This document shows, piece by piece, positions 1 through 64,000 of a stretch of 64,000 nt of DNA. Every line of letters begins with the position of its first letter. Positions within the stretch are counted from its first letter, which is position 1. A program made the position numbers and the translations under genes. This stretch comes from Verrucomicrobiales bacterium (GTDB lineage Bacteria; Verrucomicrobiota; Verrucomicrobiia; Verrucomicrobiales; DEV007). The stretch is from the NCBI GenBank assembly GCA_002698785.1, contig PAAG01000047.1:186001-250000 (forward strand), written 5' to 3'. The notes under the pieces are model-generated. The model was not told where the DNA came from. It saw only the letters and a program-made list of their open reading frames with translations, and did no database searches.

Positions 1-306
1 ACGAAATGGACGATTCTTATTAGTTTGGGATGCCTATCGGTCTTGATCGCGATCTTTTACCTACTATGGAAACAGATGATAGCCCCCCTGGTTCGCCGCT
101 GCCTGCCTTCTGGAGCAGACGAAGCCATTCATTCTGCGGTCGGAGCTACTGCGACGTTCCGAAAGATCAATGAAAAGACTTTTGTCGAATGGAACGGCGA
201 CTTGTGGCCTGTTGATATCAGTTCCGATTCTCCAAGGTTTTCCGATCGCGCTCCAGTGAAAATCACTTCCGTAGAAAATGGTGTCTTCTCTATTACAACA
301 CTCTAA
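1..306 (+). CDS. NfeD-like membrane protein, 5' end cut by window edge
   Basis: The reading frame is open from base 1, so the true start lies upstream; the TTG at 25 is probably internal. The visible part is one hydrophobic segment (LISLGCLSVLIAIFYLLW), a short linker, and a beta-rich C-terminal domain of about 55 residues (GATATFRKINEKTFVEWNG onward) that looks like the NfeD OB-fold. NfeD proteins are membrane partners of SPFH/stomatin-type scaffold proteins, and the next gene encodes one, 16 bases downstream of this stop. The pairing is known for the families; the assignment of this short domain is from pattern and context. Confidence 0.7.
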   Translation, partial: TKWTILISLGCLSVLIAIFYLLWKQMIAPLVRRCLPSGADEAIHSAVGATATFRKINEKTFVEWNGDLWPVDISSDSPRFSDRAPVKITSVENGVFSITTL

Positions 307-322
307 CCCAACTACCACTACC

Positions 323-1207
323 ATGATATCCACAGTCCCACAGAATCATTGCCGCATCATCGAACGTTTCGGTAAGCCAGTAAAAGTTCAGCACAGCGGG
401 CTCCGCATCAAACTTCCCTTTCTCGACAAAGTTCGAGATGTGTCGATGGAATGGGGAGACGAAACCAACAAGGATGGCGTCTTTATCGAGCTATCCGAAC
501 AGATTTGCGACACGAATTCCCGCGAATGTATCTCTCGGGACAACGCAAAGGTCACCGTTGACTGCATGATCAGTTGGCGTGTCGTCGATCCGCTGAAAGC
601 CGTGTACGAGGTCGACCATCTGCATCAATCTCTATTGCAGGCGGCCCTGAACGTCATTCGCTCTGAAATCGGCCTTCGCGATCTTGACGATGCTCTCTCT
701 GCCCGAGCTGAATTGAATGAAGCCATTGTTTCTGGTCTGAGCGATACTCTTCGTAAGTGGGGTGTCCAGCTTCTCCGTGTCGAGATCCAGGAACTTCGCA
801 CCGACGACGCGACGGGAGCAGCCATGCTGCAGCAGCTTGAAGCCGAACGCCGCAGCCGAGCAATTGTATCGGAAGCAGAGGGACAGGCCGCAGCTACCCT
901 TCGGACAGCCGAAGCGGAACGCGACGCAGCAATTGCACGAGCCGAAGGCCAGGCCAAGGCTCTGCAAATTACCGCGCAGGCAGAAAAGCTGTATCTCGAT
1001 ACTCTGTCCCAGACAGTCGGAGCTAGCGAAGCTACAGAAATCTTGATCGCACAGAAAGTGCTCGAAGGTTTTAATACCATCTCCAAGAATCCCGGAGACA
1101 AGGTATTCCTTCCCTCCAGCCTTCAAGGAGTGCTCGAACTCAGCGGTTCAAGGAATACTCAGAAGTCGTCGACTCCTGTCGTTTCGGACAATTCGGCAAC
1201 TACCTAA
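323..1207 (+). CDS. SPFH/Band 7 (stomatin-like) protein
   Basis: A 294-residue SPFH-domain protein. An N-terminal band-7 core (IIERFGKP, VTVDCMISWRVVDP, IRSEIGLRDLDDAL) is followed by an alanine/glutamate-rich helix (EAERRSRAIVSEAEGQAAA, then AEGQAKALQI), the usual oligomerising coiled coil. Family members form ring or cage scaffolds in membranes. I chose ATG 323 because the ATG at 278 lies inside the NfeD gene and adds only a Thr/Asn-rich, domain-free tail. Unusually there is no N-terminal membrane anchor: the band-7 domain begins at residue 4. Membrane attachment may therefore depend on the NfeD partner just upstream. Confidence 0.85.
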   Translation: MISTVPQNHCRIIERFGKPVKVQHSGLRIKLPFLDKVRDVSMEWGDETNKDGVFIELSEQICDTNSRECISRDNAKVTVDCMISWRVVDPLKAVYEVDHLHQSLLQAALNVIRSEIGLRDLDDALSARAELNEAIVSGLSDTLRKWGVQLLRVEIQELRTDDATGAAMLQQLEAERRSRAIVSEAEGQAAATLRTAEAERDAAIARAEGQAKALQITAQAEKLYLDTLSQTVGASEATEILIAQKVLEGFNTISKNPGDKVFLPSSLQGVLELSGSRNTQKSSTPVVSDNSATT

Positions 1208-1235
1208 CCCGCCCATTCCAAGAGATGGAGAAATG

Positions 1236-1273
1236 AGTTCCCGGAAAAACCTTCCTTTGGTTTTTCCGGAACT
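1236..1273 (+). terminator. Probable terminator hairpin after the SPFH gene
   Basis: A perfect 11-bp stem (CCGGAAAAACC / GGTTTTTCCGG), extended by AGTTC/GAACT with one bulged base, encloses a 7-base loop 29 bases after the SPFH stop codon. There is no clean T tract after the stem, so termination efficiency is uncertain, but the position between two same-strand transcription units fits. Confidence 0.5.
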
Positions 1274-1294
1274 TACTCTAATCTCTTTCAATAC

Positions 1295-1987
1295 ATGTCA
1301 GAGATTCCTCACACGCTTCACGAATTCGAAGAAGGCTTGGCCAATACAAAGAAATCTATTCTTTTGATGGCGAGCACCGCTTCGGTAAATCTTAAGAATG
1401 CGGTCATCGGTCTGTTGGAAAGAGATTCCAACCTCTGCAACCAAGCCATCGCTGACGACGATATCGTCAACACATTCGAGCGCCAGATCGACGAGGACGG
1501 GATGGAAATCCTGATGCGCTTCAACCCCGTTGCCACAGATTTGCGGAGTGTAATCGGGTCGATGAAAATTTCCACCAACCTGGAAAGAATCTCCGATCTT
1601 GCTGAGCATATCGCCCGGAGAGCCAGGAAAATCCTGAAGAAACCGAACCAAAGCGAGACACGTTTGATTGAGCCTCTTTTTCAAAAGGCGGCTGATCTTC
1701 TCGACGACGCGATCCAAGCCTATTCCGAGGGCGATGTTGAACTTGCTCTCACTCTTTTCAAAAGGGACGAAGAGCTCGATGCTCTCCACGGAAAGATCCT
1801 GAAAAAGCTGACCCGCCTGATGGAGCAAGACACCGAGAATTTGCGGACTTACTTGAATTTGATCTTCATCGTTCGGTGCCTGGAGCGTGTTGGTGACCAC
1901 TCGGTGAACATCGGCGAAGAAGCGGTCTACATTCATCGTGCCGCCGATATTCGGCATGTCGGCCCTTCTGCCTTGGAAGAGGAATAG
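1295..1987 (+). CDS. phoU: PhoU-family phosphate regulator (copy 1)
   Basis: A 230-residue protein made of two PhoU three-helix repeats. Each carries the metal-cluster signature: IDEDGMEILMRFNPVATDLR with LERISDLAEHIARRA in the first, and TYLNLIFIVRCLERVGDHSV in the second. PhoU binds metal ions peripherally at membranes and restrains phosphate uptake or signalling. It lies 94 bases before an Na/Pi symporter gene and has a close paralogue on the symporter's other side. No Pst transporter or PhoR/PhoB pair is visible, so its partner here is probably the symporter. Confidence 0.9.
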   Translation: MSEIPHTLHEFEEGLANTKKSILLMASTASVNLKNAVIGLLERDSNLCNQAIADDDIVNTFERQIDEDGMEILMRFNPVATDLRSVIGSMKISTNLERISDLAEHIARRARKILKKPNQSETRLIEPLFQKAADLLDDAIQAYSEGDVELALTLFKRDEELDALHGKILKKLTRLMEQDTENLRTYLNLIFIVRCLERVGDHSVNIGEEAVYIHRAADIRHVGPSALEEE

Positions 1988-2080
1988 TAGCCGAAGTCTC
2001 CGGTAGAAAATTCAGAGGGTTTTTTATGTGACAATTTCGTCTCTTTTGGCACAGTCGGCCATTCTCCCCCCGCTGACTGA

Positions 2081-3820
2081 ATGGCCACTCTCGTCTTCAT
2101 ACTGAAAATCTTAGGATCCCTTGGAGTTTTTCTCTACGGGATGAAAGTGATGTCGGAAGGCATCCAGCGCACCGCAGGCGAGCGGATGCGGAAGATCATG
2201 GCGACCATGACCAGCAACCGGGTCTCCGGTGTGATGACGGGCGTGGTCACAACGGGGCTCATACAGTCCTCGTCCGCTACCACAGTCATGGTGGTCAGCT
2301 TTGTCAGCGCAGGTCTGCTGACTCTGGTCGAGTCCATCGGGGTTATCATGGGAGCAAACCTGGGCACAACCCTCACCGCGTGGATCATTGCTCTGGTCGG
2401 GAAGTTTTCTCTTTCAAAGGTTGCCCTCCCAGTAATAGGGATCGGTCTCCCAATTTTCTTTATCGGGAAAGATCGATGGAGAAGTTTCGGGGAGATTCTC
2501 ATAGGATTTGGTCTCCTTTTCTACGGTCTCTCTCTTCTCAAAGACTCCGTGCCCGACGTAAAGAGCATGCTGGCCAGTACCGATCCTGCCGTAAAAGCCT
2601 ATGCGGAAAACATCCGGGATTTCATCAGCAATCTTTCAGGTCGTGGATACCTCTCGATTCTCACCTTTCTCGCGTTGGGTGTGTGTTTGACCCTCATTGT
2701 CCAATCATCGTCGGCGGCAATGGCCATTACGGTAACGCTGACCTTGCAGGGCTGGATCAGCTTTCATGATTCCGCCGCCATCGTTTTGGGAGAAAATATC
2801 GGGACGACTGTTACCGCCTGGCTCGCCTCTATTGGAGCGAGTGCCGACGCCAAACGCGCCGCACGAGCCCACTTTCTCTTCAATGTCCTCGGAGTCCTCT
2901 GGATGGTAATTCTCTTTTTTCCATTCACCTCCATGGTGGATTCTCTGGGAGATATGTTGCCTGATGGCTTTCGGACCGAAAAGCATGACTCCGACGTGGG
3001 ATTCAAACTCGCGATCTTTCATACATCGTTCAACCTGATCAACATCTGCCTACTCATTGGATTTATCCCTCTCATCGCCAGAATCGTCACAAAATGGGTA
3101 AAGGACGACACGGAAGAGAGATCTCCAAGGCTACAATTCATATCTCAGCGAATTCTGGATATTGGAGAGCTGAACATTCCAGAAGCAGAAAATGCCACGC
3201 GAGATCTGGCTGCGATCACCAAAAAGATGTTTTCCTCGTATGTCGAGGTTCTTCAAAATCCAGATCGAGATTTAACCGATCAGGTAAAACTCCTGAAGAA
3301 ATGGGAGGATGACGCCGACGCACTCACTCATGACATTACGGAATACCTTGTGCGCACCTCGGCTGCGGAGATCAGCACGGAGAATGCCCGCGCTGTCACG
3401 CGAATGGTGCGTATCGCATCCGAGCTTGAGGAGATTTCAGATATCATATACCGACTCGTGCAGATCACGCGAAGGAAGTATCGGAAAGATCATGAATTCA
3501 GCGAAGAGGCTGCTGCAAACGTGATCAAGCTCGCCAGTGTGGTGACCAAGATGATCGACCTCTACGGAAGAGTCCTCGATACGGGAGGTTCTACGCTTCA
3601 AAACCTGGAACTTGCTCTAGAGCTTGAAAACGAGACCGACAAGCTCAGGAAACAATACAATCGAGCCTCAATGGAGAGAATGTCTGACGGTGAGAACAAG
3701 GTGAAAGTGGAGATGATCACGATCGAGATCCACAACCAGTTTGAACTGATTGGCAATCATGCGCTGTCAGTGGTTCGAGCCGCCTATTTTCTGACCCACG
3801 AAGAAGAAATCCCGGATTGA
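2081..3820 (+). CDS. Na+/phosphate symporter with C-terminal PhoU-like domain
   Basis: A 579-residue NptA/YjbB-type (PF02690) symporter. The inverted-repeat transport core shows the family's paired motifs: QSSSATTVMVVSF with GANLGTTLTAWI in the first half, and QSSSAAMAITV with GENIGTTVTAWL in the second. About eight hydrophobic segments end near residue 340. The last ~220 residues are soluble and helical, resembling a PhoU domain (TRMVRIASELEEISDIIYRL, IGNHALSVVRA). It imports, or may release, phosphate coupled to sodium across the inner membrane. With two separate phoU genes flanking it, this locus carries three PhoU-type regulatory units for one transporter. Confidence 0.9.
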   Translation: MATLVFILKILGSLGVFLYGMKVMSEGIQRTAGERMRKIMATMTSNRVSGVMTGVVTTGLIQSSSATTVMVVSFVSAGLLTLVESIGVIMGANLGTTLTAWIIALVGKFSLSKVALPVIGIGLPIFFIGKDRWRSFGEILIGFGLLFYGLSLLKDSVPDVKSMLASTDPAVKAYAENIRDFISNLSGRGYLSILTFLALGVCLTLIVQSSSAAMAITVTLTLQGWISFHDSAAIVLGENIGTTVTAWLASIGASADAKRAARAHFLFNVLGVLWMVILFFPFTSMVDSLGDMLPDGFRTEKHDSDVGFKLAIFHTSFNLINICLLIGFIPLIARIVTKWVKDDTEERSPRLQFISQRILDIGELNIPEAENATRDLAAITKKMFSSYVEVLQNPDRDLTDQVKLLKKWEDDADALTHDITEYLVRTSAAEISTENARAVTRMVRIASELEEISDIIYRLVQITRRKYRKDHEFSEEAAANVIKLASVVTKMIDLYGRVLDTGGSTLQNLELALELENETDKLRKQYNRASMERMSDGENKVKVEMITIEIHNQFELIGNHALSVVRAAYFLTHEEEIPD

Positions 3821-3947
3821 CCTGATTTGCCTGGTCAGTGGTTTGAGTGGGGTTTCGCCTCGCAGGGACGGGGTGTATGTATCAAAACCGTCAATTGCAT
3901 TGGCGACTGGCCAAGGGACTCTTCTAATCGGAAAGAAGTAAAGTCCC

Positions 3948-4634
3948 ATGCCAGATAAACCGCACACATTATCCGATTTCGAAGAGGCCCTCAAAGATGT
4001 CCGGAGTTCTCTCCTCCTGATGGCAAGTACCACATCGGAGAATCTCAAAAATTCAGTCGAAGGTCTTTTGAGCCGTGATACCGGCCTCTGCAACCAGGCC
4101 ATTGCTGATGATGAGGTCGTCAACGGCTACGAGCGCAATATCGACGAAAAAGGGATGGTGATCCTTTTGCGCTTCAACCCCGTAGCAACCGACCTGAGAG
4201 TCGTCGCTGCCACAATGAAGATCGCCACCAACCTGGAGAGGATTTCCGATCAGGCAGAGAATATCGCGCGTCGAGCACGAAAAATTCTCAAGCACCATGA
4301 ATCAGTCGATTCGGCTCCCGTTCGTCACCTTTACGAACTGTCGTTCGGCTTACTTCGCGATGCGATTGAGGCCTATGCTGACGGGAATAGTGATCTTGCC
4401 CTGTCTCTCTACGAGAGAGAAGAGCTTCTGGATAAGGAGCACCGCGACCTGATCAAAGAACTTACCAAAAAGATGGAATCCGACGTCGACCATCTGCGGA
4501 CGTATTTGAACCTCATCTTTATCGTTCGCTGCCTTGAGCGGGTCGGTGATCATGCGGTTAACATCGCCGAAGACGTGGTTTACATCGCAAAGGGCGAGAA
4601 CATTCGCCACGTGGGTCCTTCCGGGCTGGACTGA
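3948..4634 (+). CDS. phoU: PhoU-family phosphate regulator (copy 2)
   Basis: A 228-residue paralogue of the PhoU protein at 1295, colinear over nearly its full length (PHTLSDFEEALKDVRSSLLL, LCNQAIADDEVVN, RFNPVATDLRVV, TYLNLIFIVRCLERVGDHAV). Both helical repeats and their metal-ligand motifs are intact, so it is not a decayed copy. It lies 127 bases after the symporter and ends 10 bases before the convergent WD40-caspase gene. The arrangement PhoU - symporter - PhoU suggests local duplication with both copies retained. Confidence 0.9.
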   Translation: MPDKPHTLSDFEEALKDVRSSLLLMASTTSENLKNSVEGLLSRDTGLCNQAIADDEVVNGYERNIDEKGMVILLRFNPVATDLRVVAATMKIATNLERISDQAENIARRARKILKHHESVDSAPVRHLYELSFGLLRDAIEAYADGNSDLALSLYEREELLDKEHRDLIKELTKKMESDVDHLRTYLNLIFIVRCLERVGDHAVNIAEDVVYIAKGENIRHVGPSGLD

Positions 4635-4644
4635 TCGACAGCCT

Positions 4645-7632
4645 TTATTCCACTCGAATCAACGGAAACCGGGAGATGCTGCTCGGCTTTACCGTGGTGG
4701 GATGCTGAATTCCACCCGAAAGTTCTTTCACTCGCTCGGCGACATAGGTGTCGAGTTCACGCAGTTGAATGAGGCCGTCTTCGATGAAATCGGCTTTTCC
4801 GGTGAGGCCCTCGATAAGGGCCAGAGTAAAGGCTCCGTGACCCCAGTCTTCGTGCTCGACGCTCTCTTCTCCCTGTGTCGATGCCGCCATCACCACGACT
4901 CCGTTCTCGTCGCTCGTGAGTTCGCGAATGGCTTCGGATGCATCTGCGACGTTCTTTGATGCTCCTCGAGTGTTGAATTTGTAAAGATTGTCTCCCAGCT
5001 GACCGCTGTGGCAGGTATCGAGAAACATGAGAGTCTTGGAGGGAAGGTTCCCGAGAATGTCGGCAAAGTCTCCCCAGGCCACTCCAGACCGCCGCAGGGA
5101 ATCCAATTCGGCATCCCATGGAACGAGGTAATAATTTCGTCCCTCGTTCATACCGTGGGCGGCCAGAAACAGGATGATGATGTCCTTTTGCGTTGCGCTG
5201 GCCTGGAGCCACTCCAGGCCTTCAAGGATTCCATCACGACTCGCATCGGCATCGATCAGCGTGCGAATCTCAGTCTTGTTGAAAAGCTTTCCCTTTTGAC
5301 CAGCAAATACGTCCGCAACAGCACGGGCGTCGTCATCACAAAAGCCCAGGGTCAATTCGGAGTTTTTGTATTCCGAGACACCTACGCTGAGCATGTACAG
5401 GTTAGGCATCATTTCTGCCGGGAGATCTTCGACGACCGCCGCGACTACTGGTGCAGGCGATGCCGGGGAAGGCGCTGGATCCGGAAGGGCTCGATAATGA
5501 ACGACCCGCTCTTCGCTGGTCGCTCCTGAATTCTCATTCTTCGCGAAAATAGACAGTCGGTTCTCCCCGGGAAGCAGGTCGAGCGTGTGATCTACTTCAT
5601 AGGTTTCGCCATCGATATTGTAGAAAGTCTCGACTGCTTTTCCGTTGAGGAGAAGCTTCACCTCCCGCAATGGGCTGCCGTCTGATTTCACGGTGGTTTT
5701 CACGTGAACCTGCGAGTCGTCAGAACTACCGCGAGTCTGCGCTGGAGAAATCCACACTACATCTGGAGGGAGTAACTTTGTGATATCCGCTGGTTCTGGA
5801 GTTTCTTCTCTTCCCCCCGAAGAAACTCCTTCCTCGAGGCTACGAGTTTTGACCACCGCACGAACTATCTCCGGCTTGTGGAACTGCTCTCGGAATACGG
5901 AACTGGGGAAAAATTCAGAAAGCTGATTTGCCGGCTTGTTCACATGCCAGCCAACATAACGTTCACCTCCCGGAGAGGCGGCATAGTGTCCGGAAGGTGC
6001 CCAACATACCCACTCGCCTGACCTTGATACAAATGCACTTGCCAGTTTTCTACCGGATTCCGGGTTCCAGAGATGAATCGCATCGCCGGATGCGGTAGCG
6101 AGATACTTTCCATCCTTCGAAGGGGCAACTGCAAATGTTGGCCCGATCTGCTCGGGAAAGATGCCGACCTGCTGACCCGATTGAGAGTATATACCGAGAA
6201 GATACTGCGAGCCGACGATCAAATTGCCGTTCGGCAAAAAAGAGAACGATCGAATCGAATCACCAGCATTGGGAATCACCTGTACCTGGCCCGCGTTCGA
6301 AAGGTTCAAATGTGTGACCGTTCCGTAAGAGACATTGACTCCGCTGTTCGACCAGTTGGCGCGGCGAAAATCTGAAAACGCCGCAGAGTCTTCCGTATCG
6401 AGAAAGCTCATTTCGATGAAATCGAAAATCCGGTGGAGTGGGTCATCCAATTCCTCGTCGTGAGTTGTGTCGGTGTAGTCGTTCCGATTTCCAAATGCAA
6501 CACGGACGCTTTCTTCGCTGTCTGCATCAATGGCGGCTGACCAAATTCCAGCGCCATCTCCCTCGATGGAACGAATGACCTGGGCCTGACCATTCACCAG
6601 CTTCCAAATCTCCACATCGTTGTTGTCTCCACCCGCACAGGCGATGGACTCGCCATCAGGATGCCAGCACATGCGAGACGTGCCGCTGGGTTGACCTTTG
6701 TAGCTACCGAGAAGGTTTCCGCCTGGCAAATCATATACATCCACAGAACAGGACTCCCGGGACCAACTCAGCGCGAGACGGCTGCTGTCTGGTGAGAAGG
6801 CAAAGTAGAAGAGAATTCCCCCCATGGCGGTGTCGATGGTCCGAATCGGTGAGCCGTCTCCACCCCAGAGGTAGACCTGCCCATTGCGACCTCCACCAAC
6901 GATATACTGCCCGTCAGGAGAATAGAGAGCCATACCCAGATTACCCGAACCCTGTCCGAGGTCGCCGAGCCCATTATAGAAACCGTTTGGCTGACGCTGC
7001 CAGACAAAACCCTGCCCGGCCGTATCAACGGAGAGCAGCATGGAGGCATCCGGGTTGGTGCTGATCATTCCCACGCCGGCTGTGTGGCCGACGAGAAACA
7101 CCGAGTCTGTGATTACTTGTGGCTGGTCGCCTGACATGCCAGTGAAAGAACTCATGTTCCAGATTCGGACCGAGCCCGAGGCATCTCCCGTGAAAAGCTG
7201 CGATCCATCGGAAGAAAAGTGAGAGCACATCACCGCCGCCTGGTGCCCGCGAAACAGAGCGACAATCTTGTTTTGCTGGCGATCAATCATACGAAGATCG
7301 AAGGCGGACTCGCCCGGCTGCCCTGTGCTGGTGGAAAAAGTAAGATAGCGACCGTCAGGACTCATACCAAAGGGGGACATTGCCCCTTCGAAATTATCTC
7401 CCTGCCGATGGCGGTATGTTTGGGTAATTTCACCGGTGGCGACATCCCAGACGCGGATCACTTTATCCTCACATCCTGTGATCAACTGCGAGCCATCGGG
7501 AGTGAATGAGATTTGACCCACAATTCCCGAGTGGCCTCTCGAATCGATGACGAGGCGCGGCTTTTCATCCTGAGCTGAGAGCCCCGTACAGAGCGAAGCT
7601 AATACCGACAGCAGAAGAACAGAGCGGACCAT
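4645..7632 (-). CDS. Secreted WD40-repeat protein with C-terminal caspase-like peptidase
   Basis: About 995 residues. The start at 7632 gives a good signal peptide (VRSVLLLSVLASLCTGLSAQ); the frame extends 81 bases further upstream with no added domain. Residues ~30-540 hold WD40-type blade repeats (GHSGIVGQISFTPDGSQLIT, VIRVWDVATG), then a Gly/Ser linker and an Ig-like stretch. The last ~230 residues form a peptidase C14 (metacaspase-like) domain starting at LYMLSVGVSEYKNSELTLGF, with the dyad His826 (LAAHG) and Cys874 (DTCHSG). WD40 plus caspase is a known bacterial combination; substrate and role are unknown. The signal peptide implies action outside the cytoplasm. It is single and convergent with phoU. 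Confidence 0.85.
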   Translation of the reverse strand: MVRSVLLLSVLASLCTGLSAQDEKPRLVIDSRGHSGIVGQISFTPDGSQLITGCEDKVIRVWDVATGEITQTYRHRQGDNFEGAMSPFGMSPDGRYLTFSTSTGQPGESAFDLRMIDRQQNKIVALFRGHQAAVMCSHFSSDGSQLFTGDASGSVRIWNMSSFTGMSGDQPQVITDSVFLVGHTAGVGMISTNPDASMLLSVDTAGQGFVWQRQPNGFYNGLGDLGQGSGNLGMALYSPDGQYIVGGGRNGQVYLWGGDGSPIRTIDTAMGGILFYFAFSPDSSRLALSWSRESCSVDVYDLPGGNLLGSYKGQPSGTSRMCWHPDGESIACAGGDNNDVEIWKLVNGQAQVIRSIEGDGAGIWSAAIDADSEESVRVAFGNRNDYTDTTHDEELDDPLHRIFDFIEMSFLDTEDSAAFSDFRRANWSNSGVNVSYGTVTHLNLSNAGQVQVIPNAGDSIRSFSFLPNGNLIVGSQYLLGIYSQSGQQVGIFPEQIGPTFAVAPSKDGKYLATASGDAIHLWNPESGRKLASAFVSRSGEWVCWAPSGHYAASPGGERYVGWHVNKPANQLSEFFPSSVFREQFHKPEIVRAVVKTRSLEEGVSSGGREETPEPADITKLLPPDVVWISPAQTRGSSDDSQVHVKTTVKSDGSPLREVKLLLNGKAVETFYNIDGETYEVDHTLDLLPGENRLSIFAKNENSGATSEERVVHYRALPDPAPSPASPAPVVAAVVEDLPAEMMPNLYMLSVGVSEYKNSELTLGFCDDDARAVADVFAGQKGKLFNKTEIRTLIDADASRDGILEGLEWLQASATQKDIIILFLAAHGMNEGRNYYLVPWDAELDSLRRSGVAWGDFADILGNLPSKTLMFLDTCHSGQLGDNLYKFNTRGASKNVADASEAIRELTSDENGVVVMAASTQGEESVEHEDWGHGAFTLALIEGLTGKADFIEDGLIQLRELDTYVAERVKELSGGIQHPTTVKPSSISRFPLIRVE

Positions 7633-7816
7633 GATGAATAGACGATTCGAGAGAAGATCTAAGCAGAAATTCCGCCCAACGAGAAGTCGGAGACGGTGAA
7701 AAAATTGTCCCACGACAGCAATACACTAACACAACAACATACTTAAGTCCAGAACATCCGCCAAAATGTCAGGAATTTACAAGGTATTTTCCTTCGAAGC
7801 TCAAGGAATCAAAGAA

Positions 7817-7873
7817 TACTGGCGGCGGGACTTGAACCCGCACGATCAAAAGATCAACGGATTTTAAGTCCGA
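7817..7873 (-). pseudogene. 3' half of a tRNA-Leu(UAA)-like gene (attachment-site remnant)
   Basis: Read on the minus strand this has an anticodon arm GGACTTAAAATCC, a long variable arm typical of tRNA-Leu (GATC TTTT GATC), a perfect T arm (GCGGG TTCAAGT CCCGC) and a 3' acceptor half CGCCAGT plus A. The 5' half, with D arm and acceptor partner, is absent: the next sequence is a TGTC repeat array. A truncated tRNA 3' half beside an integrase gene is the usual scar of tRNA-targeted integration. Its acceptor half does not pair with the intact tRNA-Leu at 13.1 kb, so the two ends do not come from one simple insertion into that gene. Confidence 0.7.
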
Positions 7874-7880
7874 AAAACTT

Positions 7881-7920
7881 TGTCCGCAACTGTCATCTTC
7901 TGTCACGACCTGTCGCGTTG
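7881..7920 (+). repeat. Four TGTC repeats at exact 10-bp spacing
   Basis: TGTC begins at 7881, 7891, 7901 and 7911, each starting a 10-bp unit, directly after the tRNA remnant. One helical turn per unit puts all four on the same DNA face, as expected for cooperative binding by integrase arm domains, an excisionase or a replication protein. A G/C hairpin (7923-7940, CCCCC/GGGGG) follows. The rest of the stretch up to the integrase holds no gene I can support. Confidence 0.55.
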
Positions 7921-7988
7921 AACCCCCTGTAAAATGGGGGATGTAGCGGATTTCAAGTTGACCAACGTGAACTCTCATGGACACTCTA

Positions 7989-8016
7989 TGTCAGAAAAAG
8001 TGTCCAAAAAGTGTCC
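7989..8016 (+). repeat. TGTC repeats overlapping the integrase start
   Basis: TGTC recurs at 7989, 8001 and 8012, spaced 12 and 11 bases; the last two lie within a direct repeat AAGTGTCCAAA. The integrase GTG start (8011) lies inside the array, so a protein bound here could repress integrase. The core matches the 10-bp array about 80 bases upstream. Confidence 0.45.
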
Positions 8017-9315
8017 AAAATTTCTCAAGACCCCAGCTATCGCGATCACCCTAAAACCAGTATCAAATACTGGGAGGGAGCAGTCTTTCGTCCGTCTCGC
8101 ATGCACGAAGGGGAAACAAAACTGGGCAAGTTCTATTGCGTGAAGATCGCGCATGACGGGAAGAGACAGACCTTCAATCTCAAGTCTGCAGAGAAAGGAG
8201 AGGCAGCTCGCAAGGCGAAGCAAATCTACCTGTCGTTGGTCTCGCGTGGATGGGAGGAGACTCTAGCGGAATATAAGCCTCAGAAAGCCAAGAATACTGA
8301 ATCCCCGTCTACCACCATTCAAACGGTTGGCGATCTGATCGGTGCAGCCTCAAGAGTCCTGACTGTTGGAGAGCGAACTGCCGCTGACTATGGCCGGGCG
8401 TTTCGCCACATCGCGGGTGACATTTGTGGAATCACAGTCAAGTCAGCCGGCTCCCGGGAAAAGTGGAAGCTCAGTGTAAACGATGTGCCGTTGACGATGA
8501 TCACACCGCAGGAGGTTCTCTCGTGGAAGAAGTCTTTCCTGTCGAAGAAAGCGGGTGATGCCGCAGCCCTCCGAAAAGCGAAAAACACCGTCAATACGAT
8601 CATGAGAAATGCCAAAGGCTTACTCTCTCGCAAAGTCGTCCCCTTTCTCGATCTACCAGATGGTTTTGTCTCCCCGTTTGAAGGGGTTCCCTTTGAATCT
8701 CGTCAGTCCATGAAATATCGCAGTTCGATCGATCTTGTGAAGCTTGTCGAACTGGCCAAAAACGGAGATGAGGCAAAGGAGATCGAACCTCTTACTCGCG
8801 AACTCTTCAAAATTTTCGTTCTCGCAGCAATGGCCGGGTTGATGAGAAACGAGATCGACAAGCTTGAGTGGCGAGCGTTTCTCTGGGACGAGGGGATTAT
8901 CCGACTGGAGACGACTCGAACATTTTCTGCGAAATCAGAGGAATCGAACTCCGATGTAGCGATAGACAAAGAGCTACTGGAATATTTTCATCAGGACTTT
9001 AAAAAGTCCAAGTCTCGGTTCGTCATCGCCTCCAAGAATGCCGCGAAAGTCGGAATGAGCCATTCCCACTACCGCTGCGCGAAGCTATTCAAGGAACTCG
9101 TAGGATGGTTGCACAGAGTCGGTGTTGATGAGCAGAAGCCCATCCATGTGCTGAGAAAAGAATTTGGCTCCCTGGTTTGTGATAAGTTTGGAATCTACGC
9201 TGCCAGTACAGCACTCCGGCATGGCGACATTCACATCACTTCTCAACACTACGTGGACTCCAAACGGAAAATCCGTCCTGAACTGGGAGAGCTAATTTCC
9301 GACAAAATTGCGTAA
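8011..9315 (+). CDS. int: Tyrosine recombinase / integrase
   Basis: A 434-residue phage-type integrase. The N-terminal ~90 residues resemble an arm-binding region (KLGKFYCVKIAHDGKRQTFN); residues ~100-200 a SAM-like core-binding domain; the rest the catalytic domain. Catalytic residues are recognisable: Arg279 (MAGLMRNEID), His379/Arg382 (HVLRKEFGS), His404 (ALRHGD) and nucleophile Tyr414 (SQHYVD). The start is GTG; no better in-frame ATG precedes it. It sits next to a tRNA-Leu 3' remnant, the probable att site, and heads the small element to ~13.1 kb. Catalysis looks intact, so the element may still excise. Confidence 0.9.
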   Translation: MSKISQDPSYRDHPKTSIKYWEGAVFRPSRMHEGETKLGKFYCVKIAHDGKRQTFNLKSAEKGEAARKAKQIYLSLVSRGWEETLAEYKPQKAKNTESPSTTIQTVGDLIGAASRVLTVGERTAADYGRAFRHIAGDICGITVKSAGSREKWKLSVNDVPLTMITPQEVLSWKKSFLSKKAGDAAALRKAKNTVNTIMRNAKGLLSRKVVPFLDLPDGFVSPFEGVPFESRQSMKYRSSIDLVKLVELAKNGDEAKEIEPLTRELFKIFVLAAMAGLMRNEIDKLEWRAFLWDEGIIRLETTRTFSAKSEESNSDVAIDKELLEYFHQDFKKSKSRFVIASKNAAKVGMSHSHYRCAKLFKELVGWLHRVGVDEQKPIHVLRKEFGSLVCDKFGIYAASTALRHGDIHITSQHYVDSKRKIRPELGELISDKIA

Positions 9316-10253
9316 TGGAGAAGATGCCCAAACCGAAGAAATTGCCGCTCACAGTGAGTGAGTATCCCGACGAGGAGTGGCACTTCATTCACTCCGAAAC
9401 TACCGAGTTGATCAAAAGCCGCGGATGGGATGAAAAGTTCCTTTTCTATGAAATGGCCCGACAACTGGAGCTTGAAGGGTCGATTCGTGAGGAACTGCAA
9501 ACCTTCCTCGCGAGAGTTTCCGAGGGTTATTTTCCGAACTACCCGTTCCTCCTGATCCCAGCGACTATACAGGAAACGATCATCGCGACGCTCAATGAGG
9601 AAGGTTCTCTATATGACATGCATTATCGCGTTTTGGCAACTCCTCGGCCGATCGAATGGTCAGCGGAGTCTCCTTTCCATGAGGAGCTCGAGCGTCAGAT
9701 CGAAAGTGCGGCATGGAATGCGGCAGCCGAAAAGGCGCAGTCTTTCGAGGGGCTGAATCCCGAAGATTTCATGCCAGGATCTTGCCCTGGCGATCGGGCT
9801 GCAGCTGCAGCAAAGCGCAGCATTGTCGCAGAAGGTGATCAGAGTCTCGACCAGTCTCAATATCACATCAAGATGCTAGTCGACCTCGACTACCCAAGAG
9901 GGAGGCTCATCGAGGAGTTTGAGAAAATTCTCTCTCAACTCAAATATTATCGAGACAAAAAATCATTCTCGAAAGATCAACGTGGGAAGAGTCGAGGTCG
10001 CGAGACCCAGCTGAGCGACTTTGCAGCATTCCGCCTTTGCGAGAAATATGGGAAAATGCCTGCTGCCCGTGACAAAGCAGAGCTAGATCCAAAGAAGGAC
10101 GTTGTGCAGCCAAGGAAGACAGTCGTAGAGACGGACGATGCCTGGAGAAAAAAAATCAAACGAGGTCGAGATATCATGGTAAAATTCCGTGACCGCTGGG
10201 GAACAAGAGTTGGAGAAGTAGACGTCGCATTGAATGAAGCAGATCAGAGCTGA
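9315..10253 (+). CDS. Uncharacterised protein of the integrative element
   Basis: A 312-residue, charged, soluble protein whose ATG shares a base with the integrase stop codon, implying coupled expression. I do not recognise a family. There is no signal peptide or membrane segment. The first ~120 residues look globular (WHFIHSETTELIKSRGWDE, FLFYEMARQLELEGSI), the middle is helical with an Ala/Glu-rich run, and the C-terminal ~90 residues are lysine/arginine-rich, consistent with nucleic-acid binding. As the only gene between integrase and the replication module it could be cargo or a partner of recombination. Confidence 0.7.
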   Translation: MEKMPKPKKLPLTVSEYPDEEWHFIHSETTELIKSRGWDEKFLFYEMARQLELEGSIREELQTFLARVSEGYFPNYPFLLIPATIQETIIATLNEEGSLYDMHYRVLATPRPIEWSAESPFHEELERQIESAAWNAAAEKAQSFEGLNPEDFMPGSCPGDRAAAAAKRSIVAEGDQSLDQSQYHIKMLVDLDYPRGRLIEEFEKILSQLKYYRDKKSFSKDQRGKSRGRETQLSDFAAFRLCEKYGKMPAARDKAELDPKKDVVQPRKTVVETDDAWRKKIKRGRDIMVKFRDRWGTRVGEVDVALNEADQS

Positions 10254-10326
10254 ACTTCGACTGTCAAAAGTGTTCATTTAAGCACATTCTCAAGAGCTTC
10301 TTTTCTGACGGCGTTTTGAGAGTCGC

Positions 10327-10347
10327 TCCTGCAATGACATTGCAGGA
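10327..10347. promoter_or_regulatory. Palindrome at the start of the HTH gene (possible operator)
   Basis: A perfect 9-bp inverted repeat, TCCTGCAAT-GAC-ATTGCAGGA, ends two bases before the ATG of the helix-turn-helix gene, overlapping its ribosome-binding region. A dimeric repressor such as the adjacent HTH protein could bind it as DNA, or it could fold in RNA and hide the start. Both readings are inference from position. Confidence 0.4.
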
Positions 10348-10349
10348 CT

Positions 10350-10532
10350 ATGAGCGACACATCGTTATTATCACGGCGCGAAGTAGCGGATCGATTCAAG
10401 GTTCATCCGAGAACTGTTTTCCGCTGGGAGGAGAAGGGACTGCTTACACCGGTGCGGGTAGGCAGTCGTATCGTCCGGTATGACCGGCAGCAGGTGGAAG
10501 ACCTGATTCAAGAGCGAAAGGAGGACGCATGA
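10350..10532 (+). CDS. AlpA/excisionase-type helix-turn-helix protein
   Basis: A 60-residue winged-HTH protein of the MerR/AlpA-like excisionase class: LLSRREVADRFKVHPRTVFR forms the HTH, then a wing (VGSRIVRYDRQQVEDLIQER). Such proteins in small integrative elements act as excisionases or activators of integrase and replication genes. Its stop overlaps the next start (ATGA at 10529), so it is translationally coupled to the primase-like gene. The palindrome just upstream may be its own operator. Confidence 0.85.
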   Translation: MSDTSLLSRREVADRFKVHPRTVFRWEEKGLLTPVRVGSRIVRYDRQQVEDLIQERKEDA

Positions 10533-11413
10533 GTGCCTTTCATTCGCTCCAGAAGCTTCCGCAAGACGTCAAGGAGCTGGTGAAACAGTGCCCAAAGACC
10601 GGTGGCGGGGTACACCCTTTTCTGTTTCACCTGGCACACAGAGCGAATCCCTTCCTGAACGCCCGGGAACTGGAAGAGATCCTGCGATTTTCTTGCCAAG
10701 ACTGCGGGCGGGATGTCCCAGCGAGAGAGATTGTCGAGACGGTCAAAAACGTTCGGCAATCTTCTTATCATTCGTCGATTGAGCACGAGAGCGCAGTAGC
10801 GCCGAAAAGAAAGGTGCCTGACTATTCGGAGGTGGCAGTGAAAGACGCCCTCTGTGCGAACTACCGGCCGCCAAGTCCTTTGGAGAGATTGCCTGGGACA
10901 GCCGCTGAAGTCTGCCGCCTCCTCTATGAGTCCGGTTCGCTTATCTGCACAGGACCTTCCTTATATCAGATGACGACTTCGACTCTGGAGTCTGCACTGC
11001 CATGGATCGATGGGATGCAGTTCATCGTGCCTTCGGCCATGTCGAAACTGATGGGTCTGAACAAACAGGGTGAGCTGTCACAGCGTTGTCTGGACAATAC
11101 CGGGCCGCGTCAACACCTCGTGGTCGAGTTTGATCGCCATGACCTGGAGGTTCAAAAGAAGCTCCTGCACTACTTGAGCCAGAAGTTGCCACTCCGGCTT
11201 ATCTGCCACTCCGGGAACAAGTCGCTCCACGGATGGTTTCACTGCTCAGAACGCAACGAAAGCGAACTGAGAAGCTTCATGGATCGCGCGATTCAACTCG
11301 GCGCCGATCCCATGACCTGGCCGCGCTGCCATGCTGTTCGCCTGCCGAACGGCTTCAGAAACGACAAGAAAATCAGAAATACCAAACAACATATCCTCGA
11401 ATTTTACTCATGA
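10529..11413 (+). CDS. Primase-like protein (archaeo-eukaryotic primase fold suspected)
   Basis: A 294-residue protein. The first ~75 residues resemble a primase-associated helical domain (HPFLFHLAHRANPFLNAREL). The C-terminal half has a pattern like archaeo-eukaryotic primases: an acidic pair (VVEFDRHDLE), then HSGNKSLHGWFH (the S-x-H nucleotide-binding motif) and AVRLPNGFR. I infer that it primes replication of the element after excision. It overlaps genes on both sides by four bases (ATGA), forming a tight HTH - primase - ATPase operon. A diverged, catalytically weak version cannot be excluded from sequence alone. Confidence 0.6.
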   Translation: MSAFHSLQKLPQDVKELVKQCPKTGGGVHPFLFHLAHRANPFLNARELEEILRFSCQDCGRDVPAREIVETVKNVRQSSYHSSIEHESAVAPKRKVPDYSEVAVKDALCANYRPPSPLERLPGTAAEVCRLLYESGSLICTGPSLYQMTTSTLESALPWIDGMQFIVPSAMSKLMGLNKQGELSQRCLDNTGPRQHLVVEFDRHDLEVQKKLLHYLSQKLPLRLICHSGNKSLHGWFHCSERNESELRSFMDRAIQLGADPMTWPRCHAVRLPNGFRNDKKIRNTKQHILEFYS

Positions 11414-12834
11414 ACAATCGCACCCTCTATGATGAAGAAGTCCCGCCCTTCCCTTTTGCGGGCCTGGAAGAAAAACACATTGGCCAACACTGTCTGGCTT
11501 TGAGCAGCGCGCTGGAGACGCCTCTCGAGTTCACAACAACTGCAGCATTGATGGCTGTCTCTGCCGCGGCTAACGGCGGCCTGTCGGTCGAGACCATCAG
11601 TGGTCTCACTACGAACTCGAATCTATTCTCCATCCAGGCTCTGCCCAGCGGCGCCGGAAAGACGATGGTCTATGAAAAACTGTTTCAGCCTCACGCCGAT
11701 TTTGAAGCGAACTACCAAGCAGCTTTTCGTTCCGATACTCTCCCCCAGATCGAAGCGAGGCTGAAGCTGACTGAGAGAAAGATTGATAAGCTCTCCCGGC
11801 CGACAGACGAGGGCGAGTCCCATCAACTGCTGGATGAGCTCTCGGCACTCTATAAGGAACAGAAGGAGTTGAAACGAAAGTCATTGGTTCCCCGCTTCCT
11901 GGCGGAGGATACGACACCTGAATCTCTCGAAGTGCTGCTCGCTGACTATGGTTCGATTGACCTCAATTCCAGCGATGCACGCAAATTGATCAAGAACCTC
12001 GCGGGGGAAGGTCGACGCGGTTCCCGGACCGAAGAGGATGTACTTCTGAAAGGTTTCTCGGGCGACCGTACGAAGGTGGACCGCATCTCGCGTGATAGCG
12101 TGTCCAGTCACCAGGGCGGTTCGCTCTCTATGAGCCTCACGGTTCAAAACGATCTGATCACTAAACTCTATTCCAACGAGTCACTGTCTGAATCTGGACT
12201 TCTTGGCAGGATCCTTCCTCTTCAGTTTTTCCCTGAGTCCGCGCCCTCACCGACGCCTTTCTCGGGGGACTTGAATCATTTTCAAAAGTGCTATGCGGAT
12301 CAGCTGAACCCGATTCTTCACACCTATCGCACTGCCAGCCCTGGAACCTACGTGGTCAAAGTGCCCACTGATGTGAAGCAGGTCATGGATCTCCACAGAC
12401 AACAGGTTCAGAAAAAGATGGCTGGTGAAGATGACGTCATCGTTCAATGCATGGCGAGATGGTCCGAGATTGCCTGGAAACTTGCGCTCGTTTTGCAGGT
12501 GATCTGCTTCGGAGTTGAGTCGCACAACCACCCCTTGCATATTTGGTGCGCCCAGAGGGCGATACAGATTGTGGAGTGGTTTGGCATTCAACAACGGCTC
12601 TGTCTTGAGAATGCGGTAAGCCAGTCGGTTTCATCGAAACTTCAGAGCATTGAGGCTCTGCTCTGTGACGCAGCCAACGGTCATGTTTCTTCCCGGGATG
12701 TCCAGCGTCGGATGAAGATCAACGCTGCGGAAGTAAGCAGATTGGTCTCGCTGTCGGACGGACGTCTGGAACTCTTCGAGCTTGAGTCGAGTGGCGGCAG
12801 ACCCATGAAGATGCTTCGCTTGGCCGTCAAATAG
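11410..12834 (+). CDS. DUF3987-type P-loop ATPase (element replication helicase-like)
   Basis: A 474-residue protein. The chosen ATG at 11410 overlaps the preceding stop by four bases; the frame extends upstream only through primase-coding sequence. Features: VPPFPFAGLE near the N-terminus, PLEFTTTAALMAVSAAANGG, then Walker A PSGAGKT (residues 79-85) in the typical DUF3987 context, and a C-terminal winged-helix-like segment (SRDVQRRMKINAAEVSRLVS). DUF3987 proteins accompany primases in phages, satellites and islands and are thought to act as DNA-loading or helicase ATPases. It is the last gene of the element's replication operon. Confidence 0.8.
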   Translation: MNNRTLYDEEVPPFPFAGLEEKHIGQHCLALSSALETPLEFTTTAALMAVSAAANGGLSVETISGLTTNSNLFSIQALPSGAGKTMVYEKLFQPHADFEANYQAAFRSDTLPQIEARLKLTERKIDKLSRPTDEGESHQLLDELSALYKEQKELKRKSLVPRFLAEDTTPESLEVLLADYGSIDLNSSDARKLIKNLAGEGRRGSRTEEDVLLKGFSGDRTKVDRISRDSVSSHQGGSLSMSLTVQNDLITKLYSNESLSESGLLGRILPLQFFPESAPSPTPFSGDLNHFQKCYADQLNPILHTYRTASPGTYVVKVPTDVKQVMDLHRQQVQKKMAGEDDVIVQCMARWSEIAWKLALVLQVICFGVESHNHPLHIWCAQRAIQIVEWFGIQQRLCLENAVSQSVSSKLQSIEALLCDAANGHVSSRDVQRRMKINAAEVSRLVSLSDGRLELFELESSGGRPMKMLRLAVK

Positions 12835-12872
12835 CTGGTGGTGTTGTCGCTCATAGGCACGGGGCGGCGCGG

Positions 12873-13012
12873 TGTCACTTTTGTCACTACTGTCCCTTGT
12901 GGCGTCGTCCGCCCCCGCGCACACCACCAAAAGAAGAAGAGCAAGCTTACTCTTTTATACCTTCGTATCAGGGGCTCTGCCCGTATGAGGGACAGTAGTG
13001 ACAAAAGTGACA
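12873..13012. repeat. Perfect 24-bp inverted repeats built from 9-bp TGTCAC iterons
   Basis: Bases 12874-12897 and 12988-13011 are perfect 24-bp inverted repeats separated by 90 bases. Each arm is three tandem units on a 9-bp period: TGTC at 12873, 12882, 12891, and the complement GACA-type units at 12989, 12998, 13007. The spacer is gene-free and ends in a T/A-rich stretch. Placement directly after a primase/ATPase operon suggests a replication origin; attachment-site arm sequences are the alternative, since TGTC repeats also lie at the left end. Confidence 0.7.
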
Positions 13013-13071
13013 ATCCCAGCAGACAGCTCTGAGCACAGCGTCCCCAGCAGCGGCCATGGGAAAAGCGGCAG

Positions 13072-13155
13072 TGCCCCGAGCCGGACTTGAACCGGCAAGG
13101 AGTAATCTCCGTTGGATTTTAAGTCCAATGTGTTTACCAATTTCACCACCGGGGC
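13072..13155 (-). tRNA. tRNA-Leu (anticodon UAA)
   Basis: A complete 84-nt class II tRNA. Acceptor GCCCCGG pairs with TCGGGGC (one G-U) plus discriminator A; D arm contains TGGTGAAATTGGTAAACACA; anticodon arm TTGGA-CTTAAAA-TCCAA gives UAA; variable arm GGAG-ATTA-CTCC; T arm GCCGG-TTCAAGT-CCGGC. No encoded CCA. Its anticodon arm contains the 13-bp sequence GGATTTTAAGTCC (plus strand 13114-13126) that recurs in the same orientation in the tRNA remnant at 7859-7871, so this gene is the probable right-hand landmark of the integrative element. Confidence 0.95.
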
Positions 13156-13246
13156 ATCTCCGTGTCTTCCCTTACACTGAGAGTGCCCTCCGCGCCAGTG
13201 CGAAAAATGGCCTCCCCCCAGCATCTGCCTGAGCCCCTCATTTCGT

Positions 13247-13828
13247 CTAGAATGGCGGAGCCTCATCATCCCACGAAGGATCCCATTCCTCTTCATCATC
13301 TTGTTCCACAGAATCAGGGTCGTGGATCTCTCGATGGCAGATCTCACACACCGCCACCAGATCAAACAGCATCTCTCTTCCGACTCTCACATAGGTCAGA
13401 TGGTGAACCTCTGTCGCCTTCCACTTCAAACACCCTTCGCACATATGACCTGCCCGCTTCAGGACCGCATCGCGTTTAATCCTCCACTCGGGCGTCGTCA
13501 GGTAGCTCTGATACCAGCGGTCAAACTCGGCTTTCTCTTGCTCCCGGTCCTGATCGTATAGATCGCCGGCACGGCTCGAACGAGCCTTCCACCAGCGTTC
13601 TTTGATTCCCTTGTCGAACGGGATCGCACCAGCCTTTTCGCTTTGGGCTAAGTCTCCGGCACGGAGCATCTCAAATTCACCGCACCGCTGACACTGAGAG
13701 CAATACCGAACGCCGTTTTTCTGCTCCTTGACCGCAACGGCTCGATCTTCGTGGGAGCAGTGAAATTCACGCTCTAGTTTCTCACGAATTCTTTGACTGC
13801 GATCATCAGGAGAAATCGGACTTGCCAT
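13247..13828 (-). CDS. HNH endonuclease-domain protein
   Basis: A 193-residue protein. N-terminal ~60 residues carry a zinc-ribbon-like cysteine set (CSHED, YCSQCQRCGEFE). The C-terminal domain is HNH: hMCEGCL, ATEVHHLTYVRVGREMLFDL and VAVCEICHREIHD supply the zinc-binding CxxC pairs and the catalytic histidine pair. The tail is acidic. HNH proteins of this size occur in phage packaging, homing and restriction; nothing here fixes the role. It sits just outside the tRNA boundary and could belong to the element or an older insertion. The CusC-like gene is divergent from it. Confidence 0.75.
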   Translation of the reverse strand: MASPISPDDRSQRIREKLEREFHCSHEDRAVAVKEQKNGVRYCSQCQRCGEFEMLRAGDLAQSEKAGAIPFDKGIKERWWKARSSRAGDLYDQDREQEKAEFDRWYQSYLTTPEWRIKRDAVLKRAGHMCEGCLKWKATEVHHLTYVRVGREMLFDLVAVCEICHREIHDPDSVEQDDEEEWDPSWDDEAPPF

Positions 13829-13845
13829 TTTTTCTGAAAATTTTC

Positions 13846-13874
13846 TGAGGGGTTAATGGACGATGCGGTGTTGT
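13846..13874 (+). promoter_or_regulatory. Shared island promoter element, copy upstream of cusC-like gene
   Basis: TGAGGGG (13846-13852), 14 bases, then GGTGTTGT (13867-13874), preceded by an A/T-rich run and ending 34 bases before the outer-membrane factor start. It is one of nine directional copies of AGGGG-N13/14-GGKGTTTC in the window; this copy has the least conserved right half. Confidence 0.55.
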
Positions 13875-13908
13875 GATTGTGGCGGGATTTTCTATCCTTG
13901 ACGAACAC

Positions 13909-15153
13909 ATGAAACACTTCTTTTTCGTTTCCATCATTCTTGCGCTTGCCTCTAACGGGCGCCACGCGCTCGCTCAGGAAGTCCCGCCTACCTTGGAAAG
14001 CGTTCTCCGTGAGGCTCTTGCCTCCAATCCGGAATTGTCGGCGCAGTTTGATCGAGTAAAGGCATCCCGCAAAATTGGAACTCAAGTGGGTGCTCTCCCC
14101 GACCCCAAGTTGAGCTACACAGAGTTCGTTTCTCAGGTTCAAACTCGCACCGGCCCTCAAGAGCGAGCGGTCAGCCTGACTCAGGCATTTCCCTGGCCCG
14201 GCAAGCTGATTCTTCGAGAAAGCATCGCAGACGAAAATGCTCGCTCCACATTCTTTCGTTTCGAGGCACAACAACGCCAGATCGTCCGTGAAGTCGGTCT
14301 GACTTTCTTTGACTACGCCTACCTTGGGGAAGCCATCCGGATCTCACGAAGGAACTACGAGTTGCTGGAACAACTCGCTCCGACAGTGGATACCAAGGTA
14401 CGCGCCGGCGGCGATCTGTCGGCCTCCCTGAGGCTGGAAGTGGAAACGACACGAGTAGAAGATCAACTTCAGGGCCTCCGGGAGCAGCGTTCCGCGTTGA
14501 GTTCGCGTCTGGAGAGTCTCATGGGCAGAACTCCGACTCTCAATACTCCTCTCCCGCTTCCCACACTCCCCGTCCGCCCTCCTTCCATCGACCCACTCGA
14601 GTCCTTGGAACGTCAGACAGCACAGCATCCTCTGATCGCTGCCGCTGAAGCTGGCGTGATGTCAGCTGATCTGGCAGAACGCCTCTCCCGCAAGTCTCCA
14701 CTCCCGGATATCAATATCGGAGCAAACGTCATCGACATCGGCAACGGGGGCGAAACAGCGGTGGGAGTCATGGTCGGCGTGAGCATCCCCCTCGCTTTTG
14801 ACAAATACCGGGCAGAGCGTGAAGAGAAGGCAGAACTGGCTTCGGCAGCCCGGGCCGATGTAACGAGCATGCAACAGCGCCTGCAGGCCGACCTACACCG
14901 CGCCGTGCAATCCTGGCGTGAGGCAAAGAAGAGACTCGACCTCTACCGGGAGAAGTTGCTTCCGTCCGCAGAGCAGGCACTCGAGTTGACGGAGGAAAGC
15001 TATCGCAACGACAAGGCAACGGTGACCGACTTGATCGACGCGGAGCGAACTTTGCTCGATCTACAACTCATGAATCAACGTGCCCTCTCTTCCGCCCACA
15101 AAGCTGCGCTTGAAATCCGAACGCTCACAGAACCCCTTTCCGTTGCCAAATAG
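13909..15153 (+). CDS. cusC-like: TolC/CusC-like outer-membrane efflux channel
   Basis: A 414-residue outer-membrane factor. ATG 13909 gives a clean signal peptide (FFFVSIILALASNGRHALAQ); the frame starts 36 bases earlier without added value. The body is the usual two OEP repeats of long helices and barrel strands (LREALASNPELSAQFDRVKA, SLTQAFPWPGK, and YRNDKATVTDLIDAERTLLD). It forms the trimeric exit duct for the adaptor and pump encoded next, 12 bases and then 5 bases downstream. The pump's CusA resemblance suggests copper or silver as substrate. Confidence 0.85.
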   Translation: MKHFFFVSIILALASNGRHALAQEVPPTLESVLREALASNPELSAQFDRVKASRKIGTQVGALPDPKLSYTEFVSQVQTRTGPQERAVSLTQAFPWPGKLILRESIADENARSTFFRFEAQQRQIVREVGLTFFDYAYLGEAIRISRRNYELLEQLAPTVDTKVRAGGDLSASLRLEVETTRVEDQLQGLREQRSALSSRLESLMGRTPTLNTPLPLPTLPVRPPSIDPLESLERQTAQHPLIAAAEAGVMSADLAERLSRKSPLPDINIGANVIDIGNGGETAVGVMVGVSIPLAFDKYRAEREEKAELASAARADVTSMQQRLQADLHRAVQSWREAKKRLDLYREKLLPSAEQALELTEESYRNDKATVTDLIDAERTLLDLQLMNQRALSSAHKAALEIRTLTEPLSVAK

Positions 15154-15165
15154 GATCGCCCGACC

Positions 15166-17547
15166 ATGAAGAGAACGATAATCACCGCATCTGCTGCCCT
15201 GCTGTCAGGGCTTTTGCTCGGATTCTTCCTGTTCCGCGGTCATTCACCTTCGGGGGAAGCGCATGATCATGGCAACGCCTCATCCGGAGGTGACGAGGAG
15301 GCCGCCGCTGAGGACGAAGTATGGACCTGCTCCATGCACCCGCAGGTCAAAGCTCCAAAGCCGGGCCTTTGTCCGATCTGCGCGATGGATCTGATCCCCC
15401 TCAGCGCAATGGGAGGAGGCGACGGCGAACGCAGCTTCTCCATGTCGGAAGCAGCCAAGGCCCTCGCCGGCATCACGACGGTGGAGGTCTCTCGTGAACA
15501 CCCGGAAGCCGAGGTCCGTCTCTATGGAAAAGTAGTTTACGACGAGACATCCATGCGAACCGTGGCAGCGAGGTTCCCTGCACGGATCGACCGCCTGTTC
15601 GTGGACTACACTGGAATTCGTGTCGAGAAAGGTGACCACCTTGCTGTGGTTTACAGCCCGGAACTGCTCAGCGCCCAGACAGAATTACTGACTGCCAAGA
15701 AGTTCGACAACCAGAAGGCGGTAGAAGTGGCACGGGACAAACTTCGACTCTGGGGGTTCTCCGAGAAGCGAATCTCTGAGATCGAATCTTCGGGCAAGAC
15801 ATCGGACCAGTTGATGATGGATGCTCCCATGGCGGGCATCGTCACTCACAAGAACGTGAACGAAGGCGACTACGTGCAGACAGGGACACCTTTCTTTCGG
15901 ATCGCCGACCTGGACGAAGTCTGGGTGCTGCTCGACGCCTACGAAAGCGATACACCTTGGTTGCGTTTCGGACAGGAAATTGCATTCACGACCGAGTCGA
16001 TCCCCGGCCGCACCTTCGATGGTCGCATTTCCTTTATCTCCCCCGAACTGGATCCATCGACCCGAACCGTCGCCGTTCGGGTCAATGTTCCCAATCAGGA
16101 GGAACTCCTGAAGCCGGGCATGTTCGTCTCCGGAATCGTGCATGCCAAGGTCGCTGGAGCTGGCCAGGTCCTCGATCCATCTCTCGCCGGCAAGTGGATC
16201 AGTCCGATGCACCCGGAGGTCGTCAAAGATGGACCGGGGCAGTGTGACGTCTGCGGGATGGATCTGGTTCCCGCCGAGAAACTCGGCTATGTCGCTGACA
16301 AGGATCTATCCGAGCCGCCAATGGTGATTCCCGTGAGCGCCGTACTTCACACCGGCAAGCGATCCGTTGTCTATGTGGAAGTTCCGGACACGGAGCAACC
16401 GACCTTCGAGGGGCGCGAGATCCTGATCGGCCCCCGCGCTGGAGACCAATACATTGTCGCAGCCGGCTTGAAGCCCGGAGAGCGTGTCGTCGCTCAGGGC
16501 GGATTTGTGATCGATAGTGCTCTGCAGATCCAGGCCAAGAAGAGCATGATGCTACCGGGCGACGGAGAGGGCGAACGTCTCTTCCCGGAAGCGCCGGCAT
16601 CGGAAGAGTTTCTAACGAAGTCGGACGGGCTTCTGGAGTCCTACTATGCGATCCAGAGCGCCTTGGCCGGCGACTCACTCGAGTCAGCGCAGAAATCTGC
16701 AGACGCTTTCCTCGAGCGACTCCGATCGGTTCCCTCGACCAGTTTGCCTGCCGCCTCCGCCGAAGTCTGGAAGGATCTCTCTGGCAGACTCGAAGAGAGT
16801 CTCGCCTCGCTGAAATCCCGGGAGGAAGTGGAACCGTTCCGGGCCGAATTCCAGAATCTCAGCCTGCTGGTCGATGAGATGGTTCGCCGCTTCGGCACCG
16901 CGAACCTGCCCGTCTTTGTTCACTACTGTCCCATGGCATTCGATGACACCGGGGGCAGCTGGCTACAGCCGGATGAAAACCTCCTCAACCCCTACTTTGG
17001 CGCCACGATGCTGCAATGCGGCGAAATCCGGGAGCAAATTGCGACGGCCAAGTCGATTCCCCTCGATGAGGAGGGGAGACGGGTCGTCGAGGAGATGGTG
17101 GCAGCCTACTTTTCTCTCCAGCAAGCTCTCGCAGAAGATTCGCTGGGCAAGGCAAAACAGGCAGCACAGACGCTCGCAGGCCAGTTGCCCGAGTTGAAGC
17201 GGGCTGCCGAAACCAATCCGCAAGGAGCCTTTCTCCTCAATGCCATCAGCAAGAATCTGGACTCCGTGGTCCAGTCGATTTTCGAGACGGACACGCTTGC
17301 GCAGCAACGGATCGGATTCAAAACCGTTTCCAGCGGAGTGGAGCAACTGGTGACCGTTTTCGGTGAAGGATTGAGCCAATCCATCTATAAGGCCCATTGT
17401 CCAATGGCTTTCAATGAACAGGGGGCAGACTGGCTTCAATCGGGCAAGGACATCCTCAACCCCTACTTCGGGGCCGAGATGTTGAAGTGCGGGGAGATCA
17501 AAGAGCAACTCACCGGAACGAAAGAAGACGGGAAAACGGATCAGTAA
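15166..17547 (+). CDS. cusB-like: CusB-like RND periplasmic adaptor with extra metal-binding domains
   Basis: 793 residues, nearly twice a usual adaptor. Order: N-terminal membrane anchor (ALLSGLLLGFFLF), a His-rich linker, a heavy-metal-binding domain (WTCSMHPQVKAPKPGLCPIC), the adaptor barrel/lipoyl/hairpin core (VEKGDHLAVVYSPELLSAQ; ARFPARIDRLFVDYTGIRVE), a second heavy-metal-binding domain spliced into the distal part (SPMHPEVVKDGPGQCDVCGM), then two copies of a DUF3347-type domain (YCPMAFDDTGGSWLQ / HCPMAFNEQGADWLQ with NPYFGA). The adaptor couples pump to channel; the added domains could capture and hand over periplasmic metal. A stand-alone DUF3347 protein lies at 27474. Confidence 0.9.
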   Translation: MKRTIITASAALLSGLLLGFFLFRGHSPSGEAHDHGNASSGGDEEAAAEDEVWTCSMHPQVKAPKPGLCPICAMDLIPLSAMGGGDGERSFSMSEAAKALAGITTVEVSREHPEAEVRLYGKVVYDETSMRTVAARFPARIDRLFVDYTGIRVEKGDHLAVVYSPELLSAQTELLTAKKFDNQKAVEVARDKLRLWGFSEKRISEIESSGKTSDQLMMDAPMAGIVTHKNVNEGDYVQTGTPFFRIADLDEVWVLLDAYESDTPWLRFGQEIAFTTESIPGRTFDGRISFISPELDPSTRTVAVRVNVPNQEELLKPGMFVSGIVHAKVAGAGQVLDPSLAGKWISPMHPEVVKDGPGQCDVCGMDLVPAEKLGYVADKDLSEPPMVIPVSAVLHTGKRSVVYVEVPDTEQPTFEGREILIGPRAGDQYIVAAGLKPGERVVAQGGFVIDSALQIQAKKSMMLPGDGEGERLFPEAPASEEFLTKSDGLLESYYAIQSALAGDSLESAQKSADAFLERLRSVPSTSLPAASAEVWKDLSGRLEESLASLKSREEVEPFRAEFQNLSLLVDEMVRRFGTANLPVFVHYCPMAFDDTGGSWLQPDENLLNPYFGATMLQCGEIREQIATAKSIPLDEEGRRVVEEMVAAYFSLQQALAEDSLGKAKQAAQTLAGQLPELKRAAETNPQGAFLLNAISKNLDSVVQSIFETDTLAQQRIGFKTVSSGVEQLVTVFGEGLSQSIYKAHCPMAFNEQGADWLQSGKDILNPYFGAEMLKCGEIKEQLTGTKEDGKTDQ

Positions 17548-17552
17548 TCGAT

Positions 17553-20500
17553 ATGCACCTTCCCGAAGAAGACCGTTCTCTGGTCACTCGCCTGATCCAG
17601 TTCTGTCTGCAGAACAAGCTGATCGTTCTGCTGATCGCTTTCATGCTGGTAGTCTGGGGTATCCTCGTGGCTCCCTTCGATTGGAAAATCGGCGGTCTTC
17701 CCAGGAACCCCGTTCCCGTCGATGCGATTCCCGACATCGGTGAGAACCAGCAAATCATTTTCACCGAGTGGATGGGGCGTTCTCCGCAGGATGTGGAGGA
17801 CCAGATCACGTTTCCGCTCACCGCAGCCCTGCTGGGAATTCCCGAAGTGAAGACAATCCGAAGCTACTCCTATTTCGGATTCTCCAGCATTTATCTCATT
17901 TTCAACGAAGACGCAGAATGGGACTGGTCCAGGGCCAAGATCCTGGAGAAGCTGAACAGCCTCCCCGCAGGCACCCTCCCGGAAGAGGTTAGCCCCGCCC
18001 TCGGTCCCGACGCCACAGCTCTCGGACAGGTGTTTTGGTACACCCTGGAAGGACGCGATCCGGAAGGCAACCCGGCAGGCGGCTGGGATCCGCAGGAGCT
18101 CCGCAGCATTCAGGACTTCTATGTTCGCTACGCGCTTCAGGGAACGGACGGGGTGGCGGAGGTTGCGTCCATCGGTGGGTTTCTCAAAGAGTATCAGATC
18201 GACGTCGATCCCGATGCGATGCGAGCATTTGGAGTCACGCTCGAACAAATCTTCAAGGCGGTGCGGAACGCCAATCTCGATGTGGGTGCCCGCACTATCG
18301 AGATCAGCCGGATGGAGTACGTGATTCGGGGACGTGGTTTCATCACCTCGCTCGACGATCTTCGCAAGACGGCGGTGGGAGCCCGAGGCGATATTCCCAT
18401 TACTCTCGATGAGGTGGCAGAGATTAGCTTCGGTCCGGCACTCCGAAGAGGTGTTCTCGACAAGGCCGGAGCGGAAGCGGTCGGAGGAGTTGTCGTGGCT
18501 CGTTACGGTGCCAATCCGATGGCTACGATCCAGAACGTGAAACAAACCATCGACTCGATCGCGGCGGGTCTTCCTCGCAAGACGCTTGAGGACGGAACTG
18601 TCAGTCAGGTGACCATCGTTCCCTTCTATGATCGGACTGGTCTGATTAACGAGACACTCGAAACGCTGAACACGGCCCTCACCGAAGAGATCCTGATCAC
18701 GATCGTCGTCGTGCTCCTGCTCGTCTTTCACCTACGGAGTTCCCTGCTCATCTCCCTCATGTTGCCGGCGGCTGTTCTCCTCACCTTCGTCGGCATGAAG
18801 CTATTCGGGGTCGATGCCAATGTCGTCGCGCTGTCTGGTATCGCCATCGCGATCGGGACGATTGTCGATATGGGGATCGTGCTCTGCGAGAACGTGCTCA
18901 AGGCTCTCGACCAGGCCGACGAGGATGAGCCTCGTCTCCCGATTATTTTTGCCGCCTGTTCCGAAGTGGGAGGCGCCGTGCTCACGGCCGTGCTGACAAC
19001 CGTGATCAGTTTCCTGCCCGTCTTCGCGATGGAGGGTGCCGAGGGCAAGCTCTTCAAGCCACTCGCCTACACCAAGACCTTCGCGCTGATCGCATCCGTC
19101 CTTATTGCACTGACGCTGCTCCCCCCGCTGATCCACATGCTCTTCAAGCGGCGGCTCGACGTCTTTTCCGACCGCTCGCCCCGGATCCATCTTGGTTTCA
19201 TCATCGTGCTTTGCCTTGTCGTTATCGCCTTCCTTGGCACTGGCTGGGCACCGCTTGGTCCTGCCTACGGACTCTGGAACCACCTGTTCGTAGCCGTGAT
19301 CATCGTCACCCTTCTCGCGCTCATCTACGGATTCATGCATGTCTATGAGCGGGTGCTTCGGTTTTTTCTCCGGGCAAAGTGGCTCCTCGTCCTGTTGGTG
19401 AGCACCGTGGTAGCCTGTGGATTCCTCATCTACAAGGGCCTCGGGAAAGAGTTCATGCCCTCCCTCGATGAGGGTTCCTTTCTCCTGATGCCGACCACAA
19501 TGCCTCACGCCTCGATCGGCGAAGCCAAGCGGGTGCTCCAGTTGCAAGACCAGGCCATCAATGCAATCCCGGAGGTAGAGATGGTCGTCGGCAAGATCGG
19601 CCGGGTGGAAAGTTCGCTCGATCCCGCGCCTGTCAGCATGATCGAGACCGTCATTACCTACAAGCCGGAGTGGGGAGAAGATGAGAATGGAAAACGAATC
19701 CGGCTCTGGCGGGATCACATCCAGTCACCGGACGACATCTGGAAGGAGATTGTCGCCGCAGCGGAGCTACCGGGAGTGACATCCGCCCCGAAGCTGCAAC
19801 CGATCGAGACCCGCATCGTCATGCTTCAGACCGGGATGCGCGCGCCCATGGGATTGAAGGTGTATGGCCCCGATCTGGAGACCATCGAAAACGTGGCTCT
19901 CGAACTCGAAGCCATTCTCAAGGGAGTGTCGACGATCAACCCCGCGACGGTGTTTGCCGACCGCGTCGTCGGCAAGCCTTACCTGGAGATCCACATCGAT
20001 CGCGAGGCCATTGCCCGCTACAATATCAGCATTCGGGACGTGCAGGATGTCATCGAGGTGGCGATCGGCGGTCGCCGCATTACGACAACGGTGGAAGGAC
20101 GCGAGCGCTACCCGGTCCGGGTGCGCTACCTGAGGGAACGTCGAGACTCGATCGAGGAACTCCGTGAAATCCTTGTTCCTGCACCCGATGGCAGGCAGAT
20201 CCCGCTTGGTGAGCTCTCCGATGTCGAATTCGTCCGTGGTCCTCAGGTCATCAAGAGTGAGGATACGTTCCTCGTCGCCTACGTCATCTTCGACAAGCAG
20301 CCCGGCAACGCGGAGGTCAGCGTGGTCAATGATGCGCGTGCCCTCATCGAGCAGCACATCGAGAGTGGAGATTTCGTCGTTCCCGCCGGCGTCAGCTATC
20401 AGTTCACGGGCAGCTACGAGAACCAGGTCCGAGCCGAAAAGCGTCTCGCTTTGATCGTGCCGCTCGCCCTGATGCTGATCTTCATCCTTATCTACCTGCA

Positions 20501-21071
20501 GTTCCGTGTCGTAAGCACTTCGCTTCTCGTCTTCAGCGGGATCTTCGTCGCGTGGTCGGGAGGATTCATCATGATTTGGTTTTACAACCAGCCCTGGTTC
20601 CTCGATTTCGCACTGGGAGGTGTCGAGTTTCGCGAGCTGTTCCAGATCAATCCGATCAACCTGAGTGTCGCTGTCTGGGTCGGCTTCCTGGCCCTCTTTG
20701 GCATTGCCACTGATGACGGCGTCATCATGGCCACCTACCTCCAACAGAAGTTCCGGGCCAATCAACCGGCCACCCGACAGGAGATCCGGGACACCACTGT
20801 CGAAGCCGCCGTGAAACGTAATCGCCCTGCCATGATGACCACCGCCACGACTCTGCTCGCATTGCTCCCGGTGCTCACAAGCGACGGTCGCGGCTCTGAC
20901 GTCATGGTTCCCATGGCGATCCCGACGTTCGGCGGTATGACCGTCGCCATCCTCACCGTGTTTGTCGTACCCACGCTCTACTGCTGGATCGAGGAGACCA
21001 AGTACTCCTGGAATCGGCGGAAGTCACAGAATGCAACCACCCCGAAAACCGAATCTGAAACCCCTTCCTGA
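17553..21071 (+). CDS. cusA-like: CusA-like heavy-metal RND efflux pump
   Basis: A 1172-residue HME-RND pump. I start at ATG 17553, five bases after the adaptor stop; the frame's longer version overlaps the adaptor. It begins with TM1 (LIQFCLQNKLIVLLIAFMLV) and the family motif PVDAIPDIGENQQIIFTEW. TM4 reads GIAIAIGTIVDMGIVLCENV, closer to CusA than to the Asp/Asp/Glu pattern of CzcA, and METRIVMLQTGMRAPMGLKV-type porter sequence (ETRIVMLQTGMRAPMG) is also CusA-like. It is expected to export monovalent copper or silver from periplasm to outside. It completes a cusCBA-order operon beginning at 13909. Confidence 0.9.
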   Translation: MHLPEEDRSLVTRLIQFCLQNKLIVLLIAFMLVVWGILVAPFDWKIGGLPRNPVPVDAIPDIGENQQIIFTEWMGRSPQDVEDQITFPLTAALLGIPEVKTIRSYSYFGFSSIYLIFNEDAEWDWSRAKILEKLNSLPAGTLPEEVSPALGPDATALGQVFWYTLEGRDPEGNPAGGWDPQELRSIQDFYVRYALQGTDGVAEVASIGGFLKEYQIDVDPDAMRAFGVTLEQIFKAVRNANLDVGARTIEISRMEYVIRGRGFITSLDDLRKTAVGARGDIPITLDEVAEISFGPALRRGVLDKAGAEAVGGVVVARYGANPMATIQNVKQTIDSIAAGLPRKTLEDGTVSQVTIVPFYDRTGLINETLETLNTALTEEILITIVVVLLLVFHLRSSLLISLMLPAAVLLTFVGMKLFGVDANVVALSGIAIAIGTIVDMGIVLCENVLKALDQADEDEPRLPIIFAACSEVGGAVLTAVLTTVISFLPVFAMEGAEGKLFKPLAYTKTFALIASVLIALTLLPPLIHMLFKRRLDVFSDRSPRIHLGFIIVLCLVVIAFLGTGWAPLGPAYGLWNHLFVAVIIVTLLALIYGFMHVYERVLRFFLRAKWLLVLLVSTVVACGFLIYKGLGKEFMPSLDEGSFLLMPTTMPHASIGEAKRVLQLQDQAINAIPEVEMVVGKIGRVESSLDPAPVSMIETVITYKPEWGEDENGKRIRLWRDHIQSPDDIWKEIVAAAELPGVTSAPKLQPIETRIVMLQTGMRAPMGLKVYGPDLETIENVALELEAILKGVSTINPATVFADRVVGKPYLEIHIDREAIARYNISIRDVQDVIEVAIGGRRITTTVEGRERYPVRVRYLRERRDSIEELREILVPAPDGRQIPLGELSDVEFVRGPQVIKSEDTFLVAYVIFDKQPGNAEVSVVNDARALIEQHIESGDFVVPAGVSYQFTGSYENQVRAEKRLALIVPLALMLIFILIYLQFRVVSTSLLVFSGIFVAWSGGFIMIWFYNQPWFLDFALGGVEFRELFQINPINLSVAVWVGFLALFGIATDDGVIMATYLQQKFRANQPATRQEIRDTTVEAAVKRNRPAMMTTATTLLALLPVLTSDGRGSDVMVPMAIPTFGGMTVAILTVFVVPTLYCWIEETKYSWNRRKSQNATTPKTESETPS

Positions 21072-21318
21072 AAACAGATCGGAAGCAGTTCTTTCTGCCA
21101 TTCGCTTCCGCCTTCACTGCATCTTAACGGCCAACGAAAGTAACGAATCGGAAGAGCATTGCCACAACCACATGTGCCACGAACACCCTGCATCGATCAA
21201 CAAGCGAAGGGATTCCCGGAGGAAGCTCAATAACCCCAAGCAAGCGAGCCGCGACCGATCCACTCACTGATGACTACTCGGACCGCAATTTATGTTAAGA
21301 TTGAAACCAGTTTTTTTA

Positions 21319-21346
21319 TGAGGGGAGACGCTGGGAAAAGTGTTCT
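21319..21346 (+). promoter_or_regulatory. Shared island promoter element upstream of the ECF sigma operon
   Basis: TGAGGGG (21319-21325), 13 bases, then AGTGTTCT (21339-21346), 27 bases before the anti-sigma-like gene. This copy would place the sigma operon under its own sigma factor, the usual positive autoregulation of ECF systems. The rest of the 300-base gap after cusA (21072-21318) shows no gene or RNA I can support. Confidence 0.55.
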
Positions 21347-21372
21347 ACCTCAGTGAAATCCCCCTCCATACC

Positions 21373-21702
21373 ATGAAAGAGGACGACCTACAGAAACAAT
21401 TAGAAGACTGGGAAATCGACGTTCCTGACGACCCTCACTTCCGCGCGTCCGTGTGGAGAGAGATCTCAATCCGGGAAAAATCCTCAGCAATCGAGAGATT
21501 CCGCGAAATCCTCGAAAAGCTTTTGAGCGTTCGGGTTGCCACCCCGGTCGCAATATGCGCCATGTTCGCGATCTTGGTCGCTGCCTCCCTACACGGCAGG
21601 CATAGCCGTGAGCAAACGTGGGACCGTCTCGCGATGGCCTACAAATCCTCCATCGACCCCATCTTCCACACCGAAGTGAAATCAAGCTCGGAGCGGCATT
21701 AA
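21373..21702 (+). CDS. Small single-pass membrane protein, probable anti-sigma factor (CnrY-like position)
   Basis: A 109-residue protein from ATG 21373. A charged cytoplasmic N-terminus (DDLQKQLEDWEIDVPDDPHF, then ASVWREI) precedes one membrane helix (VATPVAICAMFAILVAASLH) and a ~30-residue periplasmic tail with histidines. Size, topology and place just before a periplasmic sensor and an ECF sigma gene match CnrY of the cnrYXH regulatory trio, in which the N-terminus holds the sigma factor. No sequence identity to CnrY is claimed; the call rests on topology and gene order. Confidence 0.6.
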   Translation: MKEDDLQKQLEDWEIDVPDDPHFRASVWREISIREKSSAIERFREILEKLLSVRVATPVAICAMFAILVAASLHGRHSREQTWDRLAMAYKSSIDPIFHTEVKSSSERH

Positions 21703-21717
21703 TCACCGATCACCCTC

Positions 21718-22251
21718 ATGAATCGCGCTGTCGCTATCGTCTTGCTCTCGCTCGCACTATTCACCTGCCTCTACGTCTGCATCTTCCGCTGGGTAACGGA
21801 CGACGCAGCGAGCGCCATGAAGGCGGAACATCCGGAATTGGAGTGGCTTCGCTACGAGTACAATCTGAGCGACGAACAGTTTTCCGAGATCTTCGCTAAA
21901 CACAAGGCTCATGACATCATCTGCCGCGAGCTCTGTCAGGAACTCGTCACCGTACAAAATGCCCTCGACGAAGCGATCACCGAGAATCCCGAGGTGAATT
22001 CCGCAGTTTCGGAAGCGATCTCCTCATGGATTTCACAGCGTGAGCGATGCCGCGAAGCGACGATTCTGCACATGTACGAAGTCAGTCGGGTGATGAGTGA
22101 GGAGGATGGCGCTCGCTATCGAAAACGCATCTTCGACCATCTAATCGCCCCCGGCCGGATGCCTCATATCTCCAAGAACGGAGAATTTCACGAGGAGCTG
22201 ATTGAACACGCCGCTCCTCACTCGATTGAGTCATCCCCTTCCGGAGAATGA
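21718..22251 (+). CDS. Membrane-anchored periplasmic metal sensor (CnrX/CpxP-like)
   Basis: 177 residues: an N-terminal signal anchor (AIVLLSLALFTCLYVCIF) then a helical periplasmic domain of the metal-resistance/CpxP-Spy class (WLRYEYNLSDEQFSEIFAKH). His62, His65, Cys69 and Cys73 (KHKAHDIICRELC) and later Cys/His residues are plausible metal ligands, comparable in place to the HxxxH of CnrX. In the Cnr system metal binding to CnrX makes CnrY release CnrH. It starts 15 bases after the anti-sigma-like gene and its stop overlaps the sigma start by four bases. Confidence 0.7.
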   Translation: MNRAVAIVLLSLALFTCLYVCIFRWVTDDAASAMKAEHPELEWLRYEYNLSDEQFSEIFAKHKAHDIICRELCQELVTVQNALDEAITENPEVNSAVSEAISSWISQRERCREATILHMYEVSRVMSEEDGARYRKRIFDHLIAPGRMPHISKNGEFHEELIEHAAPHSIESSPSGE

Positions 22252-22856
22252 CTGAAGCAGGTCGAAATCAGGATTCGAGCCCCCTCGAAGACGAATCTGA
22301 CCGGCAGTTGCTGATTCAGCTGCGCGACGGGGAGGATCTGGCCCTGAACGCATTGATGGATCGCTGGCGCAAACCGATTCTCGCCTATTTCTATCGAACG
22401 ATCGGAGACTACGAAACCGCTGCGGACCTTGCCCAGGAAGTGTTCGTCCGAGTCTACCGAGCCCGTAGGAAATATAAGCCAAAAGCCAAAGCCTCCGCTT
22501 ACCTCTTCACGATCGCAGCCAACCTGGCCCGAAACCATTTCCGATGGACGAAACGCCATCCAGAGGCCGCCCTCACCGATGAAGTGACCAGCAGAATGGA
22601 GAGGGAATCCACTCAATCCGACCCCGCGAGAGCTCTTGAGCAAACGGAGTCGAGTGCTGCGGTGAGGTCAGCCGTCCAGCGTCTCCCGGAAAAACTGAGA
22701 ACACCCGTAGTCTTATTCCATTTCAATGAGCTACCCCAGAGCGAGATCGCCGAAATTCTTCGCTGTTCGGAGAAGACGGTGGAGACTCGATTGTATCGCG
22801 CAAGAAAGATGCTCCGAGACTCTCTCATCAAGACAGGAGGTGAAAACGTAAATTAG
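22248..22856 (+). CDS. ECF RNA polymerase sigma factor (CnrH-like position)
   Basis: 202 residues. Region 2 (LMDRWRKPILAYFYRTIGDY, DLAQEVFVRVYRARRKY) and region 4 (LPEKLRTPVVLFHF, SEIAEILRCSEKTVETRLYR) are complete, separated by a short linker; no region 1 or 3, as expected for ECF factors. It overlaps the sensor gene by four bases (ATGA). The order anti-sigma, sensor, sigma equals cnrYXH. I infer that it reads the nine AGGGG-N13/14-GGKGTTTC elements in this window, including the one before its own operon. Confidence 0.9.
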   Translation: MTEAGRNQDSSPLEDESDRQLLIQLRDGEDLALNALMDRWRKPILAYFYRTIGDYETAADLAQEVFVRVYRARRKYKPKAKASAYLFTIAANLARNHFRWTKRHPEAALTDEVTSRMERESTQSDPARALEQTESSAAVRSAVQRLPEKLRTPVVLFHFNELPQSEIAEILRCSEKTVETRLYRARKMLRDSLIKTGGENVN

Positions 22857-22935
22857 AACACGTTTCCCTTTGTTTATTCTGCCATTTGAGCAATCTTGTT
22901 CTATGGCGGGTGAAAAACAGAACAAAAATAGAACA
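22854..22935. promoter_or_regulatory. Repeated (T)AGAACA boxes around the AAA ATPase start
   Basis: TAGAACA at 22854, its inverse TGTTCTA at 22897-22903, AGAACA at 22919 and TAGAACA at 22929 cluster within 82 bases spanning the start codon of the AAA gene. The first two form an inverted pair 36 bases apart. They may bind the helix-turn-helix segment at that ATPase's own C-terminus; this is inference from spacing and location. Confidence 0.3.
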
Positions 22936-24075
22936 GATCCGATATCTAAGCTGCTGGTTGATTCCCTGAAAGCAGGTTTGGCACGGGACACCGAGAGACT
23001 CGAACTGATTGCTCTTTCTGCAACTCGACGATTGAAACCCGGATCCCCCAATCTGGCTCGGGAACTCGCCGACATGCTTGCCTCGTTCTCCGTAAACGCC
23101 TCTTCTCTTCGCTGGGCAGCAGAGAATCCACCACCGACTGATTCAGATGAAGGGGTCTCCCTTCTTCGCATTCCTTCGATCGACCAAGCGCACCCGCCGT
23201 TGCTCGACGATGGTGTTGCTTCTCAATTTCACTCCTTCATCAATCGTCGCCGTTCAATGGCAAAACTGCTTCAGGAAGGCCTCAACCCTCCACGAACCAT
23301 TCTGTGCCAAGGTCCTCCCGGCACCGGAAAAACAATGACAGCAAACTGGTTGGCTCGGGAGCTTCAGATCCCTTTGGTAGTTCTCGATCTAGCCACTTCG
23401 ATCTCGAGCTACCTGGGCAAAACCGGTGCAAACCTTCGCAAGATTCTTGACTATGCACGCTCCAGTCCCTGCCTCTTGCTTCTCGACGAATTCGACGCCA
23501 TTGCCAAGCGACGCGACGATCAATCCGATGTGGGAGAGCTCAAGAGGATCGTAAACGTGCTGCTCAAAGAACTTGAGGACTGGCCCTACCACTCCGTCAT
23601 CTATGCAGCGACAAACCACCAGGAAATGATCGATCCGGCAATGGAACGGAGATTCGATCTTGTCGTGCAAATGCCGCTCCCGGCGCCAGACCAGCGAGCC
23701 GCCATTCTGAAAAACTCTCTGGGAAGTTTCGCGGAACATGCGGACGAGCAGCTCTTCGAGGCATGCGCAGCTTTGACAAATGGGGCCAACGGCTCAGACA
23801 TCCATCGCGCTGGCCAGTCAGCGGCCTCGAAACATCTGCTCGAGAACGTTCCCCTCGCAATAGCTCTCCTCGAAGAACTCGGATACATGGCAAACGGAGA
23901 AATGGAAAAGTCTGAGGTCGGAGATGTAGCCCGAGCTCTTCGGTCCGGGACGGATTTTACCGTCCGCGAAATTGCGGATTTAATCGGAAAGAGCCCCACA
24001 TCGGTTCAATACCACTTAACCAAGAAAGAAAAAGATGGCGGAAAGAAAACCAAGACTACTCCTGGCAAACGGTGA
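22903..24075 (+). CDS. ietA-like: AAA ATPase of an IetAS-like defence pair
   Basis: 390 residues from ATG 22903. After a variable N-terminal helical region come Walker A GPPGTGKT (137-144), Walker B LLLLDEFD (191-198) and an arginine-finger/sensor region (DPAMERRFDLVVQMPLP), i.e. a classical AAA module. The C-terminus ends in a helix-turn-helix-like segment (FTVREIADLIGKSPTSVQYH) with a lysine-rich tail. It overlaps the following subtilase gene by 41 bases. AAA ATPase plus cytosolic subtilisin is the make-up of IetAS, reported as a plasmid incompatibility/toxin-like pair and as an anti-phage system; the ATPase is thought to control the protease. Confidence 0.8.
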   Translation: MAGEKQNKNRTDPISKLLVDSLKAGLARDTERLELIALSATRRLKPGSPNLARELADMLASFSVNASSLRWAAENPPPTDSDEGVSLLRIPSIDQAHPPLLDDGVASQFHSFINRRRSMAKLLQEGLNPPRTILCQGPPGTGKTMTANWLARELQIPLVVLDLATSISSYLGKTGANLRKILDYARSSPCLLLLDEFDAIAKRRDDQSDVGELKRIVNVLLKELEDWPYHSVIYAATNHQEMIDPAMERRFDLVVQMPLPAPDQRAAILKNSLGSFAEHADEQLFEACAALTNGANGSDIHRAGQSAASKHLLENVPLAIALLEELGYMANGEMEKSEVGDVARALRSGTDFTVREIADLIGKSPTSVQYHLTKKEKDGGKKTKTTPGKR

Positions 24076-26350
24076 AAAATTCGTGAGCTCGGTAAAGCGA
24101 GGCACCAGCGGTGGACCGAAAACGGAGCCGCGCACATACGAAGAAGCTCGTTCGCACGTTAAGTCCGAGTTGACTCGCTCCATCGAAGCGCTCCGCGAAA
24201 TTCCGCAGGAGAAAAAGCTCAAAGACGAATCCGTACTCTGCCTTCGGCTCCATCCCAGCTTCGTGGCGAAATCCTATGATCCTCAGCACATCTTTCAGCG
24301 CGTTCCGGATCTCAGCAAAATCGGCTCCAGAAACTTTGAGGTCGACGCATCGGATTACGAAACCCTGAAGCCAAAGCCGGGAAAGAAGTCGATCTCGAGC
24401 AGGTTGGTATTTGTAAGCAGCGCTGAACGAGGATTTCGGCGCCTCCTGAAAGAACTCGACGCCAGCGAATCCAGTCTCACTCAAGGATTTGCCAACGAGA
24501 TTTGCCGAATTGAAAAATTTGACCTTCAAACGGACGAAGAACGTCTTTCGGCCTTCGAGAAGATGCCCCATTGGGATGAAGGTCGAGTCGAGTTGGTCTT
24601 CCACCCCTCGGTGTATTCCACCGAAGATCAGGCTCGTTTGATCCTCGATCTGTTCTCCGATAGTGAGGATTTCCAGAGCAATGCGCGATTTGTCCCGTAC
24701 GAAAGAGGTCCGTTCTTCCTTTCTGCCTACATTCTGCGAAGCGATCTCGAAAAACTGCGCGGGTTGATCCCCCTCCGCACGGCCCACCCTCTGATGGCCG
24801 GCTCTTTCGAGGACTTGCGAACTGCTCCAACGGCAACAGCTCCGCCACCACCCGCAGATACGGCTCGGTCCACAATTACCGTAGGACTGTTCGATGGTGG
24901 CGTGGACACAACAAATCCTCTTCTTGCAGGGCACGTGGATCACGACGAAGCCATGTCCATCGCCGCCAGTGAAGACCCCGAGGGCGTTGCTCACGGTACG
25001 GCAGTAGCAGGATTGCTCCTGCATGGCGCATTGAACTCCAGGGACAAGACGGTCCCGCTCGATCCGCCAAAAGTTTCGGTGGCGAGCTTCCGGGTTCTGC
25101 CCACATCCGATCCTGGTGACGTTGATCTCTACGAAGCGATCGATGTCATCGAGAACGTGGTTCCCAGCCGAAGCGACATCCGCGTGTACAACGTCAGCCT
25201 TGGGCCACGGGGCCCCATCTTTGACGACTCAATCTCCCGCTTCACTTATGCCCTCGACATCCTCGCGAAAAACTATCAGGTGACCTTTTGCGTAGCAGTC
25301 GGAAACGACGGAGAGAACCCTCCCGATCTCAATCGCGTTCAGGCACCGGCCGACTTGGTCAACGGGATCGGTGTCGGTGCATGGACGCAGAATGGCGGCG
25401 ACCGTGAAATTGCCCCATACTCTTGCCGCGGCCCGGGGCGTGAGGGGGCCAAGATCAAACCCGATGTGGTCGCATTCGGGGGATGTGAGAACTCGCCCAT
25501 TCATGTTGTTTCCACGACCCCCGGCCAGAAGCTTCTCTCCCGTGGGACCAGTTTCAGCACTCCCCTGGTCACTTCGCTGGTCGGGGAGGCAATCGGAAAA
25601 CTGGATCGAGGCAGTGCCCTTCTCGCTCGGGCGTTGGTCATACACTCCGCCGAACATCCGCTGAATCGGCCGGACCATGACTTCGGCCATGGAGTCGTTC
25701 CCGAACAAATGATGGACATCCTGAGCTGTGACGAAAACGAAGTCACGATCGCCTATCAAGGGCCGATTCCATTGAAGAGTTCCGTGAAACTTCCACTGCT
25801 CCTCCCTTCCGGCGCTGTTTCGGAAGGCCAGATTCACTTCAAATGGACGGTAGCCATCTTACCGGAAGTCGATCCTCTGCACTCGGACGACTACACGAAA
25901 TACTGCGTCGAGGCGAGCTTCTACCCCAACTCAAAGCAATACGCCTTCAATCCTCCAAAGTTCCCTGCGGGACGGAAAAGAGAAATCCTCCACCTCGAGG
26001 ATGACCAGGACAGGGTCGCGGAATTACTTGGGCAAGGGTATCGCCAGAGCGCACTTCCCCGAAGCGACTCGGGCAACAAGTACAAGACCGAAAGTGCCCA
26101 TCGCGATGAAATGAAGTGGGAGCCAATCGTCAAGAGAGTCGTGACGAAACGTGCGAATTCAGTCGACGAACCTTTCCTCGTGCTCGACGCGATCCCGCGT
26201 CACGAAAGCAGCGGTCGCCTCGACTATGCGGTCGTAGTCTCGATGAGGGCGACACGGAACGTTGATCTCTACGGTGAAATTCTCCAGAGGTATCCAGCGC
26301 TTCAACCGATCCGACTTCGCTCCGAGGCGGAATTGAGAGTGCAGGTTTAG
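24035..26350 (+). CDS. ietS-like: Cytosolic subtilisin-like serine protease of an IetAS-like defence pair
   Basis: 771 residues with no signal peptide. The first ~280 residues are a family-specific N-terminal region (RLLLANGEKFVSSVKRG). The S8 domain has Asp287 (GLFDGGVD), His320 (VAHGTAVAGL), oxyanion Asn in AVGNDGENPP and Ser506 (GTSFSTPLVTSL). A beta-rich C-terminal region follows. The catalytic triad is complete, so the protease should be active. It is read from within the AAA gene's end (41-base overlap), implying coupled translation. Lack of export and pairing with an AAA ATPase separate it from secreted nutritional subtilases. Confidence 0.85.
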   Translation: MAERKPRLLLANGEKFVSSVKRGTSGGPKTEPRTYEEARSHVKSELTRSIEALREIPQEKKLKDESVLCLRLHPSFVAKSYDPQHIFQRVPDLSKIGSRNFEVDASDYETLKPKPGKKSISSRLVFVSSAERGFRRLLKELDASESSLTQGFANEICRIEKFDLQTDEERLSAFEKMPHWDEGRVELVFHPSVYSTEDQARLILDLFSDSEDFQSNARFVPYERGPFFLSAYILRSDLEKLRGLIPLRTAHPLMAGSFEDLRTAPTATAPPPPADTARSTITVGLFDGGVDTTNPLLAGHVDHDEAMSIAASEDPEGVAHGTAVAGLLLHGALNSRDKTVPLDPPKVSVASFRVLPTSDPGDVDLYEAIDVIENVVPSRSDIRVYNVSLGPRGPIFDDSISRFTYALDILAKNYQVTFCVAVGNDGENPPDLNRVQAPADLVNGIGVGAWTQNGGDREIAPYSCRGPGREGAKIKPDVVAFGGCENSPIHVVSTTPGQKLLSRGTSFSTPLVTSLVGEAIGKLDRGSALLARALVIHSAEHPLNRPDHDFGHGVVPEQMMDILSCDENEVTIAYQGPIPLKSSVKLPLLLPSGAVSEGQIHFKWTVAILPEVDPLHSDDYTKYCVEASFYPNSKQYAFNPPKFPAGRKREILHLEDDQDRVAELLGQGYRQSALPRSDSGNKYKTESAHRDEMKWEPIVKRVVTKRANSVDEPFLVLDAIPRHESSGRLDYAVVVSMRATRNVDLYGEILQRYPALQPIRLRSEAELRVQV

Positions 26351-26374
26351 CCCTCCTTCGCGTTGAAAACGAGA

Positions 26375-26398
26375 GAGGCCAGCTCTTCAGCTGACCTC
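26375..26398. terminator. Bidirectional hairpin between convergent genes
   Basis: A 10-bp stem with one mismatch (GAGGCCAGCT / AGCTGACCTC) around a CTTC loop lies 24 bases after the protease stop and 32 bases before the end of the opposing gene. The very stable tetraloop and the convergent setting suggest a shared terminator; no long T tract follows on either strand. Confidence 0.5.
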
Positions 26399-26430
26399 CC
26401 CGGATTACTCGACTGTTGAAGGATGAGGAA

Positions 26431-26829
26431 TCACTTCTTTTTCTTATCCATCCCGGGCGTCTTTTTCCCGGGCGTCGTGGAGCAGCAGTAGGCCGAGTCG
26501 TCCCCACACTCCGAACAGGTGTGGACGACCTTGTGGGGTTGCCCGGTTTTGGCGCTCACGTGGGTGACCTTGATCTTCCCTCCGCAACCGGGACAGCCGT
26601 GATCAGTGCCCGACTTGAACCATTCTGCAAACGACTTCTTCTCGTCCACCTCCCTGACTTGGATCGACTGGCATTTGGAACAAGCCATCGCCACCTTTCC
26701 CGTGGTGATCTTTTCGGCGTCCTGCTTCGTCGCGACCTTCCGCATGTGCTCCGGAAGACCGGCGTAACTGTTGCTGACGATTCCTCCCATCATGACGAAG
26801 GCAACTGCGAATAGAATGAGTTTTTTCAT
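26431..26829 (-). CDS. Small exported cysteine-rich (zinc-ribbon-like) protein
   Basis: 132 residues: a signal peptide (KKLILFAVAFVMMGGIVSNS) and then four cysteine pairs: ACSKCQ, CPGCGG, TCSECGD and the YCCS motif, with a lysine-rich tail. Paired CxxC sets suggest a folded zinc- or copper-binding ribbon in the periplasm. I do not recognise a named family. One of the nine shared promoter elements lies 47 bases upstream, back to back with the copy for the next secreted gene, so it is probably co-induced with the metal genes. Confidence 0.7.
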   Translation of the reverse strand: MKKLILFAVAFVMMGGIVSNSYAGLPEHMRKVATKQDAEKITTGKVAMACSKCQSIQVREVDEKKSFAEWFKSGTDHGCPGCGGKIKVTHVSAKTGQPHKVVHTCSECGDDSAYCCSTTPGKKTPGMDKKKK

Positions 26830-26875
26830 ATGTTTTCAGGTTTGTTTGTTTCCGAAGCTCTGGGCTTCATCCGGT

Positions 26876-26903
26876 GAAACCCCTCCGGGATTCTCACCCC
26901 TGA
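26876..26903 (-). promoter_or_regulatory. Shared island promoter element upstream of the cysteine-rich exported protein
   Basis: On the minus strand: TCAGGGG, 13 bases, GGGGTTTC, 47 bases before the gene start at 26829. The first half differs from the usual TGAGGGG by one base (TCAGGGG). It is divergent to the copy at 27006, about 100 bases away. Confidence 0.6.
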
Positions 26904-27005
26904 AATTTCTGCCGAGATTCTTCACCAGGTGAGTTCCGTCCGCGAGTTCAGTGCCAGGATCCGACAGCCCCCCTTCAGGGCTCAATCCGTTGGGAATGAA
27001 AAAGT

Positions 27006-27033
27006 TGAGGGGTGGCAGGCCGACCGGGGTTTC
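27006..27033 (+). promoter_or_regulatory. Shared island promoter element upstream of small exported protein
   Basis: TGAGGGG (27006-27012), 13 bases, GGGGTTTC (27026-27033); the downstream start codon is at 27093. Both halves match the consensus exactly. Confidence 0.65.
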
Positions 27034-27092
27034 TCTTGTAGAAGACGCGTTTTTTCAACCCGCGCGTCCGAAACAAAAACCCTAAATTGACA

Positions 27093-27293
27093 ATGAAAAC
27101 CATCCGAAAGAGCATTCTAGCTGTCGCCCTCGCCGTCTTCGCATTCGCGATTGTGGCCCCCGATGCGCAAGCCGTCCCGAACAACAAGGTGCCTGGGGTG
27201 AGAAAGAAAGACAAAACGCCCAATCCCCCCACCATCCCCTCTGATCGTAAAGACGACCGGAAGCCCTACTGGCAGAAGAAAATCAGCGGCTGA
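27093..27293 (+). CDS. Small exported basic peptide
   Basis: 66 residues: a signal peptide (SILAVALAVFAFAIVAPDAQ, cleaved near AQA-VPN) and a mature peptide of ~40 residues rich in Lys, Asp and Pro, with no cysteine or histidine. I chose ATG 27093 over the TTG two codons earlier. No family recognised. It has its own shared-type promoter element and its own strong terminator, so it is a monocistronic member of the island's proposed regulon. Confidence 0.6.
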   Translation: MKTIRKSILAVALAVFAFAIVAPDAQAVPNNKVPGVRKKDKTPNPPTIPSDRKDDRKPYWQKKISG

Positions 27294-27318
27294 TCACAGC
27301 TCGCAACTCGCCATTGAG

Positions 27319-27364
27319 AACTCCACGGGTTTCTGGTTTCGACCACGGCTCGTGGAGTTTTTTT
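27319..27364 (+). terminator. Rho-independent terminator
   Basis: Stem AACTCCACG / CGTGGAGTT (27319-27327 with 27351-27359) followed directly by a T run, 26 bases after the stop of the small exported peptide gene. Confidence 0.8.
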
Positions 27365-27384
27365 CGTTCCAGAACAGAGAATAA

Positions 27385-27412
27385 TGAGGGGTAGACACAG
27401 CGGCGGTGTTTC
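27385..27412 (+). promoter_or_regulatory. Shared island promoter element upstream of DUF3347 protein
   Basis: TGAGGGG (27385-27391), 13 bases, GGTGTTTC (27405-27412); the start codon of the DUF3347 protein is at 27474. It lies just after the preceding terminator, so it must serve a separate transcript. Confidence 0.65.
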
Positions 27413-27473
27413 TCTTCCTGACGCCGCAAGCCGTGGCGCTGATTCCAAGAAAGTCTATCCCTCATCAAATCCC

Positions 27474-27908
27474 ATGAAATCAATTCTCTCCCTCTTCGCT
27501 TTGACCTCATTCGCCATTGCCTTCTCTCCTTTCCCTGCGCAAGCCGAGGAAGACCATGCAATGCACGTTCTCAAAGGCTATCTCAACGTGGCAAACGCCT
27601 TGTACGAAGACGACCTCGCAGCCGCAAAGGAAGCTGCGGCCAGTATCACCGACCACGACGCAGACAGCGCTCTTGCCGAACCAGCGACCAAGGTCGCGGA
27701 TGCGGAAAATCTCGCAACCGCTCGAGAGGCATTCAAAGCTCTCAGTGCTAAAGCGATCGAACTTGCGAAAGGACACGGAGACCACTACACCGTAATGCAC
27801 TGTCCCATGGTGAAAGGCGGCGGCGGCGATTGGCTAAGCGCCGATGGGAAAGTCAACAATCCCTATTTTGGCCCCAAAATGCCTCACTGCGGTGGTCCGA
27901 AGAAGTGA
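27474..27908 (+). CDS. Exported DUF3347-type metal-binding protein
   Basis: 144 residues from ATG 27474: signal peptide (SILSLFALTSFAIAFSPFPA) then a helical domain (VLKGYLNVANALYEDDLAAA) and the C-terminal signature MHCPMVKGGGGDWLSADGK with NPYFGPKMPHCG. The same domain occurs twice at the C-terminus of the CusB-like adaptor at 15166. Met, His and Cys residues in CPM and MPHCG are likely copper ligands. As a soluble version it could act as a periplasmic metal carrier for that pump. It has its own promoter element and terminator. Confidence 0.8.
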   Translation: MKSILSLFALTSFAIAFSPFPAQAEEDHAMHVLKGYLNVANALYEDDLAAAKEAAASITDHDADSALAEPATKVADAENLATAREAFKALSAKAIELAKGHGDHYTVMHCPMVKGGGGDWLSADGKVNNPYFGPKMPHCGGPKK

Positions 27909-27972
27909 TGGTTCCTCCTACCTTGAAATGGAAAAGGCGCGCGTGAAATTCACAATCACTTTCTCTGCACAG

Positions 27973-28017
27973 CGAGTCAACAGGGCTGGGTTATAGACGT
28001 CCCACCCTGTTGGCTCG
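27973..28017 (+). terminator. Long hairpin after DUF3347 gene
   Basis: A 13-bp stem with one G-T mismatch (CGAGTCAACAGGG / CCCTGTTGGCTCG), lengthened by an inner GGG/CCC, 64 bases after the stop. A related hairpin with the same CAACAGGG...CCCTGTTG core lies at 54554. Confidence 0.6.
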
Positions 28018-28046
28018 TCTTCCTAACGAAGACCTGATTTCCATAA

Positions 28047-29408
28047 ATGGACCACGACTCGCACGGTGACGAAAAGAGCGGCTCCGACCGTTCTTCACAC
28101 TACGAAGAAGGCAGCCTCTCGCTGACCGGAGCGGTTTCGATGGGAACGGGCGTCATGATCGGGGCGGGAATCTTCGCCCTGACCGGCCAGGTCGCGGAAC
28201 TCGCAGGGGAGTGGTTTCCGGTCGCTTTCGTGCTGGCCGCCGTGATCGCCGGTTTCAGCGCCTACTCCTACGTGAAGCTGTCGAACGCCTACCCATCGGC
28301 GGGCGGCATCGCGATGTTCCTGAACAAGGCCTACGGACGCGGGGTGATGACCGGCGCCTGCGCCCTGCTGATGTATTTCTCGATGGTCATCAACGAGAGC
28401 CTCGTCGCCCGGACTTTCGGCACCTACACGCTGCAACTGTTTGATCTGGACAAGGACAGCTGGATCGTTCCCGCCCTCGGGGTCGGGCTGCTCCTGTTCG
28501 CTGGGTTCGTGAACGCCCTCAGCAACCGGTTCATCCAGACCTTCTCGTTCGTCATGGCCTTCGTGAAGATCGCCGGTCTGGCGATTCTGGCGGGAGGAGG
28601 TCTGTGGGCATCCGGACTCTCGTTCGAGAGTATCTCGGCGGTTCCAGAACAAACGGGGCCGGGGTCCTTTCTCGGGGCGATCGCGCTGGCGATCCTCGCC
28701 TACAAAGGTTTCACCACGATCACCAATAGCGGCGGCGAAATCGAGAACCCCCACCGAAACGTCGGGAGGGCGATCGTGATCTCGCTCGCGCTCTGCACCT
28801 TGCTCTACCTGCTGGTGGCGTTCGCCGTGGGCGGCAATCTTTCCATCGACGAAATCGTTGCGGCGAAGGACTACGCTCTTGCGGAGGCATCGCGTCCTGC
28901 GTTCGGACAGGTGGGACTCTGGATCACGGTGGGCTTCGCGATCGTCGCGACGGTCTCCGGGGTGATCGCCAGCGTGTTCGCGGTGTCCCGGATGCTCGCG
29001 ATGCTCACGGACATGAAACTGGTCCCGCACCGGCACTTCGGAATGCCCGGCGACATTCAGAGGCACACGCTCGTCTACACGTTGGTGCTGGCGATGCTCT
29101 TGACGGTTTTCTTCGACCTCGGTCGGATCGCCGCTCTCGGTGCGGTCTTCTACATCGTGATGGATCTGGTGATCCACTGGGGAGTTTTCAGGCATCTTCG
29201 GAAAGAGGTCGATGCACGGGCATCGATCCTGATCATCGCGATGATCCTCGATGTGGTTGTCCTCGTGGCACTGCTGTGGGTCAAAGCCCAGTCGGACATG
29301 CTCGTCATCTGGGCTTCGATCGCTGGCATGGCGATCATCTTCGCCGGGGAACGCTTCTTTCTGCGCTCGCTCGACGACACTGAAACTCGAAACGATTCAT
29401 TCTCATGA
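28047..29408 (+). CDS. APC-superfamily amino-acid permease
   Basis: 453 residues, about 12 membrane segments. The N-terminal tail is His/Asp-rich (MDHDSHGDEKSGSDRSSHYE), then TM1 with the APC unwound-helix motif GTGVMIGAGIFALTG; TM6 region includes AILAYKGFTTITNSGGEIEN. It should move an amino acid or polyamine across the inner membrane by proton or exchange coupling; the substrate cannot be told. It is followed directly by two small membrane proteins that often accompany metal loci, overlapping the first by four bases. No copy of the shared promoter element was seen in front of it. Confidence 0.85.
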   Translation: MDHDSHGDEKSGSDRSSHYEEGSLSLTGAVSMGTGVMIGAGIFALTGQVAELAGEWFPVAFVLAAVIAGFSAYSYVKLSNAYPSAGGIAMFLNKAYGRGVMTGACALLMYFSMVINESLVARTFGTYTLQLFDLDKDSWIVPALGVGLLLFAGFVNALSNRFIQTFSFVMAFVKIAGLAILAGGGLWASGLSFESISAVPEQTGPGSFLGAIALAILAYKGFTTITNSGGEIENPHRNVGRAIVISLALCTLLYLLVAFAVGGNLSIDEIVAAKDYALAEASRPAFGQVGLWITVGFAIVATVSGVIASVFAVSRMLAMLTDMKLVPHRHFGMPGDIQRHTLVYTLVLAMLLTVFFDLGRIAALGAVFYIVMDLVIHWGVFRHLRKEVDARASILIIAMILDVVVLVALLWVKAQSDMLVIWASIAGMAIIFAGERFFLRSLDDTETRNDSFS

Positions 29409-29584
29409 AACATATGCTCATCATGCTGCTGGGGTGCGGCCTGCCCATCCTGCTCATTTTTCTCCTGCCCGCTCTCGGAGTCGGTGAGGGCTGGACCTTG
29501 GCCATCTTTCTGGTCCTGATGCTCTTCTGCCATCTGCTGCATTTCAAACTCCACGCAACCGGAAGCCACCATCATGAAGAATGA
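29405..29584 (+). CDS. Tiny membrane protein, DUF2933-like
   Basis: 59 residues. Its ATG overlaps the permease stop by four bases (ATGA). Two hydrophobic segments (MLIMLLGCGLPILLIFLLPA and WTLAIFLVLMLFCHLLHF) end in a His-rich tail (GSHHHEE). This resembles DUF2933, a small family found in heavy-metal and copper gene clusters; its function is unknown. Coupled translation with both neighbours supports it as a real gene. Confidence 0.65.
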   Translation: MKHMLIMLLGCGLPILLIFLLPALGVGEGWTLAIFLVLMLFCHLLHFKLHATGSHHHEE

Positions 29585-29885
29585 CCAATCTACCTCGCCG
29601 AAACCACCACACCTCGCGCTGAACCCGATCCGGATGGGATTCGCCGTCGGATGCGTGGCCGTCCTGTTCTATCTCGGCTGCATGCTCACCATGGCGACCG
29701 TGCCGCACGATCAGGCGGTCACGTTCTTCAACAGCCTGTTGCACGGTCTGGACGTCGAGCCGGTCCTGCGCGAAGCGGTTCCCGCCAACGAAGTCTGCCT
29801 CGGTCTTGTCAGCACCTTCGTGCTAGGTTGGCTCGCGGGTGCGGCCGTCGCGGGATTCTACAATTTGGGCCGCCGAGCCTGGTAG
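29574..29885 (+). CDS. Small two-helix membrane protein, DUF5676-like
   Basis: 103 residues. The start overlaps the preceding tiny gene by 11 bases. Two hydrophobic helices (MGFAVGCVAVLFYLGCMLTM and VSTFVLGWLAGAAVAGFYNL) flank a soluble loop. The pattern fits DUF5676, commonly next to copper P-type ATPases, as here: copA follows after 31 bases. Function unknown; it may assist or regulate the ATPase. Confidence 0.65.
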   Translation: MKNDQSTSPKPPHLALNPIRMGFAVGCVAVLFYLGCMLTMATVPHDQAVTFFNSLLHGLDVEPVLREAVPANEVCLGLVSTFVLGWLAGAAVAGFYNLGRRAW

Positions 29886-29916
29886 CCCCGTTTTTAATCT
29901 TTGTTAGTCTATTGTT

Positions 29917-32226
29917 ATGGAAGACTCCCACGACTGTTGCCATTCCAAGGGAAACGAGGGCGACGAGAGGCCACCCCAAAGGATGGGTAAAGGCACGCAA
30001 TACACCTGTCCCATGCATCCGGAGGTAGTTTCCGACGAACCGGGCGACTGTCCGAAGTGCGGGATGACGCTGGAGCCGATGAGTCCAACCCCCCCCGCTG
30101 GACAGACCCTCTACACCTGCCCGATGCACCCGGAGATCGAGCAGGAGGGACCGGGCGACTGCCCCATCTGCGGAATGCCGCTGGAGCCGAAAACGGTCGC
30201 CGGAGGACACGACGAACACGCCGAGGCGGAGATCCGCGATCTGTCGCGCAAATTCTGGATCGGAACGGCACTGACGATACCGGTCCTGCTCATCGCCATG
30301 GCAAAGATGATTCCCGGGGTCGAGATCCCATCATGGACGGGATGGCTCGAATTCGCCCTCACCACTCCGGTCGTCTTCTGGGCTGGTGGAATGTTTTTCC
30401 GGAAAGGCTGGCGATCGGTGGTCAATCGCAGCCTCAACATGTTCACCCTGATCGCCGTCGGGGTCGGGGCAGCCTTTCTTTACAGCGCGGTCGCGGTCCT
30501 GTTCCCCGGCTTGTTTCCTGATTCGTTCCGGGAGCATGGAGACGGTTCCACTGGCGAGGTCGGCCTCTACTTCGAGGCGGCGGCCGTCATTACCGTCCTC
30601 GTCCTCCTGGGGCAGTGGCTCGAAGCGCGAGCGCGGGGAAAAACGGGCGAAGCGATTCAGGCTTTGCTTGGACTCGCCGCCAACGAGGCGCACCGCTTGA
30701 TCGACGGGGTGGAGGAGGATGTGCCGGTCGACCAGATCCAACCTGGTGATCTGCTCCGGGTGAAGCCGGGCGAAAAGGTTCCGCTCGATGGTGTTGTCGT
30801 GGAGGGCAAGAGCCACATCGACGAGTCCATGATCACCGGGGAACCCGTCCCGGTCGAGCGCGGCGAGGGCGACGAAGTGATCGGCGCGACGGTGAATCAG
30901 ACCGGTGCCTTCACCATGCGGGCGGAAAAAGTTGGCAGTGAGACCCTGCTGTCCCAGATCGTCCACATGGTCGCCGAGGCGCAACGCAGCCGCGCCCCGA
31001 TCCAGAAACTGGCCGACTCCGTCGCGGGATGGTTCGTGCCCGCTGTCATCCTGATCGCGATCGTCACCTTTGTGGTCTGGGCGATCTCGGGGCCGGCCCC
31101 GGCGATGGCCTTCGCGATCGTGAACTCGGTTTCCGTACTCATCATCGCATGCCCCTGCGCCCTTGGCCTTGCCACTCCGATGTCCATCATGGTCGGAGTC
31201 GGTCGTGCCGCCCAGGCGGGGATTCTGGTCAAGAACGCGGAGGCGCTCGAGCGAGTGGAGAAAGTCGATGTGCTCATCACCGACAAGACCGGGACTCTCA
31301 CTGCCGGCCAACCCAGCGTTACCGATATCGCCGCCGCGGATGGCGTCGACGAAGACGATCTGCTCGCCACCGCCGCATCGATCGAGACCAACAGTGAGCA
31401 TCCACTCGCCCGCGCTATCGTAAAAGAGGCCAAGGAACGGAATCTCGAAATCGCGGAAACCGACGACTTCGCCTCTCACACCGGAGGTGGCGTCAGCGGA
31501 AAAGTGAAAGGAAACAAGATCGAGATTGGCAAGCCGCTTTTCATCACCGAAAGAGTTTCCGATTTGTCCGAAGACCTTCGTGGGAAAAGCGACGAGCTAC
31601 AGAGCAAGGCGAAGACCGTCGTCTGGGTCGCCCGAGAAGGGCAATGGATCGGTCTGCTCGGTATCTCCGACGCCATAAAAGAAACCACGCCCGCCGCAGT
31701 TGAGTCGCTTCATCGTCGCGGCATTCGACTACTGATGGCCACCGGCGACAACGAATCCACTGCAAAAGCCGTGGGCAAGGAACTCGGGATCGACGAGATC
31801 CACGCAGGGCTTTCACCGGAAGACAAAATCGAGTTGGTCAAGCGGCTGAAGTCCGAGGGACACGTTGTGGCGATGGCGGGCGACGGCATCAACGACGCCC
31901 CGGCCCTGGCGGAAGCCGATGTCGGCATCGCGATGGGCACCGGCACCGACGTCGCGATCGAAAGCGCCGCTGTCACCCTGGTGAAAGGCGATCTCAACGG
32001 CATCGCCAACTCGGTCGAGGTCGGTCGAACAGTCATGCGCAACATTCGGCAGAACCTGTTTTTTGCCTTCGCCTACAATACGCTGGGTGTGCCGGTCGCC
32101 GCCGGTGTCTTGTATCCGTTCTTCGGGATCCTGCTCAGCCCGATGATCGCTGGTGCTGCGATGAGCTTCAGCTCGGTGTCCGTGATCGCGAATTCGCTGC
32201 GGCTGCGGCGGATGAGGATCGGTTGA
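29917..32226 (+). CDS. copA-like: Copper-type P1B ATPase with two heavy-metal-binding N-terminal domains
   Basis: 769 residues. N-terminus: [11 protein letters not shown], then two heavy-metal-binding motifs ([20 protein letters not shown] and [20 protein letters not shown]) in place of HMA domains. The core has eight membrane helices, the TGEP phosphatase loop ([12 protein letters not shown]), the CPC transport motif (Cys412/Cys414, [11 protein letters not shown]), DKTGTLT with phospho-Asp456 and [23 protein letters not shown] with these N-terminal domains indicates export of Cu(I)/Ag(I) from the cytoplasm. With the Cus-type pump and multicopper oxidase it completes the copper pathway. Confidence 0.9.
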
Positions 32227-32260
32227 GCCAAACTCATAGTCCAAAAAAGTCCGAAATCTC

Positions 32261-32290
32261 TGAGGGGCTGGAAAACGGCCGGGGTTTTTC
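32261..32290 (+). promoter_or_regulatory. Shared island promoter element upstream of YHS-like lipoprotein
   Basis: TGAGGGG (32261-32267), 13 bases, then GGGGTTTTTC (32281-32290), 70 bases before the lipoprotein start at 32361. Confidence 0.6.
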
Positions 32291-32360
32291 TTCGATGATG
32301 CCGGGAAACCAATCCGGCCCAGACCAGAATCAAAACTCAATCCCATCCGTCTTCCATGCC

Positions 32361-32636
32361 ATGACAAAACAACTCTCCATCCTTACCATACTGGCCCTGA
32401 CCGCGCTCGCGTTCGTGGGGTGCAGTGAAGAAAATGATCACGGAGGTCATTCCGACCACGCGGGCCACGCTGCCGGTCAAGGTCTTTGCCCCGTCTCCGG
32501 AGAAGCGCTCGGCAGCATGGGAACTCCTATCGTCGTCACTCACGAGGGCAAGGAAGTGAAGCTTTGCTGCAAAAGCTGCATCAAAGACTTCAACGCCGAT
32601 CCCGCGACCTACACCGCAAAGGTCCATGGCTCGTGA
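32361..32636 (+). CDS. Small lipoprotein with a YHS-like metal-binding domain
   Basis: 91 residues from ATG 32361. A lipoprotein signal (LTILALTALAFVGC, Cys at the cleavage site) is followed by a His-rich linker (HGGHSDHAGHA) and a YHS-like domain: LCPVSGEALGSMGT ... KLCCKSCIKDFNADP. The domain's Cys and His residues are typical of periplasmic copper or zinc carriers. A paralogue without the lipid anchor lies 21 bases downstream. A shared promoter element precedes the pair. Confidence 0.75.
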   Translation: MTKQLSILTILALTALAFVGCSEENDHGGHSDHAGHAAGQGLCPVSGEALGSMGTPIVVTHEGKEVKLCCKSCIKDFNADPATYTAKVHGS

Positions 32637-32657
32637 CCTCATTCCACTACTTGGATC

Positions 32658-32897
32658 ATGAAACCGTTTCTCACCGCCCTATTCGCCATCGCCTTTCTTG
32701 CCGCCTCAGTCAGTGCCGCTGAGAACACTCCTGCGGCCAAGGTTCAGACCCACTGCCCCGTTTCGGGCGAAAAGTTGGAAAGCATGGGTAAGCCAGTCAA
32801 AGTCCGACACGCCGGCCGGACGATCAAGCTCTGCTGCAAACCGTGCGTAAAGAAGTTCAAGGCCGATCCAGAGAAGTATCTCAAGAAGGTGAAATGA
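32658..32897 (+). CDS. Small exported YHS-like metal-binding protein
   Basis: 79 residues: signal peptide (FLTALFAIAFLAASVSA) and the domain HCPVSGEKLESMGKPVKV ... KLCCKPCVKKFKADPEKYL, clearly paralogous to the lipoprotein just upstream (same CPVSGE and LCCK-CxxxF frame). This copy is soluble in the periplasm, the other membrane-anchored; together they could form a donor/acceptor pair. The remaining 141 bases to the next frame hold nothing recognisable. Confidence 0.75.
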   Translation: MKPFLTALFAIAFLAASVSAAENTPAAKVQTHCPVSGEKLESMGKPVKVRHAGRTIKLCCKPCVKKFKADPEKYLKKVK

Positions 32898-33038
32898 TTC
32901 CTCGTAGAAACCGGGCGTTCGCACATCGATATGCCATCTGCGGAAATGTCCCATCGAGACTCGCCCTCTCGGTAGGCCGGATCGCTCCTCACTGAATCCA
33001 GATCCCTGCGAGGCCGGAAGTCGTTCACCTGCGCAGGG

Positions 33039-34178
33039 TTGCTCAGTAACGCGAGGGTGGGCGGATGGAATTGCGGGCGCGCCCTCATATTTGCGGCGCT
33101 AAATCTACGGGAGTCCAGGCTCCATACCCCCGACGATCACTCAGATGTCATACACCGCGGAACGAGCAGGGGGGGGCCCGAAGAGATCGAGGAGATAGCA
33201 CGTTTTCTCTCTTCGTTTGAGGGTAGAACCAAGCAGGAGAAGAAGTTGCCTCTTCGCATCTGGAGGAAGAGGATGAGATCATGGTGGACCGACAATCCGT
33301 ATTGCCGTGAATCTTCTCCAAAAGGATTTCTCCTGCGATCTTCCAGCGAGGCGATTAGTGGTTTCCTCGGATTGATCCCCCACGATTACACCTTTCTCGG
33401 CTCACGAATTCCCAGCCTCGCACTTACGACCCACTTTGTGAAACCAGAAGCACGTGCCGCATCTCTTCCACTCTTCTTGAAGGCAGTTCGTTTATCAAAT
33501 CAATACCAGTTGGTGGACGGCACACCTAATCAACCAGCACAGGCCCTACTCGACCGGACGAAATTCACTCAAATCCCCGCCAGCTCAGTTTCCGTTTATC
33601 CAATCTTTCCTGGTGCAATCGGAAACCTGCCTTCCAAATTCTTCGCATCCGCATCTCGCAAACCACGACTCGATACGATCGATTGGAGCGACGGACTTGT
33701 CACGGACCTGTCAGAAGTTGCGGGACTTGCACTCGGCAAAAGCTCGGACGTTCTGGAGAAACACATCAACCGCGACACTCTCGATTGGTATCTAAGCTCG
33801 GGAAGCGAACGGAAGTTTTTTGCAGGATGGCGCGATGGCGAGCAACTCCTTCAATGTTTCGTCCTTGGAATCGAGAAGACTCTCTTCGGGATCCCTTTGC
33901 TCCTGATCCTCGAAGCATCTGCGAATCCCACACTTGGAAAGCACGCGGCATCTGGCTTCATTCGTTTTCTCGCCCGCCATCGGAAGTCGGCCGATCTTCC
34001 GCCTCGACTCCGAATGATTCTCTACCCAATTACCCAGGATCAGACTCCGGACGGTTCATTCCTGAAACTGAAATTCAAACGACAGTTCCCGATTTTTCAC
34101 AAGCTCCCGGAGCCATCAGATGCGAGAGAGGCTCGTCGAGTCGTGCATCTATCCGAGGGGGATCGAGTTTTTCTCTAA
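33039..34178 (+). CDS. GNAT-like acyltransferase, uncertain start
   Basis: Up to 379 residues. The middle part resembles a GNAT fold: SSPKGFLLRSSSEAISGFLG and SLALTTHFVKPEARAASLPL suggest the strand-turn-helix that binds acyl-CoA, followed by a second, possibly FemAB-like half. Substrate unknown. The only upstream start in frame is TTG 33039; the next ATG (33273) would cut into the domain. A run of eight G residues near 33170 lies inside the N-terminal part, a likely site of frameshift or sequencing error, so the N-terminus may be misread. It has no visible tie to the metal genes. Confidence 0.5.
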   Translation: MLSNARVGGWNCGRALIFAALNLRESRLHTPDDHSDVIHRGTSRGGPEEIEEIARFLSSFEGRTKQEKKLPLRIWRKRMRSWWTDNPYCRESSPKGFLLRSSSEAISGFLGLIPHDYTFLGSRIPSLALTTHFVKPEARAASLPLFLKAVRLSNQYQLVDGTPNQPAQALLDRTKFTQIPASSVSVYPIFPGAIGNLPSKFFASASRKPRLDTIDWSDGLVTDLSEVAGLALGKSSDVLEKHINRDTLDWYLSSGSERKFFAGWRDGEQLLQCFVLGIEKTLFGIPLLLILEASANPTLGKHAASGFIRFLARHRKSADLPPRLRMILYPITQDQTPDGSFLKLKFKRQFPIFHKLPEPSDAREARRVVHLSEGDRVFL

Positions 34179-34200
34179 TCCCGTGTCGGCCGGAAACCAC

Positions 34201-34680
34201 TCATAGATGCAAGCGGTCCGCGACATGATTTCCGCGATCCGTAAACAGCAACCAACCGGCCAAGGCTCCCCCCGCAGCGGAACCGAAAAAGCCGGAACCG
34301 ACAAACGAGACCGGATTCTCGTGCGCTCCAAAGAAGTGGATGTGCAGGTCGAGAGAGTAGCAGAGTAGGTTGCATCCGATCCCCAACACCAGCACGCTGA
34401 GAACGGAACATGCGACAATCGCTCTCCAACCCCAAAGTCGTTCGGTGATCAGTGCGCAGATCAAGGCCCCGGTCGCCGCCCCCATTCCAATACCACAGAA
34501 CACCACCGTCCACAGTAGCTTCTGGAACCAGCTTCCGCCGGGAAACAGAATTAGTCCGTAGACGACAAAGATTGCCAACTCCGCCACTACCGAGACTGCA
34601 ATCGAAACAACGACCGGACGACGAAACTCTCTCCAGATCCCACTGTCATCGAATTCATCCTTGGGAAACTGCTCGCTCAT
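34201..34680 (-). CDS. Uncharacterised four-helix membrane protein
   Basis: 159 residues, with about four hydrophobic segments (VVVSIAVSVVAELAIFVVYG, LLWTVVFCGIGMGAATGALI, AIVACSVLSVLVLGIGCNLL, and a glycine-rich last helix) and a charged N-terminus. No family recognised. Its start overlaps the stop of the antiporter gene by four bases, so the two are probably co-translated and functionally linked, perhaps as an accessory subunit. Confidence 0.6.
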   Translation of the reverse strand: MSEQFPKDEFDDSGIWREFRRPVVVSIAVSVVAELAIFVVYGLILFPGGSWFQKLLWTVVFCGIGMGAATGALICALITERLWGWRAIVACSVLSVLVLGIGCNLLCYSLDLHIHFFGAHENPVSFVGSGFFGSAAGGALAGWLLFTDRGNHVADRLHL

Positions 34681-35870
34681 GAATTCGTAGAAAGGTGGGT
34701 AGATTGCCGCGTTACGGAAAAACGGAAGAGGAGTGGGCCGGCAATCGTGGTTGCCACGATCACGATCGCCAGAAGCGAATATTGGGAATTTGACAGCAGA
34801 GCGGACGACAGGCCTACCTGGGCAAAAAGTAGACCCACTTCACCCCGCGGGATCAGCCCACTCCCGATGACCAGGCGCTTTCCACTCAACCCGGGAATGG
34901 CGAAAGGAGGAATCAATTTCGAGCTCACTGCAACCAGTAGCACGGCAGTCGCTGCCAACAGTCCGCCCCAACCCGAGAGCGCGTCAAACGAGATGGAACT
35001 GCCGATCAGAATAAAGAAAATGGGGGCGAAAAGTTCGGTAAGTGGGGTAAGCCCGCGCTCCAGCTGCTTCTGGTCTTTCTCTGAGAACACCAGGCCTGCA
35101 GCGTATGACCCGATGATCGCCGCCAGTCCGACTCGTTCGGCAAAACTCGCCATCAGAAGCAGAAACCCGAATGCCAGAACAAGGAGCACCCATTCGCTTC
35201 GCAGCCAGTCGGAGACTCGGTCGATCCCCCTGACGACCAGCGGCCCCACAAACAGAGCGAGTCCGAGGAAAAACACAGCCTGGAGAAAACTGCCCCCCAC
35301 ACTCCATGAAGGGGATCCTCCCGCTCCTGAAAGAGCTGTGAGAGAAGAAAGCAGCAACAATCCCAGAATATCATCCAAGATTGCTGCTCCCATGATGATG
35401 CGAGCTTCGCTTGTCTCTTCGAGTCCCAGCTCACTGATCACAGCGGCAGTCACTCCAATACTGGTCGCAGTGAGCGCGGCAGCCAGGAACAATGAGGCAG
35501 ACCATGTCCATTCCAGCAAGAAGCCCCCAATACCGAGCCCCGCGCCGAACGGAACCAGCATACCCAGAACTGCGATTCCGACCGCCGGGCGCCAGACACG
35601 AGTGAACTGGCTGACCTTTGTCTCGAGCCCGATCTTAAAAAGAAGGACACAGAGTCCGATCTCGGCCAACTCGTGAAACCCACCCTGACTTTCGGATTCG
35701 CCGCCAAGCGGAGCGATCAGACCAATCCCGACCGGCCCGAGAATCACTCCCGCAAGGATCTGACCAACAACCGACGGAAGCCGCATCCTCCGGAACAGCT
35801 CGCCGATAAGAATGGCGGGCACCAGGGCAATCGGGAGCAGAAGGTGCAAGGGTAACTCGCCGCCATCCAT
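34677..35870 (-). CDS. CPA2-type Na+(K+)/H+ antiporter
   Basis: 397 residues, about 12 membrane segments, no C-terminal TrkA-N domain. Family features: LPSVVGQILAGVILGPVGIG near the N-terminus, ALTATSIGVTAAVISELG and AAILDDILGLLLLSSLTA (the buried Asp pair of the transport site), and IPRGEVGLLFAQVGLSSALL. It exchanges monovalent cations for protons across the inner membrane. Missing the regulatory domain of KefB/KefC, it is more like the short NapA/KefB-type core. Followed by a coupled four-helix membrane protein. Confidence 0.85.
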   Translation of the reverse strand: MDGGELPLHLLLPIALVPAILIGELFRRMRLPSVVGQILAGVILGPVGIGLIAPLGGESESQGGFHELAEIGLCVLLFKIGLETKVSQFTRVWRPAVGIAVLGMLVPFGAGLGIGGFLLEWTWSASLFLAAALTATSIGVTAAVISELGLEETSEARIIMGAAILDDILGLLLLSSLTALSGAGGSPSWSVGGSFLQAVFFLGLALFVGPLVVRGIDRVSDWLRSEWVLLVLAFGFLLLMASFAERVGLAAIIGSYAAGLVFSEKDQKQLERGLTPLTELFAPIFFILIGSSISFDALSGWGGLLAATAVLLVAVSSKLIPPFAIPGLSGKRLVIGSGLIPRGEVGLLFAQVGLSSALLSNSQYSLLAIVIVATTIAGPLLFRFSVTRQSTHLSTNS

Positions 35871-35902
35871 CGAAATGCGAATGCTTTTTGTTCAGTCCTC
35901 AG

Positions 35903-35941
35903 GAAAAATAGAGGGGATGCCCCGCCCGGAGACATCCCCTC
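35903..35941 (-). terminator. Rho-independent terminator of small His-rich lipoprotein gene
   Basis: Read on the minus strand, a perfect 9-bp stem GAGGGGATG / CATCCCCTC (35933-35941 with 35911-35919) is followed by TATTTTT. It lies 29 bases after the lipoprotein stop and so separates it from the antiporter gene. Confidence 0.7.
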
Positions 35942-35970
35942 AAGATTTTCCTGTAGGTCAGAAAGGAGAA

Positions 35971-36111
35971 TCACCCATGACCGGTGCCGCCGCCATGCTT
36001 CTGGTGGTGGTATCCCCCGTCGCGGGAAGACCCGGTGGAGGTGCAGGAACTGAGGAGAGCGACAGCGGTTACTGCCACGACAGCGATTGAAACGCGAATC
36101 AATGTTTTCAT
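35971..36111 (-). CDS. Tiny His-rich lipoprotein
   Basis: 46 residues. ATG 36111 gives a lipoprotein signal (TLIRVSIAVVAVTAVALLSS, then CTST) and a short mature tail rich in Gly and His (YHHQKHGGGTGHG) that could bind copper or nickel. It has its own promoter element (36166-36194) and its own terminator, making it a self-contained member of the proposed metal regulon. Confidence 0.6.
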   Translation of the reverse strand: MKTLIRVSIAVVAVTAVALLSSCTSTGSSRDGGYHHQKHGGGTGHG

Positions 36112-36165
36112 AGGATGTTTGTTATTATTTAAAAGGCCTCTCCTGATTTGAAGCAGCCCAAAAGG

Positions 36166-36194
36166 GAAAAACCGCTCGCACTGGCGACCCCTCG
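36166..36194 (-). promoter_or_regulatory. Shared island promoter element upstream of tiny His-rich lipoprotein
   Basis: Minus strand: CGAGGGG, 14 bases, GGTTTTTC; 54 bases before the lipoprotein start at 36111. Confidence 0.55.
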
Positions 36195-36309
36195 GAAAAT
36201 CTATCCAGAATTGCGCTTTTTCTCGCAGTTCCAGTGATTGGGGGCACCTCATCCGGACCGCCGCGACGCCACCGGCCCCGGAAACCCTCGCGTCTGGAAG
36301 ATCTTTTTC

Positions 36310-37944
36310 TCACATCGTCCACCACTGTCGACCGTCTTTTCCCATCAACCGATCAGCTTCTTTCACTCCCCAAGAACCGGCGGCATAAGTGGTGAGTTCT
36401 CCTGCGATACCGCTTTCCCATCCATCGAGAATCGGGGTGGCGATTTCCCAGGCAGCTTCTACCATGTCGGCTCGATGGAAAAGGGTCGGATCCCCGACGA
36501 TGCAGTCGTAGAGCAACTTTTCATATCCTGTCGAATGATCTGAAAACTCGACCGATCCGAACTGCGAATAGTCGAACTCGAACGCGACCGCACGAGTGCG
36601 GGTAACAGTCCCGGGAGTTTTGGCCCGCATCTGCAGTGTCATCCCCTCGTTGGGCTGGATTCGCATGATCAGCAAATTCGGGCCGAGAGGTGAACACTCC
36701 GTTTTCCCATAGAGCTGGAGCGGCGGATTCTTGAATCGAATGACGATCTCGGTCACGCGCCGGGCAAGCCGCTTGCCGGTCCGAAGGTAGAAAGGAACGC
36801 CAGCCCATCTCCAGTTATCCACCCATAGCTTGATCGCCGCATAGGTCTCGACGGTCGATTCCGACGGGACGCTCGGTTCGTCCAGATACCCCGGAACCAA
36901 CTGACCATTGACCTCGCCCTCTCCGTATCGGCCTCTGACCGTGCCTGTGCGGACTTCTTCCTTCGACGGAATCCGTATCGCATCGAGCAGCTTCGCTTTT
37001 TCGTTGCGAACCGCTTCCCCTTCGAGGGACGTCGGGGGTTCCATCGATACCAGTGCCATTACCGAGAGGAGATGCGTCTGGATCATGTCGCGAAAGGCAC
37101 CAGTGCTCTCGTAGAATGCCGCCCGACCTTCGACCCCGATCGATTCCGCCGCCGTGATCTCGACGGAATCGATATGATTCCGGTTCCAAACCGGCTCGAT
37201 GATGCTGTTGCCGAGCCGGAATACGAGCAAGTTCTGCGAAACCTCTTTTCCCAGATAGTGATCGATCCGGAAAACCTGCCGCTCCGCCATCACTTTCGAC
37301 AAAGTCAGGTTCAACTCCATAGCAGACGCGAGATCGTGTCCGAAGGGTTTTTCGATCACTACCCGCCGCCAGTTTCCCGCTGGCTCCCTCAGCAAACCGC
37401 TCTCGCCGAGATAGGTTGAAATCGAACCGAAACTTTCCGGTGGAACCGACAGATAAAAAAGAACATTTCCTCCTGTCTCGCGGGCGGTTGCTTCCTGTTC
37501 CAGCATTCGATCAAGTTTCCGGTAGGTCTCCAGATCGGTATAAGAACCGCTGCAGTAGCTCAATCGATCTTCAAACAAATCCCATAGTTCGTTATCGATA
37601 TTCGGCGAGGCGAATTCCTCCATTGCCTCGCGCAAATGTCCCCTGAAATCCCGGTCGCTCCAATCGCGGCGGCCCACGCCGATGATCGCAAATTCTTTTC
37701 TCAGGACGCCATTGGCTACCAAATGATAGATCGACGGTAGGAGTTTGCGTTTCGTCAGATCGCCGGAAGCGCCGAATATCACAATCGCACAGGGCCCGGC
37801 GGGATCGCTCGGGACCAGACTATTAACAAACTGCTCGCGGCACGATTCTCCACAAAAGTAACGGATCTCGCCATGCTGTTCCACCTGGAGGGCGGTCGCG
37901 ATGTCGACGGTCATTCCACAGATGGGATCTCGGGCGGATTTCAT
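36310..37944 (-). CDS. zwf: Glucose-6-phosphate dehydrogenase with N-terminal YHS metal-binding domain
   Basis: 544 residues. Residues ~6-40 are a YHS domain (DPICGMTVDIA ... IRYFCGESCREQF), normally found in copper ATPases and metal carriers. From ~52 it is a full G6PDH: FGASGDLTKRKLLPSIYHL (NADP site), EKPFGHDLASA, RIDHYLGKEVSQN (active site) and a complete C-terminal domain. The reaction is glucose-6-phosphate to 6-phosphogluconolactone with production of NADPH. The fusion is in frame with no internal break. It is the last gene of the long minus-strand cluster starting at 49556. The YHS domain could make activity or location metal-responsive; this is inference. Confidence 0.9.
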   Translation of the reverse strand: MKSARDPICGMTVDIATALQVEQHGEIRYFCGESCREQFVNSLVPSDPAGPCAIVIFGASGDLTKRKLLPSIYHLVANGVLRKEFAIIGVGRRDWSDRDFRGHLREAMEEFASPNIDNELWDLFEDRLSYCSGSYTDLETYRKLDRMLEQEATARETGGNVLFYLSVPPESFGSISTYLGESGLLREPAGNWRRVVIEKPFGHDLASAMELNLTLSKVMAERQVFRIDHYLGKEVSQNLLVFRLGNSIIEPVWNRNHIDSVEITAAESIGVEGRAAFYESTGAFRDMIQTHLLSVMALVSMEPPTSLEGEAVRNEKAKLLDAIRIPSKEEVRTGTVRGRYGEGEVNGQLVPGYLDEPSVPSESTVETYAAIKLWVDNWRWAGVPFYLRTGKRLARRVTEIVIRFKNPPLQLYGKTECSPLGPNLLIMRIQPNEGMTLQMRAKTPGTVTRTRAVAFEFDYSQFGSVEFSDHSTGYEKLLYDCIVGDPTLFHRADMVEAAWEIATPILDGWESGIAGELTTYAAGSWGVKEADRLMGKDGRQWWTM

Positions 37945-37969
37945 GGAAGCGAGGGGAATGGCCTTCTAT

Positions 37970-38344
37970 CTATTTTGCGCCTTCTGCGGAATTGCCGGGA
38001 TTCGGACCCGCATTTTTTAGTTCGATCGAGAGGAAATAGTTCAATACCGTCCGGATCGCGGCAACGGCCGCCAGCTTTCCGATCTGGTCCCAATCCGGCG
38101 AGACAGCCGTAGCGAGCACGTCAGCGCCGAGTTGGAACTCCAACGCGAGGGCAAGAAACCGGGCCAATGTCAGCCGGGTCTCGACGAAATCGGCAGAACG
38201 CCGCCCAACGAGCGAGCGGATCAACTGAAAGATCGCGAGGCATACGCCGATCGCCACCAGCACGACGCCGCAGGCCTCCACCATGAGGATGACCCATTTC
38301 ACCGCAAAGATGAGCGCGTGTTCGGCGGAGTCGGGCGTCGGCAT
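37970..38344 (-). CDS. DUF1622 membrane protein
   Basis: 124 residues with three hydrophobic segments (WVILMVEACGVVLVAIGVCL, LTLARFLALALEFQLGADVL, AAVAAIRTVLNYFLSIEL). This matches DUF1622, a small inner-membrane family of unknown function. It lies 25 bases before the G6PDH gene and 37 bases after a glycogen-binding-like gene in the same direction. Confidence 0.75.
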   Translation of the reverse strand: MPTPDSAEHALIFAVKWVILMVEACGVVLVAIGVCLAIFQLIRSLVGRRSADFVETRLTLARFLALALEFQLGADVLATAVSPDWDQIGKLAAVAAIRTVLNYFLSIELKNAGPNPGNSAEGAK

Positions 38345-38381
38345 GCCGTTGATCGATTTTTCCGTTTTCGGCTCTGGCTGA

Positions 38382-38678
38382 CTATTCCACTTCGATTACC
38401 CGGTTCATCGTGCCGAATTGGTTGGGAACACATTTGGGACACCCCGCGCCTCCTTCTTCGCAGCCGACTTCGCAGCACCACTCGCCATCCACGACGAACT
38501 TGAATTCGTAGCGGCCCGGAGCGAGATCGAGCGAGGTGATCCATCGATCTTTCGCCGTCTTTACCATCTCGTTCGCCGCCGCGTTCCAGTCATTGAATGT
38601 GCCGACGAGGAAGACGCTGTCCGCGCCGGAGGCGTGACAGGTGAATTCGACGAGTTTGGTCGTTTCGTTCTCTTTCAT
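38382..38678 (-). CDS. CBM48/AMPK-type glycogen-binding-like protein with cysteine cluster (copy 1)
   Basis: 98 residues, a single E-set/CBM48-like domain: FTCHASGADSVFLVGTFNDW, then APGRYEFKFVVDGEW and TMNRVIEVE. Where this fold normally has a short D-P-x-loop, it carries CC-x3-C-x6-C-x2-C (WCCEVGCEEGGAGCPKC), five cysteines able to bind zinc or copper. The start at 38678 is the ATG before KENETTKLVE. A paralogue lies at 48204. CBM48 domains bind glycogen or guide enzymes; here the domain stands alone in a cluster with glucoamylase and G6PDH. Confidence 0.75.
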   Translation of the reverse strand: MKENETTKLVEFTCHASGADSVFLVGTFNDWNAAANEMVKTAKDRWITSLDLAPGRYEFKFVVDGEWCCEVGCEEGGAGCPKCVPNQFGTMNRVIEVE

Positions 38679-38740
38679 ATAGTTGTTGGGTTGTCTTCTT
38701 TGATCAGGAATGGGCAAACTCTATCGCTTCCCACGCGGCC

Positions 38741-39745
38741 TCACTCGGCCGCTTTCTTTTCGTAGGCATCGAGCCACTCCTTGCGGGCCTTCAGGTTTTC
38801 TTTCAACTTTCCGAGATTCTCCTGTTCCCGGTTCAGTTGTGTGTGCTTGAGCGTGATCATCTGGATATTTCTCTGCACATCGTCGAGGAGATCGGCAAGA
38901 GCCTCCTCCAAGTCGTCCGCCGCGTCTTTGCTGACCTCGGTGGTGTCGGGCTTCTTCACGATGAGGCGGTCTTCGATCTCACCGCGCCGCTTTTGGAGCA
39001 TGAGCTGATGAGTGCGAAGCTCGGACTGTGCTATGTCCCGACTTGCTTCCGTGAGACTATCGCGTTTGAGAAATTCGCGGATATTTCGGATCCGGGACTC
39101 GCAGCGAGCGACCGATTCTCGCAGCGCTCCGATCACCTCTTCGCGCTGCTTCCGGTTCATGCTGCGGTTCTTCCGGTTCTGCCGCCATTCCTCGCTGATC
39201 TCGAGCACATCGCCATACCATCCCGAACCGTCTCCGTAGTAGCCTCCTCCACCCAGCCTCTTGTATTTTTCGACATTTTCGTCCTGTGAGAACGACATCG
39301 ACAGTTCCAGCATCTGCCCGATGTGATGTTCCACATGTTCGTCGAAATGACGAATCTCATCTTTTGCCTCTTCCGGCGGCAGGTCCGATCTCCCCTCGAC
39401 CAAACTCCGAACCAACCCCTCGCGCCGTGCCTGGAAGATCAAGACCATTTCCTGCAACGTATCGATGAGTTCGAGCTTGGCTTTACTAACCTGGAGGCCG
39501 GATTTCGCCGAGTCTTCGATTTCCACCATCCGCTCCACCATGCGGCCAAGCTTTTCGTCGATACGAGCGTGGATGGCGAGGATGTCGCTACTGATTTCAT
39601 CGATCTCCGCCTCCCGCTCTTCGATGCGTGACTCGATGATCACCAGAGACCGCTTGCGAGCTTCCAAGTCGATCTCCAAATCCTGTGCGTCGATACCGGC
39701 TGTGCAAAGTCCCGAAATTGAGAGAAAGATAAAAAAGGTTTTCAT
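38741..39745 (-). CDS. Exported coiled-coil protein
   Basis: 334 residues from ATG 39745: signal peptide (KTFFIFLSISGLCTAGIDAQ) and then long heptad-rich helices (IIESRIEEREAEIDEISSDI; LDDVQRNIQMITLKHTQL) interrupted by a glycine/tyrosine loop (GGGGYYGDGSGWYGD) and a His patch (HFDEHVEHHIGQML). No family recognised. The architecture suggests a periplasmic structural or metal-binding coiled coil. It sits between the GDP-sugar-type transferase and CBM48-like genes. Confidence 0.6.
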   Translation of the reverse strand: MKTFFIFLSISGLCTAGIDAQDLEIDLEARKRSLVIIESRIEEREAEIDEISSDILAIHARIDEKLGRMVERMVEIEDSAKSGLQVSKAKLELIDTLQEMVLIFQARREGLVRSLVEGRSDLPPEEAKDEIRHFDEHVEHHIGQMLELSMSFSQDENVEKYKRLGGGGYYGDGSGWYGDVLEISEEWRQNRKNRSMNRKQREEVIGALRESVARCESRIRNIREFLKRDSLTEASRDIAQSELRTHQLMLQKRRGEIEDRLIVKKPDTTEVSKDAADDLEEALADLLDDVQRNIQMITLKHTQLNREQENLGKLKENLKARKEWLDAYEKKAAE

Positions 39746-39810
39746 AGAATTGGAGTCTTTGTCTTCAACGCTAAAACACCACGAAACATCGTTTCCCTCG
39801 CACCTTTTCG

Positions 39811-40821
39811 TCACTTGATATGCTTCTCTGTGGATACCAGCGACAATTCGCTCTTTCGGTCTTGCCACTCAGCGAACCAATCTGGCCTCTCCTGAATTTT
39901 CATTCTCAGGATCAGCTCAATCACACGCCGGGGATCACCCAAATCGGTCCAATCTACACCGTCGAGGCGGATGGCGATCAGGCGTTCGGAACTCGGCGCG
40001 AGTATGGACGAGGAAAAATCAACCGCTCCGATAGCGGAGTATATGAACTCCAGGTCTTTCGGTTTCCCGCTGTCGCCATGGGCTTCCTGGGCCAAGAGAA
40101 AGCGTCGCAGAAGCCCCGGAGTCATTTCGGCGACGAGCTCGAGAAAGGCATGAACGTTCCCGACCATTGCGAATGTGTTGACTAAAGCACCGCGCCGCAT
40201 GAGTTGCTCAGCCATCTCTTGAGCGGGTTTTTCGTTGAATGCATCGATTCGGTAGGCATCTCCCGTTCCTCCCATTCTCTCTCCTGTTTCAATCCACCCG
40301 TATCCAGATTCGACTCTTAATTGGGGAACACCCAAAAGGATTACGGATTCGGAATTCGATGTTGCCAAATCGAACGCCCGCTCCAGCGACTCGAAAAAAG
40401 GCCGCTGGTCGGAAAAATAATGATCGCATGGCAGCACCGCTACTAATGCACGTGGATCTCGACGCGCGACTTCCAGCAATGAGGATAGAATGGCCGGTGC
40501 CGTTCCACGGTTGCAGGGCTGCACGACTTGTTGGGATGGACTATCTTTCAGAAACCCCGGAAAAAACCTACGATGGCTTTCCGTGAGAGAATAAAGAATG
40601 TGCTCTGCCCGAACGCTCGCTTTCACTCTCTGTCGAGTCGTTTCCACCAAGTTCCCGGAACGAAGGAGCGTACAAAATTGCTTGGGTCTGTCATCTCCGT
40701 TGATGAACCGCGAGAGTTCCCGGAGCCGGACGCCATCCCCGCCTGCGAGAACGATGGCCCACCGGTTCCGGTCGATCCCGGTCGAACCCGTAGCTTTAGG
40801 CTGGAAACGCGATGCTTTCAC
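39811..40821 (-). CDS. Mannose-1-phosphate guanylyltransferase-like nucleotidyltransferase
   Basis: 336 residues. The N-terminal Rossmann-like motif IVLAGGDGVRLRELSRFING, DRPKQFCTL, and LVAVLPCDHYFSDQRPFF are typical of sugar-nucleotide transferases of the ManC/GMP type, which make GDP-mannose from mannose-1-phosphate. ESGYGWIETGER is also characteristic. No left-handed beta-helix or isomerase domain is present. Its start overlaps the end of the GH15 gene by four bases, implying coupling. The expected product would feed exopolysaccharide or glycan synthesis. Confidence 0.75.
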   Translation of the reverse strand: MKASRFQPKATGSTGIDRNRWAIVLAGGDGVRLRELSRFINGDDRPKQFCTLLRSGNLVETTRQRVKASVRAEHILYSLTESHRRFFPGFLKDSPSQQVVQPCNRGTAPAILSSLLEVARRDPRALVAVLPCDHYFSDQRPFFESLERAFDLATSNSESVILLGVPQLRVESGYGWIETGERMGGTGDAYRIDAFNEKPAQEMAEQLMRRGALVNTFAMVGNVHAFLELVAEMTPGLLRRFLLAQEAHGDSGKPKDLEFIYSAIGAVDFSSSILAPSSERLIAIRLDGVDWTDLGDPRRVIELILRMKIQERPDWFAEWQDRKSELSLVSTEKHIK

Positions 40822-43211
40822 TTACCGCCGCCTGTTGAAGTTTTGTCCGCCACCTCGACTCGATAATTTTCACCAACCCATTCATCCCCATGCTGAAAAG
40901 TGAACTCGACGACCGATCCATCGGGCAATTTGTTAATTGAGAGATCGGCGAACCAGCACCCGATGCCCCCATCTTCCGTATCCACAGGATGAATCGATAC
41001 CCAGTCGTCGGCACTCCAATGAACCTTTGCCGCCCTGTTGGTCAGGATTCGCAGCGATTTTCCAGCTGAAATTCGCTTCAACCGGTGGGCGACCGTCCAA
41101 ATCTCGAGCGCTCCTTTTCGTTTCTCCACCGAATAGCGTTGGAAAGCCGGCTCGATCCGGTCGAAACAAACGCCATCCTTGCGGCTTCGGACGAGGCTGA
41201 GATATTCCGCATGAGACCAGCAGAGCGGCATCGCCGATCCGGTAGGTTCACCCCGTTTCAGTTTCCGGTCCGGCAGATCCTCCCCATCCCACAGTTGTTC
41301 GGGTAGCATCCCGCCAGCGTTAGCGAACCGTTCCATCATCCGGATGTAGTCGATCGGATCGCGACCGAGGGCCAGCTCGTAGTGGCCGCGTTCGCCGGTC
41401 AGGATCGGCCAGCATCTGCCTTCGCCACTCCCGTTGTAGGCGCTGCCGTCCCTTTTCTCTCCATAACCGTCGTGATTGTAGCGCCGCCAGCAAGATCCCG
41501 GTGGAAGATCGTGTTTGAGTACTTCGTCGATCACTTCAATCGAGTCCAGAATGACCGGATCGTCCGGCAGTCGAACTCCTAAACGCACGAGGTGAAGAAA
41601 ATCGCCGCCCACCACGTTCCGGGCCGGATGGTGCCCGCCACCGTTGGCGATCCAGATATCGCTTCGGTCAGGGGCGGGAGCGGCTTCAGGGGTATCAGGG
41701 TCGGCGGGAGTGATTCGGATGAAATGGCGCCTCTTCCCGGACACGAGTTCTCCGCATTCGGTCACCATCCATTCCTCCAAATGATCGGAAAGCCAATCCG
41801 CGTAAGAGAGCAGTAGATTTTCCGTCACTGATTCCTCCCTTTCCTTCGCGAACTCCGCAGCGCACACCAGTCCCGCAATGATCGTCGCCACAGTGGAGGG
41901 CGAATACCCGGAGTTTTCCTCCCATCGTTCCTGAGGAGTGACCGGTCCGTTGAGCATCAGATAGCGTGCCGCACGAGAGATCAGCACCCAAGGATCGAAA
42001 TCTCCGAGCGCTTCGTCCCGACGCAACCGCCATGCAAGCAAAATCGGCGCTGCCACCTCGTCCAGTTGGACTCCCGTCCAATAGGCATCGCCTCGGATCG
42101 AACTGTTTTGGGGCAAATTGCCATCCGGACGCTGGACGGACGCCAACCAGATCAGCGCCCGCATCGGCGATTCGGTATGGCCGCATGCGAGAAGCGCTGT
42201 CGCCGTTTGGACCATGTCACGCGTCCATACAAGGTGGTACCCGCCCTGGTCGCTGTCATCTTTGGTGTCGCCCCAGGGTATGCTAAGGGAAGCCACGAAG
42301 CCACCCTGGAAAACCTTATCTTCGTGCGCCATCAGCAACGATTGACTCAGACGTGCCAAGCCTCCCCCATCGCCGGTGTGGGCCTCGAGATCGTTGCTGA
42401 CCGGGCTGCGTTGCCATTGGGCAATAAACCGCTCACGATGCTGTTCAAATGGCACCGCGAAACTCTGCAGGAGGTGGGCACACGCGCTCTGCGAACTGCG
42501 CCCAAAGCCTACTCCCACCGTAAAGGTGGCTTCGTACGATAGGTCGACCTCGCCAATTACTGCGATATTGCCCTCCAAGGCTTCCTGAAATTCCCAATCC
42601 AGAGAAAAGTTATCCATCAAGTCCTGCCACCCGTCGCTGAAGCCGACATAGCCTACGGAACGCCTCTTGAAATCCGGCGAGCAGCCGAATGAGAGATCGA
42701 TCCCGTCACGGAATGCTTCTATCAACTGCCTGCCTGCCAGATCGCAAAGATGGGCCGAATTGTTTGCTCCGGTGCCGTTAAGGTGAGGAGCCAACAGCGC
42801 GAACAACCGCAACTTTCCCATAAGTGAGGGATCCAGTATTTCCAATCGAGCCTGAATCAGCAGCACCGGAGAATGCGGGTCTGCGATGATTTCTTTGATT
42901 ATTCGGTAACGACTCTCCGGGTCAGAAGTGGTGATGCGATAGAGCAACGTTCCCGGTTCCGGATATTCGATTTCGTGTTCCAGATCGCATCTCTCTTCGT
43001 GACAAAAGGTTTCACCATCGGTGATAAGAAATTGGAGATCCCTGCTATTCGGTGTATCCACATGCGGAAAATAGATCTCGTTGACGATTCCGTGGCTGAG
43101 AGTGAACCAGAGGCAGGAACTCGTATGGTAGGCGGTTCCAATTCCCACTTTGGCGCTCGACGTCCAACGGGGTTCGATTCCGGGGTGACCAAATGCGATT
43201 CTGTGACTCAT
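40818..43211 (-). CDS. GH15 glucoamylase-type alpha-glucosidase
   Basis: 797 residues from ATG 43211. The N-terminal ~270 residues form a beta-sandwich of the glucodextranase type (TAYHTSSCLWFTLSHGIVNE), then a GH15 (alpha/alpha)6 barrel with YHLVWTRDMVQTATALLACG, SVQRPDGNLPQN and RYNHDGYGEKRDGS. No signal peptide, so it acts in the cytoplasm, releasing glucose from glycogen, maltodextrin or trehalose-type substrates. It is coupled to the sugar-nucleotide transferase gene and shares a cluster with G6PDH and CBM48-like proteins, consistent with mobilising stored sugar. Confidence 0.85.
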   Translation of the reverse strand: MSHRIAFGHPGIEPRWTSSAKVGIGTAYHTSSCLWFTLSHGIVNEIYFPHVDTPNSRDLQFLITDGETFCHEERCDLEHEIEYPEPGTLLYRITTSDPESRYRIIKEIIADPHSPVLLIQARLEILDPSLMGKLRLFALLAPHLNGTGANNSAHLCDLAGRQLIEAFRDGIDLSFGCSPDFKRRSVGYVGFSDGWQDLMDNFSLDWEFQEALEGNIAVIGEVDLSYEATFTVGVGFGRSSQSACAHLLQSFAVPFEQHRERFIAQWQRSPVSNDLEAHTGDGGGLARLSQSLLMAHEDKVFQGGFVASLSIPWGDTKDDSDQGGYHLVWTRDMVQTATALLACGHTESPMRALIWLASVQRPDGNLPQNSSIRGDAYWTGVQLDEVAAPILLAWRLRRDEALGDFDPWVLISRAARYLMLNGPVTPQERWEENSGYSPSTVATIIAGLVCAAEFAKEREESVTENLLLSYADWLSDHLEEWMVTECGELVSGKRRHFIRITPADPDTPEAAPAPDRSDIWIANGGGHHPARNVVGGDFLHLVRLGVRLPDDPVILDSIEVIDEVLKHDLPPGSCWRRYNHDGYGEKRDGSAYNGSGEGRCWPILTGERGHYELALGRDPIDYIRMMERFANAGGMLPEQLWDGEDLPDRKLKRGEPTGSAMPLCWSHAEYLSLVRSRKDGVCFDRIEPAFQRYSVEKRKGALEIWTVAHRLKRISAGKSLRILTNRAAKVHWSADDWVSIHPVDTEDGGIGCWFADLSINKLPDGSVVEFTFQHGDEWVGENYRVEVADKTSTGGGK

Positions 43212-43319
43212 AAGCGTCCGAATGGGGGGGGGGTGGCAGATGTGGAACACCGCAACGATGTGTTACCCCTTTGTTCCCGGGCGACTCATGACCGAATCCA
43301 CGCCGCGATTGCGCTACCA

Positions 43320-44111
43320 TCAGTGATGCTTGTACCAGCCCTTCCCCAGAATATCGGGCCATGAGGTCGTCTGGTGACATTCGTAGCATTGACTGACTTC
43401 TGCATGAGGTTTGCCGGCCACCTTTGCCGAGATCATCTTGAAATGCATCATGTAGTGGCTGGGCGGAGCCTGATGGCAGTGGGCGCAGTCACGGGACATC
43501 GGAGACGGATGCTGAAAGGTCGGGATGGTCCACTTGTCCGTGCCATGGCAAGCAGCGCAATCTTTGCCGAAGAGATCGAAATGGCGGTCGTCGTTCGAGT
43601 GGCAAACAGCGCAGTTCAGCAGCCTCTCGCTCTCTGTGAGTGCCACATGCCCCGGGGGGAGGGCCGCCGCCGCGAAGCCGCTGGCGATCCAATGCTCGAC
43701 TCGAGCCAGCGTCGCCGCGGCCTCGCTGTCGGAGTCCTTCTCCCGCAGCTTCTCAAGCCCGATTTCGGCAAGCCTCTCATGGTCCATTTCCGACAGCCGA
43801 GCAGGCGGGTGACGGTGTTCCTGGTGGCAATCGGCGCAGTTCCCGATGCCGGCGTGGAATGCGGTGGGCTGGCGCTGGAGAATGGAGGTGGCGTTCGCAT
43901 GACAAGCGATGCAACTGGCGTCCTCGACGCCCTTGCCGACGGTGTGGCAGGACATGCAGTCGCCGGCAAGATGAGCATGTGCTCCAGAAAGAGGACCGGG
44001 ATTCGTGACCACGCCAAGACCGGACGCATCGTCACGGAGCAACGCGGAAAAACCCGCCACGACTGCCGCAATCGCGAGAATCGTTGTTAATGTTTTCTTC
44101 AGGCGAGCCAT
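43320..44111 (-). CDS. Seven-haem periplasmic cytochrome c
   Basis: 263 residues from ATG 44111. N-terminal signal/anchor (TLTTILAIAAVVAGFSALL) is followed by seven CxxCH haem motifs: CMSCH, CIACH, CADCH, CAVCH, CAACH, CAHCH and CYECH, with extra histidines for bis-His ligation. It resembles small multihaem electron carriers and reductase subunits. It overlaps the end of the membrane cytochrome b-like gene by 13 bases and would receive electrons from it. Terminal acceptor unknown. Confidence 0.85.
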   Translation of the reverse strand: MARLKKTLTTILAIAAVVAGFSALLRDDASGLGVVTNPGPLSGAHAHLAGDCMSCHTVGKGVEDASCIACHANATSILQRQPTAFHAGIGNCADCHQEHRHPPARLSEMDHERLAEIGLEKLREKDSDSEAAATLARVEHWIASGFAAAALPPGHVALTESERLLNCAVCHSNDDRHFDLFGKDCAACHGTDKWTIPTFQHPSPMSRDCAHCHQAPPSHYMMHFKMISAKVAGKPHAEVSQCYECHQTTSWPDILGKGWYKHH

Positions 44112-44848
44112 CGGATTCCGTAGTACCACTCGGCGAAGATGTGGAGGACGATCAACAGATAGAGCACCACCGAGATCACGATATGCAGCTTCAGCCACTT
44201 CGAGAACGCCCGCTTGAAAGTCTGGTGGGTGCGCATGGCATACTCGACGTCGGCGATCGCATCGGCCAGTCGGAGCACTTCGATTTCCACAGGATCGCCC
44301 AACTTCTGAAACAGCGGTGCGAACACCCGAAGCACCGTGGAACGAATCGGCCCTGCATCACGGAGAAGGCTGACCCGACCGGAATCTTCCAACTGTCCGA
44401 CCGCGATATCGTAGTCATTTCTCAAATCCTCGAGCATCGCCTTCTTTTCCCGGATCTCCCTGCCGATAACCGACATCAGGTATCGTCCGATGAATCCGCT
44501 CAGCACCACGATCAGCGTCATCGCGATGAGAGCGATCCCCAGGGGACTCTCAAACTTGTGCCCCGAGTGAATCACCACTAGCACCGGCCCAATGACGCCG
44601 GCATAGATATGGACCGCCAGCATCGTCCGCATCGAAACATGTCGAGTCATCGCTTTCTTGAGCGGCTTGATCCGCTTCACGATCAAATAGAGGAGCGGAA
44701 CGAACATCAACAACGCACCCGAAATTCCGAATACCAAACCCCAGCCGCTGCCAGCGAAAGAAGGATCGGAGTGGAACACAAAGCCGAACCAGATCAGCAG
44801 CAGCAGCGTGACCAGCCCGGAAACGATGATCTTTTCACGCTCCTGCAT
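44099..44848 (-). CDS. Membrane cytochrome b-like electron-transfer protein
   Basis: 249 residues with about five hydrophobic helices. Potential haem ligands sit on two helices: HIYAGVIGPVLVVIHSGHKF and LKLHIVISVVLYLLIVLHIF, the spaced His pairs seen in cytochrome b/ferric-reductase-type membrane proteins. A soluble helical loop (YDIAVGQLEDSGRVSLLRDA) joins the halves. It lies 7 bases after the ferredoxin-reductase-type gene and overlaps the seven-haem cytochrome gene, which makes it the likely membrane link from cytoplasmic NAD(P)H to the periplasm. Confidence 0.7.
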   Translation of the reverse strand: MQEREKIIVSGLVTLLLLIWFGFVFHSDPSFAGSGWGLVFGISGALLMFVPLLYLIVKRIKPLKKAMTRHVSMRTMLAVHIYAGVIGPVLVVIHSGHKFESPLGIALIAMTLIVVLSGFIGRYLMSVIGREIREKKAMLEDLRNDYDIAVGQLEDSGRVSLLRDAGPIRSTVLRVFAPLFQKLGDPVEIEVLRLADAIADVEYAMRTHQTFKRAFSKWLKLHIVISVVLYLLIVLHIFAEWYYGIRWLA

Positions 44849-44855
44849 CGGCTAA

Positions 44856-46817
44856 TCAGGCGTCGATGCTTATGGGCTCTTCGGCTTTGGCCTGGCAGGC
44901 AAGGATCAGCCCGGCAGCCTTATCGTCGTCGGAGAGCGAGTCTTCCACCTCCATGGTCACCTCGCCGGAAAGCAACTTCACTTTGCAGAGTCCACATTGA
45001 CCGGACCGGCAGGAATTGTCGATCTCAACACCAATCTCATCGGCCGCCTCAAGCACGGTTTCGTCCGGCGCAAGGTCGGCTTTTTTCTCCGAACGGGCGA
45101 AGGAGACCGTGGTCCCGGTAACCTCGGGCTTCGGCGCAGCAGCGGACGCCGGATTGGCGACAAGTTTCTTCGCGGGACCAAATGCCTCGGTAAAGATCGA
45201 ATCTTTCGGCACTCCCAACTCCTTCAGATTCGAGAGCATCGCTTCCATCATGGGTGGCGGACCGCACACATGGACACGACGATCGGAAATACCGGGGACA
45301 AGATGGTTGATGATGTCTGTGTTGAAATACCCTTTCAATCCCATCCAGACTGCCCCTGGCTCGCGGGTCATCGAGGCGTGGACATGCAGGTTCGGGTGGA
45401 TGAGCTGCAGTTGCTCGAGCTCCCGCCGGAAGATGAAGTCGTCCGTCGTTCGGCAGGCGAAGAGGAAGAAGATGTCGTTTCGCCAGCCGATGTCGGTGAG
45501 GTAACGGACGACGCTCATCATCGGAGTAATGCCGACTCCTCCAGCGATCAACACGATGCTCTCTGCCTCTTCTCCAGTGAATACAAACTTTCCGAACGAA
45601 GCGGACAACTCCAGCAAGTCGCCCTCTTTCACCTCGTCGTGAAGATGGCGGGAAACCAGCCCGTCTTCCTCCCGCTTCACTGTGACCGCGCAATAGTGTG
45701 ATTGGGTCGGGCTGGAGGCAATGGTGTAGCTCCTCTTCACCTGATCGCCGTCGATGTTCAGCGAGAAAGTCAGGAACTGGCCGGGAAAGTAGGTGAAAGG
45801 CAGGACTACCGAATCCGGCATCGACAAGCGAAGCGTCTTTACCGAAGGGGTCTCCTGGAGAATACTCTCAACCCGCAGCTTCCCGGACCACGGCTTAACC
45901 GGGACCGTGCGGGAACGCATCTCGGGAAACTCCGGGGGATCGACGGGAGAGCTCGGGTCAACCGGCGGAGCGGTTGGTGCTTTGACTACCGGGACCGAGC
46001 TGTCGGCAGAAGGAAGGGACGCGGGGGGAACGGCAACTCCCGCAGGAGACGAGCCCGAACCACGAGCCGCCAGCTCCTCAATCAGCTGAGTCGCGCGTCT
46101 CATTTTGAAAAAATACATCACCAGCATCGCCGCAGCGAAAAGAGTCAGGGAAGCCATGGAGATGAAGTGGAAAACGGACATTCCGAGGATTCCGCGCTCG
46201 TGTCCTGGGACTCCACCGGCCCCACTTCCCCCCACAAGATTCATCTCCTTGCGGAACCATTGCAGCGCAACGTTTCGAGGTTCACTCCCTTCTACAAGGG
46301 CTCGATAGGCTGCCAATCCGCTGTCATAGTGGGCCAATCCGATTCCCACTTTCTCAATAGCTTCCTGCATCGCACTCACATCATCGCGTGGCGTTGCCTC
46401 GGAAAGTTCGCCCATACCGTCCGCCATCAATGTGACTCCGTCATACATCCGCTGCCGAGCTTTACGGCGCACATCTTCACGTTTCTCCAAGGGCAGCCCG
46501 GGAAGAGCCATCAATTCCGGATACAACTCTCTCTCTTTTGGCGCCCCCATTTTCTCCATCATGTCGCCCATTCCGCCTTTACCCATCATCGCACTCATAC
46601 CGCCGCCCATCATTCCGGCTCCGTCCGTCTTTCCGCTCTGGTTCCCCTGGCTGGACGTACCGGCTGCCGTCTCCTCCGGGTGGTGAGAGCGATGCTCTTC
46701 TTCCGATATCTGTGCCGGGACAGATCCAGGAATCAGCAATAGCAGCGAAACTAAAAAAATCGCCAAAACAGAGCAGAGTCGCTCTTGGGATATGGGGGCG
46801 GATACTATCGTTTTCAT
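44856..46817 (-). CDS. Membrane-anchored flavin/2Fe-2S oxidoreductase with Met-rich N-terminal domain
   Basis: 653 residues from ATG 46817, which overlaps the GDH stop (ATGA). Order: signal-like helix (LAIFLVSLLLLIPGSVPA); His/Met-rich segment (MMGGGMSAMMGKGGMGDMM); a helical periplasmic stretch; a membrane helix (FHFISMASLTLFAAAMLVMY); Pro/Ala linker; FNR-type FAD/NAD(P)H domain (YFPGQFLTFSL, RSYTIASSP, LIAGGVGITPMMSVVRYL, VCGPPPMMEAM); and a plant-type ferredoxin (CRSGQCGLCKVKLLSG with a distal Cys in LACQAK). NAD(P)H electrons would pass through flavin and iron-sulfur to the membrane partner. The Met-rich face suggests copper binding. Confidence 0.8.
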   Translation of the reverse strand: MKTIVSAPISQERLCSVLAIFLVSLLLLIPGSVPAQISEEEHRSHHPEETAAGTSSQGNQSGKTDGAGMMGGGMSAMMGKGGMGDMMEKMGAPKERELYPELMALPGLPLEKREDVRRKARQRMYDGVTLMADGMGELSEATPRDDVSAMQEAIEKVGIGLAHYDSGLAAYRALVEGSEPRNVALQWFRKEMNLVGGSGAGGVPGHERGILGMSVFHFISMASLTLFAAAMLVMYFFKMRRATQLIEELAARGSGSSPAGVAVPPASLPSADSSVPVVKAPTAPPVDPSSPVDPPEFPEMRSRTVPVKPWSGKLRVESILQETPSVKTLRLSMPDSVVLPFTYFPGQFLTFSLNIDGDQVKRSYTIASSPTQSHYCAVTVKREEDGLVSRHLHDEVKEGDLLELSASFGKFVFTGEEAESIVLIAGGVGITPMMSVVRYLTDIGWRNDIFFLFACRTTDDFIFRRELEQLQLIHPNLHVHASMTREPGAVWMGLKGYFNTDIINHLVPGISDRRVHVCGPPPMMEAMLSNLKELGVPKDSIFTEAFGPAKKLVANPASAAAPKPEVTGTTVSFARSEKKADLAPDETVLEAADEIGVEIDNSCRSGQCGLCKVKLLSGEVTMEVEDSLSDDDKAAGLILACQAKAEEPISIDA

Positions 46818-48166
46818 GCAACTTGATTGAAAAAGTTCTTCGTGCCGCGACAGGAGATCGCTTCCTTGAGGCGCGTCAGGGCCACCGAGTAGGCTGCCGT
46901 CCTCCAATCGATCGATTCCTCCCTGACAAAGCGTTCCGTCTCCTCGAAGGCAGCCACCATGATCCTCTTCAGTTCGCTATTCACCTTCTCCTCGGTCCAA
47001 CGAGCAGTCCGATTCTGAAGCCACTCGAAATAGCTCACGGTGACGCCGCCCGCATTGGCCAGAATGTCGGGAATGACTGTGACACCCTTCTCCGCCAGGA
47101 TTTCATCCGCATCAGAAGTGGTCGGCCCATTGGCAATTTCGACCACGTAATCTGCGTTGATCCTGTTTGCGTTCTCTGCGGTAATCTGCTTCTCGATGGC
47201 AGCTGGAATCAGGATGTCCACATCCAGTTCCAGCAATGTCGGATTGTCGATGCGCTCTGAACCGCAGGCGGGGCAGTCGCAATCTTCGCAGGTGCAACGT
47301 CCACCCGTGTCATCACAGTGCCCACAATCGCAAACCGAACAGCTGCTGTAGAGATCCTCGGCAGAGTCTTTTCGATTCTTTGCAGAGATAACCTCGGGGA
47401 TAGAAATGCCTTCATGATTGAATATTCCACCAGTCGCATCACTGATCGCGACGATGCGGTAACCGTCGTCGAACAGGAGCGAGGCCACGCTCTGGCCCGC
47501 ATTTCCAAATCCCTGGATCGCCACCCGAACCTGATGCGGGTTCCACCCCTTCCGGGATTCCAGCTCCTTGATACAATAGTAGGCGCCCCGACCCGTAGCC
47601 TCGTTACGGCCGGGACTACCATTCAGCGCCAGCGGCTTCCCTGTGATGACTGAAGGACACAACTCATTCTGAACCTGGGAATATTCATCCATCATCCACC
47701 CCATGATGGTGGGGTTGGTGTAGACATCTGGCGCCGGAATGTCTCGATTGGGACCGATAAAACTCGCCATTCGCTGAACAAAGGCGCGGCTGAGCCTTTC
47801 CAGTTCCATTCTCGAGAGGCTTTGCGGGTCGACGCAGACGCCTCCTTTGGCCCCTCCAAAGGGGATATCCATCAGCGCACACTTGCAGGTCATCCAGAAC
47901 GCCAGCGCCTTGACCTCTTCCATCTCTACTTCGGGATGATATCGAAGTCCTCCTTTGGTCGGCCCCCGGGAGTCGTCGTGACGAATTCGATATCCGGGAA
48001 ACACCTGCTGTGAGCCATCGTCCATTCGCACCCGGACGGAGACTGAAAGCGCCTCCAACGGTTCTCTCAGTTGGTCGGCAATCTCGCTGGATAGCCCGAC
48101 GACCTCCGCGGCTCGATCGAGCCGCGAAAGGGCATCCTCGTAGATCGAAGCTTCCTCGTGCGGCAT
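46814..48166 (-). CDS. gdhA-like: Glu/Leu dehydrogenase-family glutamate dehydrogenase with nine-cysteine insertion
   Basis: 450 residues from ATG 48166. Complete catalytic domain (KGGLRYHPEVEMEEVKALAF, FGGAKGGVCVDP with the catalytic lysine) and Rossmann domain (AIQGFGNAGQ, IPAAIEKQITAENANRINAD, VEIANGPTTSDADEILAEKG). Between the cofactor domain's strands, residues 276-301 form an insertion with nine cysteines and one histidine in CxxC/CxC spacing (CSVCDCGHC ... CTCEDCDCPAC), like a metallothionein; genome 47264-47341. The normal family has a short loop there. The reaction interconverts glutamate and 2-oxoglutarate with NAD(P)H. It overlaps the next gene by four bases. Confidence 0.9.
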   Translation of the reverse strand: MPHEEASIYEDALSRLDRAAEVVGLSSEIADQLREPLEALSVSVRVRMDDGSQQVFPGYRIRHDDSRGPTKGGLRYHPEVEMEEVKALAFWMTCKCALMDIPFGGAKGGVCVDPQSLSRMELERLSRAFVQRMASFIGPNRDIPAPDVYTNPTIMGWMMDEYSQVQNELCPSVITGKPLALNGSPGRNEATGRGAYYCIKELESRKGWNPHQVRVAIQGFGNAGQSVASLLFDDGYRIVAISDATGGIFNHEGISIPEVISAKNRKDSAEDLYSSCSVCDCGHCDDTGGRCTCEDCDCPACGSERIDNPTLLELDVDILIPAAIEKQITAENANRINADYVVEIANGPTTSDADEILAEKGVTVIPDILANAGGVTVSYFEWLQNRTARWTEEKVNSELKRIMVAAFEETERFVREESIDWRTAAYSVALTRLKEAISCRGTKNFFNQVA

Positions 48167-48203
48167 GGCTCTTTCGACTTTTCTCGTTCGCAACCGGGTG
48201 AAT

Positions 48204-48557
48204 TCAGCCTCCCACCTCGAGGACCCGATTCATGGAGCCATGTCCATTCTCAACACAGTCGGGACAGACATGGTCACCGCTGCAGTCGGGAGAACAGCAC
48301 CACTCTCCGTCCACGACAAACTTGAACTCATGGCGACCGGGGAGGAGTTCCAATTCAACAACCCAGATACCTTCGTCATCATCTCCGGAGGGAACTGACT
48401 CGGGCTGCCACTCCATTGGAAATTCATCCGGCTTCCAGTCGTTAAAGGACCCGGCGATCCAAACGGACTGGGCACCTTCGGCACGGCAGGTGATGCGCGT
48501 CTTCACTTTCTTCGCTCCTTCGGAGCCTTCCTCTTGGCTTTCTTCGGTATTGCTCAT
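48204..48557 (-). CDS. CBM48/AMPK-type glycogen-binding-like protein with cysteine cluster (copy 2)
   Basis: 117 residues. The N-terminus is acidic (MSNTEESQEEGSEGAKK), then a CBM48-like domain (GAQSVWIAGSFNDWKPDEFP, LPGRHEFKFVVDGEW, SMNRVLEVGG). The loop of the fold carries WCCSPDCSGDHVCPDCVENG: five cysteines and one histidine, spaced CC-x3-C-x4-C-x2-C. It is paralogous to the protein at 38382 and lies 37 bases before the GDH gene, 69 bases after a Met-rich Spy-like protein. Role unknown; it could be a metal-sensing binder of glycogen. Confidence 0.75.
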   Translation of the reverse strand: MSNTEESQEEGSEGAKKVKTRITCRAEGAQSVWIAGSFNDWKPDEFPMEWQPESVPSGDDDEGIWVVELELLPGRHEFKFVVDGEWCCSPDCSGDHVCPDCVENGHGSMNRVLEVGG

Positions 48558-48626
48558 GGGTAGTTACCTCTTGTGGATTTTGTTCGTTGTATGGGCGATT
48601 TCGCACGCATCGTCCCGACGGCGCGA

Positions 48627-49556
48627 TCACTGATTTGCCTGTTCCTCGTGTTGGTGATCGTCATGCGAGGGATCAGATTCTCCCTCCGAGGATTCGCCGA
48701 CGAGAAGAGCCCTCTGGCCTTCCGTCAAAACCTCGGCAGCAGCACCAACCGAACGAATAAAGTCGAGACGTTTTTCGGCTGTCAGCACTCCAATCTCGGC
48801 CAGTGCATTTTGGATCTTCTCTCCATCTGGCTCGGATTCACTGGTCAGGACCCATAGCTGCTCCTCCGCCCGCTCCAGTTGGCGATCGAACTCATTCTGT
48901 TTCAGGAGAGTGTCCGATTTGAATTCGTTGAGCTGCTTCTGCTGATCAGCGTTCAACCCGAGATGCTCTCGGTGGTTGAGAAAGAAATCGGAGGCCCCGA
49001 TATGGTAGATGTGCGAGGCCCCCGGGAAGCCTGGGAGAGACGACTCCGCCATCGAGGAGTCCGGTGTTTTGCCCATCATCATCATCCCCATCCCCTTCAT
49101 CATGCCGCCTTTCTGCATCATCCCCATTTGCATGCCACTCGAACTCTGAGGGTCACCACTGGAAGAAGACATCCCGCTCATTCCACCCATTCCTTTCATC
49201 ATACCGTCCATTCCCTTCATGCCTCCATGGCCCATCATTCCGCCGCCACCGCTCATCTGTCCCATCCCTTTCTTCATTTCCATCATTCCCATTCCCTCCT
49301 TCTTAGGTTCGGAATTGTGCCCTTCGTGTTTCTCGTGGGAAGAGGAAGACTCAGCCAGGGCCTGTTGCTCTTGCGCAAGTGCAGCCTCCACGCGAGCAAC
49401 CGCAGCTCGAAGATCCGCAAGTTGGTCTTCGATGCTCGGCTTGCCATCGGACCCAGTCTCCTCAGCCACTGCGACATATGAAAACGGAAGCACCAGAGAG
49501 AACACCAGAGCTGGAAAATGGCGGAGGGTGGGAAAGTGGGAAGGGACTCGTGTCAT
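48627..49556 (-). CDS. Exported Met-rich Spy/LTXXQ-like periplasmic protein
   Basis: 309 residues from ATG 49556: signal peptide (FPALVFSLVLPFSYVAVAEE), a short coiled coil, a long Met/Gly/His-rich segment (GMGMMEMKKGMGQMSGGGGM and similar), then a Spy/CpxP-like helical domain (HREHLGLNADQQKQLNEFK ... ALAEIGVLTAEKRLDFIRSV). Met-rich stretches bind Cu(I). It should be a periplasmic copper chaperone/sponge or stress chaperone. It heads the minus-strand cluster and has a shared promoter element 71 bases upstream. Confidence 0.75.
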   Translation of the reverse strand: MTRVPSHFPTLRHFPALVFSLVLPFSYVAVAEETGSDGKPSIEDQLADLRAAVARVEAALAQEQQALAESSSSHEKHEGHNSEPKKEGMGMMEMKKGMGQMSGGGGMMGHGGMKGMDGMMKGMGGMSGMSSSSGDPQSSSGMQMGMMQKGGMMKGMGMMMMGKTPDSSMAESSLPGFPGASHIYHIGASDFFLNHREHLGLNADQQKQLNEFKSDTLLKQNEFDRQLERAEEQLWVLTSESEPDGEKIQNALAEIGVLTAEKRLDFIRSVGAAAEVLTEGQRALLVGESSEGESDPSHDDHQHEEQANQ

Positions 49557-49626
49557 CGGAATTGTGGTTTGCATCGGAATTGTGGTTTGCAGTGATCGGT
49601 GACCGGGAATTCCGGTCTTTTCATCT

Positions 49627-49655
49627 CAAACACCGACCACCGGTGCTACCCCTCA
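49627..49655 (-). promoter_or_regulatory. Shared island promoter element upstream of the 49.6-36.3 kb cluster
   Basis: Minus strand: TGAGGGG, 14 bases, GGTGTTTG; 71 bases before the Spy-like gene. It is the only copy seen for the whole run of minus-strand genes down to G6PDH, which are closely spaced or overlapping in most places (largest gap ~108 bases). Confidence 0.6.
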
Positions 49656-49782
49656 CCTATTTTTCCGAATGTCTTCGTGATCAGTTGGCCAATAGCTTTT
49701 CCCGTGTGGATTCAGCCTCTCATCCGGAAATCGATTGCTTCGGCTTTGATGAGCGAGAAGCTTGAATAATCGGAACGATCCA

Positions 49783-50322
49783 ATGAACAAGCCTCCATCC
49801 CGCAAACCTTTAGGCCGTCTCGCATCTACTGCGATCACCCTGGTGGCTGCTGGGATTCTTGCTGCCCTCATCGAGCCGCTCGTTCTCTTCGGCTTCTCAG
49901 TTTCCGATTGGATTTCGGAGCACACGCTCTTCAGCAAGATAGCGGCTTATGCGCTTCTCATCTTGCTGGTAAAGGGGTTTCGGATGGCATTGGCACCTGC
50001 TGTTGGCCCCGGTCACGGGAGAATGCACTTGATCAGCTACATCCTCTTCAGTCTCGGAATGGGTGGGGTTTACTACCTGGCCCATCAATCCGGACACGAC
50101 TGTTTCCGCTTTGATCCCAATCTCGCTCACGCACCAAGCATTCTTGATTTCCTCTACTTCAGCGTAATCACAGTTACCACGGTCGGATACGGTGACATTC
50201 TTCCCGCCCACACCTTCGTTCGATTGCTTGTCCTCTTTCAAGTTCTGTTCGGACTGGCTCTTCTATCGAAGTTTGGCCAGCGCGTCTTCCAAGGGCGTAA
50301 GACAGAAGGAAACCCCCTGTAA
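49783..50322 (+). CDS. Two-pore-type potassium channel protein
   Basis: 179 residues from ATG 49783. About four hydrophobic segments; the last two enclose a pore helix and selectivity filter (FSVITVTTVGYGDILPA). This is an ion-channel (Ion_trans_2) type K+ channel with an extra N-terminal helix pair. No cytosolic gating domain follows. It lies between the Met-rich Spy-like gene (divergent) and the multicopper oxidase gene; no clear tie to metals. Confidence 0.8.
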   Translation: MNKPPSRKPLGRLASTAITLVAAGILAALIEPLVLFGFSVSDWISEHTLFSKIAAYALLILLVKGFRMALAPAVGPGHGRMHLISYILFSLGMGGVYYLAHQSGHDCFRFDPNLAHAPSILDFLYFSVITVTTVGYGDILPAHTFVRLLVLFQVLFGLALLSKFGQRVFQGRKTEGNPL

Positions 50323-50398
50323 AAAGCGGCAGAGTAGGAAAGATGCGCAAGTCCTCCGATTCGGATCTCACCCTGATGGAGAAAATCTGAGAAAGTTC

Positions 50399-50426
50399 TG
50401 AGGGGTGAGACATTGCCCGGGGTTTC
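50399..50426 (+). promoter_or_regulatory. Shared island promoter element upstream of multicopper oxidase
   Basis: TGAGGGG (50399-50405), 13 bases, GGGGTTTC (50419-50426); oxidase start at 50518. Both halves match the consensus exactly. Confidence 0.65.
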
Positions 50427-50517
50427 GCGTTTTGGCAAAGACCAACTCTTTATCAAGCAGACTGGCACTCTATCCATCCTTTGAACCAGGCCGAAACTCC
50501 ACCTCGAATCAGCATCC

Positions 50518-53007
50518 ATGCTTCCGACTTCCTCGAACCCGAACATACGCATTCTATCCGTCCTGACTCTTGCCCTCGGATCAATTACCGGGATTGTCCG
50601 CTCCGAGACCGTCGAATATGATCTCACCATCGCCGGCGAGACGGTCAACATCACCGGGAAGGACCGGCCCGCCATCACGATCAACGGTGGCATTCCCGGC
50701 CCGGTTCTCGAATTCACAGAGGGAGATCACGCCGTGATGCGGGTCCACAACAAGCTCGATGTCCCGACTTCGATCCACTGGCATGGGCTGCTCGTCCCGC
50801 CCAGCATGGACGGAGTGCCGTTCGTCTCATTCCCCCCGATCGAGCCCCACTCGACCTTCGTCTACCGTTTCCCGATCCGTCATTCCGGCACCTACTGGTA
50901 TCACTCACACAGCGGTCTGCAGGAACAGAAAGGTGTCTATGGCCAGATCGTGATCCACCCGAAAAATCAGCGCAGCGACATTGGTCGGATCGATCACGAT
51001 GTGCCAGTTCTGCTCTCCGATTGGTCCGACGAAAGCACGCACGAAATCATGAAGACGCTGCGCCGCGGCAGCGAATACTACGCCATACAGAAAGGCAGCG
51101 CGATCAGTCTCAGCGGAGCGATCAGGCACGGAATGCTGAAGGACTACTTCCAGCGTGAACTCGTCCGCATGCCCGAGATGGACATCGCCGACGTTTACTA
51201 CGACCGCTTCCTCGCCAATGGACGGAGCGAGATCTTCGTCCCGGCGAATCCCGGCGATGTCGTACGACTGCGGCTCGTCGACGGCTCGGCGACCTCCTTT
51301 TTCTACGGAGAATTCGCCAGAGGCCCCATGACCATCATCGAGGCCGACGGTCAGCCCGTCGTCCCGGTCAAGCACGACCGGCTCCTCATCGGCACTGCCG
51401 AAACGTACGACGTGCTTGTGACCGTCCCTCGCGGGGGAGGAGCGTGGGAATTCCGCGCCACCGCGCACGACAGCTCCGGCCATGCCTCGATCTGGATCGG
51501 CGATCCGCATGGCGAGCGCCACGCCGCACCCACCGTCCCAGTGCCGAATCTCTACTACTCGATGGGGAAACCGACCCTAGACAAAATCTTCGCCTTCACT
51601 CCGGCGGGAACCATGGGCATGCCCGACCGCAAAGTGGAGATCGGGATGTTCGACACTCCTGGCATGACGATGAACATGGAGGGCATGAACGGAATGGGCG
51701 GAATGAAAATGAAAAACACCATGAACACCGGACTTGCCGGACAGCCGCCTCACGAAGAGAAACCCCGAGTCGGCATGGGAATGAGTCTGCCACAGGAGAC
51801 CGGATCGAGCGGAGGAATGCCCGCGATGAATCACTCCGGGATGAAGATGGAAGATTCCACAGCATCCGCAAACGGAGATGGAATGGACCACAGTGCCCAC
51901 AGCGCCATGGGGCACGGCAATTCCGCTTCAGGTGGTTCGCACGGTGGCATGGAAATGGCGATGGGACCGATGATGGGCGGCCCCATCAAACGCACCCTCT
52001 TCGACCGAAACGGTCGCGAGATGGTCGTCGACGGGATGAATCCGAAACGTCCGCTTCCGCCTTATCCCAAGCTTCGTGCTCTTCACTCCACCGCTCCGGA
52101 CCCCGGCAGGCCTGTCCGCGAGATCCGACTCACGCTCGACGGGGACATGGATCGCTATGTTTGGTATCTGAACAACAAAGCCCTGCATGAGGACGACCAG
52201 ATCCAAATCAAGGAGGGCGAAGTCGTTCGCTTCATCATGATCAATCGCACGATGATGTATCACCCCATGCACCTGCACGGGCATTTTTTCCGCTTGATCA
52301 ATGGTCAGGGTGACCGCTCTCCCTTGAAGCATACCGCCACGGTCATGCCGATGGCTACGACCGTATTCGAGTTCGAAGCAAACGAAGTCGGCGACTGGTT
52401 CTTCCATTGCCACCTCCTCTACCACATGAAGGCGGGAATGGCCCGTGTTGTGGAATACGAGAACTTCACTCCCGATCCCGACACCGAGGCCGTGCGTGAC
52501 GAACTTTTTGATGTCGATCTCTATTCCTACGGCATGGCCGACATTATGTCGCACATGACCGAGGGCTTCTACGAGATCGCGGGGATCCGATATTCTGGTC
52601 TGGTGAACTGGACGGTCGGTTGGGGAAACATCGACGGCGAGGACTATGAGATTGACGCGACGTTCAACTACCACCACAACCGTTTCCTCACGCTCTTCGC
52701 TGGAGCACAGTTCTCCAACGAAGGTGATTACCCTGGAGCGCGCGGCATCTTCGGCTACCGCTATCCCCTGCCTTTCCTGATCAGCACTTACGGTTGGGTG
52801 GACACCGAGGGAGAGTTCCGCTTCGGCGCGGCAAAAAGCTACCCCATCACCGACCGCCTCCACGTTTTCGGTGAAGTCGAATATGATACCCAACTCCAGT
52901 ATGAGTGGGCCGCCGGTCTGGAATACATCATCGGCAAGAACATCTCAGCAGTCGGAAGCTTTCATTCCGAATTCGGCGTGGGTGGGGGCCTTTCCGTTCG
53001 ATTCTAA
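50518..53007 (+). CDS. copA/pcoA-like: Multicopper oxidase CopA/PcoA type fused to a CopB-like C-terminal barrel
   Basis: 829 residues. N-terminal signal-like helix, then three cupredoxin domains with all copper motifs: HWHG (His87, His89), WYHSHSG (129, 131), HPMHLHGHFF (582-591) and HCHLLYHMKAGM (630-641). A long Met/His-rich linker (about residues 375-500) precedes the third domain and should store or gather copper. The last ~170 residues are a run of amphipathic strands (YEIDATFNYHHNRFLTLFAG, LHVFGEVEYDTQLQYEWAAG) ending in Phe, like CopB-type outer-membrane barrels. The enzyme oxidises Cu(I) to Cu(II). CopA and CopB are normally separate genes; the fusion is unusual. Confidence 0.85.
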   Translation: MLPTSSNPNIRILSVLTLALGSITGIVRSETVEYDLTIAGETVNITGKDRPAITINGGIPGPVLEFTEGDHAVMRVHNKLDVPTSIHWHGLLVPPSMDGVPFVSFPPIEPHSTFVYRFPIRHSGTYWYHSHSGLQEQKGVYGQIVIHPKNQRSDIGRIDHDVPVLLSDWSDESTHEIMKTLRRGSEYYAIQKGSAISLSGAIRHGMLKDYFQRELVRMPEMDIADVYYDRFLANGRSEIFVPANPGDVVRLRLVDGSATSFFYGEFARGPMTIIEADGQPVVPVKHDRLLIGTAETYDVLVTVPRGGGAWEFRATAHDSSGHASIWIGDPHGERHAAPTVPVPNLYYSMGKPTLDKIFAFTPAGTMGMPDRKVEIGMFDTPGMTMNMEGMNGMGGMKMKNTMNTGLAGQPPHEEKPRVGMGMSLPQETGSSGGMPAMNHSGMKMEDSTASANGDGMDHSAHSAMGHGNSASGGSHGGMEMAMGPMMGGPIKRTLFDRNGREMVVDGMNPKRPLPPYPKLRALHSTAPDPGRPVREIRLTLDGDMDRYVWYLNNKALHEDDQIQIKEGEVVRFIMINRTMMYHPMHLHGHFFRLINGQGDRSPLKHTATVMPMATTVFEFEANEVGDWFFHCHLLYHMKAGMARVVEYENFTPDPDTEAVRDELFDVDLYSYGMADIMSHMTEGFYEIAGIRYSGLVNWTVGWGNIDGEDYEIDATFNYHHNRFLTLFAGAQFSNEGDYPGARGIFGYRYPLPFLISTYGWVDTEGEFRFGAAKSYPITDRLHVFGEVEYDTQLQYEWAAGLEYIIGKNISAVGSFHSEFGVGGGLSVRF

Positions 53008-53019
53008 CAATCTCAGAGT

Positions 53020-53370
53020 ATGCAGGACATATCCGATCTACAACCCGTCCTGGTGCGACTTCCAGTCAAACCAGGAAAAGAGAATGCAGCAAGGCAATGG
53101 ATGTCTGAGCTACAGTCACGGTCGAAGGAAAATCGAGAATCCATGAGAACCGAAGGGATCGAACTGGAGGCGGTTTTTAGTTCGACTCATTCCGGCACAC
53201 TCTTTCTGTCCTGGTTTCTCCTGAGGAATAAGAAGGACTCGAATATCATCAGCGAAACTCCACTCGACCTCGAACACCACCAGTTTCTGATGGATTGCAT
53301 CGACTTCGATTTGATCACCGACAAGGAAACCCTGGAATACATTCTGACCATCGATCCGGAATCTGGTTAG
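53020..53370 (+). CDS. DUF6176-like small cytosolic protein
   Basis: 116 residues, starting 12 bases after the oxidase stop. A compact alpha/beta protein (VLVRLPVKPGKENAARQWMS, LEAVFSSTHSGTLFLSWFLL) similar in pattern to DUF6176, a ferredoxin-fold-like family without known function. No signal peptide or metal motif. It is probably co-transcribed with the oxidase, but the link may be accidental. Confidence 0.65.
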   Translation: MQDISDLQPVLVRLPVKPGKENAARQWMSELQSRSKENRESMRTEGIELEAVFSSTHSGTLFLSWFLLRNKKDSNIISETPLDLEHHQFLMDCIDFDLITDKETLEYILTIDPESG

Positions 53371-53705
53371 CCATTCGGTTACCTCCGAATTACAAGGTCG
53401 TCCATTCGGAAATCTCCTCTTGCCTTGCTCAAAGAACGTTCTCCGAACACCAGTCCACAAAGTGGGTGGAACGCGACGCGAAAACTACCTCAATGCATGA
53501 ATCGCTTTCCCAAGACTTCTAGAGTAAATGCTTACCATTGAACTACTCCCTCCTCTTACTCGATCTTTCCTCGTCCCGAGATCGCGGAAATCCTACTGCA
53601 TTCAATGAAAGTTGAAAAAATCCGATCGATCGCGAAGGAGAATCAATGCGCCGTTATCTGGAGTGCAAAGTTTGAATATTCATCGTCTCGGCTCGTCTTA
53701 CGGCT
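53371..53705. other. 335-base intergenic stretch without a gene
   Basis: No reading frame or RNA here can be supported. A segment at 53529-53553 read on the minus strand (AGTTCAATGGTAAGCA) resembles a tRNA D arm, but the flanks give no acceptor or T stem. There is no copy of the shared promoter element, although an exported metal protein follows. Confidence 0.6.
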
Positions 53706-54443
53706 ATGAACTCCTCCAAAAAAATCCTTCTCCCCGTCGCGGCTATTGCTGCGGCTTCCATCATGTTTGCGCTGGGTGCCGACGAGCACGATGGCCACGA
53801 TCACTCCGGGCATTCTCACGCGCACGAAAACGAAGCCACGAAGAACACCGTCTCCCAGAAAGCGTCCCCAAGTGGCGCGATCATAGTCACCGAAGACAAG
53901 CAATCCGAACTCGGTGTCGAGGTCGCGGAGGCTCCGATGAGGGCGTTCGGCGAGAGCGATGGCGAAGTGACGGCGCTTCCGAAAGGCAGCGTGTTCCGCG
54001 AAGACGGGAAGCTTTTCGTTCTCGCTCTTTCCGAAGGCCGCACCGACAGCTTCGAGAAATGGGAGGTCACCCTCGGAGCCAGCGACGATTTCTTTGTCGA
54101 AGCGCAAACGGGCGTGTTCCCCGGCGACCGTATCGTCGTTGCCGGCATTGATTCGATTCGGCGTCTGCAGGAAGCGGACACCGCAACGGAAACGCCGGTT
54201 GCCGTCGCATCGTCGGATAAGACCGGCCCGAAAGTCAAGAGCGAGGTGGACAACCGCGTTTGCCCCCTGGACCGAGGGAATGCTTGTGGATTCGAGTCCC
54301 GTGCTACGGAACGAATCCCCCGGTTCCAAAGCGGTCGAGCCGGAGTCCGGGATTGTGAAATCATCGTGATCGAGGAGTTCTACGATCTACACTTTCATGG
54401 ATACGCCGACTTTCATCACCACCACGGCTACCACGGTTGGTGA
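53706..54443 (+). CDS. Exported His-rich protein with partial RND-adaptor domain
   Basis: 245 residues: signal peptide (ILLPVAAIAAASIMFALG), His-rich segment (DEHDGHDHSGHSHAHENE), then ~95 residues like the distal domain of CusB/CzcB adaptors (LPKGSVFREDGKLFVLALSE, VTLGASDDFFVEAQTGVFPG, DRIVVAG). No lipoyl or hairpin domains. The last ~50 residues (CPLDRGNACGFESRATER onward) have no adaptor likeness and end in a second His patch (DFHHHHGYHGW). It may be an evolved metal carrier or a truncated adaptor with a rebuilt tail. A strong terminator follows. Confidence 0.65.
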   Translation: MNSSKKILLPVAAIAAASIMFALGADEHDGHDHSGHSHAHENEATKNTVSQKASPSGAIIVTEDKQSELGVEVAEAPMRAFGESDGEVTALPKGSVFREDGKLFVLALSEGRTDSFEKWEVTLGASDDFFVEAQTGVFPGDRIVVAGIDSIRRLQEADTATETPVAVASSDKTGPKVKSEVDNRVCPLDRGNACGFESRATERIPRFQSGRAGVRDCEIIVIEEFYDLHFHGYADFHHHHGYHGW

Positions 54444-54486
54444 TTAGCCCTCCTGCCGGCAAGCAACAAAGGCACGATTTTTGGGA

Positions 54487-54516
54487 GCCTCCGCTGTCAT
54501 TGGCGGAGGCTTTTTT
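54487..54516 (+). terminator. Rho-independent terminator
   Basis: Perfect 8-bp stem GCCTCCGC / GCGGAGGC (54487-54494 with 54503-54510), 8-base loop and TTTTTT, 43 bases after the stop of the His-rich exported protein. Confidence 0.85.
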
Positions 54517-54553
54517 GCGCTCTGGAATCCGGGACAACATGATCCGCTCGACG

Positions 54554-54593
54554 ATTCAACAGGGTTGAATCGATGACCCAACCCTGTTGGATC
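54554..54593. repeat. CAACAGGG-core hairpin (second copy)
   Basis: A 15-bp stem with one mismatch (GATTCAACAGGGTTG / CAACCCTGTTGGATC) and a short loop, in the gap between convergent genes. It shares the CAACAGGG...CCCTGTTGG core with the hairpin at 27973. No T tract follows on either strand, so it may be an RNA-stabilising repeat rather than a terminator. Confidence 0.5.
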
Positions 54594-54609
54594 GGAGGGG
54601 CAACGGGGT

Positions 54610-55488
54610 TCACTCGTTCTGTGGACAGGGTTCGCCGGGACGCTCCGTTTCGAGGGTGATGTGCTCGAAGTCTTGGGAATCGACGAGATCGCGGACTTGT
54701 TCTTTGATCTTAGCCACATCCACATCGGCGGCGTCCAGTACGAGATGGGCGCTGAGGACGTGGCTCTCTCCGTCGATGGACCAGCAGTGGATGTGGTGGA
54801 CGGACTCGATGCCGTCGATCGCGAGCACGTCGGTCTCGAAGGCCTCGGCGTCGAAGCTGTCCGGGGTGGCTTGGAGCATCACGGAGAAGACCTTCTTCAG
54901 ATTCCGGCCCACGTTCCAGAGGACGATCATCGAGATGCTGATGGAGAGGATGGGATCGACAATGGGCACGTCCCAGACCATCATGATCCCGGCTCCGATG
55001 AGCACAGCGAGCCAGCCGAGGGTGTCCTCGATGAGATGCCAGGAGACGAGCTTTTCGGTGAGCGAGGTGCCGCTCTTCACATGCAGGACGGCGGCTCCGT
55101 TGAAAAGGACGCCGAGCACGGCGAGTGCGAGCATCCCCGGGGCGCGGACTTCTTGAGGATCGGTCAGGCGACCGACGGCGTGATAGAGCACGAAGCCGAG
55201 ACCAAGCAGAAGCATCACGCCGGTGATTAGTCCGCCGAGCAGTCGGAAACGACGGTAGCCGAAGGTGTGGCGCGGGGTGCGCTCGCGGTGGGAGAGTTTG
55301 TCGAAATACCAAGCGAGTCCGAGCGAGATGGAATCGCCGAGATCGTGGACGGCGTCGGTGAGGATGGCGATGCTGTTGGTCCAGAATCCACCGATGATCT
55401 CGAGAATGGTGAACCCGAAATTGAGGAAGAACGCGACTTTCAGATTGTCGCTGCTGCCGTGGTGATGGTGGTCGTGATCGCCGGACAT
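54610..55488 (-). CDS. Cation diffusion facilitator (CDF) metal exporter
   Basis: 292 residues. His-rich N-terminus (GDHDHHHHGSS), six membrane helices with metal site residues HDLGD in TM2 (ILTDAVHDLGDSISLG) and HLIEDTLGW in TM5, and a cytoplasmic C-terminal domain (GIESVHHIHCWSIDGESHVL). Exports divalent cations such as Zn, Co, Cd or Ni from cytoplasm to periplasm in exchange for protons; the His-x3-Asp pattern in TM5 favours zinc. Followed 7 bases later (upstream on the genome's minus strand) by a small lipoprotein gene. Confidence 0.9.
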   Translation of the reverse strand: MSGDHDHHHHGSSDNLKVAFFLNFGFTILEIIGGFWTNSIAILTDAVHDLGDSISLGLAWYFDKLSHRERTPRHTFGYRRFRLLGGLITGVMLLLGLGFVLYHAVGRLTDPQEVRAPGMLALAVLGVLFNGAAVLHVKSGTSLTEKLVSWHLIEDTLGWLAVLIGAGIMMVWDVPIVDPILSISISMIVLWNVGRNLKKVFSVMLQATPDSFDAEAFETDVLAIDGIESVHHIHCWSIDGESHVLSAHLVLDAADVDVAKIKEQVRDLVDSQDFEHITLETERPGEPCPQNE

Positions 55489-55495
55489 CCGTTCG

Positions 55496-55732
55496 CTATT
55501 CGGCTTTCTCTTCAGGTTTTTCGCCTGTTTCTGCAGAGGTGTCTTTCACCCAAGAGAATTTGCTGAGTGTTCGCTGACGGTGGTAGTGGCCGCGCCCGGT
55601 CCCGACGTTCGGTCGTCGGTGATACCAGCCTTCCCGGGTGACGTATTCGTGCTGAATTCTTCCGGAGCAAGAGGAGAGGATCGCCGAGCCGAGCATCGTG
55701 AACGCAAGGAAATTCAGTCTGACTCGTTTCAT
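55496..55732 (-). CDS. Small lipoprotein
   Basis: 78 residues from ATG 55732: lipoprotein signal (NFLAFTMLGSAILSSC) and a basic mature part (EYVTREGWYHRRPNVGTGRG) with an acidic tail. No family recognised. It sits between the His-rich exported protein and the CDF gene on the same strand. A 9-bp palindromic hairpin (55743-55780 region, ATGCCTCCT / AGGAGGCAT) lies just upstream. Confidence 0.55.
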   Translation of the reverse strand: MKRVRLNFLAFTMLGSAILSSCSGRIQHEYVTREGWYHRRPNVGTGRGHYHRQRTLSKFSWVKDTSAETGEKPEEKAE

Positions 55733-55798
55733 AACACAAAGGGAATGCCTCCTCCGTCTCGTTTCCGAACCGAAGGAGGCATCTTCCAAAATCGACGG

Positions 55799-56365
55799 TC
55801 ACTCTCCTTTCTTATGATCGTGGTCTTTGTGATCGTCGTGGTCGTGCCCTTCGTGATCGTCCCCGTGATCGCAGGTGCAGGCATACTCTTTGTAGTCGCA
55901 TGTCGGGCAGTCGTTGAGGTTCAGATTGAACTTCTCCATCGCGGTCTTTGCGTCGGGCGCAGTCTTGATCTGAACGACGACGGGGAAGTCGTTGCCTTCG
56001 GGGAAGGCGGTGTCGGAGACGAGCACGTCGCCCTTCTTCTCGAAGGACATGCGGGTCGGGTTGCTGCGGTCGCCGCCGGTCACGCGAACGCTCTGCTCGG
56101 CGATCGGGATGGCTTTGCCGTCTTCGCCGAGCGCGGTGATCTGTACCTTGCGGTCTTCGGTGACGAAGAACTCGAGATGCGGCTCGACTTCCTGGATGAC
56201 TTTGCCTCCGTTGGGCCCGGCGATGGCCTCGTGGTGGTCATGATCATGCTCTTCGTGTTTGTGGTCCTTTTCGTCTGCCTGTAAAACAGGCGCACCAAGC
56301 GCGAAGGTGAACGCAGTCGCGAGTGCGGCGAAGGATTTTACTGTGATGTTGGTTTTCTTTTTCAT
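55799..56365 (-). CDS. Exported His/Asp-rich metal-binding protein
   Basis: 188 residues from ATG 56365. Signal peptide (AALATAFTFALGAPVLQA), His-rich stretch (DHKHEEHDHDHHEAIAGPNG), a beta-rich core (VEPHLEFFVTEDRKVQITAL) and a C-terminal CPTCDYKEYACTC plus His/Asp tail (DHEGHDHDDHKDHDHKKGE). Likely a periplasmic zinc/cobalt buffer serving the RND and CDF systems on either side. It follows the RND pump gene by 70 bases on the same strand. Confidence 0.7.
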   Translation of the reverse strand: MKKKTNITVKSFAALATAFTFALGAPVLQADEKDHKHEEHDHDHHEAIAGPNGGKVIQEVEPHLEFFVTEDRKVQITALGEDGKAIPIAEQSVRVTGGDRSNPTRMSFEKKGDVLVSDTAFPEGNDFPVVVQIKTAPDAKTAMEKFNLNLNDCPTCDYKEYACTCDHGDDHEGHDHDDHKDHDHKKGE

Positions 56366-56435
56366 ATTTAGTTTTTGGGTTTTGGTTTTGGGCTGCTTGG
56401 TAGACGAGCGGATTTCGTGAAAATGTATCTTTTTC

Positions 56436-59400
56436 CTACCCGGCAGCGGCGGCATTCCGGGCGAGCGCGGCTTCGGTGGAACGGCGGCAGAAGTGGTAGA
56501 AAATCGCTGGCGTCACCGCGAGTCCGAGAAAGGTCGAGCTGATCAGTCCTCCAACGATGACGATGGCAACGGGGTTCAACACTTCCTTGCCCGGTTCGTC
56601 GGCGGCGAGGACGAGCGGCAGCAGAGCGATGCCGGCGGAGATCGCGGTCATGAGCACCGGTACCAGTCGTTCCTCGGTGCCGCGAATGACCATCTTCATA
56701 TCGAATTTCTCGCCCTCATGCGCCATGAGGTGCAGGTAGTGGGAGAGCATCATGATCGAGTTCCGCGCGGCAATACCGGAGATGGCGATGAAGCCGACGA
56801 GCGTCGCGATGCTGATGTTGTCCAGCGTGAACCGGGTCAGCAGAATCCCGCCAATGACCGAGATCGGGATATTCGTCAAGACGAGAAAGACGAAGGCGAA
56901 GCTGCGGAAAAAGCTGAACAGCAGAAACGAGATCACCGCGAGAATGATCACCGACATGATGAGAATGGTGCGCCGTGCTTCCTGCTGGGCCTGATATTCT
57001 CCCTCGAAGGAGACGGAGTAGCCCTCGGGCAGTTTCACCTTTTCCGCGACGGCCAACTGCAGTTGCTCGACGGCGGCGTTCAGGTCGGGCGTGGTCGGGT
57101 TGATCGAAACGACGAAGCGGCGCATCGTGTTCTCGCGGAGGATGGTGTTCGGGCCGCTGGCCTGCCGGATCTCGGCGACGTAATGCAGAGGGATACGTTG
57201 TCCGCTCTGGCTGTCGATGTAGAGATTGCGAAGCTTGTCGGGATCTTCCCGCCACTCGATGGGGAGACGTACGACGAGATCGTAGACACGCTGCTTTTCG
57301 TAGATTTCCGCGACGTAGCCGCCGCCGATGAGGTCGGCGAGTTCCTGATTCAACTCGCCGGGGGTGACGCCATAGGCGGCTGCGCGGTCGCGGTCGATCT
57401 CGATGCGGAGCTGGGGGACGGAACCCTGCTGCTCGGTCCGGGCTTCCTCGAGCCCGGGGATGTCACGGGCGATATCGGTGATCTCGGTGCCGAGTCGGCG
57501 CAGCTCTTCGAGATCGGGGCCAAAGATCTTGACCGCGACTTTGGCGGAGACACCGCTGAGCATGTGACCGATGCGGTCGGCGAGCGGGGTGCTCATCGCG
57601 CTGAAGGTGCCGGGGATGCCGCGCATCGCGGCACGGATTTCTTCGAGAATTTCTTCCCGATGTTCTTCGCCGTATTCGTCGAACTCGATCTCGAACTCCA
57701 CGGTGGATACGGGCACGACGTGGTCTCCCCGCTCGGCGCGTCCGGCTCGGTAACCCACCTTCTCGATCCCCTCGATCTGGAGCAGTTTGTCCTGAGCGAC
57801 ACGCGAGATATCGACCGTCGTCTTCAGCGAGGTGCCCGGGGCCAGCGTGGTCGCCACGAGCGCGGTGGGTTCGCGGAAGGCGGGCAGGAAATTCCCGCCC
57901 ATCTTCGTGTAAGTGAATCCTGCGACCGCGAGCAAGCCGAGGGTGAGCGCGAGCAGCAGGAAGGGCTGGTGCAGAGCGAACTTCAGCCAGGTGGCGGAAA
58001 ATACTTTTTTCAAGCCGCGCACGAGGCGACCGTCGCCATGCTCCTTGCCCGGTTTTGGATTGAGCATGTAGGAACTGAGCACCGGGATCACCGTCAGCGA
58101 AACGACGAAGGACGCCGCCATGCTGATCATGGTGGCGAAGGCGATCGGGGTGAAAAGGCGGCCCTCGACCCCGCTCAGGGCGATGAGCGGGAGAAACACG
58201 AGAATGATCAACACGGTGGCGTAGAGGATCGAAGAACGCACCTCGGCCGAGGCGAGCGCGATGACTTCGAGTTTCGGTTTGGGGGTTTTCAATGCCGCGT
58301 TTTCACGCAGTCGCCGGAACACGTTTTCTACATCGACAATAGCGTCGTCCACGACCATGCCGATAGCGACGGCGAGACCGCCGAGCGTCATCGAGTTCAC
58401 GCTCATGTCCATGAGGTCGAAGACGAGGATGGTGATCGCGAGCGAGAGCGGAATCGCGGTGAGGGTGATCAGGGTGACACGGACATTGAAGAGAAAGAGA
58501 AACAACACGATCGAGACCATGATCGCTCCATCGCGCAGAGCCTCCTCGAGGTTGCCGATGGAGAGGTCGATGAAATCGCGCTGACGGTAGGTGATGACCA
58601 GTTCCGCGCCCTCCGGCAGGGATTGTTGCAGATCGTCGAGGGCGGCCTCGACTTTCTCGGTCAGCGCGATGGTGTCGAAGCCGGGAGACTTCCGCACGCT
58701 GAGAATTATTCCGGTGTCGCCCCGGAGTCCATTTTCGCCAGCCTCGTCGTGGTTGGTGCCGACTCCGGCATCGCCACGCATCGGCTCGATGTCCCACGCG
58801 ACGGTGGCCACGTCGCTGATGCGGATGGCGCGGTCCTCGACGTATTTCACGACCGTCTTGGAGATCTCGTCGAGGTCGGTGGTCATGGCGAGGTTCCGCA
58901 CCATGATCTCCTGGTCGCGCTCGGTCAGGAATCCGCCGGTCGTGTTTCTCACGGAGTGCTCGGCAGCGGCGCGAATTTCCTCGAAATCGACTCCGAGCGC
59001 GAGCATCTGATCGGGGTCGGGCTGGACCTGGACCTGTTTTACCCCGCCGCCCATCGAGAGGACCTCGGCGATGCCGGGAATGGACTGGAGACGACGCGCC
59101 ACGACCCAGTCGGCTATGACCCGCAGGTCGCGGTCGCTGGTTTGGTCTGTGGGATCGCGGAGGCCCACGAGCATGATGTCGCCCATCAGCGAGGTGACCG
59201 GGGTCATGTAGGGAGTGACTCCCTCCGGCAGAAACTCACCCGCGCCGGTGAGCCGCTCCTGTACGAACTGGCGGGCGCGGTAGATGTCGGTGCCCCACTC
59301 GAACTCGACGAAGATGAGCGAGAGCGAGATGTCATTGACGGTGCGCAGGCGATTCACACCGGTCACGCCCATCAAGGCGGCTTCCATTGGAACGGTGATG

Positions 59401-59591
59401 AGGGTCTCGACCTCCTCGGGGGCGTAGCCGGAGGCTTCGACGAGGATGGTCACCGTAGGCTTAGTCAGGTCGGGCAGGACCTCTACCGGTAGCTCGATGG
59501 TTTTCTTGACCCCGAGCACGAGCAGGACCACCGCCACGGCGAGGACGAGGGCGCGTTGCGCGAGGGAGAAGCGGATGAGGGCGTTCAGCAT
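56436..59591 (-). CDS. czcA-like: CzcA-type heavy-metal RND efflux pump
   Basis: 1051 residues, a complete HME-RND pump: TM1 (LALAVAVVLLVLGVKKT-like start), ELPVEVLPDLTKPTVTI, TM4 GLAVAIGMVVDDAIVDVENV with the Asp/Asp/Glu arrangement expected for divalent-metal pumps of the CzcA class, and large porter loops (AVKIFGPDLEELRRLGTEIT). Second RND pump of the window and clearly different from the CusA-like one at 17553. Predicted to export Zn, Co or Cd. Its start is 6 bases after the adaptor stop. Confidence 0.9.
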   Translation of the reverse strand: MLNALIRFSLAQRALVLAVAVVLLVLGVKKTIELPVEVLPDLTKPTVTILVEASGYAPEEVETLITVPMEAALMGVTGVNRLRTVNDISLSLIFVEFEWGTDIYRARQFVQERLTGAGEFLPEGVTPYMTPVTSLMGDIMLVGLRDPTDQTSDRDLRVIADWVVARRLQSIPGIAEVLSMGGGVKQVQVQPDPDQMLALGVDFEEIRAAAEHSVRNTTGGFLTERDQEIMVRNLAMTTDLDEISKTVVKYVEDRAIRISDVATVAWDIEPMRGDAGVGTNHDEAGENGLRGDTGIILSVRKSPGFDTIALTEKVEAALDDLQQSLPEGAELVITYRQRDFIDLSIGNLEEALRDGAIMVSIVLFLFLFNVRVTLITLTAIPLSLAITILVFDLMDMSVNSMTLGGLAVAIGMVVDDAIVDVENVFRRLRENAALKTPKPKLEVIALASAEVRSSILYATVLIILVFLPLIALSGVEGRLFTPIAFATMISMAASFVVSLTVIPVLSSYMLNPKPGKEHGDGRLVRGLKKVFSATWLKFALHQPFLLLALTLGLLAVAGFTYTKMGGNFLPAFREPTALVATTLAPGTSLKTTVDISRVAQDKLLQIEGIEKVGYRAGRAERGDHVVPVSTVEFEIEFDEYGEEHREEILEEIRAAMRGIPGTFSAMSTPLADRIGHMLSGVSAKVAVKIFGPDLEELRRLGTEITDIARDIPGLEEARTEQQGSVPQLRIEIDRDRAAAYGVTPGELNQELADLIGGGYVAEIYEKQRVYDLVVRLPIEWREDPDKLRNLYIDSQSGQRIPLHYVAEIRQASGPNTILRENTMRRFVVSINPTTPDLNAAVEQLQLAVAEKVKLPEGYSVSFEGEYQAQQEARRTILIMSVIILAVISFLLFSFFRSFAFVFLVLTNIPISVIGGILLTRFTLDNISIATLVGFIAISGIAARNSIMMLSHYLHLMAHEGEKFDMKMVIRGTEERLVPVLMTAISAGIALLPLVLAADEPGKEVLNPVAIVIVGGLISSTFLGLAVTPAIFYHFCRRSTEAALARNAAAAG

Positions 59592-59597
59592 GGCGGA

Positions 59598-60758
59598 TCA
59601 GGCGGCGGAAGGTTCACTTTTGCGGCGGCGGAAGAGGCCCTGCAGCCACAGTAGAGCCATGATGGTCGCGATCCCCGCCCAGACGCGGATGATCATGTCG
59701 AAGGTCCCGGCGGGACCGTGACCGCCTTCATCGTGACCGTCACCACCGCCTCCCGTATCCGCCTTTTGCTCGGCGGTCATTTCGGAGCCGTCCTCGTTGT
59801 GCTCGTGACCGTGGGCGGCGTCGAGCGCCTCCTTCAGCGAAGGGCCACCGCCGCTTCCAGCGAAGCTGAGACCATAGGATCCCCGCGTCACCACTTCGTC
59901 GCCGGGAAACAAACCTTCCACGACTTCGTAATACTGGTCGTTTTGTTCACCGAGCACGACGGGGGCTTTCACGAAGGCATTCGGCAGGTCGAAGTCCTTC
60001 ACGAACACGACGCGCTTGGTCGGGTCGCCCTGCACCGCCTTGCGAGGGACGGCCATCACGAAGTCGCGCTTCGAGGTGATGATGCCGAACTCGGCCCGCA
60101 TCCCCGGCTTGAGCCGTCCCTCGGGATTCTCCACGATGAAAATACCGTCGACAGTGCCCGCCTCGCGGTCCGCGCTGACCCCGAATTTCTCCATCTCGAT
60201 CACGGTGAGTTCGTCGCCGAGGGCGGGGATCTTCATGCGGGCTTTCGTGCCTGGTCCGATTTGGCCCGCTTCGCTCTCGGGAATTTTTGCTACGGCCCAC
60301 ATCTTCGAGCGATCCGCGATATCGAGGATAGCCTGCGCCGGTTCGACCGGTTCGCCGAGACGGGCGTGGGATTCGACAATCACACCGCTCATCGGCGCGA
60401 CAACCTCGATGACCGGAGGAGGGCTGCCCGGTTGACGGCTCTCGACTTTGGCGACAACATCCCCTTTCTTCACTTCGTCGCCGATGAAGGCGTTCAGTTC
60501 GACGATGCGCCCGGAGATACGGCTGGAGACCACGGCGCGCTTTTCCGGTTTGTCCTCGATACGACCGACGGCGAAGACGGTGATCTCGAAGTCGCGCTCC
60601 TCGACCATCTCAGTCTGGATGCGGAGATTTTTTACCCCGGTCTCGTCGAGAATGATGGTGTTGGCGGCACGATCGGCGTCGATCGCCTCCTCCTGGGCAA
60701 AGGCGGCAGTCGCGCCGAGCAGGGCGAGCCATGGGATGGTTTTGTGAAAACGTTTCAT
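59598..60758 (-). CDS. czcB-like: CzcB-type RND periplasmic adaptor
   Basis: 386 residues from ATG 60758: signal peptide (TIPWLALLGATAAFAQ), barrel and lipoyl parts (NAFIGDEVKKGDVVAKVESR, VEVVAPMSGVIVESHARLGE), then the membrane-proximal domain (AVQGDPTKRVVFVKDFDLPN) and a C-terminal His-rich tail ending in a membrane helix (IIRVWAGIATIMALLWLQGL). A C-terminal anchor is unusual for adaptors. Couples the CzcA-like pump to the CzcC-like channel, which it follows by 22 bases. Confidence 0.85.
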   Translation of the reverse strand: MKRFHKTIPWLALLGATAAFAQEEAIDADRAANTIILDETGVKNLRIQTEMVEERDFEITVFAVGRIEDKPEKRAVVSSRISGRIVELNAFIGDEVKKGDVVAKVESRQPGSPPPVIEVVAPMSGVIVESHARLGEPVEPAQAILDIADRSKMWAVAKIPESEAGQIGPGTKARMKIPALGDELTVIEMEKFGVSADREAGTVDGIFIVENPEGRLKPGMRAEFGIITSKRDFVMAVPRKAVQGDPTKRVVFVKDFDLPNAFVKAPVVLGEQNDQYYEVVEGLFPGDEVVTRGSYGLSFAGSGGGPSLKEALDAAHGHEHNEDGSEMTAEQKADTGGGGDGHDEGGHGPAGTFDMIIRVWAGIATIMALLWLQGLFRRRKSEPSAA

Positions 60759-60780
60759 TTTTGGAAAAAGATCAGGGGTA

Positions 60781-62076
60781 TTATTTGCCCACATTGGCAC
60801 CGGTGCGGATCAGTCCGGGGTAGTCTCCGGTCACGAAGCGGACGCGGGCGTCGGAGCGGTAGTATTCGGCGACTGCCTCGAGCGCGGCGGTCTGTAGTTC
60901 CAGTTGCTGTTCCTGCGCGCGCTGTACTTGAAGGAAGCTGGCTTGCCCCTCGCGATAGGCTTTTTCGTATTCCTCGAAGTTTTCGTCGGCGAGCGTCAAC
61001 ACTTCCCCCGAGGCTTCCCGGGCGAGCTTCCAGTTGGCGAGGCGATGCCGGAAGGCCTCCTCGTATTCGCTGCGGATATGGAAACGGGTCGCATCCACAG
61101 TCTTTTCAGCATCGACCCGGTCGATCTCCGCTTTCTCGATGCCAGCCTGGTTGCGCTGCCGTAGAGGCAGCGGGATCGATACGCCGATTCCGAGGAAGGA
61201 ATTCCGCTCCAGACCGGTTGGTTCATCGACGGCTCTCTCGCGCTCAGCGAAGACTCGAAGCGAAACGTCCTCCCACCGCTTCGCCTGCTCGAAGGCGAGC
61301 GCTGCGTCCGCCTCGCCGATCTTGGCCAACGCGAGCACAAGGTCCGGGCGTTGTCGAAAGATGCCTTCGTAAGCGGTGCGAATACCGGGACCATCGGCGG
61401 GTAGCCGTAATCCGTTGTCGAGGTCGATGTGCGTTTCCGGTGCCAGACCGATGAGTTGCTTCACCTCGGCCGCCTGGACGACCTCCTGCGCCTCAAGCGC
61501 GGTGATGCGCTGCTTTAACGAACGGCCCGTCAGCTTCGCCTGGGTAGCGTCGAGTTTCGAGACGACCCCTTGGGCAGCCTGTTCGTCGAGAAAGGCGACG
61601 ATCTTTGCATTCAACGCCAGCAGTTCGCGTTGGCGTTCCAGCAAACTGCGGGTCGCGAGCAGCTCGATCACGGCGAGGTCGACTTGGCCCGCAAGTTCAC
61701 GTCGACGCTCCGCGATCTCCGCCTCGGCCAGAAGAATCTGCTGGGCGCGGAGCCGCTTTTCATCTTTCAGCCGGGAAGTAATGGGAAACCGTTGCGCGAA
61801 AGCCACCTCGAAGACGCCCTCGTTTTCATCCAACCCGACCCCGTCGTCACTGATGCTGAGTTCCAACTCGGGATTGTCGAGTTGCCCCGACCAACGGGCA
61901 TCGGCCTTCGCCCGTGCCACGGCCAACTCGGCAATGGCCAGCTCGCGATTGTTCTGAAAGGCCAGTTCGATCCCGCTCGTGCGCGAGATACGGACGTCTT
62001 CGCCCGCCGTCAGCGTCAGCGTGGATGCGACCAATGCGAAGCCGCCTATCTGGAGTAGTCTGTGTATGTCGCGCAT
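60781..62076 (-). CDS. czcC-like: CzcC-type outer-membrane efflux channel
   Basis: 431 residues from ATG 62076: signal peptide ([20 protein letters not shown]), then two OEP repeats with long coiled helices ([40 protein letters not shown]) and barrel strands ([40 protein letters not shown]). The longer frame upstream overlaps the divergent YnfA-like gene and was rejected. First gene of the czcCBA-order operon. Confidence 0.85.
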
Positions 62077-62152
62077 GGAGATCGTCGGAATTCCATCGAG
62101 TCCAATGCCGGGGAAAGACAGTCCCCCCCAAAAAAAACGCAAAAAGAAGATC

Positions 62153-62479
62153 ATGTACCCGATCATTCCCTTTTTTATCCTCGCTGCACTTCTGGAGATC
62201 GCCGGATGCTTTACCTTCTGGCATTGGCTTCGCAATGGAGGGTCGCCTGCCTGGTGTGCGATCGGCCTCGTCGCCCTGGCCGGGTTCGCCTGGGTCTTGA
62301 CCCGCGCGGAATCGGATTTCGCGGGACGGACCTACGCGGCCTATGGCGGCATCTACATCGTGAGTTCCCTCCTCTGGCTATGGATCGTCGAGGGACGAAG
62401 ACCAGACGCGTGGGATCTTGGCGGCGGGTTGCTTTGCGTCGTGGGCGCCGTTCTGATTCTGGTAGGACCTCGAAATTAA
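62153..62479 (+). CDS. YnfA/UPF0060 small membrane protein
   Basis: 108 residues from ATG 62153 with four hydrophobic helices ([77 protein letters not shown]). Matches UPF0060/YnfA, SMR-like transporters of unclear substrate that often lie beside metal genes. Divergent from the CzcC-like gene and convergent with the MerR gene. Confidence 0.85.
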
Positions 62480-62495
62480 TCGTGGCCAGAGCACC

Positions 62496-62885
62496 TCACA
62501 AATCCTTCCCCGAAAGCACCAGGCAGGCGGTTTCGGCAGGTAGGCCCGCGCATCGATCCTCCATCGCTTTCAGACGGGTTTGAATCGTTTTCAGAGATTC
62601 GATCTTTTCCTCGATCACCGTTCGTTTCTGGCTCAGCAATTCCCTGACTTTTCCGCACGTCTCGTCGGCACCAGTATCGAGGCTCTTCAGCCATTTGATT
62701 TCCTTCAGGGTAAATCCGGCATTCTGGCATCCGCGAATAAACGCGATCTCGGTAAGCGTGTCGGCTTTATACTCGCGGTAGCCATTGCTTCCCCGCGCCG
62801 GGGCGGGAAGCATCCCTTCGCGTTCGTAAAAGCGGATCGTCTGGGTATTCAATCCCGCTCTCTCGGCAACTTCTCCGATTCTCAT
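62496..62885 (-). CDS. MerR-family metal-responsive regulator (CadR/PbrR/ZntR-like)
   Basis: 129 residues from ATG 62885; a longer in-frame reading upstream runs through the divergent gene and was rejected. Winged HTH (RIGEVAERAGLNTQTIRFYE), dimer helix, and metal ligands Cys77 (DETCGKVRELL), Cys112 and Cys121 (RCAGLPAETAC), the three-cysteine set of Pb/Cd/Zn/Hg-sensing MerR proteins. It should untwist the overlong promoter at 62908-62939 when metal is bound, driving the divergent CopZ-MerT-HMA gene. Confidence 0.9.
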   Translation of the reverse strand: MRIGEVAERAGLNTQTIRFYEREGMLPAPARGSNGYREYKADTLTEIAFIRGCQNAGFTLKEIKWLKSLDTGADETCGKVRELLSQKRTVIEEKIESLKTIQTRLKAMEDRCAGLPAETACLVLSGKDL

Positions 62886-62907
62886 CTCAGGGTGGTATTT
62901 AATCAAC

Positions 62908-62939
62908 TTGACCTTATACCATACTTCAAGGTGTAGATT
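62908..62939 (+). promoter_or_regulatory. MerR-type promoter with 20-bp spacer
   Basis: A -35 box TTGACC (62908-62913) and a -10 box TAGATT (62934-62939) are separated by 20 bp, longer than the usual 17. The spacer holds a dyad ACCTT...AAGGT, the operator form used by MerR-family activators. It faces the CopZ-MerT-HMA gene, whose ATG is six bases after the -10 box, so the transcript is nearly leaderless. Confidence 0.75.
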
Positions 62940-62945
62940 GAGAAA

Positions 62946-64000
62946 ATGGAAACATCCGGAAGCGAGACTGAAAGCGAATCGAAGCTCTGTCCCAGGTGCA
63001 GTGAAACCGGCACTTCGGTCAAAGAGATCACGCTTCGTTCCCTCCTTCACAAAGAGGCGCAGAACAGTATCGCCGGGGCCAAGTGGCGATTCTGCGGGAC
63101 CCCCGACTGCGATGTCGTCTACTTCGACGAGGGCGGCAAAAATCTTCACGAGAAGAATGCGCTGACGGTCCGCGTGGGGATCAAGGAAACCTCTGCGCCC
63201 CGTCCCGTCTGCTATTGCTTCGACCACACTATCGAGGAGATCGAAAGCGATCTCGCCCGGACCGGTTCCACCGGCGTGCTGGACGACATCAAGACCCGGA
63301 TGAAAACCGCGTGCTGGTGTGAAACCAAAAGTCCGAAGGGATCTTGCTGCCTCGGCACGGTCACTCGCGTCGTCGGTCAACTGCAAGCGCATGCCGGCGA
63401 AGCCGCTCCCGAATCAGCGACGGCCCGGAACGGGAATCCCGAAGAGGAGATCGCCGACTGCTGCCTGCCGTCATCGGAAGCCCTCCCCGATGAGAGATCG
63501 CCTTCGACCGGGAGCCATCGTCGCTTTGGCCGGTTCGCTACCGTAGGAGCGATGGTTTCCGCTGTGCTTTCCTCGGCGTGCTGCTGGTTGCCACTGGTCG
63601 TTCTCGCATTTGGAGGATCGATTGCGGGATTGGCGCAGACCTTCGAGCAATGGCGCGGGTGGTTTCTTGGCGGAGCGTTCCTGCTTCTGGGAGCGGCGTT
63701 CTATTTTTCCTACTCGAAAAAGGCGTGCTGCGATTCCGAATCGGGTTGTGAAACAAGCGGACAAAAGATACAACGATTCAACCGAGCCATGCTTTGGATG
63801 GCGGCCGTGTTCGTCGTCGCGATGACCCTTTTCCCCAACCTGCTCACCTCCCTGTCCGGTGGCTCTGAGCGAAGCGCGGACGCATCGGAGTTGGCCGCCC
63901 TGGAAGGGGCCATCGTGCTTCCAATCCAGGGGATGACCTGCGAAGCGTGCGCCGTCTCCCTGCAAAGTCGGCTCGCTGCCGTGCCGGGCACCCAGCGGGT
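62946..64000 (+). CDS. CopZ-type domain - MerT - HMA fusion protein, 3' end cut by window edge
   Basis: The frame is open from ATG 62946 to the window end (351 codons). N-terminal ~150 residues: cysteine-rich CopZ-like domain (LCPRCSE, FCGTPDCDVVYF, VCYCFDHTIEEIESDL, ACWCE, SCCLGTVTRVV), as in CopZ proteins that bind zinc and a [2Fe-2S] cluster. Then MerT-like helices (VGAMVSAVLSSACCWLPLVV with the metal-carrying Cys pair) and a second Cys patch (KKACCDSESGC), and after another helix the start of an HMA domain (IQGMTCEACAVSL). MerT plus MerP-like HMA is a mercury/metal importer plan. Under control of the divergent MerR gene. Confidence 0.8.
   Translation, partial: METSGSETESESKLCPRCSETGTSVKEITLRSLLHKEAQNSIAGAKWRFCGTPDCDVVYFDEGGKNLHEKNALTVRVGIKETSAPRPVCYCFDHTIEEIESDLARTGSTGVLDDIKTRMKTACWCETKSPKGSCCLGTVTRVVGQLQAHAGEAAPESATARNGNPEEEIADCCLPSSEALPDERSPSTGSHRRFGRFATVGAMVSAVLSSACCWLPLVVLAFGGSIAGLAQTFEQWRGWFLGGAFLLLGAAFYFSYSKKACCDSESGCETSGQKIQRFNRAMLWMAAVFVVAMTLFPNLLTSLSGGSERSADASELAALEGAIVLPIQGMTCEACAVSLQSRLAAVPGTQR

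Follow-up and report, generated by a model that had tools for sequence, protein, structure and literature searches.

The window, by which we mean the whole stretch of 64,000 nucleotides analysed, contains a partial tRNA-Leu gene, a group of five genes and a complete tRNA-Leu gene, as had been described in an initial annotation of this DNA. The partial gene, remnant R (7817..7871, minus strand), received no tRNA call from ARAGORN; the complete gene, tRNA A (13071..13155, minus strand), is the only tRNA gene that this program called in the window, a tRNA-Leu(UAA) with a well-paired acceptor stem (GCCCCGG/TCGGGGC). Inspection of the sequence confirmed that both carry the 13-bp direct repeat GGATTTTAAGTCC (7859-7871 and 13114-13126), a sequence that forms the anticodon arm in tRNA-Leu(UAA). 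All five genes were likewise recovered by ORF analysis together with Pfam and PHROG searches, the latter confined to these five left-end proteins.

The first gene encodes an integrase of 434 aa (8011..9315, plus strand), located 140 bp inside the R end. It matched phrog_1 (E 1.4e-15) and gave no match in Pfam and PDB searches; its true start is uncertain, with a GTG inside the arm repeat described below. A motif search read by eye pointed to residues R279, H379, R382, H404 and Y414, which we take to be the R..HxxR..H..Y motif of tyrosine recombinases. When named genomes were scanned with this integrase, the matches were three distant loci (titles Verrucomicrobiota, Verrucomicrobiia and Opitutales), none of which contains a tRNA gene. 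The second gene (9315..10253, plus strand) encodes a 312-aa protein of unassigned function, without a confident Pfam, PHROG or PADLOC match. It is followed by a gene for an AlpA/MerR-type HTH protein (10350..10532, plus strand; Pfam MerR_1 7.8e-9 and HTH_17 2.8e-7, phrog_66 excisionase 2e-9), a possible excisionase that may aid excision, and by one for a weakly primase-like protein of 294 aa (10529..11413, plus strand), whose sole match was phrog_2597 DNA primase (E 5.7e-4), with none in Pfam or PDB. The fifth product, a DUF3987 protein (11410..12834, plus strand; Pfam DUF3987 4.3e-38, phrog_2373 helicase 4.2e-33), is probably a replication ATPase; it contains PSGAGKT and does not match the strict P-loop pattern. 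PADLOC gave no label to two proteins of this module or to a caspase protein in the left flank. Between the last gene and A lies a perfect 25-bp inverted repeat (12873..13012; arms 12873-12897 and 12988-13012, 90-nt loop) with an RNA fold of -67.2 kcal/mol, and a whole-genome DNA search with its arms matched only the two arms to each other.

The partner of the remnant

The initial annotation had taken R and A to bound an independent unit of about 5.3 kb, with its right boundary at A, that had either jumped between different tRNA-Leu genes or undergone rearrangement of its ends. Such an element, nested at the end of a longer stretch and moved between tRNA-Leu genes or rearranged, is suggested by the common orientation of the 13-mer in R and A and by the five genes between them, which would form a plausible minimal element; small integrase-DUF3987 elements do occur at this tRNA in a relative (G023, see below). 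However, the acceptor half of R (CGCCAGT) is unable to pair with the GCCCCGG of A, as had been noted when the remnant was ascribed to a different tRNA-Leu gene. We found three copies of the 13-mer in the 7.0-Mb genome, the third lying within tRNA B (contig position 287903), a second tRNA-Leu(UAA) gene 94 kb away and outside the window, which ARAGORN called as tRNA-Leu. Of 63 tRNA matches we typed two, A and B, as Leu(UAA); that the genome has no others rests on the 13-mer. Within the genus, 24 of the 33 genomes contain the 13-mer (four of the places fetched are not tRNAs), and any pair of tRNA-Leu(UAA) genes of this kind has it in common. The 5' half of B, GCTGGCG, forms six Watson-Crick pairs and one G-U pair with the acceptor half of R. 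A counterpart gene starting with ACTGGCG had been proposed; such a tRNA-Leu gene was indeed found, but its start is GCTGGCG. Moreover, the word common to R and B that spans the core extends to 18 bp (CGGACTTAAAATCCGTTG), whereas R and A share the 13-mer alone.

The sequences next to the cores agree with this pairing. A 25-bp word at the R end (7997..8021, plus strand), which contains the 11-mer AAGTGTCCAAA twice in tandem and overlaps the start of the integrase gene, recurs at the B end (contig 287773-287797); it is probably an arm site to which the integrase would bind. The 11-mer occurs four times in 400 kb, every time at the R or B end. Beside A the 25-bp word is absent, the longest word in common with the R end being 10 bp, and none of 300 random pairs of 500 bp shared a word longer than 14 bp.

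With regard to A itself, all of its 84 letters recur in the relative G028 together with the 5' flank (13156..13206, minus strand), which is conserved between the two and is probably the promoter of A (91% identity over 13069-13206). This copy lies on a 7.5-kb contig without an integrase, about 3 kb from an esterase gene by which the native locus is recognised. Since G028 contains the whole of A together with the 5' flank, we rejected A as an integration product. No other tRNA-Leu(UAA) was detected in that genome, where a search with B fails to recover A, so that a diverged second gene could escape detection. On the arm word, the acceptor pairing and the G028 copy, we rejected the independent R-A element, which we regard as very improbable: R fits B and shares its end word, and the partner end of R is tRNA B. 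Since A contains the core, recombination between R and A would nevertheless be possible as a rare side reaction.

Extent of the island and related loci

R and B lie at opposite ends in the same orientation, 94,044 bp apart from core to core. The intervening island occupies 7872..64000 of the window and continues to tRNA B (contig 287903, window-relative 101903); its GC content is 56.6%, against 53.1% for 400 kb that includes it. The integration core is the anticodon arm of B, so the site overlaps the tRNA gene. In the relative G006 the same right end is present, starting at its tRNA-Leu (5,167 bp at 75%, with more blocks to 13 kb), including the same arm word; its left end was not found, and the 11-mer is also present singly on two other contigs of that genome. 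The right-end protein of the island, which looked DUF3987-like by eye, had no Pfam match, and neither had its G006 relative.

The genes to the right of B are found 5' of tRNA-Leu in ten relatives, and those to the left of R are found on its 3' side in three (G013, G008 and G010); the block left of R appeared within the stretch read in two of the eight relatives walked further 3'. In G032 part of this block is on the 5' side of tRNA-Leu, and in the present genome 10.8 kb separate R from it. In a comparison of 17 flanks from 15 relatives, together with the walks further 3', relatives carry other DNA 3' of their tRNA-Leu and, the related right end of G006 aside, lack this island at the same site. 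No empty site joining the left flank of R directly to the 5' half of B was found among them; the nearest candidate is G013, in which the contig end cuts the tRNA and leaves 0.78 kb on the other side. As a positive control, G023 showed a 9.6-kb element (L087) with integrase and DUF3987 genes (Pfam) between its tRNA-Leu and an identical remnant, and one 25-bp tandem word at both ends; a 2.6-kb insertion in G011 showed no end word in common. The G023 element uses the same tRNA and crossover as the island and likewise encodes a Phage_integrase, an unknown middle protein and a DUF3987 protein between tandem 25-bp end words. It differs in being about one tenth of the size, in that its integrase adjoins the intact tRNA whereas that of the island adjoins the remnant, and in having no chimera, because its two tRNA 3' halves are identical.

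The fit of the R and B acceptor halves, the common end word, the right end in G006 and the flanks of the relatives together make us highly confident that the locus is a 94,044-bp tRNA-targeted genomic island with metal-resistance cargo, integrated in the native tRNA-Leu(UAA) gene B. The integrative element that had been proposed with its left end at the remnant is thus present, and the compact unit is the left-end integration/replication module of the island, with A as cargo. A wrong join of the 94 kb or of the A region in assembly or binning might be feared in a draft genome with 4.97% estimated contamination, the more so as the contigs of G006 and G013 end at tRNA repeats, but it is most unlikely: the island sits inside a 780-kb contig with the same arm word at both ends, and G006 provides an independent sister junction. 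It is conceivable, if doubtful, that a small element arrived first at B and that the 94 kb grew by later insertions or island stacking. The two ends hold different modules, modules related to that at the right end are present elsewhere, in G028, in G004 and on contig C22 of this genome, and tRNA-Leu(UAA) is an integration hotspot; against this, there is no inner copy of the 13-mer except that in A, and the same arm word stands at both outermost ends. Such a composite origin would alter the history of the island, not its present ends.

Cargo and class of the island

To the right of A, the island carries a metal efflux operon (13873..21071, plus strand) encoding OEP, CusB-type and RND proteins (Pfam OEP 2e-36, HlyD_D23 2.8e-71, ACR_tran 2.7e-182), followed by an IetA-IetS-like defence pair of an AAA ATPase and a subtilase (22870..26350, plus strand; PADLOC IetA 1.4e-80, IetS 9.8e-60). 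The Pfam scan covered 51 distinct island ORFs and took in 38 of the 39 ORFs of at least 250 aa in the greedy list; the remaining long ORF is antisense to two scanned efflux genes. Among these 51 ORFs we found no relaxase, coupling protein or secretion gene, by which an integrative conjugative element would be recognised, and no phage capsid, packaging or packaging-interference gene. Phage satellites (PICI, P4-like) contain integrase, AlpA-like regulator and primase-like genes, and so does the island; unlike them, it is 94 kb long, carries metal-resistance cargo and has no packaging gene in the scanned ORFs. The earlier view of a satellite or minimal integrative plasmid is accordingly not supported, since the unit in question is one end of this larger island.

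The chimeric target tRNA and the carried isoacceptor

B is a chimera of its native 5' half and an island-supplied 3' half from another tRNA-Leu type, and as a result its acceptor stem is rich in wobble pairs, with four G-U pairs. In the course of integration, the integrase whose gene lies next to the remnant would have recombined a circular form of the island with the anticodon arm of this gene, pushing the native 3' half of B to the far end, where it became R, the left attachment end; the new 3' half would have come with the island. The Rfam tRNA score is 54.6 bits for B and 61.2 for A, and the acceptor stem energies are -6.3 and -11.2 kcal/mol, respectively; we limited this comparison to acceptor stems because folding whole tRNAs to minimum energy gave no cloverleaf for B, for the joined form or for several relatives. 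The search with B for tRNA-Leu copies covered 12 chosen genomes. Separately, of the places holding the 13-mer, 23 intact genes were kept for the acceptor comparison, one of them the copy of A in G028, after dropping four non-tRNA places, two remnants without a 5' half and L094 (cut by a contig end, which voids its score). Among the relatives' loci compared, B is closest to that of G007 (95% over 80 nt). Wobble-rich stems are not unique to B, as the tRNA of G019, with no known island, has three wobble pairs; nor are mismatched remnants unique to this genome, as two contigs of G005 contain 3' remnants of tRNA-Leu, and one of these remnants misfits the intact gene of that genome by eye.

What is unusual about the island is thus the combination of B as a chimera with four G-U pairs and a well-paired isoacceptor, A, that shares its UAA anticodon. 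The Islander database, as presented in PMC4383910, comprises 3919 islands, 2083 with an anticodon-centred site, and its tRNA islands likewise have a displaced 3' tRNA fragment at one end, a regenerated tRNA at the other and an integrase inside. Unlike the islands outlined in that source, the one studied here has a poorly paired chimera as its regenerated tRNA and includes another complete tRNA, whose anticodon and core are the same.

We considered two other accounts of A and rejected both. As a known phage or plasmid tRNA, it had no exact 34-mer in viral contigs and only partial matches, in 76 phage and 98 plasmid records, none covering more than 80% of the query; identity reached 90-95% in three of the phage records and 80-90% in 68 of the plasmid ones, and was 74.7-82.8% among the matches listed. 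Nor does codon usage point to a need for tRNA-Leu(UAA): the combined frequency of UUA and UUG does not differ between the island (15.66 per thousand codons, 39 ORFs) and the flanks (15.72, 16 ORFs), and UUA alone is rarer in the island ORFs.

A more speculative reading, to which we give a minor share of belief, is that A serves as a backup: the island may be able to invade tRNA-Leu genes whose 5' half misfits its 3' half because a complete tRNA-Leu(UAA), equipped with a promoter, travels with it and could compensate for the damage. By analogy, a plausible parallel is the tRNA-dependent lysogeny of phages, for which PMC10865867 gives as criteria a site overlapping a tRNA gene, a target tRNA that is not rebuilt and a carried tRNA needed for survival. 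Compared with the cases in that account, the island is alike in having a core flanked by paired arm-type sites; it differs in that the tRNA appears to be rebuilt, albeit with four G-U pairs, and in being a metal-resistance island rather than a phage.

Searches that match tRNA genes to remnants in their vicinity can be misled by an extra tRNA carried within an island, as it can mimic the island end. Here the target tRNA has become a cross-lineage chimera, and B preserves a trace of the donor lineage. If the backup reading is true, the island would exemplify tRNA-dependent integration outside phages, in Verrucomicrobiota, and the native tRNA might eventually give way to the carried one, of which G028 may be a case. 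The locus thereby raises the question of whether islands, besides phages, carry isoacceptor tRNAs that compensate for damage to the target gene.

Pairing of the tRNA ends and the chimeric target gene

The window covers C50:186001-250000 of a 7.0-Mb genome (G000) in 60 contigs. The tRNA-Leu 3' remnant (R, window 7817-7871), the complete tRNA-Leu(UAA) gene (A, window 13071-13155, minus strand), the 13-bp repeat (window 7859-7871 in R) and the five genes between R and A were all located where the initial annotation had placed them. Its pairing of R with A as the ends of a ~5.3-kb element was not upheld: the 13-mer is the anticodon arm of tRNA-Leu(UAA), a third copy lies in a second tRNA-Leu(UAA) gene (B, C50:287860-287943), and the acceptor half of R fits B. 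R, A and B hold the three copies in G000, and the common word across this core is 18 bp for R and B compared to 13 bp for R and A. The 13-mer is present in 24 of the 33 genomes of the genus (four of the places fetched were not tRNAs).

The 5' half of B starts GCTGGCG. Against the TGTCGGT that closes the 3' half of B itself, four of the seven pairs are G-U; with the CGCCAGT of R, the same 5' half forms six Watson-Crick pairs and one G-U. Computed stem energies were -6.3 kcal/mol for B, -11.2 kcal/mol for the B 5' half with the R 3' half and -12.6 kcal/mol for A, and B scored lower than A as a tRNA (54.6 versus 61.2 bits). The most G-U pairs seen in a tRNA-Leu of any relative was three (G019; 23 intact genes scored). 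In the mechanism we propose, the integrase would insert the 94,044-bp island at the anticodon arm of tRNA-Leu, the gene would be completed by a 3' half that the island brings, and the native 3' half would remain as R, so that B would consist of a host 5' half and a foreign 3' half. Since the tRNA of G007 is the closest to B among the relatives compared, a G007-like earlier host is suggested.

The island ends also match each other. A 25-bp word containing two tandem copies of AAGTGTCCAAA begins 126 bp inside the R core, and the same word, in the same orientation, stops 106 bp inside the B core; all four occurrences of this 11-mer in the 400 kb examined are at these two ends. The 500 bp beside A contained no arm-like word and had no stretch longer than 10 bp in common with the R end, the longest common word among 300 random pairs of 500-bp stretches being 14 bp. 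A 9.6-kb element of G023, in which tRNA-Leu and an identical 3' remnant enclose a Pfam integrase and a DUF3987 protein, served as a positive control: a single 25-bp word, likewise tandem (11-bp spacing), lies ~108 and ~88 bp from its cores. Because of this layout, we regard the end words as putative integrase arm sites.

The native locus and related islands

The genes to the right of B (C50:289.4-301 kb) are located 5' of tRNA-Leu in ten of the 23 relatives with the 13-mer (G004, G005, G007, G008, G011, G017, G019, G023, G025 and G030) and on the other side in G009. Those left of R (C50:171-183 kb) lie 3' of tRNA-Leu in G013 (0.78 kb away), G008 (15.9 kb) and G010 (25 kb), partly on the 5' side in G032, and were absent from the stretch read in six of eight relatives walked further. 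Pairwise comparison of 17 3' flanks from 15 relatives gave only short weak matches, apart from the tRNA and the two copies of G023. As judged by this near lack of common sequence, the tRNA-Leu(UAA) locus is an integration hotspot; clean insertions were seen in G011 (2.6 kb) and G023 (9.6 kb).

A contig of G006 opens with a tRNA-Leu(UAA) of the GCTGGCG/CGCCAGT type; from the tRNA on, the contig aligns with the island right end (5,167 bp at 75%, with more blocks to ~13 kb). The tandem 11-mers recur there, as does a protein of unknown family with 82% identity, starting 1,976 bp from the tRNA in G006 and 1,977 bp in G000. The G006 contig with the tRNA 5' half runs on into the esterase block that adjoins B in G000. 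Alignment thus identifies this right end as that of a sister island; its left end was not found in G006, where the 11-mer also occurs singly on two other contigs.

Elsewhere in G000, a second copy of the right-end module (L242, C22:322001-342000) has a clamp-like protein with 79% identity and lies close to another tRNA gene (C22:321043); it is perhaps a second related island. Besides one intact gene, G005 has a tRNA-Leu 3' remnant on each of two contigs (C23:20302, L240; C25:8081, L095), one of which, by eye, misfits the 5' half of the intact gene; they are perhaps another chimera or stacked islands. Related integrases adjoin apparent 3' halves of other tRNAs, by eye, at L238 and L239 (G006) and L243 (G025); at L238 and L243, tandem words lie where the integrase gene starts. 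Anticodon arms of tRNAs may be the general target of this family. In a bacterial ORF of G011 (L070:14256-15482), a ubiquitin domain resembling those of eukaryotes (Pfam 2.6e-30) precedes an autotransporter beta-domain (1.3e-16).

Gene content of the island

The left module encodes an integrase, an unknown protein, an AlpA-like HTH protein, a weakly primase-like protein and a DUF3987 protein; the integrase has three relatives in named genomes, titled Verrucomicrobiota, Verrucomicrobiia and Opitutales. Three RND efflux proteins are encoded in the middle together with membrane-fusion and outer-membrane partners, as are P-type ATPases, a multicopper oxidase and cation-efflux proteins. The middle also encodes, next to each other, an AAA ATPase and a subtilase (window 22870-26350) that resemble IetA-IetS (PADLOC, 1.4e-80 and 9.8e-60), an anti-phage pair. 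Toward the right end are NERD-domain proteins, an AAA protein, a DUF3150 protein, a PD-(D/E)XK nuclease, a weak clamp-like match (below Pfam's cut-off), two proteins of unknown family, GYF-domain proteins and an HTH protein. A greedy list gave 87 ORFs of at least 80 aa, and 51 distinct island ORFs scanned with Pfam had no match to relaxase, secretion, capsid or terminase families.

The gap from the DUF3987 gene to A contains a perfect inverted repeat (25-bp arms, 90-nt loop; window 12873-13012), which might act as a terminator or an origin, or be a scar left when A arrived. Beyond the window, C50:265034-273582 encodes NERD-domain proteins, a 1398-aa protein with a weak HEAT match and a DUF4062/PDC-S60-like protein, possibly a defence cluster. 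The left flank, just outside the island, has a gene (window 4645-7713) whose 1022-aa product combines WD40 repeats with a caspase domain at the C-terminus (Pfam Peptidase_C14, 3e-17).

The carried tRNA-Leu gene

All 84 letters of A were found in G028, where A with 51 bp of 5' flank matched at 91%; the esterase gene marking the native locus is ~3 kb away from A there, and a search with B in G028 gave no match. In an order-level sample, four of 288 genomes matched A (E up to 1e-12): G000, G028 and two more, with identities of 85% and 80% across no more than 88 bases. From these results, A appears to be a promoter-plus-tRNA unit with a history of spread between species; in G000 it is island-borne.

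Islands targeting tRNA genes are a well-known class (PMC4383910), and in Sinorhizobium, prophage-borne tRNA genes are described in place of host ones (PMC11476347). An island combining a chimeric target with a cargo tRNA of the same anticodon was not found in the literature searched, which covers part of the field. A study of an Acidithiobacillus ICE reportedly concerns anticodon-arm sites and may bear on the novelty of this combination.

Codon usage gave no support for a special need for A, and A may be mere cargo. In tRNA-dependent lysogeny, phage-carried tRNAs are described as covering for a damaged target tRNA (PMC10865867); by analogy, carriage of A may cover for a possibly weakened B.
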